The notes beneath the pieces were generated by a model that did not search any database, was not told where the DNA came from, and saw nothing but the letters and a program-made list of their open reading frames with translations. A DNA stretch of 19,089 bases. It comes from an uncultured Eubacteriales bacterium (GTDB taxonomy: Bacteria > Bacillota > Clostridia > Christensenellales > UBA1242). The position numbers and the translations under genes are program-made. Location: contig CATZIR010000002.1 of the NCBI GenBank assembly GCA_958420145.1, positions 1 to 19,089 on the forward strand. The letters are read 5' to 3'. Positions 1-19,089 of this stretch are shown here, piece after piece (position 1 is the stretch's first letter; every line of letters starts with the position of its first letter).

Positions 1-150
1 CAGAATAGGATTCATGTCATCCTCATCATACCATCCCATCAAGGTTACCGTCTCTGCATCATCCGCCATAACCAGATTGGAACCGCCTCCAACTACCATT
101 ACTGATACAGTGCATGCTGTAAGAAACATACTAATCACTTTCTTTTTCAT
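1..150 (-). CDS. Extracellular solute-binding protein of an ABC transporter (partial, N-terminus only)
   Basis: The reverse strand from 150 to the window edge encodes 50 residues with no stop. It opens with a classic signal peptide: MKKK, a hydrophobic core (VISMFLTACTVSVMVVGG), then a short polar run ending in ADDAETVTLMGW. The mature start, a beta strand followed by a GWYDEDDMNPIL-type stretch, is typical of family 1 sugar-binding proteins of ABC importers. These act at the outer face of the cytoplasmic membrane. An AAAGGGG ribosome binding site precedes the ATG. Codons are visibly richer in G and C (many GTA/GTG, CTG, GCG, GAC) than in all other genes here, so this looks like host chromosome or a separately acquired gene. 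The substrate cannot be told from 50 residues. Confidence 0.7.
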   Translation of the reverse strand, partial: MKKKVISMFLTACTVSVMVVGGGSNLVMADDAETVTLMGWYDEDDMNPIL

Positions 151-444
151 TTTTTTGCTACCCCTTTCGTTTATTTTTAAGTTGCTTTAAGTATAACGTT
201 CACAGGATACGAAAAAAATAACAAAAAACTTAATAAAAAACTTAACACAAAAACTAAAAAATAATTGAAAAGTTGTCAAAATTATTTAAAAAGTCGTCAA
301 TTTTCTACAAATTTTAAGAAAATATTTAACTTTTTCTAGGAAATTTTAAGAATTTTAAGACCCCTTTTAAAAAATTGAAAAAATATTTTTCGACTTGCCT
401 TTTCGATTTTCTAAAAAATATTTAATTTAAGGAGAAATAAAAAA
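151..444. other. AT-rich intergenic region at the left side of the element
   Basis: About 290 bases between the divergent solute-binding protein gene and the first element gene. The part after about 200 is extremely AT-rich. Short near-repeats are visible: TTTTAAGAA-like units near 313-360 and paired AGTTGTCAAAATT / AGTCGTCAATTTT near 272-304. No tRNA, no copy of the tRNA-Gly 3' fragment found at 18861-18879 and no open reading frame with a ribosome binding site is visible. A strong AAGGAG site at 429-434 belongs to the next gene. I see no convincing promoter: the best match, TTGCCT at 395-400 with TATTTA at 419-424, would start transcription on the ribosome binding site. The region could be the element's left end or a junction with host DNA. 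Confidence 0.5.
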
Positions 445-1020
445 ATGAGTTATAATAAAATTAAAAACATTAGTATATCAAAAGATAAAGTAAAATTCAC
501 AAGTGCTGAGAGCAATATTTACCCTATCAGTTATAGCACCTTTGAAAGCAATGGCTTTTCTAAAATATTAAAAGAGCAAGGCATAAAAGAAGTTATTAAA
601 TATATCTTATGGGACTTTTATGTTGGAAACTTCCACAGCACAAACGACAATGCATTAAAAAAATATTTATATGCACTAACACAAAACAAAGAAAGATTGA
701 GCGAATTAAACTCTTTCTGTTGGAATAGTTATGACTACAAAACCAAAACAAGAATACACACAGTTGAAGAAGTCGACCAAGCAGAAAAAGAAATGCAAGA
801 AATTTTATATCAAAACTATTTAAAAGGTTTAGACCTAGCCAAAGAAAACAAAGGTAAGGAATTTATAATCGAACTACCACAAGGCTATTTTTACTCAAAA
901 GGACGAAATGGCTACTCTTACAAATATTCATACACACCACAAAAAACTTTTGATTTTCTACAAGCCGAAATTATTAAGCATCAATTAAACTTAAAAGATG
1001 CAATTATAAGGGCTGTTTAA
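445..1020 (+). CDS. Hypothetical protein, 191 aa
   Basis: First gene of the rightward operon ending with the FtsK-like ATPase. The ATG is preceded by AAGGAG with 10-base spacing. The protein is soluble, rich in Lys, Tyr and Asn, and has no signal peptide or membrane segment. The first 35 residues look beta-rich (KNISISKDKVKF), followed by a mixed alpha region and an aromatic C-terminal part (GYFYSKGRNGYSYKYSY at about 146-162). I do not recognise the family. Because it leads an operon with a DNA-pumping ATPase, a role in maintenance, replication or transfer of the element is possible, but this is inference from position only. The following gene's ribosome binding site overlaps its stop region. 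Confidence 0.75.
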   Translation: MSYNKIKNISISKDKVKFTSAESNIYPISYSTFESNGFSKILKEQGIKEVIKYILWDFYVGNFHSTNDNALKKYLYALTQNKERLSELNSFCWNSYDYKTKTRIHTVEEVDQAEKEMQEILYQNYLKGLDLAKENKGKEFIIELPQGYFYSKGRNGYSYKYSYTPQKTFDFLQAEIIKHQLNLKDAIIRAV

Positions 1021-1029
1021 GGGGTGCTT

Positions 1030-1245
1030 ATGGACAAAAGAGTTAAAATAATGGAATTGCAAAGATTGAGACGAGTATTATATAAATACCTGGATCGAGC
1101 AACTGCAAGATATAACAAACTAGGCTTAGCGCCAAAACGAGATGCTAGAATTGATAGCATCAATAACAAAATTGAATTAGTCGAAAATAAATTATTAGGG
1201 TTAGGGGTTGACCTTTATGGCAACTCAGTTATACCCCTTTTCTAG
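1030..1245 (+). CDS. Small basic helical protein, 71 aa
   Basis: I chose the ATG at 1030 because AAGGGG at 1019-1024 is correctly spaced for it. A GTG six bases upstream would overlap that site. The product is almost wholly helical and rich in Arg and Lys in its first half (VKIMELQRLRRVLYKYLDRA), with a second predicted helix from about residue 42 (IDSINNKIELVENKLLGLG). Two antiparallel helices forming a small coiled coil would fit. No family is recognised. It lies 9 bases after the preceding stop and 9 bases before the next start, so it is translated as part of the operon. Confidence 0.65.
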   Translation: MDKRVKIMELQRLRRVLYKYLDRATARYNKLGLAPKRDARIDSINNKIELVENKLLGLGVDLYGNSVIPLF

Positions 1246-1254
1246 GAGCAAATT

Positions 1255-1614
1255 ATGATAGATTGGAAAAAACAAGTACAAAAAGAAAAAGATTTTAGAA
1301 CAAAAGAGTTTAAGAAACAAAAGAAATATATTAAAGATATTCAATATTACCTGGACAAAGCAGAAGATACAATAAATGGAGTTTGTTTTAAAGACGATGC
1401 AGCATTTGAAAGCGGCAAAGGCATCTGCTATATAAGCGAAACAGGACTTATTGCCTTGCAAAATGGCGAACAACTACAAGAAGTGTTTAATACCAAAGCA
1501 ACAATTAAAAGAGATATTAAATACTATGGTAGCAGAAAACTAAAAGCGAGCGATATTTATTATGAGATTGATTGGCAAGAGCCAAGTTCTCTTATTTATG
1601 AATACGATTATTAA
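1255..1614 (+). CDS. Hypothetical protein, 119 aa
   Basis: The start is supported by TAGGAG eight bases upstream. The N-terminal 40 residues are a charged Lys/Gln/Glu-rich helix (WKKQVQKEKDFRTKEFKKQ) of coiled-coil character. The rest is a mixed alpha/beta segment with GKGICYISETGLIALQNG at about residues 54-71 and a Tyr-rich acidic tail. There is no signal peptide or membrane segment. I do not recognise the family. It is the third gene in the rightward operon; its neighbours are also unknown apart from the FtsK-like ATPase, so no function is assigned. Confidence 0.7.
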   Translation: MIDWKKQVQKEKDFRTKEFKKQKKYIKDIQYYLDKAEDTINGVCFKDDAAFESGKGICYISETGLIALQNGEQLQEVFNTKATIKRDIKYYGSRKLKASDIYYEIDWQEPSSLIYEYDY

Positions 1615-1625
1615 GGAGAAAAACA

Positions 1626-1868
1626 ATGAAAAATCAAAACATTAAAATAAATAACAAGAAAGCAAAAATGTACAATGTTGTAAAATCTTACTATAAAGTA
1701 TTGGACGACCTGGCGGCAAGATTGCAACGAGATTATGCTGGTGGGGACGACCATATACCATTTGAGCAAACCGAAGAAGATAGGCTAGCCATTTGCTTTA
1801 TACTTGACTATTTTGACGACCTAAAAGACGAAATAAAATCTTTAAAAAGTAAAGGAAATAAAAAATAA
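1626..1868 (+). CDS. Small acidic helical protein, 80 aa
   Basis: Preceded by AAGGAG with good spacing. The N-terminus is basic (NIKINNKKAKMYNVVKSYYK); the middle and C-terminus are acidic and helical (EEDRLAICFILDYFDDLKDEIKSLKS). Its TAA stop shares a base with the ATG of the FtsK-like ATPase gene (TAATG), so the two are translationally coupled, which suggests a functional partnership such as an accessory subunit. The family is not recognised. Confidence 0.7.
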   Translation: MKNQNIKINNKKAKMYNVVKSYYKVLDDLAARLQRDYAGGDDHIPFEQTEEDRLAICFILDYFDDLKDEIKSLKSKGNKK

Positions 1869-3079
1869 TGGAACAAATTAAAACATTAGACACAAAGGAC
1901 TTAGAGACCGTTTTAGGCAATATGGGACTACCTGTTGCCTTTTCTGGCTTAGATATAAGCCCTTCGAGTGTTCTATATCATTTTACACTAAACAATGTAT
2001 TGGATCTGCCAAAGGTTAAAAAGGTTATACCTTGCCTTTCTACACTCATACACAAAGATATTAAGATTGTAAAAAGCGAGAAAGCATCATTCTGTCTTTC
2101 TATACCAAGAGACAAAAGGGCTTTCCCTACATTTAAAGCAAACCACCTGGCACTAAAAGATAAGCCGGCTGGCGAGATATTGTTTGGCATCAATGAAAAA
2201 GGCGAGCCTATAACACGAAACATTAGGGACACAAAATCAATTCTTATTGGTGGTGCATCTGGTGGTGGTAAATCAGTTTGCCTTTCTAGTATTATATGTT
2301 CGCTTATGTGTTATTCAAAGCCAAGCGAATGTGGGCTTATTCTTATTGACCTTAAACGATGCGAATTCGAGACCTTTAAAAATTCAAATCATCTTTCTAG
2401 CCCTGTACAATTCGAGTATGAGGGAGCATACAACACTTTATGTAATGTAAAAAAAGAAATTGAGAGGCGTTATAAATCAATGCAATTACACGGAATTAGA
2501 AAGGCAACAACTGACGAATACCCTTTACTTATAACCATTATTGACGAGTATGCAGAATTGGCAAGCCATTCAAACAAAAACGAATTAGACCAAATTGTGA
2601 GTTCTATTGCATCTACTGGGCGTGCTTGTAATGTATTTATTATTGTGGCAACACAACACGCCATATCATCAATTATTAGCAATACAATTAAAAGCAACTT
2701 GCAAACAAGAATTGGACTTCGTACAACAAACCTAGCACAAAGTGTTTGTATTATAAATACGAGAGATTGTGTTGACCTTTTAGGTTATGGCGATAGTTAT
2801 ATATCATTTGACGGGGTGGCGGGACTACAACGAATACAAGGTTGTTATGTGGACGAAAACGATATAAGCGAGATGCTAAAAGACCAAAACCTTACCCCAA
2901 CACAAATAGAGCCCCAAACGATTAAAAAACAAACATTCTGGGGCAAAATAAAAGCATTCTTTAATAGATTAAGCGAAAGGGCTTATATATCACTGAAACA
3001 ACGAAAATATGCTGAGCCATACACCGATAAAGAGTTAAACTTTATTGACTGTTGTATTGATGATGATATGCAAATATAA
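1868..3079 (+). CDS. FtsK/SpoIIIE-family DNA translocase ATPase, 403 aa, lacking membrane domain
   Basis: A hexameric RecA-fold motor that would move along or pump double-stranded DNA using ATP. Walker A is at residues 129-136 (GASGGGKS) and Walker B near 222-227 (ITIIDE). The flanking FtsK signatures LILIDLKRCEF (157-167) and STGRACNVFIIVATQ are present. The part before the ATPase resembles the alpha/beta connector of FtsK. Unlike chromosomal FtsK/SpoIIIE there is no N-terminal membrane anchor and no obvious C-terminal gamma winged-helix, so it is a short soluble form such as those found on phages and integrative elements. No relaxase is visible nearby, so a conjugation role is not established; segregation or DNA transport of the element are alternatives. 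It is the last gene of the operon, followed 10 bases later by a terminator. Confidence 0.88.
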   Translation: MEQIKTLDTKDLETVLGNMGLPVAFSGLDISPSSVLYHFTLNNVLDLPKVKKVIPCLSTLIHKDIKIVKSEKASFCLSIPRDKRAFPTFKANHLALKDKPAGEILFGINEKGEPITRNIRDTKSILIGGASGGGKSVCLSSIICSLMCYSKPSECGLILIDLKRCEFETFKNSNHLSSPVQFEYEGAYNTLCNVKKEIERRYKSMQLHGIRKATTDEYPLLITIIDEYAELASHSNKNELDQIVSSIASTGRACNVFIIVATQHAISSIISNTIKSNLQTRIGLRTTNLAQSVCIINTRDCVDLLGYGDSYISFDGVAGLQRIQGCYVDENDISEMLKDQNLTPTQIEPQTIKKQTFWGKIKAFFNRLSERAYISLKQRKYAEPYTDKELNFIDCCIDDDMQI

Positions 3080-3088
3080 AATAAAAAA

Positions 3089-3120
3089 AGAAAAGTAGGT
3101 TAAAACTGACCTACTTTTTT
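3089..3120. terminator. Bidirectional rho-independent terminator between convergent operons
   Basis: The inverted arms AAAAGTAGGT (3091-3100) and ACCTACTTTT (3109-3118) form a 10-bp stem with an 8-base loop. It is flanked by an A-run on the left and a T-run on the right, so it serves both the rightward FtsK-like operon and the leftward recombinase operon. The stop codon of the membrane protein gene lies within the right arm. Confidence 0.88.
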
Positions 3121-3449
3121 CTTGTTGTAAAAAATGTTGTAATAACAAATAACTCAATGGCAAGGTAAAGGAATGCGAGCCATTTTGACATATCATAAGT
3201 TATTGCTGAAGTGTTTTCTGTCTTTCCTTGAAAAGCGAAAAGAGACACCAAAAGAAAAACAAATACGATTAAGTATAATAAGCCAAATAAACCCTTTCTA
3301 GGCTTATTTTCTACACCCTTTGAAAATATATCAGCAAGGGTAAAAACTATCACTACAATAGCACAAATAATAGCCCCTATGGTAGCAATCATATTAAAAG
3401 GTTGCACACCACTAGAATTTGAAACACTAACAACTAATAAATTACTCAT
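3111..3449 (-). CDS. Three-helix integral membrane protein, 112 aa
   Basis: The start at 3449 (MSNLLVV) follows a GGAG site and overlaps the end of the upstream gene by 8 bases. A further upstream in-frame start has no such support. Three hydrophobic segments are visible at about 20-42 (MIATIGAIICAIVVIVFTLA), 54-73 (GLFGLLYLIVFVFLLVSLF) and 89-107 (KWLAFLYLAIELFVITTFF), with a basic loop (NKPRKG) after the first and a basic C-terminal tail (TTRKK). It is the last gene of the serine recombinase operon. The size and topology would fit a holin-like or superinfection-exclusion protein, but no motif decides this and there is no lysis enzyme beside it. Confidence 0.7.
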   Translation of the reverse strand: MSNLLVVSVSNSSGVQPFNMIATIGAIICAIVVIVFTLADIFSKGVENKPRKGLFGLLYLIVFVFLLVSLFAFQGKTENTSAITYDMSKWLAFLYLAIELFVITTFFTTRKK

Positions 3450-3702
3450 CTTTCTGCTCCATATTATCAAATATATCTACCAAATCATAACTTGCTTTCT
3501 TAAAGTTATTCACTATATGCAATGTTCTAATAGCAAGAGTAATAGCATCTAACAAATCTTCCTGGTCCTTATAATATTTGTCAATTTTCTTTTCATCCCA
3601 TTCTAGCATATATTTAGGCAGCAACTTTCTATCAGTTGGCTTAGTCAATTTAAACTTTTGAGCCCTTAATATGTTTGCAGCATTTTCTAACGTCATTTTC
3701 AT
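3442..3702 (-). CDS. Hypothetical helical protein, 86 aa
   Basis: AAGGAG is placed correctly upstream of the ATG. The protein is predicted to be helical: a Lys-rich N-terminal half with LTKPTDRKLLPKYMLEWDEK, then two helices (LLDAITLAIRTLHIVNNFKKA and YDLVDIFDNMEQ). It ends inside the start of the membrane protein gene, so translation is probably coupled. No family is recognised. Lack of cysteines and of membrane segments argues for a cytoplasmic protein. Confidence 0.65.
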   Translation of the reverse strand: MKMTLENAANILRAQKFKLTKPTDRKLLPKYMLEWDEKKIDKYYKDQEDLLDAITLAIRTLHIVNNFKKASYDLVDIFDNMEQKDE

Positions 3703-3704
3703 AT

Positions 3705-4139
3705 TTAATTGTTCTCCTTAATCTTTTTCTTTCCACCATAACCCTTAGACATATATAAGCCTTCTGCAATGGCTTTATCTACAATTATTTTGATTGAGCC
3801 TTGCCATAAGCCATATTTTGCCATTATCTGCTTATAAGTCATATCTTTTTCAAAATAATCTTTTAATAGTTCCTTTTCTTGTTCTATGGTTAATTTTTTA
3901 TTGTGTGGGTTATAGCCTTTTTTAATATATTTACTGCCCGTGCCATTTGGTAATCTATGCTTGCCAAAGTTCGCTTTCTTAGGCTCTAAAATACCTTGCT
4001 TTACATATTGTGAAATAATTTTCGTAACGCTGGGTAATGAGATGCCTAATAAATTTGCTATTGCTTGACAAGTAATATTTTTCTTATATAAATCAGCAAC
4101 TTGCATCTTAATATCATCTGGTATTGGTTGCCTAGACAT
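3705..4139 (-). CDS. Tandem helix-turn-helix DNA-binding protein related to recombinase C-terminal domains, 144 aa
   Basis: Two helix-turn-helix units are visible. The first (residues about 7-48) has the pattern KMQVADLYKKNITCQAIANL followed by LGISLPSVTKIISQY, closely like the Hin/resolvase DNA-binding domain and like the C-terminus of the adjacent serine recombinase (VEMHKKGISQNKISQLLNVS). The second (about 84-130) has LTIEQEKELLKDYFEKDMTY, then QIMAKYGLWQGSIKIIVDKA. A basic linker (GSKYIKKGYNPHNKK) separates them and the tail is Lys-rich. It could be a regulator, or an accessory factor binding the recombination site. A small-terminase-like role is less likely, as no large terminase is present. 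AAGGAG supports the start. Confidence 0.8.
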   Translation of the reverse strand: MSRQPIPDDIKMQVADLYKKNITCQAIANLLGISLPSVTKIISQYVKQGILEPKKANFGKHRLPNGTGSKYIKKGYNPHNKKLTIEQEKELLKDYFEKDMTYKQIMAKYGLWQGSIKIIVDKAIAEGLYMSKGYGGKKKIKENN

Positions 4140-4144
4140 AAATT

Positions 4145-4483
4145 TTAATCTCCTTGTATCAATTCGTAAATCTTTTCTAATGTTGGTAGTGTGAGTTTAT
4201 TAAAGTCAAATTCATTACAGTATCTTGCAAGGCGAATTTGTTTGTTTCTAGCAAAGTTTTCGCTATATTTAACTTCGTCAAATTCCACAATACGGTCTTG
4301 CCAATAGGAACGAGAAGTGCCATACTCATAGCAAGTTTTACCACTAAATACTTGTGTTTGTTTTTCGCCTTTCTTAGTATATTCTACTTTAATATTTCCG
4401 GCTTTTGTAATTTCTATCACTTTTGCTTTTATGCATTTACAATAGTGGTCGTTTTCTATCATAACTATATCGCCGACTTGCAT
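4145..4483 (-). CDS. Small protein with N-terminal SH3/KOW-like fold, 112 aa
   Basis: The start is supported by a full AAGGAGGT and overlaps the end of the serine recombinase gene by 19 bases. The N-terminal VGDIVMIEND, followed by KAKVIEITKAGNIKVEYTKK, is a five-strand barrel-like pattern of the KOW/SH3 type, with a C-terminal helical part (LPTLEKIYELIQ). The overall plan resembles the protein at 7495-7986 (VGDVVKV ... LPNGRFKTE ... DGTK ... W), suggesting a distant paralogue. Function is unknown; such folds often bind nucleic acid or protein. This is inference from the pattern only. Confidence 0.65.
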   Translation of the reverse strand: MQVGDIVMIENDHYCKCIKAKVIEITKAGNIKVEYTKKGEKQTQVFSGKTCYEYGTSRSYWQDRIVEFDEVKYSENFARNKQIRLARYCNEFDFNKLTLPTLEKIYELIQGD

Positions 4484-5088
4484 TGTTTTACCTCCTTAGA
4501 AATAACTGTTCTACTTACATTTAACAACTGACTTATTTTGTTTTGGCTTATTCCTTTTTTATGCATCTCAACAATATTATCTCTAACTTCCTGGCTTATC
4601 TTTTGTGGTGCACCAAGCACAACGCCTTTTTCTTTAAGCGCCTTTAATTTGTTAGAAGTATTAAAGCCAATAATTCGCTTTTGGAACTCATCAGCCAAAA
4701 AGAATTGAGAAAGTGCCATCCATTCATAAGGGTTAAGTTTCTTGCCACCATAAAGGGTCATACCATTGCTTATAAACTTAATAGATACTTCATAGTCCAA
4801 AGTGATTATATCAACAATATCGAAACAATCTTTATAATCTCTACCAAACCTAGAACTTTCGGTAAATACAACCATATCGCCTGGTTTTAATAAGTCTAGC
4901 ATCTCTTTAAATGCTTGTCGCTCATCGCCACGAACGCCACCAGAAACCCTTTCTTCGAATATTCTATCAAAAGTGATACCACTATGAGCGAATAAATATC
5001 TTTGTCTCTCGTAATCTTGTTGTCTCTTTTTTTCTTTCTCGTCATCTCTTTTTTGTGTAGAAACACGAAAGTAGCCATAAATAGCCAT
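4465..5088 (-). CDS. Serine recombinase (resolvase/invertase type), 207 aa
   Basis: I chose the ATG at 5088 (MAIYGYFRVST) because AGGAG lies just upstream; an 11-codon longer form has no site. The N-terminal catalytic domain shows YFRVSTQ with the nucleophilic Ser at residue 9, an ERVSGG motif, and SSRFGRDY carrying the paired active-site arginines found in gamma-delta/Hin enzymes. The C-terminus (about 165-205) is a Hin-type helix-turn-helix (KKGISQNKISQLLNVSRTVI). At about 207 residues it is the size of small resolvases and invertases, not of large serine integrases. Its own promoter lies at 5158-5186. Because a tyrosine integrase sits at the right end, this enzyme may resolve multimers or invert a segment; no invertible segment was seen. 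Confidence 0.92.
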   Translation of the reverse strand: MAIYGYFRVSTQKRDDEKEKKRQQDYERQRYLFAHSGITFDRIFEERVSGGVRGDERQAFKEMLDLLKPGDMVVFTESSRFGRDYKDCFDIVDIITLDYEVSIKFISNGMTLYGGKKLNPYEWMALSQFFLADEFQKRIIGFNTSNKLKALKEKGVVLGAPQKISQEVRDNIVEMHKKGISQNKISQLLNVSRTVISKEVKQCKSAI

Positions 5089-5157
5089 ATACAAACTCCT
5101 TGTCGATGCCACCTTAAACAAGTGTGGGCTTATTCGTCCTTTCTATAAGGTATAAGC

Positions 5158-5186
5158 ATTATAACATATAAATATAATAATTGCAA
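5158..5186 (-). promoter_or_regulatory. Consensus promoter for the serine recombinase operon
   Basis: On the reverse strand TTGCAA (5186-5181), a 17-base spacer and TATAAT (5163-5158), with an extended TGT before the -10 element. It would start near 5151, leaving a leader of about 62 bases before the recombinase ATG. Confidence 0.82.
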
Positions 5187-5210
5187 GCGATTTTGATAAA
5201 ATATTTTAAT

Positions 5211-5241
5211 AAAAAAGAGAGAAACTGACAAATTCCTCTCA
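5211..5241 (-). terminator. Terminator of the long leftward early operon
   Basis: Read on the reverse strand, a GAGAG...CTCTC stem (5240-5236 with 5221-5217), extended by two A-T pairs past a bulge, is followed by a run of six T. It lies just beyond the stop of the RNA-repair gene and before the recombinase promoter. The loop contains TTTGTCAGTTT, a word also frequent at the right-end attachment region. Confidence 0.65.
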
Positions 5242-5250
5242 TTTTTCTTT

Positions 5251-7479
5251 CTATAAGTGATTTTTAGCAATGTGGTCGTAAAAACCATCTCTCAAACTGA
5301 CAATATCTGTCTTGCCATCATAACCTTTCTCGCACAACATTCTAAGATAACCATAGAACTCATTTGCAAGAGGTGTGGTAAGAGCCGAAGTTCGTCTAAT
5401 ATAACCTTGTCTAGTACCATTCTTAGAAACTCGCATTGTCTCATCAGCAACATTTCTCATAAATTTCCAAAAGTTATAGTAAGCACCTTTTAATTTTGTC
5501 ATAAAATTATTTTGGTCGACTATTACAAAGCCCTCAACAAATTGTCCGTTGTATTTGTAATCGTGGTCGGTAACCTCGTTATACCAAGCCAAGAACTCGC
5601 CCCAAGTATTAAGTGTATATGCTTTTTCTTTAACCTTAAAGCCAAAATGTTTGCCTAATTCAACAAGCCCCTCATACCCTAATTTAGAACAGAACAAATC
5701 TCTCTTAATGTCATCTAAAAGTACAATCTCGTTTTCATTTGCCTTAATAATGTGTGGATCATTGTCTTTATCAATAACCTCAAACACAAGAGAAGTGTTG
5801 TTTACTTTTACATAGTTTAAAACATCGTCATAGATGCTTGAATATTTAGTCATAAAGATATTTTCAAAATATTTAGAAAACTCGCCACCAATATTTGATT
5901 TAGAGCAGAACAATAACTTATCGTTCTTTTCATCATAACCAAGAATACCCAAGAAACCATTATATTTTAAGTAGCAATTAACAGGGAATTGTAAAGTGCT
6001 TGAAAGTTTGGCAAGTTCAGTTTCTTTTGTTTCGCCAATATTAAAGAACTTATTGTAAGCCCTTGCTGCAATGGTGTAGTTATCAGTATTGATAAATAAG
6101 CCTCTTGCCTTTGTAGTAATGTTGTTCCAAGTTTTGTCATAGAAAACATTTCTACTAAAATTGAAAGATGAAATATTGTCGAATTTCTTTTCAATAATAT
6201 CTTTCTTGCTATTTCTCAAAGCAACAACCAAGTTCGCAACATCAACAACATTATCAACAACCTTGCCATCGTTTAAAACTGCACTTTGTTCGCTTTCGTC
6301 AACCTGTTCTTTAAAAACCTTGTTTTCAATCTCAATAGGCTTGATGCCATCGTGTGTAATTTCAACAGCCCTTAAACAACCACCAAACTCAACACGACCT
6401 TCTAAATTATAAGCGCTACCTTGTACAATTCCTAAGTGTTGTGGGTTTCTATGCCCGTGAATTTGAATAACATTTCTACCTTCAGCAAAAGCAACTTGAC
6501 AATCGTAAATATCGCCATAGTTTCCAACACCATTGATAAAACAATCAGTAGGAATATAAGCCAACCCTTTATTATGCAAACCACTAACACCAGCGTGTGT
6601 TACAAAATAACATTGTCTATCATATTCAAAGAAAATGCATTGTCTTAACTTTCTATAAAGAACTCTTAAATCTTTTTTATCAAAACTTTCTATTTGTTTT
6701 TGAGTATTTAACATAAATTCTTTTGACCTAACTGGCTCATCATTAGCATAAGCCCATAGCCATTTTTCGTGGTTGCCCTCCAAAAGGCACACGTTAGGTT
6801 TATCTTTAATTGAAAGCAAAAACTCTATGATTTTATCGTTTTCAATACCTCTGTCAATATAGTCGCCAGTAAAGATATAGTAAGTATCGTCCTTAATTTC
6901 ATCAACCAACTCGTTAAGGACAGTGTAACAACCGTGAATATCGCCAATAACACAAACTTTATTGTATTCGCTTAAATCAACTGAGCGATAGTCGGTTTCT
7001 TTCTCAAAGTCATCTCTTGTGATAACTTTAATACCACTAGGTATCTTTTGAGTAGCAAAGCGAGAGTAATAAAGGTCAATAGCACTCTCCGGTACTTGTT
7101 TAATCTCTGGTCTTTGTTTATTCCAAATCTTTGCTTGTTCAATAGGTATATCAGTAAAGTCAACACAAAACATTCTATATCTATACTTTTCAGCAAGAGA
7201 TTTATATAAATTCATTTCGCTTGTTTTAGAGTTGCAAGCATCAATAACGGTAAATTCGCCCTTGCTCATACGATATTCTAAAATGTCGAATAATGTAGCC
7301 CAAGCCTGCTTATTAACAGATTGGTCTATATTCCATTTACCATCTTTATCTATAATAGGGCTACGATATAATAATCTAATCGTATCAGCACAAAGAGTAT
7401 AAGGCAACAAGCCTTTTTTCTCAATCCAGGTCGATTTACCACAACCTGGTGTACCTCTTAATAAAACTAAAATTCTCAT
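5251..7479 (-). CDS. Trifunctional RNA repair enzyme: polynucleotide kinase - phosphatase - RNA ligase, 742 aa
   Basis: Three domains are clear. (1) Residues 1-155: a P-loop kinase with GTPGCGKST at 9-17 and a later RPE...QVPE region, like the polynucleotide 5'-kinase of T4 Pnkp. (2) About 174-385: a calcineurin-like metallophosphoesterase with GDIHG (179-183), GDYIDRG (205-211), GNHE (235-238), HAG (295-297) and HGH (341-343). (3) About 440-742: an RNA ligase nucleotidyltransferase with ARGLF (458-462), KFFNIGE (477-483), KYNG motif I with candidate nucleotidyl Lys505, FEV motif III (566-568), EGFV motif IV (649-652) and KLK motif V (662-664). The ligase part resembles T4 Rnl1. The domain order matches bacterial Pnkp (the Clostridium thermocellum enzyme is about 870 aa), but no Hen1 methyltransferase gene is adjacent. 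It would heal and seal RNA cut by ribotoxins, such as tRNA cleaved by host defence nucleases. Last gene of the early operon. Confidence 0.92.
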   Translation of the reverse strand: MRILVLLRGTPGCGKSTWIEKKGLLPYTLCADTIRLLYRSPIIDKDGKWNIDQSVNKQAWATLFDILEYRMSKGEFTVIDACNSKTSEMNLYKSLAEKYRYRMFCVDFTDIPIEQAKIWNKQRPEIKQVPESAIDLYYSRFATQKIPSGIKVITRDDFEKETDYRSVDLSEYNKVCVIGDIHGCYTVLNELVDEIKDDTYYIFTGDYIDRGIENDKIIEFLLSIKDKPNVCLLEGNHEKWLWAYANDEPVRSKEFMLNTQKQIESFDKKDLRVLYRKLRQCIFFEYDRQCYFVTHAGVSGLHNKGLAYIPTDCFINGVGNYGDIYDCQVAFAEGRNVIQIHGHRNPQHLGIVQGSAYNLEGRVEFGGCLRAVEITHDGIKPIEIENKVFKEQVDESEQSAVLNDGKVVDNVVDVANLVVALRNSKKDIIEKKFDNISSFNFSRNVFYDKTWNNITTKARGLFINTDNYTIAARAYNKFFNIGETKETELAKLSSTLQFPVNCYLKYNGFLGILGYDEKNDKLLFCSKSNIGGEFSKYFENIFMTKYSSIYDDVLNYVKVNNTSLVFEVIDKDNDPHIIKANENEIVLLDDIKRDLFCSKLGYEGLVELGKHFGFKVKEKAYTLNTWGEFLAWYNEVTDHDYKYNGQFVEGFVIVDQNNFMTKLKGAYYNFWKFMRNVADETMRVSKNGTRQGYIRRTSALTTPLANEFYGYLRMLCEKGYDGKTDIVSLRDGFYDHIAKNHL

Positions 7480-7494
7480 CTTTTTAATTCCTTT

Positions 7495-7986
7495 TTAAAC
7501 ATTTTTTAAATTTTCATACATATCAATTATGTTTTGTGGGCATTTGTCGGTTACAAACACTTTCTTATTAGCCAACACTTTACTAAGTTTCTTTTCGTGT
7601 ATGGCTCTTTCTAGTTTAGTAATCATTTCGTCATCATCAAAACCATAGGCACTTAATATTTTATTAAACACACTTATTCCGTGAATTTCGCCACCAAGAC
7701 AACACTTTTCAATATTGTTAGCAATCAATCTTAAACGAAGGGCAATAAGTTCTCTATATTTAAGTTCATAGTCATCTAGTGAGCCATTAACAACATACTG
7801 GTCTTTTTCCCATTTCTTGGCGTGAGTGTTTTTAGTGCCATCTGCTCGCCAATATTCATCACATCTTTCAGTTTTAAATCTACCATTAGGCAAAACTTTT
7901 TCAACTAGAACAACATAATTTAATTGCTCGTTTTGTGGGTAAATTACTTTTACAACATCGCCAACATTTACATTTAACTTACTCAA
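7495..7986 (-). CDS. Hypothetical protein with N-terminal SH3/KOW-like region, 163 aa
   Basis: Starts with TTG at 7986, nine bases after GGAGG; this TTG overlaps the TGA of the upstream gene. N-terminal VNVGDVVKVIYPQNEQ and VLVEKVLPNGRFKTERCDEY suggest a small beta barrel, followed by a helical region (LDDYELKYRELIALRLRLIA) and a Lys-rich tail. It shares the VGD(I/V)V, N/G-rich turn and central GT...W pattern with the protein at 4145-4483. Function is unknown. It is placed directly upstream of the RNA-repair gene with a 15-base gap, so both are made from the same transcript; a partnership is possible but unproven. Confidence 0.7.
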   Translation of the reverse strand: MSKLNVNVGDVVKVIYPQNEQLNYVVLVEKVLPNGRFKTERCDEYWRADGTKNTHAKKWEKDQYVVNGSLDDYELKYRELIALRLRLIANNIEKCCLGGEIHGISVFNKILSAYGFDDDEMITKLERAIHEKKLSKVLANKKVFVTDKCPQNIIDMYENLKNV

Positions 7987-8375
7987 AGTTCTATTCCTCC
8001 TTTTGTATTTTCGTAATCTTTTTGAATGCGAATATGTCTATAATAAGTTCTACGACTTATATTGTTTCGTTTACAATATGCCTCTTGTACACTTGTTTTG
8101 CTTTTTCTATAACACTTTAAAAACTCTCGGTCTTCGAGTGCAAAAATGTCATTATGCTTTTCCATAACATCGATAAAATAAAATGTGTACCTATTGCATC
8201 GAATGATAGGGAATGTTCCAAAGGTTTTTATGTACCTTGAAATAATAGTGTCAGCATATTCAGTTTGTAGAAATTCTTTCATATCATTTGGGTTATCAAA
8301 GACCCCTAACAAATCTTCATCATTATTAGCATCATAAACTGCTATAATGTATCTGCCTTTAAATAGACTTCCCAT
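7983..8375 (-). CDS. Hypothetical protein with C-terminal helix-turn-helix-like segment, 130 aa
   Basis: AGGAG lies about 14 bases upstream of the ATG. The N-terminal part (GRYIIAVYDANNDEDLLGVF) has the beta-strand and turn pattern of a small alpha/beta domain. The C-terminal 40 residues are basic and contain SVQEAYCKRNNISRRTYYRH, consistent with a helix-turn-helix. Proteins of this design are common in phage early regions as putative regulators; I cannot name the family. It overlaps the next gene by 4 bases (TTGA). Confidence 0.65.
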   Translation of the reverse strand: MGSLFKGRYIIAVYDANNDEDLLGVFDNPNDMKEFLQTEYADTIISRYIKTFGTFPIIRCNRYTFYFIDVMEKHNDIFALEDREFLKCYRKSKTSVQEAYCKRNNISRRTYYRHIRIQKDYENTKGGIEL

Positions 8376-8415
8376 TTTTCCTACCTGCTCCTTTTGGACA
8401 ATTTCTTGTCTTATA

Positions 8416-9063
8416 TTATTGAGATTTTTTTCTTGCTCTCAACTTGCCATTCTCATCGGTGTAATATTCATAGCCAAAATACTTTTCGCCAATGTATCGC
8501 TTAATACGGTCATCGCTAATTTTTCTTTTAAAGCCATTTGGGTATTCTTGCTCACAATACTCTTTAAAGAATTGTGGGTTTACATAACTCGTTTTTTTCA
8601 TCTTTTCAATATCGAGTTTGCCACCTTTCATTATTTCGCCATTGTGTTCAAATTCGGTTTCAGTTCCAGGAATAATAACGGGTCTAAAACCATTACACCA
8701 GGCACAGAATAGGGAATATTCTAAGTCGCCAACATAATTGATGTCATATTGTTTTTGTTGTTCACGGTAATGTCTTTCATTTTGCATTTGCCTTATTTGT
8801 GCCTCAAAACTATTGTCGACATCAATGTTTTGTTGTCTTTTTTTTTCTTGCATTTCTTGTTGTTTAAGTTCTACCATTTCCTCAAAAAAGCACGACATTT
8901 TAGTTAGTGTTTTTTCTAACTTATCAATTCGTTCGTCCATTTTTCGGTCTCTTTCTCGGTAGTATTCTCTTTTTTGTTCTTTCTCGTGTTGTTGTTGCTC
9001 CCATCTAGCAATATCTCTTTCTTGTTTTGCCAAATCGGTAGCAGTATTTGAATTATCACTCAT
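8416..9063 (-). CDS. Coiled-coil protein of the replication region, 215 aa
   Basis: TAAGGAG precedes the ATG. The first 120 residues are a very hydrophilic Glu/Lys/Arg/Gln-rich coiled coil (ERDIARWEQQQHEKEQKREY; MDERIDKLEKTLTKM). The C-terminal half is a compact domain with CAWCNGF at about 130-136 and an aromatic, basic end (IKRYIGEKYFGYEYYTDENG). There is no membrane segment. The gene sits immediately downstream of the helicase, so a replication accessory role is plausible, but no known family is recognised. Confidence 0.7.
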   Translation of the reverse strand: MSDNSNTATDLAKQERDIARWEQQQHEKEQKREYYRERDRKMDERIDKLEKTLTKMSCFFEEMVELKQQEMQEKKRQQNIDVDNSFEAQIRQMQNERHYREQQKQYDINYVGDLEYSLFCAWCNGFRPVIIPGTETEFEHNGEIMKGGKLDIEKMKKTSYVNPQFFKEYCEQEYPNGFKRKISDDRIKRYIGEKYFGYEYYTDENGKLRARKKSQ

Positions 9064-9078
9064 AATCTTTCTCCTTAA

Positions 9079-10158
9079 CTAAAATGGCAAATCATCATCG
9101 CCAAAAATGTTTTTAATCTCGTCATCATCGATGGGCTGTAAATCTAAATTAGAACTCTGTTTGTCCCAATCTAAACTTGCTTGGGCATATTCTTTTTGTT
9201 CATATCTCTTATAGATTTTATCGGCATCAGTTTTTGATATTTTAGGGGCTTGTTCATAAGTTTTTGTTTCTTTATCGAAAATCAAGCCAACAATTCCACT
9301 GCCATTTCCTTTTGTTTTTAAAACCTCAATAAAACCATCGCAAGCATCATAATCAAAACCACACCTTGCACAATCTTGTTTGAATTTGTCTAAAATCTTT
9401 TCTTGTCCTTTAAGAACAACAATATAGTCTTTTCTATAAAGAGCAATCAAATTATACGATTTATCGCCAAGAGTAGATGTACCCCTTGCACTTTTAACAG
9501 TTAAACGAAAGCCATTGCTTGCACTTTCTTTGTTAATATGGGTAACTAACAAGCCAACCATATTTAGTTCCAACAATTTATTTCTTAATAGAGTAATTGC
9601 ATCTTCTTGCCCTCTAAATAAATCTTGGTCTTTTATATACACTTCCATAAAGTTGTCTATGAGACAAAATTTACAATTAAGTTCTTTTCCACAATACTCG
9701 ATCCAGTCAAGTATGGTGTTTAAGTCTCTTTGCTGTTTATGGGAGTTAAATAATGTAATATTTTTACCAATACCATTCGTTATTGCTTGCTCAACACTTT
9801 CATTTACATAAAAATCTGCTATATTTGTTTCGTGTCCATTGGTGTCTACAAAGGGTATTGTTATAAATTCGCCTTTTTTACCATTTTGTTGCATAATTAA
9901 AGCCTTATAACTTTCGTTTGTATGTTCACTGGCATAAACACAACATTGATAACCTTGCTTACAGGCGCTTTTTAAAACCGAAGAGGTTAAAACCGATTTA
10001 CCAGTATTCGTATCAGCCTCGATACTATTTAAACCAATCTCTAAGCCTTTGGTGTAATAATCTAAATCTTTAAAACCCCAAAGTATTCTCATTAAACTTT
10101 TTCGCTCATAAGGAATATCATTAAACCTTGTTGCAAATTCTGCTATATCTTTTCTCAT
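9079..10158 (-). CDS. DnaB-type replicative helicase / RecA-fold ATPase with SSB-like acidic tail, 359 aa
   Basis: A RecA-fold ATPase of the DnaB/Twinkle superfamily. Walker A is A48 to S55 (ADTNTGKS), Walker B lies in CKFCLIDNFMEV (162-173), and a downstream THINKES segment with RLTVKSARGTSTLGDKSYN matches the sensor and arginine-finger region of phage helicases. At 359 residues it lacks the usual N-terminal DnaB helical domain, having only a short leader with RILWGFKDLDYYTKGL before the P-loop. It would unwind DNA at the element's replication fork after loading by the product of the adjacent upstream gene. The C-terminus is DDDEIKNIFGDDDLPF, whose last residues are the same acidic-hydrophobic tip as the element's SSB. 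AAGGAG supports the start. Confidence 0.88.
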   Translation of the reverse strand: MRKDIAEFATRFNDIPYERKSLMRILWGFKDLDYYTKGLEIGLNSIEADTNTGKSVLTSSVLKSACKQGYQCCVYASEHTNESYKALIMQQNGKKGEFITIPFVDTNGHETNIADFYVNESVEQAITNGIGKNITLFNSHKQQRDLNTILDWIEYCGKELNCKFCLIDNFMEVYIKDQDLFRGQEDAITLLRNKLLELNMVGLLVTHINKESASNGFRLTVKSARGTSTLGDKSYNLIALYRKDYIVVLKGQEKILDKFKQDCARCGFDYDACDGFIEVLKTKGNGSGIVGLIFDKETKTYEQAPKISKTDADKIYKRYEQKEYAQASLDWDKQSSNLDLQPIDDDEIKNIFGDDDLPF

Positions 10159-10163
10159 AAGGC

Positions 10164-10940
10164 TTATTTCTCCTTATCTGGTATTTCATCGTTCAACCAA
10201 GTAGAAAAGTGAGGTAAGTATTGTTTAGGTCTACCTTTGTTGCCATCTTTACCAGTTTCTTCAGCCCAAGCCTTTATGTGTTTTTGTAAAAGCATACTTA
10301 TTCGTTTAGCCTTATCTAAAATATCGTCTTGTGTTTTTAATGTTGTTAGTTTTCTATTCCAAGTCTTTTTCGCTTGCTCCTTACCAACTTTACGAGGGTA
10401 TATAGCCCATATTTTTTCAAATAGAGTTAATATATACTCATTTTTATTAAATTTAGGGGTGTCAGTGAGCGAATGCGAAACGGTCTCATCGCCATTAGGC
10501 GAATTTTCTTTTAGAAAACTACTATTATTAAAACTACTAGAATTGTTAGAACTAGAAGTAGTTTGAATTTTCTTATTATTATTTATATTATTAAAACTAC
10601 TTTCTTCATTAAAACTACTTATATTTTTATTTATATTGGCATCGTTCGTATCCGTTCGTATGCGTTCGCATTCGTTCGCATCATCTTTTTTATGCCACCT
10701 ACCAAGTGCAATTTGTCTATTCATTTCACACTTTTCTTTATATCGTTCGTTGTTGCTATCAACACTTGCTTTTATAAAGTTAAATGAGATTTCAAGTATT
10801 TGCTCATCGAATGTTGGAACAACACCGTGCTCGTTATATTCAATAACTGCTCGCATTAACTTGCCAAATTGTTCATTTGTTAGACTTTTTGTTTGTTCTA
10901 AAATCTCAAAATACATAATCACACCTCGTTTACTTGCCAT
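10164..10940 (-). CDS. DUF6291-like replisome organizer / helicase loader, 258 aa
   Basis: I chose the ATG at 10940 because GGGAGGT lies 7 bases upstream; it overlaps the preceding gene by 11 bases. A second start at 10916 (MYFEIL) also has a site. The N-terminal part (MASKRGVIMYFEIL through LTNEQFGKLMRAVIEYNEHG) resembles DUF6291 proteins of phage replication regions. The middle (about 95-150) is a low-complexity Asn/Ser linker encoded by repeat-rich DNA. The C-terminal part has IWAIYPRKVGKEQAKKTWNR, the common C-terminal signature of phage helicase loaders. Its place directly upstream of the DnaB-type helicase supports loading of that helicase at the origin. The linker DNA carries tandem 10-bp repeats, so the origin may lie in this gene, as in lambda O. 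Confidence 0.82.
   Translation of the reverse strand: MASKRGVIMYFEILEQTKSLTNEQFGKLMRAVIEYNEHGVVPTFDEQILEISFNFIKASVDSNNERYKEKCEMNRQIALGRWHKKDDANECERIRTDTNDANINKNISSFNEESSFNNINNNKKIQTTSSSNNSSSFNNSSFLKENSPNGDETVSHSLTDTPKFNKNEYILTLFEKIWAIYPRKVGKEQAKKTWNRKLTTLKTQDDILDKAKRISMLLQKHIKAWAEETGKDGNKGRPKQYLPHFSTWLNDEIPDKEK
10514..10620. repeat. AT-rich repeats inside the loader gene (candidate DNA unwinding element)
   Basis: The word AAAACTACT occurs four times (10515-10523, 10530-10538, 10593-10601, 10611-10619), three of them as TTAAAACTACT, in a strongly AT-rich stretch. It encodes part of the Asn/Ser linker and lies next to the 10-bp iteron array. A duplex-opening region is one explanation; neutral slippage in low-complexity coding DNA is another. 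Confidence 0.5.
10643..10682. repeat. Four tandem 10-bp iterons inside the loader gene (candidate origin)
   Basis: Units are CGTTCGTATC, CGTTCGTATG, CGTTCGCATT and CGTTCGCATC in perfect register, with a further CGTTCGT at 10744-10750. A 10-bp period is not a multiple of three, so the encoded residues change frame from unit to unit (DANECERIRTDTNDAN). This points to selection on the DNA rather than on the protein. The flanking AT-rich repeats make this a lambda-O-like origin candidate. Confidence 0.6.
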
Positions 10941-11130
10941 AGTTTGCACCTCCCTTTAAGGGTAGTTCAACTATTTCGTTTGGTTTAGAGTTTATAAATT
11001 GTCTAGTAGGTACACCTAAAATCATTTTTTCTAGTACCCAAACTTTGCCAGATGCCATCTTTACTAAACAAGCATCGTTCTTTTCCCAGCAACTCTCAAT
11101 TAGGCTGGTGTTAATCATTACATTTTTCAT
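10930..11130 (-). CDS. Small hypothetical protein, 66 aa
   Basis: An AAGGGA site precedes the ATG by 7 bases. The sequence has alternating short strands and turns (SGKVWVLEKMILGVPTRQFI; NEIVELPLKGG), suggesting a small beta-rich fold. One Cys pair is far apart and there is no membrane segment. No family is recognised. The 3' end overlaps the start of the loader gene and supplies its GGGAGGT ribosome binding site, so the two are coupled. Confidence 0.65.
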   Translation of the reverse strand: MKNVMINTSLIESCWEKNDACLVKMASGKVWVLEKMILGVPTRQFINSKPNEIVELPLKGGANYGK

Positions 11131-11170
11131 ACATACATCCCTTTTACTTTACTTAAATTTGAATTTTGCT

Positions 11171-11276
11171 TTTAAATGCCCTTAAATCGCACGAAAAGGT
11201 TTAAGTCGAACAAATTGTCAAGAGAAAGTGTTTTGTGGCTCTATGCGATTGTTTTGGGGCAAATTTGGGCATATTT
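11171..11276. repeat. Imperfect nested inverted repeats in the 181-base gap upstream of the replication genes
   Basis: The gap 11131-11311 has no gene. Left arm TTTAAATGCCC (11171-11181) and AATCGCA (11186-11192) are mirrored by TGCGATT (11244-11250) and GGGCATATTT (11267-11276). On the reverse strand the right arm also reads as tandem AAATATGCCC / AAATTTGCCCC. The gap could hold a regulatory site or an alternative origin. A TTGACA on the reverse strand near 11222-11217 has no matching -10. Confidence 0.45.
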
Positions 11277-11302
11277 GACATTAAATTCAGTTTTAATTTC
11301 AA

Positions 11303-11323
11303 AAATATGCTCTATTTGTCAGT
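11303..11323 (-). repeat. 21-bp direct repeat, copy 1
   Basis: The 21 bases here (starting AAATATGCTCTATTTG and ending TCAGT) are identical to 12449-12469. This copy spans the 3' end of the winged-helix gene; on the reverse strand it begins ACTGACAAATAGAGC. Both copies lie just after or between genes of the recombination module. Confidence 0.7.
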
Positions 11324-11662
11324 AAAATGGTTATAAAAAGAGATTAAAGGCTTTTTGGTTTCTTCTAAGTCCTTAATAATGCCATCTATGTAATTCCATT
11401 GATGAATACATCGTTCTAGGTCATTCTTGTTAAGGCAGGCGAAGTAACCCTTTTGGTCTGGTGTAGCAACGATAGGTCTTTTCTTTTTTATTAGATTGAT
11501 TGTATCTCTAATTTTTCTATCGCTAGTGCTGTTATAGGTCCAGCCAAGATGAGTACAGATTTCTTCTTTGGTAACATTTCTATGACAATCTTTCAAAAAA
11601 GCATAAATCTTATTTGCGATTTCTTTTTGATTTTCAGTTATAGGTTTCTCAAAGTTTTCCAT
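11312..11662 (-). CDS. Winged-helix DNA-binding protein, 116 aa
   Basis: AAGGAG precedes the ATG. Residues about 8-70 have a winged helix-turn-helix pattern: ENQKEIANKIYAFLKDC, then NVTKEEICTHLGWT, SDRKIRDTINLIKKKRPIVA and a wing (TPDQKGYFAC). The C-terminal 40 residues form a helix (ERCIHQWNYIDGIIKDLEET) and a Lys-rich tail. Similar small winged-helix proteins are frequent in phage early operons as regulators or origin-binding factors. The promoter or site it acts on is not known; the repeat-rich gap just downstream in transcription is one candidate. Confidence 0.75.
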   Translation of the reverse strand: MENFEKPITENQKEIANKIYAFLKDCHRNVTKEEICTHLGWTYNSTSDRKIRDTINLIKKKRPIVATPDQKGYFACLNKNDLERCIHQWNYIDGIIKDLEETKKPLISFYNHFTDK

Positions 11663-11680
11663 ACTTTTCTCCTTTAATCT

Positions 11681-12430
11681 CTAATTATTAACATTTTCAG
11701 TTTCAGCATCTATTAAGGCTTGTGCCTCTAATCGTATTTCTTGTCGAAAAAAGTAATACATATCGTAGAGCATTAGCCAAAATAGTTTCACTCTCGCACA
11801 ACTTTGTTCAAATCGTGTTTTATTTTGAGTGTCGTATTGTATAACATCGAAAGCATATTTATTAGGTTGCACCCAACTCGATACAGTTGCATACACAGTG
11901 TTCTTACAAGATTTTTCTTCAAGGTCGCCTTGTTTATTGTAGTAGTGGAACTTATAATTGATTAGGTCGTATAGACTATAACCAAATTCCAAAACTAACA
12001 CGAATTTGCGATAACCCTTTGCGAGTTGTCTTTCAAACTCTCGTTCAAGTCGTTCTCGGTCGTTCATTACATTATTACAAAACTCACTTGCACTGCCTTT
12101 TCTTTCATAAGCAACAACATTCGTGTAATCATAAACCTTGTCGCCAAAGTGCACACTAAATGTTATGTCGCCCTCTTTAAGATTTTCAGTATTTGCTTTC
12201 TTGTCTTTAACTGCAATTTCTCTTGCGATGCCAAAGTAGTCGCAAACCTTTTCAACCCAATCGTCTTGCTCTCGGCTATCGATTTTGATTTTGAGGTAGG
12301 GTAAGAACAATGTAAAGAATGCTTTGCCTTGCACCCAACTCATATCAAATCGGCTATCGAAAGTAGGACTGCTTATTGTTTTCTTTTTGTCAAGTTTGAG
12401 TTTGTTAATCGCTTGCTCATACTTAATCAA
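11681..12430 (-). CDS. ERCC4-type (XPF/Mus81-like) structure-specific nuclease, 249 aa
   Basis: The start is a TTG at 12430, eight bases after AAGGAG; no ATG fits. The ERCC4 nuclease core is visible: KIDSREQ with D51, R53 and E54; EGD at 86-88; and VAYERK with E109-R110-K111, which is the GDxnERK metal-binding signature of XPF/Mus81 nucleases. It is followed by ERLEREFERQLAKGYRKF and a strand VLVLEFG. The residue normally Asp three positions after ERK is shifted (GSASE), a small departure from consensus. Such enzymes cut branched or flapped DNA. It sits between the SSB and the winged-helix gene, so it probably processes recombination or replication intermediates of the element. Confidence 0.82.
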   Translation of the reverse strand: MIKYEQAINKLKLDKKKTISSPTFDSRFDMSWVQGKAFFTLFLPYLKIKIDSREQDDWVEKVCDYFGIAREIAVKDKKANTENLKEGDITFSVHFGDKVYDYTNVVAYERKGSASEFCNNVMNDRERLEREFERQLAKGYRKFVLVLEFGYSLYDLINYKFHYYNKQGDLEEKSCKNTVYATVSSWVQPNKYAFDVIQYDTQNKTRFEQSCARVKLFWLMLYDMYYFFRQEIRLEAQALIDAETENVNN

Positions 12431-12448
12431 ATTCAGTTCTCCTTTTAT

Positions 12449-12469
12449 AAATATGCTCTATTTGTCAGT
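12449..12469 (-). repeat. 21-bp direct repeat, copy 2
   Basis: Identical to 11303-11323. This copy lies in the 57-base gap between the SSB and ERCC4-nuclease genes, just upstream of the nuclease's ribosome binding site. The two copies are in the same orientation and bracket the nuclease and winged-helix genes. Confidence 0.7.
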
Positions 12470-12487
12470 TTTACATTTTAAAAAAAG

Positions 12488-12862
12488 TTAAAATGGTAAA
12501 TCATCATCATCGGTGTTGTCGTAAAGTGGTGGGTGGTTTTCAGTATTTGTTGTAGGCTTAGCATCGTCTTTTTTGCCACTACCCTCAAACACCTCAAAGT
12601 CCCAACATATAAAGTTGTAGTACATTTGCTTTTTGTCGCTATCATACTTATTTGTGCATTCGACTTCAAGCATTTTAATCATTTCATCGCCTTTAAGGTC
12701 TTGTGCCTTATCGTGGGCTTTACCTATAAAGCGAACATAACTACTGAAGTCTTGGACATAATCATCGTCCTTTTTCTTGCTAGTAGATATTTTTATTTCA
12801 GTAAATTTGTCTTTTTTTCTAATTTCCCAAACTTTTGCAAGTCTGCCATTTGCGAAACTCAT
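12488..12862 (-). CDS. ssb: Single-stranded DNA-binding protein, 124 aa
   Basis: The N-terminal 95 residues fit an OB-fold: MSFANGRLAKVWEIR, then KFTEIKISTSKKK, SSYVRFIGKAHDKA, IKMLEVECTNKYD and YYNFICWDFEVFEG. A short Asn/Pro/Asp linker leads to the terminal DDDDLPF, the acidic tip by which bacterial SSBs recruit partners. At 124 residues it is shorter than chromosomal SSBs (about 170-180). It would protect ssDNA during exonuclease, annealing and replication steps encoded next to it. Its ATG overlaps the preceding stop by four bases. Confidence 0.88.
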   Translation of the reverse strand: MSFANGRLAKVWEIRKKDKFTEIKISTSKKKDDDYVQDFSSYVRFIGKAHDKAQDLKGDEMIKMLEVECTNKYDSDKKQMYYNFICWDFEVFEGSGKKDDAKPTTNTENHPPLYDNTDDDDLPF

Positions 12863-13158
12863 TCTAATTCTCCTTTTAACTGCCTTTCTAATTTTTCAAG
12901 TTCAGTTTCTAATTTTTTAATTTGTGTTTTTTGATATTCAACATCATCGAATAAAGACATTGTCTCGTCCATACAAACTTTAAGTTTGTGAGGTAAGTTC
13001 ATTTGGCTAACCATTGCTTTATAAACTTCGTTTGCTCGCAACAAGAATTTGCCAGCATCTTGCAACTCTTTAATCAATTTTCGTTGATTGTAGCATTTAG
13101 TAATCAATTCCTCTCGTGTTAGTTCTTCAAGTGGAACTGTTTGCTTTTTCTTAGCCAT
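12859..13158 (-). CDS. Small coiled-coil protein between annealing protein and SSB, 99 aa
   Basis: All-helical: LEELTREELITKCYNQRKLI then LRANEVYKAMVSQMNLPHKL and a C-terminal heptad-like stretch (YQKTQIKKLETELEKLERQL). The N-terminus is basic. The ribosome binding site is weak (AAAGGT), and the 3' end overlaps the SSB start by four bases, so translation is linked. The family is not recognised; an accessory of the recombination module is a reasonable guess from position. Confidence 0.65.
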   Translation of the reverse strand: MAKKKQTVPLEELTREELITKCYNQRKLIKELQDAGKFLLRANEVYKAMVSQMNLPHKLKVCMDETMSLFDDVEYQKTQIKKLETELEKLERQLKGELE

Positions 13159-13160
13159 AA

Positions 13161-13967
13161 TTATTTACCTTTACGAGCCTTAGCAAGTTCTTTAATCTTT
13201 GTGATAACTTTATTAACCTCATCTGGTTTGACCTCTTTAATGTCCATATAGCCAAGTTCGTTAAGAATTTCTTTAAGGTCAGTATCGATAAGGCTTAAAG
13301 CACCAAGAGTAGCATAGATTGTTTTGATTTGGTCTTTTGTAATCTTATTAACCTTAGTGTCTTTTTGGGTTTTTAACTTTTTAATACCCTCATTGTCTTC
13401 AAGGTCAACAGTGTACATATCGCTTATGCCACCAATATTAAGTATTGCATCGCCAAGTGCTCTTTTCTTTGCGATTTTCATAACTGTGTTTGCCAAACTA
13501 TCTGGTGTCTCGCTTTTTTCGTATTGGTTTACATATTTCTTTTCTTCAGTATTTGCACAACCAACACCTTCAGCAACTTTAATGTCGCCAAAATATAATT
13601 CGCAAGCCCATTCCCAAGCATAGTAGTTTCTTATTGTTTCAACAGTTTCGTATGATTTAGTTTTTTCGTTGTATTTTTTGTATTGTTTAGATTGATTAGC
13701 AACATAATCTCTATTTAAGAGTTTATATCTAGGTGTAAGCCCTAAATAAAGTTGTATTTTTTCAAAGCCAGGTTTAAGTAGGCAAGGTTTATCAGTTCCT
13801 GGTATTTGTCCAAAGTCAACACCATCAACAAAGTCGTTTTTGATAAACTCTTTAAACTTTTTAACTTTTTCAGCCCTTTCAACCATCATTGTTTCTGGTA
13901 GGTTTTGAATAATACTTGTCCCATTAACAACTTGAATTTCCATAGATTGTTTATTATCAGTTCCCAT
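13161..13967 (-). CDS. Putative single-strand annealing protein (Rad52-superfamily-like), 268 aa
   Basis: Residues about 45-72 carry DFGQIPGTDKPCLLKPGFEK and about 159-175 carry ANTVMKIAKKRALGDAIL followed by a SDMYTVDLED element. This pair of motifs marks a widespread phage protein type found beside exonucleases and SSBs and thought to be related to Rad52-like annealing proteins; that assignment is from memory and context. It would pair complementary ssDNA strands in recombination. A C-terminal segment (200-268) is a Lys-rich helical extension. Its neighbours are an exonuclease upstream (stop and start share one base) and an SSB downstream, a classic phage recombination module. An AAGGAG 13 bases from the ATG supports the start. 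Confidence 0.72.
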   Translation of the reverse strand: MGTDNKQSMEIQVVNGTSIIQNLPETMMVERAEKVKKFKEFIKNDFVDGVDFGQIPGTDKPCLLKPGFEKIQLYLGLTPRYKLLNRDYVANQSKQYKKYNEKTKSYETVETIRNYYAWEWACELYFGDIKVAEGVGCANTEEKKYVNQYEKSETPDSLANTVMKIAKKRALGDAILNIGGISDMYTVDLEDNEGIKKLKTQKDTKVNKITKDQIKTIYATLGALSLIDTDLKEILNELGYMDIKEVKPDEVNKVITKIKELAKARKGK

Positions 13968-14578
13968 TATAATTTAATGTCTCCTTTTATTTCTTTAAAA
14001 ATATTTAGATATTTGTAGAATAAGTCCTCGTTGACCTCAATAGGTATGAGCCTATGTTCGCCATTATCATATAGTTGTAATATGTATAATGCATCGACTT
14101 TTTGGTCTGGGTGTCTTTCATTCCACATAATTCGATAAGCATTTAATTGTAATTCACTTCTTAATTTGCTTATGGTTTTAGATGTCTTTTTGTCGATAAT
14201 TGCCAACTTGCCATCTATAAACTTAACAAGGTCTATCGTTCCAGCAAAATCGTGCTCGATTGAGTAAAGTTTTTCTTCACTTGCAATCGGTAAGGTTGGG
14301 TAAGAATTACGAAAGTTTGCATAAGCATAAACATAATTTATAATTTCGTAATTTTCTTGTACCCATTCATCATCTAGCAAATCGATTAAGCCATATTCAT
14401 AGTCTTCAGTTTTTTCGTGTACAAGTGTGCCTCGCTCAGCCGCCGCCTCAATATTCTTTTGAGGTATGCCTTCGAGTGCAATAACATCAACAGTTTTTAA
14501 AATATCACTCACACAAGGCTTTTGTTCGCCAAAGTAGTAGTAAATATGTTTTTCACTATCGAAATAAAGTCCTTCCAT
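13967..14578 (-). CDS. PD-(D/E)XK exonuclease of the RecB/Cas4 type, 203 aa
   Basis: The nuclease motifs appear in order: RGTLVHE with H54, EEKLYSIEHDFAGTIDLV with E101/E102 and D116, IIDKKTSK with D129 and K131, and ELQLNAY with Q144 and Y148. This is the full RecB-family set (H, E, D, DxK, QxxxY). No cysteines suggest an iron-sulphur cluster, so it is not a Cas4. It would resect double-stranded DNA ends to give ssDNA for the adjacent annealing protein. The ATG follows AAGGAG with ideal spacing; the stop shares a base with the annealing protein's start. Confidence 0.87.
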   Translation of the reverse strand: MEGLYFDSEKHIYYYFGEQKPCVSDILKTVDVIALEGIPQKNIEAAAERGTLVHEKTEDYEYGLIDLLDDEWVQENYEIINYVYAYANFRNSYPTLPIASEEKLYSIEHDFAGTIDLVKFIDGKLAIIDKKTSKTISKLRSELQLNAYRIMWNERHPDQKVDALYILQLYDNGEHRLIPIEVNEDLFYKYLNIFKEIKGDIKL

Positions 14579-14775
14579 TACAACTCCTTGATATTTACAA
14601 AGATTGTTTCATTTGTTATATCTATTTGTTGTTGTAATGCTTTCTTGTTGTTTGGGTCATTTAATTTACTTTCGGTCTTTGAAAGTTCAACATAATCTTG
14701 TAAGAGTTTAATTGTTTGTTGAGCAACCTTAATTTGCTCTGGGCTTTTATAACCCTTTTTATTGGTATCTGCCAT
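14578..14775 (-). CDS. Small helical protein, 65 aa
   Basis: TAGGAG supports the ATG. The product is hydrophilic and helical (IKVAQQTIKLLQDYVELSKT; KALQQQIDITNETIFVNIKE), with a basic N-terminal tail. No family is recognised. Its stop codon shares a base with the exonuclease start, so it is translated with the recombination module. Confidence 0.65.
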   Translation of the reverse strand: MADTNKKGYKSPEQIKVAQQTIKLLQDYVELSKTESKLNDPNNKKALQQQIDITNETIFVNIKEL

Positions 14776-14787
14776 TTTTCTAATCTC

Positions 14788-15156
14788 CTAATTAAATGAT
14801 TTGTCGTTTCGGTCAACACCAGCATAAGCCAATACAAATTTGTCTAGCACGGTGTAACCATTCATTGATTTACCTTGATAGGTAACAATCTTAAATTTAT
14901 TGTCCACTTCGCCTATAACAAAGTAGTGGTATAGGTCAGTAGCAATATTGATTGATCCATCAGTATTTCGCCACCATAGTGGGCTATTCAATATCATTTG
15001 TTTAACATTGAATTTTTTGCATCGTTGTAGCAATCGCTCTTTGGCGTGCTTTGTTAAGATATAATTGTGTGCAATGTGTTCTATCTTTTTCCTTGATATA
15101 AGACTTACTGGTGCTCTTCCAACCATTCGGCAAACCAACTCTTGTCTTCGTGGCAA
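14788..15156 (-). CDS. Hypothetical protein, possible DUF4258/RelE-like fold, up to 122 aa
   Basis: The start is uncertain. A TTG at 15156 has GAGG ten bases upstream; an ATG at 15126 has no clear site. Both overlap the upstream zinc-ribbon gene. From residue 33 (YILTKHAKERLLQRC) the sequence has the T-HA-R-xx-R pattern of DUF4258-type small proteins. It is followed by strands (LYHYFVIGEVDNKFKIVTYQ) and an acidic or neutral end. Some members of that fold group are mRNA-interferase toxins, but no antitoxin partner is evident and the catalytic residues cannot be confirmed. Function remains unknown. Confidence 0.6.
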   Translation of the reverse strand: MPRRQELVCRMVGRAPVSLISRKKIEHIAHNYILTKHAKERLLQRCKKFNVKQMILNSPLWWRNTDGSINIATDLYHYFVIGEVDNKFKIVTYQGKSMNGYTVLDKFVLAYAGVDRNDKSFN

Positions 15157-15560
15157 TAATCTTTTGCCTCTTTGTCGATTTTGTCCTTGTCGAGTTTTCT
15201 TGCTTGCTCTAATTCTCGTTTAAGTATCTCCTCAATTTGCTCTTTCGTAAAAGAGTGGACTAGATAGCCATTTATTTCAATGGTATCAGTATTTTCCTCG
15301 CCTATAAGCAATGCATTCTCATAGGTCGCATTTTCGTTTAAACAGAAATCACAAGCGCCATTATGGTCTTCATCATAAAAATATTCATCACACACACTAC
15401 ATTTATCTGCCTCTACAAACTCGCCACCACAACTACAATTATCTACAAATGTTTGAGGGCAAGAACGCCACCCAACACCGGTATCGTAGCCAAAGTCTTC
15501 AGTATATGTAGGCAAATCGTCTTCTTCGCAAAGTTCACCACATCTATTGCAAACATACAT
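15105..15560 (-). CDS. Zinc-ribbon protein with charged C-terminal helix, 151 aa
   Basis: I chose the ATG at 15560 (MYVCNRCG) because GAGGTGG lies 6 bases upstream; a GTG three codons earlier lies inside that site. Cys pairs CNRC (4-7), CSC (about 43-45), CSVC (about 54-57) and CDFC (about 70-73) suggest two zinc ribbons. The C-terminal half is a highly charged helix (KEQIEEILKRELEQARKLDK) ending WFAEWLEEHQ. Such proteins are common in early phage operons, with unknown roles that may include binding nucleic acid or protein. The 3' end overlaps the next gene. Confidence 0.75.
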   Translation of the reverse strand: MYVCNRCGELCEEDDLPTYTEDFGYDTGVGWRSCPQTFVDNCSCGGEFVEADKCSVCDEYFYDEDHNGACDFCLNENATYENALLIGEENTDTIEINGYLVHSFTKEQIEEILKRELEQARKLDKDKIDKEAKDYCHEDKSWFAEWLEEHQ

Positions 15561-15561
15561 A

Positions 15562-15738
15562 TTAGCCACCTCGCATTTTCTTTAATAATGATAGAAAAGA
15601 TATTCGCTTGTTAGTTAGGTCCAGCATCGTTAATAGATGGGCTTGCAATTCCATCAACTCATCAAGTGAGAGATGTGCAATCGCACCAAGCATTGTCTTT
15701 TCTTGCTTTTCTAAATCTAACCCCTTTGACTTTTTCAT
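15562..15738 (-). CDS. Small protein of the early operon, 58 aa
   Basis: A short gene with a GAGGT site five bases before its ATG, which lies one base after the stop of the Cro-like gene at 15740-15931. It ends one base before the ATG of the zinc-ribbon gene. The product has a basic start (MKKSKGLDLEKQEKTML), a central helix (AIAHLSLDELMELQAHLLTM) and a basic end (LLKKMRGG). It is probably a two-helix protein. The exact packing between neighbours and the good ribosome binding site argue that it is real. Confidence 0.68.
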   Translation of the reverse strand: MKKSKGLDLEKQEKTMLGAIAHLSLDELMELQAHLLTMLDLTNKRISFLSLLKKMRGG

Positions 15739-15739
15739 A

Positions 15740-15931
15740 CTAAACCTCGAATTTTAGTAAATAGTCCATAGGTTTGCTTGTTATGTAACTTGCTAACTTA
15801 ACAATAGGTAATGGCATTCCATAAATGCATCTTTCAAACTGTTCGTATTCTTTTGGCGTGACACAAAGTTCACTAGCCATTTGCTCAATAGACAAATTCA
15901 TTTCAAGTCTTGCTTTTTGTAAACCACTCAT
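15740..15931 (-). CDS. XRE-family helix-turn-helix protein, 63 aa
   Basis: I chose the ATG at 15931 (MSGLQKARLEMN) because AAGGAG sits 7 bases upstream; a longer reading frame starts ten codons earlier with no site. Residues 3-60 form a single HTH_3-type domain: LQKARLEMNLSIEQMASELC, then VTPKEYEQFERCIYGMPLPI and KLASYITSKPMDYLL. It is the second small regulator of the leftward operon, probably working with the upstream Cro-like protein or with the repressors to set early gene expression. Confidence 0.8.
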   Translation of the reverse strand: MSGLQKARLEMNLSIEQMASELCVTPKEYEQFERCIYGMPLPIVKLASYITSKPMDYLLKFEV

Positions 15932-15932
15932 A

Positions 15933-16157
15933 CTAATTCTCCTTTTTGTTTCTTTGCTCAATCTTGTCTTTGCTAAACAAATAGTCCATTGTTTTGCCTG
16001 GCATAAGTTCCAAGATGATTTGTATTTCGCTCAACTTAAACTCTTGCTTTCCAAGAATTTTATTTCGCAAAGTGTTTTCAGTAATATGTAATTTGTCGGC
16101 AACGAAACGTCTAGTCAAATTATTCTTAGTAAATTCAGCATTAAGATTTGCAAACAC
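15933..16157 (-). CDS. Cro-like XRE regulator, first gene of the leftward early operon, 74 aa
   Basis: I chose the GTG at 16157 because AAAAGGAGGT ends nine bases upstream; the earlier GTG at 16166 abuts that site with no spacing. The domain reads NLTRRFVADKLHITENTLRN, then KILGKQEFKLSEIQIILELM and TMDYLFSKDK, a small XRE helix-turn-helix. Its position, divergent from the repressor gene and immediately after the operator region, is that of Cro in lambdoid switches. It probably binds one or more of the three operator-like sites at 16214-16328 and dampens repressor transcription. Confidence 0.82.
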   Translation of the reverse strand: MFANLNAEFTKNNLTRRFVADKLHITENTLRNKILGKQEFKLSEIQIILELMPGKTMDYLFSKDKIEQRNKKEN

Positions 16158-16237
16158 TAAACACACACCTCCTTTTGCAAATATTTTGACTTACGGAAAC
16201 TTGTAAACAGTTATGAATAATCGTAATCAATACCCAC

Positions 16238-16266
16238 ATTATATACGAATAATCATACATTGTCAA
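16238..16266 (-). promoter_or_regulatory. Leftward early promoter (PR-like)
   Basis: On the reverse strand TTGACA (16266-16261), 17 bases, TATAAT (16243-16238): a perfect consensus match. It would start near 16231 and drive the long operon beginning with the Cro-like gene. An operator-like word lies in its spacer, so repression is expected in the integrated state. Confidence 0.88.
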
Positions 16267-16295
16267 CGATTTTTAATGATTTTTCAAAAAAAATA

Positions 16296-16324
16296 TTGAT
16301 TTTTCATAAATATTTATGTATAAT
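16296..16324 (+). promoter_or_regulatory. Rightward promoter of the repressor-integrase operon (PRM-like)
   Basis: TTGATT (16296-16301), 17 bases, TATAAT (16319-16324). An operator-like word overlaps the -10 box, so the repressor probably regulates its own synthesis. A full AGGAGG site for the repressor ATG follows at 16344-16349. Confidence 0.78.
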
Positions 16325-16354
16325 CATTATTGTAAATAAATATAGGAGGTGGAA

Positions 16355-16759
16355 ATGAAAGAGTTAGATATTTACGATAGAATAGATTTTAGGCTCAAAG
16401 AGATGAATGCAACTCGAAAAAAGATGTGCTCGGATTTAAACATTCCTTATAGCACTCTAACAAGTTTCTATCAAAGCCGTTCGGGGAATATGACGTTATC
16501 GACTATTAAAAAAATCGCCGACTACTTAGACTGCTCAATGGACTTTCTAGTAAATGGCGAAGGCAACAAGTCTTATAATAACAACATAATGTATAACGGA
16601 AACATACACTCAATAACCATCTCGAACGGAGATAGAAATTCACAAAGGGAATTAACTGAAATCGAATATGAGATAATGAAAGTCTGTTCTAGGCTATCTA
16701 CAAAAAAGAAAAATGCCTTGCTGAGCGAGGCATATAGAATTGAAAAAGAGGAGGAATAA
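16355..16759 (+). CDS. CI-type XRE repressor, 134 aa
   Basis: I chose the ATG at 16355 because AGGAGG at 16344-16349 is spaced five bases away; an in-frame GTG at 16349 lies in the site itself. Residues about 5-66 are an XRE helix-turn-helix: IDFRLKEMNATRKKMCSDLN, then IPYSTLTSFYQSRSGNMTLS and IADYLDCSMDFLVNGEG. The C-terminal half has no peptidase motif; it ends in two helices (LTEIEYEIMKVCSRLSTKKK; ALLSEAYRIEKEEE), probably for dimerisation. It would hold the leftward promoter shut in the lysogen-like state. It is followed 5 bases later by a second XRE gene. Confidence 0.87.
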   Translation: MKELDIYDRIDFRLKEMNATRKKMCSDLNIPYSTLTSFYQSRSGNMTLSTIKKIADYLDCSMDFLVNGEGNKSYNNNIMYNGNIHSITISNGDRNSQRELTEIEYEIMKVCSRLSTKKKNALLSEAYRIEKEEE

Positions 16760-16764
16760 CTAAA

Positions 16765-17307
16765 ATGCATCAAACAATAGGTCAAAGAATGTCTTACCTT
16801 ATGAAACAAAAAGGTATAACAAACATTGAAATGGGCGAATTGCTAAATGTTGACCCAAGTTATATTGCAAAGTTTAAGAACGATGCAAGGCGACCTAACA
16901 CATATCAAATCGATAAAATTGCTAGACGACTTAATGTGACGACCGATTATTTGCTTGGCAATGAGGCTGTTGGCTTACCTTTTTATGTCGACATTCTAAA
17001 AACAAACGAAAGACAAGGCATCAATCTTATGAGTGGTATTTCGAGCGAGAAACATTTTTCTCTGCATAATGTTTGGAAAACCATAAATGAGTTAAAAAAA
17101 GATGACTTGCTTATATTCCAAAAGGATATAGATATAATAAATAATAAAATATATATAATATCATATAATAAAGAGCAAGTAATTTTGGGTAGAGTTTTCG
17201 ACAATATGCTTTTCTTTGATAATGGAATGCCACCAGTTGACATTTCTAACAAGGATCAATATTGTGTGCTAGGTAGACTAATTCGAGTTGAAAGGTACTT
17301 TAACTAA
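16765..17307 (+). CDS. XRE repressor with degenerate LexA/S24-like C-terminal domain, 180 aa
   Basis: Residues 3-66 form an XRE helix-turn-helix (IGQRMSYLMKQKGITNIEMG, then ELLNVDPSYIAKFKNDARRP and ARRLNVTTDYLLG). The C-terminal 70 residues follow the strand order of the S24 peptidase fold (DLLIFQKDIDIINNKIYIIS; VILGRVFDNMLFF; YCVLGRLIRVERYF). However, there is no GxSM nucleophile segment, and the position of the usual catalytic Lys reads ILGRV (140-144), so it seems unable to self-cleave. GAGGAGG precedes the ATG, and the stop shares a base with the integrase start. It may act as a second, non-cleavable regulator or a sensor responding to another signal. Confidence 0.78.
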   Translation: MHQTIGQRMSYLMKQKGITNIEMGELLNVDPSYIAKFKNDARRPNTYQIDKIARRLNVTTDYLLGNEAVGLPFYVDILKTNERQGINLMSGISSEKHFSLHNVWKTINELKKDDLLIFQKDIDIINNKIYIISYNKEQVILGRVFDNMLFFDNGMPPVDISNKDQYCVLGRLIRVERYFN

Positions 17308-18590
17308 TGAGCAAGGCTTACAAAGTATTTCGTTGCCCCACTTGTAAAAGAGATGTAACAGCCCACAAAGATGGCAGAAAGGACTTTTGTAATAAATGTA
17401 ATACTGAAGTCAAATTAAGATGCTGGGGGCTAAGGTTTAGAATACAAGAGGAAGGCAAGGTTGTTCATAAGAATATGGTAGGCTATCGTACCGAGAAAGA
17501 CGCTAACGATGCTTACTTACAATTTATGTCTACTTATAAGAAACCAACAAACCCAGTCGGTGCACCAATCTACAAATTAAAGATTGAGGACATTTTCCCT
17601 GTCTACCTTAAAGTTAAGGCAAGCGAGGTTAAGCAAAGCACTTATTATGATATTATTAAATGTTTCAATACCAACATTTTACCATACTTTACTGGTCGAA
17701 TTGTAACCACAATAACGACACAAGACATTAGAGATTGGCAAGACTTCTTAGTTTCAAAGGGCTATGCTCTTAAAACGAAACAAAAGAATAGAGCCTATTT
17801 AAACAATTTATTTGATTACCTGCATAAGGAATATGGTATTGAAAATGTAGTTGAGCGAGTAAAAGGTTTCAGCAAGAAGTTAGAAACCATCGCCCCAGTA
17901 GAAATGAATATAATTGAGCCAAACGAATACCAAGAGTTTGAAAAGGTAGTTGATGACTTGCACGATAAAACAATGTTTAACATATTATATTTATGTCAAA
18001 CGAGAAAAGGCGAAATGTGTGCATTGACTTGGAATGATTGGCTAGGCGACAAACAAAAACTAAACATTGACAAAACATTCTCTCGTATCTCATTCGATGG
18101 AACACAAGACCAATACCCAGTTCCTAAGGCGAGTGTTATAAAAGAGTTTAATGTTGGGCAAAAAAGCAAATACATTGTCCATTCGCCAAAAAGTACAAAT
18201 AGTGTGAGAAAGATTGATTTGCCAGATAGTACAATCAATTATCTACAACAACTATACGATATTCGCTCAAAAGAGCAAGGGTTTAGCAACGATGAGTTCA
18301 TATTCGGTAAACGAGGCTTATTTATGAATTACACCACTCTATCTAATAGATTTGAAAAATATAAGATGCAATCGAATGTTAGTCAAAAAGTAAGAGTGCA
18401 CGATTTAAGGCACTCTGGTGTAAGTTTGCTAATTAACACATATCAAAATAGTTCATCTAACATAAACACTCTACAATTAGAGTTTATCATCGCTGAGAGA
18501 ATTGGCGACACAGTCGAACAAGTTATTAAAACTTATGGACACTTATTCAAAGGTATGCAATCAATAGTGGCTAAAAACATTAAATTGTAA
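17307..18590 (+). CDS. int: Tyrosine recombinase / integrase with N-terminal zinc ribbon, 427 aa
   Basis: The protein starts with a four-Cys zinc ribbon (C10, C13, C28, C31), then an arm-binding region (GLRFRIQEEG, GYRTEKDANDAY) and a SAM-like core-binding domain (about 92-180). The catalytic domain shows R233 in QTRKGE, K295 in SPKST, H365-xx-R368 in HDLRH, D401 at the usual H/W position and the nucleophile Y410 in KTYGHLF. All key residues expected for strand exchange are present, apart from Asp in place of the second His/Trp, which varies in the family. It would insert and, with a directionality factor, excise the element at the tRNA-Gly 3' end 270 bases downstream. It is co-transcribed with the two repressors. 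The added zinc ribbon is uncommon among phage integrases and may bind the arm-type repeats. Confidence 0.95.
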   Translation: MSKAYKVFRCPTCKRDVTAHKDGRKDFCNKCNTEVKLRCWGLRFRIQEEGKVVHKNMVGYRTEKDANDAYLQFMSTYKKPTNPVGAPIYKLKIEDIFPVYLKVKASEVKQSTYYDIIKCFNTNILPYFTGRIVTTITTQDIRDWQDFLVSKGYALKTKQKNRAYLNNLFDYLHKEYGIENVVERVKGFSKKLETIAPVEMNIIEPNEYQEFEKVVDDLHDKTMFNILYLCQTRKGEMCALTWNDWLGDKQKLNIDKTFSRISFDGTQDQYPVPKASVIKEFNVGQKSKYIVHSPKSTNSVRKIDLPDSTINYLQQLYDIRSKEQGFSNDEFIFGKRGLFMNYTTLSNRFEKYKMQSNVSQKVRVHDLRHSGVSLLINTYQNSSSNINTLQLEFIIAERIGDTVEQVIKTYGHLFKGMQSIVAKNIKL

Positions 18591-18606
18591 AGAAAATCAC
18601 AAAAAA

Positions 18607-18622
18607 TAATGATTTTTCAAAA
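18607..18622 (+). repeat. 16-bp repeat shared with the lysogeny control region
   Basis: TAATGATTTTTCAAAA here is identical to 16274-16289, which lies between the two switch promoters. Here it is just upstream of the outward promoter at 18639-18667. It is also near a CACAAAA / TTTTGTG stem (18598-18604, 18625-18631) that lacks the T-run of a terminator. Confidence 0.7.
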
Positions 18623-18638
18623 TATTTTGTGAAAATAG

Positions 18639-18667
18639 TTGACTTTGTCAATTTAATCTGCTATATT
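18639..18667 (+). promoter_or_regulatory. Outward-facing promoter at the right end
   Basis: TTGACT (18639-18644), 17 bases, TATATT (18662-18667), with a predicted start near 18674. It reads through the attachment region towards the tRNA genes. The only reading frame after it is a 30-codon ATG frame at 18680-18772 that lacks a ribosome binding site. Confidence 0.72.
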
Positions 18668-18709
18668 GTTATCATACTTATGGGAGCAAAAGTAAACCGA
18701 GAGCGAGAT

Positions 18710-18857
18710 TTACGGTACACCTTACGGTACAAAAACACGGAATTGCCAAGTCAGTTTCAGTTTAGTCAGTAAGTAAAAGTTCCAAAATGACACATAGTCA
18801 AAGAGTGTGTACTGACAGTCAGTTTCAGTTTAATATTAACTGACTAGGTTGTCAGTT
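18710..18857 (+). repeat. Attachment-site arm region: direct repeats and palindromes
   Basis: Two TTACGGTACA repeats (18710-18719, 18722-18731) are 12 bp apart. Two identical 16-bp words AGTCAGTTTCAGTTTA (18749-18764, 18817-18832) lie 68 bp apart. A perfect palindrome ACTGAC-A-GTCAGT spans 18811-18823. An inverted pair AACTGAC / GTCAGTT (18838-18844, 18851-18857) surrounds six bases (TAGGTT) directly before the tRNA fragment. This layout fits integrase and excisionase binding sites at attR. It fills most of the gene-free stretch 18591-18923. Confidence 0.75.
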
Positions 18858-18860
18858 CTT

Positions 18861-18879
18861 AATCTCGTCTTCCGCTCCA
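18861..18879 (+). other. tRNA-Gly 3' end fragment, putative attR core
   Basis: AATCTCGTCTTCCGCTCCA matches the 3' half of the T-arm plus acceptor stem and CCA of bacterial tRNA-Gly (5' acceptor GCGGAAG). No 5' part of that tRNA precedes it. Sequence identity to tRNA breaks down just upstream, where CAGTTCTT replaces the expected GGGTTCG. This marks the crossover between element and host. Confidence 0.8.
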
Positions 18880-18923
18880 TTTTTTTTATAAAAGGGGTTT
18901 AACCTACCAAGGAAAAGAATTAT

Positions 18924-18997
18924 GGCACCATAGCCAAGCGGTAAGGCTCGGGTCTGCAAAACCCTCATCCACGGTTCGATTCCGTGTGGTGCCTCCA
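18924..18997 (+). tRNA. tRNA-Cys (GCA)
   Basis: A 74-nt cloverleaf. Acceptor GGCACCA pairs fully with TGGTGCC (18987-18993), followed by discriminator T (typical for tRNA-Cys) and encoded CCA (18995-18997). Anticodon GCA is at 18956-18958 and the T-arm loop reads TTCGATT. It belongs to the host Gly-Cys-Leu cluster, with its upstream neighbour now disrupted by the element. Confidence 0.96.
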
Positions 18998-19004
18998 TTA
19001 ATAT

Positions 19005-19089
19005 GCCGAAGTGGCGGAATAGGCAGACGCAAGGGACTTAAAATCCCTCGAGGGCAACTTCGTGCCGGTTCAAGTCCGGCCTCCGGCAC
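19005..19089 (+). tRNA. tRNA-Leu (TAA), cut by the window edge
   Basis: GCCGAAGTGGCGGAATAGGC opens a class II tRNA with anticodon TAA at 19039-19041, a long variable arm and a T-arm GCCGG-TTCAAGT-CCGGC. The 3' acceptor strand CTCCGGC leaves one A-C mismatch against GCCGAAG at the fifth pair. The window ends after AC, so the last two bases of the CCA end are missing. Confidence 0.94.

Follow-up and report, generated by a model that had tools for sequence, protein, structure and literature searches.

A predicted phage-family RNA repair protein with Pnkp-like healing domains and a ligase closer to fungal Trl1 than to T4 Rnl1

The window analysed here, a stretch of 19,089 nucleotides from an uncultured Eubacteriales bacterium, carries on its minus strand a kinase-phosphatase-ligase gene (5251..7479) that was recognised by Pfam and PHROG matches and encodes 742 amino acids in an uninterrupted ORF from ATG. 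The locus raises the question of which nucleic acid such a protein would heal and seal, by what chemistry at the 3′ end, and to which of the known repair systems it is related. A sequence-only reading had described an Rnl1-like ligase fused to healing domains, placed the gene at the end of the early operon of a mobile element, and proposed that it counters host ribotoxins.

Kinase, phosphatase and ligase domains in one polypeptide

The 5′-kinase domain occupies residues 1-164 (6988..7479, minus strand, as are all parts of the gene), with the P-loop GTPGCGKST at residues 9-17 and an AAA_33 match over residues 4-141 (Pfam, E 3e-14). It is followed by a calcineurin-type phosphatase domain at residues 166-389 (6313..6984), in which we found the motifs GDIHG (179-183), GDYIDRG (205-211), EGNHE (234-238), THAG (294-297) and HGHRN (341-345), and of which residues 174-255 match Metallophos (Pfam, E 1.1e-13). 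A linker predicted to be flexible, residues 393-411 (6247..6303; pLDDT <50 in the model), leads to the ligase domain, residues 412-742 (5254..6246), which consists of a nucleotidyltransferase core and a Trl1-like C-terminal subdomain. Residues 457-668 match RNA_lig_T4_1 (PF09511) over the entire profile (1-227 of 227, E 1.6e-33). The ligase motifs are KYNG (motif I, 505-508; 5956..5967), which contains the predicted adenylylated lysine K505, FEV (566-568), EGFV (649-652) and KLKG (662-665), so that K505, F566, E567, E649, K662 and K664, the residues that mark the PF09511 core, are all present. When 18 catalytic and pocket positions were compared across 73 relatives, 17 were invariant (73/73) and the remaining one, F566, was kept in 72.

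An AlphaFold2 model made from a 40-row alignment had a mean pLDDT of 90.0 and a pTM of 0.55, and the relative placement of the domains in it is therefore not to be trusted; its individual domains match the CthPnkp kinase, the CthPnkp phosphatase, and Trl1 or T4 RNA ligases. No PADLOC family matched the protein. The motif positions, the Pfam matches and the invariance among relatives confirm that one polypeptide contains kinase, phosphatase and RNA-joining domains with the expected catalytic residues in place. Every motif that the sequence-only reading had named, including K505, was found where it was expected, and the profile search gave the ligase domain its nucleotidyltransferase match to PF09511.

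The healing half resembles Clostridium thermocellum Pnkp in having a kinase followed by a calcineurin-type phosphatase, and its best structural matches are 4gp7 and 4j6o, whereas the ligase differs from that of Pnkp in belonging to PF09511. The bacterial Pnkp model TIGR04075 gave 58.4 bits against a cut-off of 750, over residues 4-299 only, and the matches listed in the structure search with the model included no bacterial Pnkp ligase, which still leaves room for kinship. These Pfam and structure matches support a Pnkp-like healing half joined to a different type of ligase, as had been suggested from the sequence. A Pfam scan of the 21 larger ORFs in the window, which spans part of the element, found no Hen1.

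The protein shares with T4 Pnkp and Rnl1 the same three predicted activities and the PF09511 core, but T4 uses two proteins and a HAD phosphatase, whereas the window protein is one chain; the T4 phosphatase profile PF25109 matched T4 PseT and was not listed for the window protein. The earlier remark that T4 splits these jobs is correct for T4. As the fused architecture is common in phages, the contrast holds against T4 alone.

From what is known of these families, repair would proceed in four steps. An RNase cut would leave a 2′,3′-cyclic phosphate and a 5′-OH; the calcineurin-type domain would open and then remove the 3′-end phosphate; the P-loop kinase would phosphorylate the 5′-OH using an NTP; and K505 would be adenylylated and the AMP passed to the 5′-phosphate, after which the ligase would seal the break. 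Such steps are supported for related enzymes by bacterial Pnkp-Hen1 and Pnkp1-Rnl-Hen1 (PMC4411300) and by T4 Pnkp and Rnl1 (PMC3400036). We consider it probable that the phage-type fusion is a self-contained heal-and-seal enzyme of this kind, acting on tRNAs that are cut during infection or induction.

The surrounding element and the phage family

The gene had been said to be carried by a mobile element, and its surroundings bear this out. A tyrosine integrase gene (17307..18590, plus strand) lies beside tRNA-Cys (18924-18997) and tRNA-Leu (19005-19089), both of which look host-encoded, and repressor-like genes are located between 15933 and 17307 on both strands. A long minus-strand block of recombination and replication genes leads to the repair gene, and the early-type genes in it (9079..15569) include a DnaB-like helicase, a replication initiator-like protein, an ERCC4 nuclease and a PDDEXK exonuclease. 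Just downstream of the repair gene is a serine recombinase (4465-5121; Resolvase PF00239, phrog_125 invertase), and an FtsK/SpoIIIE-like ATPase (1868-3079, plus strand; phrog_1358) may serve the element in transfer or as an accessory function; its matches to the PADLOC SspH and mad8 models are read as generic ATPase similarity. Virion proteins were not clearly identified among the window ORFs scanned. The element is likely a phage-derived prophage, and its host, judging from the relatives, would be a Clostridia-like bacterium of low G+C content.

No att-like repeats were found, the 14-mers of 18591-19089 that recur elsewhere in the window being AT-rich. The 15-mer GTCAGTTTCAGTTTA occurs twice between the integrase and tRNA-Cys (18750-18764 and 18818-18832), with an extra GTCAGTT at 18851, and the two copies are possibly integrase arm sites.

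Directly 3′ of the repair-gene stop codon is a hairpin resembling an intrinsic terminator (5217..5240, minus strand), which fits the proposed position at the end of an operon, but five further minus-strand ORFs come after it. The region has 11 terminator-like sites versus 6.3 expected, and the hairpin is therefore weak as lone evidence.

Nuclease and helicase genes share the strand of the repair gene, and the protein could accordingly be taken for one that mends DNA ends while the phage replicates or recombines. DNA ends can likewise be processed by kinase and phosphatase domains of this type, and 3′-phosphatase and kinase activities can in general act on DNA. The ligase core, however, is the PF09511 one of RNA ligases, a class to which the structurally solved relatives that the profile search returned also belong; repair of DNA ends is thus very improbable, and the substrate would be RNA rather than DNA.

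The protein belongs to a phage family that is known but little studied. It matches PHROG 8238 from end to end (residues 1-738 against profile positions 1-734 of 737, E 1.1e-207), and members in Twort, SPbeta-like and Brochothrix phages agree with it in length and in the order of domains, align with it at 36-43% identity along 99% of the length and, in four named phages, carry the same 17 catalytic and pocket residues; no defining difference from them was found. A relative was present in 162 of 50,697 phage records, and in 107 of these the matching place spans 80% or more of the repair protein. The 60 matches listed include SPbeta-like, Alicyclobacillus, Twort-like and Brochothrix phages, and many of the listed phage relatives are annotated as RNA ligase and others as hypothetical protein. 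In a protein collection, 4353 of 7997 scored candidates passed E 0.001, and all three Pfam domains were found in the 120 listed. The kinase-phosphatase-ligase fusion is therefore widespread and already filed in databases. No characterised PHROG 8238-type member was found in the literature searched, most subscription papers being beyond the reach of the search.

We examined 28 viral loci of relatives and 41 genome loci, the latter mostly filed under Lachnospiraceae or other Clostridia. A family-level draw of 250 host genomes contained a full-length copy in the centre genome only, the other 56 of the 57 tallied genomes having partial matches that all lie within residues 1-421, and a genus draw around another bearer contained the repair gene in 15 of 101 genomes. 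A quick tree with long branches was built from a subset of the relatives, its 73 rows being 53 loci, 19 proteins from the listing and the protein of the window; the last of these groups with rows of the set P0002-P0021. Phage and chromosome labels were assigned from gene neighbours and are doubtful for L029, L030 and L036; with these labels, 17 of the 20 chromosomal loci form one set (SH-aLRT 95) amid phage rows, which fits capture by hosts. Among the genome loci, L033 and L035 lie near cellular genes, for instance those for AraC, radical SAM and AMMECR1 proteins.

The ligase domain compared with Trl1 and T4 Rnl1

The ligase of the repair protein is closer to fungal Trl1 than to T4 Rnl1. By structure and by profile, it matches the Trl1 ligase over the full length, including the all-helical C-terminal subdomain. 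T4_Rnl1_C (PF20819), the C-terminal domain of T4 Rnl1, matched T4 Rnl1 itself at 1.8e-39 and was not among the hits listed for the window protein, for which E values up to 10 were admitted. The description as Rnl1-like therefore holds for the PF09511 core and has to be changed for the rest of the domain. The likeness to Trl1 is confined to the ligase: the whole fungal enzyme has the order ligase-kinase-cyclic phosphodiesterase (PMC6592678), in contrast to the kinase-calcineurin phosphatase-ligase order of the window protein (kinase-Metallophos-ligase by Pfam). The Trl1-type identity of the ligase, together with the sharp test that follows from it, is what the present analysis adds.

The test concerns the 3′ end. 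In Trl1 a sulfate is bound by Asn150, His227, Arg334 and Arg337 (PMC6592678), and these residues align with N507, H576, K672 and R675 of the repair protein, Arg334 being replaced by lysine; the last two belong to the stretch K672-F-M-R675 (5455..5466, minus strand), aligned to Arg334 and Arg337 of ctTrl1. All four residues are invariant (73/73 relatives). In T4 Rnl1 there is no histidine at the H576 position. These likenesses, with the full-length Trl1-type ligase, are the basis for a different chemistry, in which the phosphatase would mainly open the cyclic phosphate, the ligase would need or tolerate a terminal 2′-phosphate as in the fungal tRNA ligase, and the junction would keep the 2′-phosphate for another enzyme. 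We regard this route as possible but doubtful. The phosphatase active-site set is complete, as in phosphate-removing enzymes, and the Trl1-bound sulfate is, according to its source, no more than a surrogate for a substrate phosphate (PMC6592678). Furthermore, the alignment of T4 Rnl1 stops short of the last two pocket positions, and an ungapped extension puts His250 and Lys253 there. Because these are also basic, the last two positions may serve RNA ligases generally, which lowers the odds of a 2′-phosphate intermediate; as judged from the alignment, the pocket contrast with T4 Rnl1 would come down to one point only, the absent histidine.

The distribution of the 2′-phosphotransferase KptA had appeared to favour a retained 2′-phosphate. 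KptA is present in 20 of 41 host genomes versus 35 of 250 in the family draw (p 2e-6, calculated after the ligase-bearing centre had been taken out of the 250). In a single genus draw it is present in 9 of 15 ligase-bearing versus 16 of 86 ligase-free genomes (p 0.0017). Among genomes of at least 3.0 Mb, however, the values were 8/14 for ligase-bearing and 6/9 for ligase-free genomes, the latter a small group from the 20 genomes G330-G349 (7/20 KptA-positive at any size). Genome size is a likely cause of the association, and KptA co-occurrence was set aside as support because the link is not apparent at this size. Among the 27 viral records KptA was not found (0/27).

Read from the residues in place, the complete predicted phosphatase site argues for a T4-like 3′ end from which both phosphates would be removed, and the pocket shared with Trl1 speaks for a phosphate at that end having some part in the reaction.

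Companion genes and the candidate RNA target

In whole viral records, many of which are fragments, Thg1 (PF04446) was above the cut-off in 10 of 27 and RlaP (PF10127) in 6 of 27; after merging the viral side at 95% identity, these numbers were 6/19 and 5/19, respectively. RlaP lies directly downstream of the ligase in L013, L015 and L016, which represent two contigs (Pfam confirmation for L013), and Pfam places both Thg1 and RlaP among the neighbours at viral locus L013. RlaP and phosphatases have been tied to phage RNA ligases, with calcineurin-like phosphatases in a few jumbo phages (PMC7824862). tRNA genes were found at 9 of the 28 viral loci and at 10 of the 41 genome loci. That some viral relatives carry Thg1, RlaP or arrays of tRNA genes makes tRNA repair the best reading, and tRNA would be the main target.

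The frequency of Thg1 was compared with that in a control of 12 ligase-free records, which were reached via the terminase of one ligase-bearing phage and merge to 5 groups. None of the 12 was above the cut-off and 1 was below it, giving p 0.017 for 10/27 versus 0/12 unmerged. With the merged value of 6/19, p was 0.059 versus 0/12 and 0.15 versus 0/7. The excess of Thg1 over this small control is therefore suggestive only, not being significant after near-copies were merged. Of the 50,697 phage records, a collection sampled differently from the 27, 125 contain a Thg1 relative.

Several other arrangements were seen near the ligase gene. On the 253 kb viral contig IMGVR_UViG_3300028591_000074, a ligase, RlaP and Thg1 block stands at both ends (L015, L016) and could be either an assembly repeat or a true duplication. 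At five genome loci the ligase gene is followed on its 3′ side by a tRNA-Pro (cgg) gene of opposite orientation, at a distance from the ligase match of 74 bases in L048 and of 1.3 to 7.2 kb in L033, L040, L043 and L051. The phage-type loci L012, L014, L017, L024, L028 and L059 have in common a nearby aminotransferase class V gene (Pfam: L017), which is cysteine-desulfurase-like by eye and perhaps has to do with tRNA modification.

The same records can be read as pointing to another RNA, such as phage or host mRNA, rRNA or the products of self-splicing introns. The stretch examined had no tRNA gene in 19 of 28 viral loci, 17 of 27 viral records had no Thg1, and neither Thg1 nor RlaP is present among the window ORFs scanned. 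Given that Thg1, a tRNA enzyme, accompanies the ligase in the other 10 viral records, a main target other than tRNA seems unlikely.

With tRNA as the favoured target, counter-defence would be the benefit to the phage. The proposal that the enzyme counters host ribotoxins is plausible and is helped by the companions of some viral relatives, but support from nucleases of the PrrC/RloC type is absent. When co-occurrence with anticodon nucleases was surveyed as the sequence-only reading had proposed, PF13166 was above the cut-off in just 2 of 41 ligase-bearing host genomes, and a PrrC/RloC association thus found no support. At E 0.001 PF13166 was found in 25 of 41, the matches beyond those 2 genomes being partial and under the cut-off.

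A more far-reaching interpretation, which we hold to be improbable at present, is that a tRNA ligase of the fungal type is at work in phages and in gut Clostridia. In it a Trl1 sealing domain with its phosphate pocket would sit on bacterial Pnkp healing domains and work through a 2′-phosphate intermediate, and Lachnospiraceae would have taken it up on one or more occasions as an RNA-repair gene of the chromosome. If that were true, the phage enzymes would be a source or a sister group of the fungal tRNA-splicing ligase.

Healing and sealing are thus combined in one 742-residue protein that is present in many Firmicutes phages, and a single purified protein could show whether phages undo tRNA-cutting defences partner-free. 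The Trl1-like ligase domain connects a fungal splicing enzyme with phage repair, and the 2′-phosphate question becomes directly testable beyond fungi.
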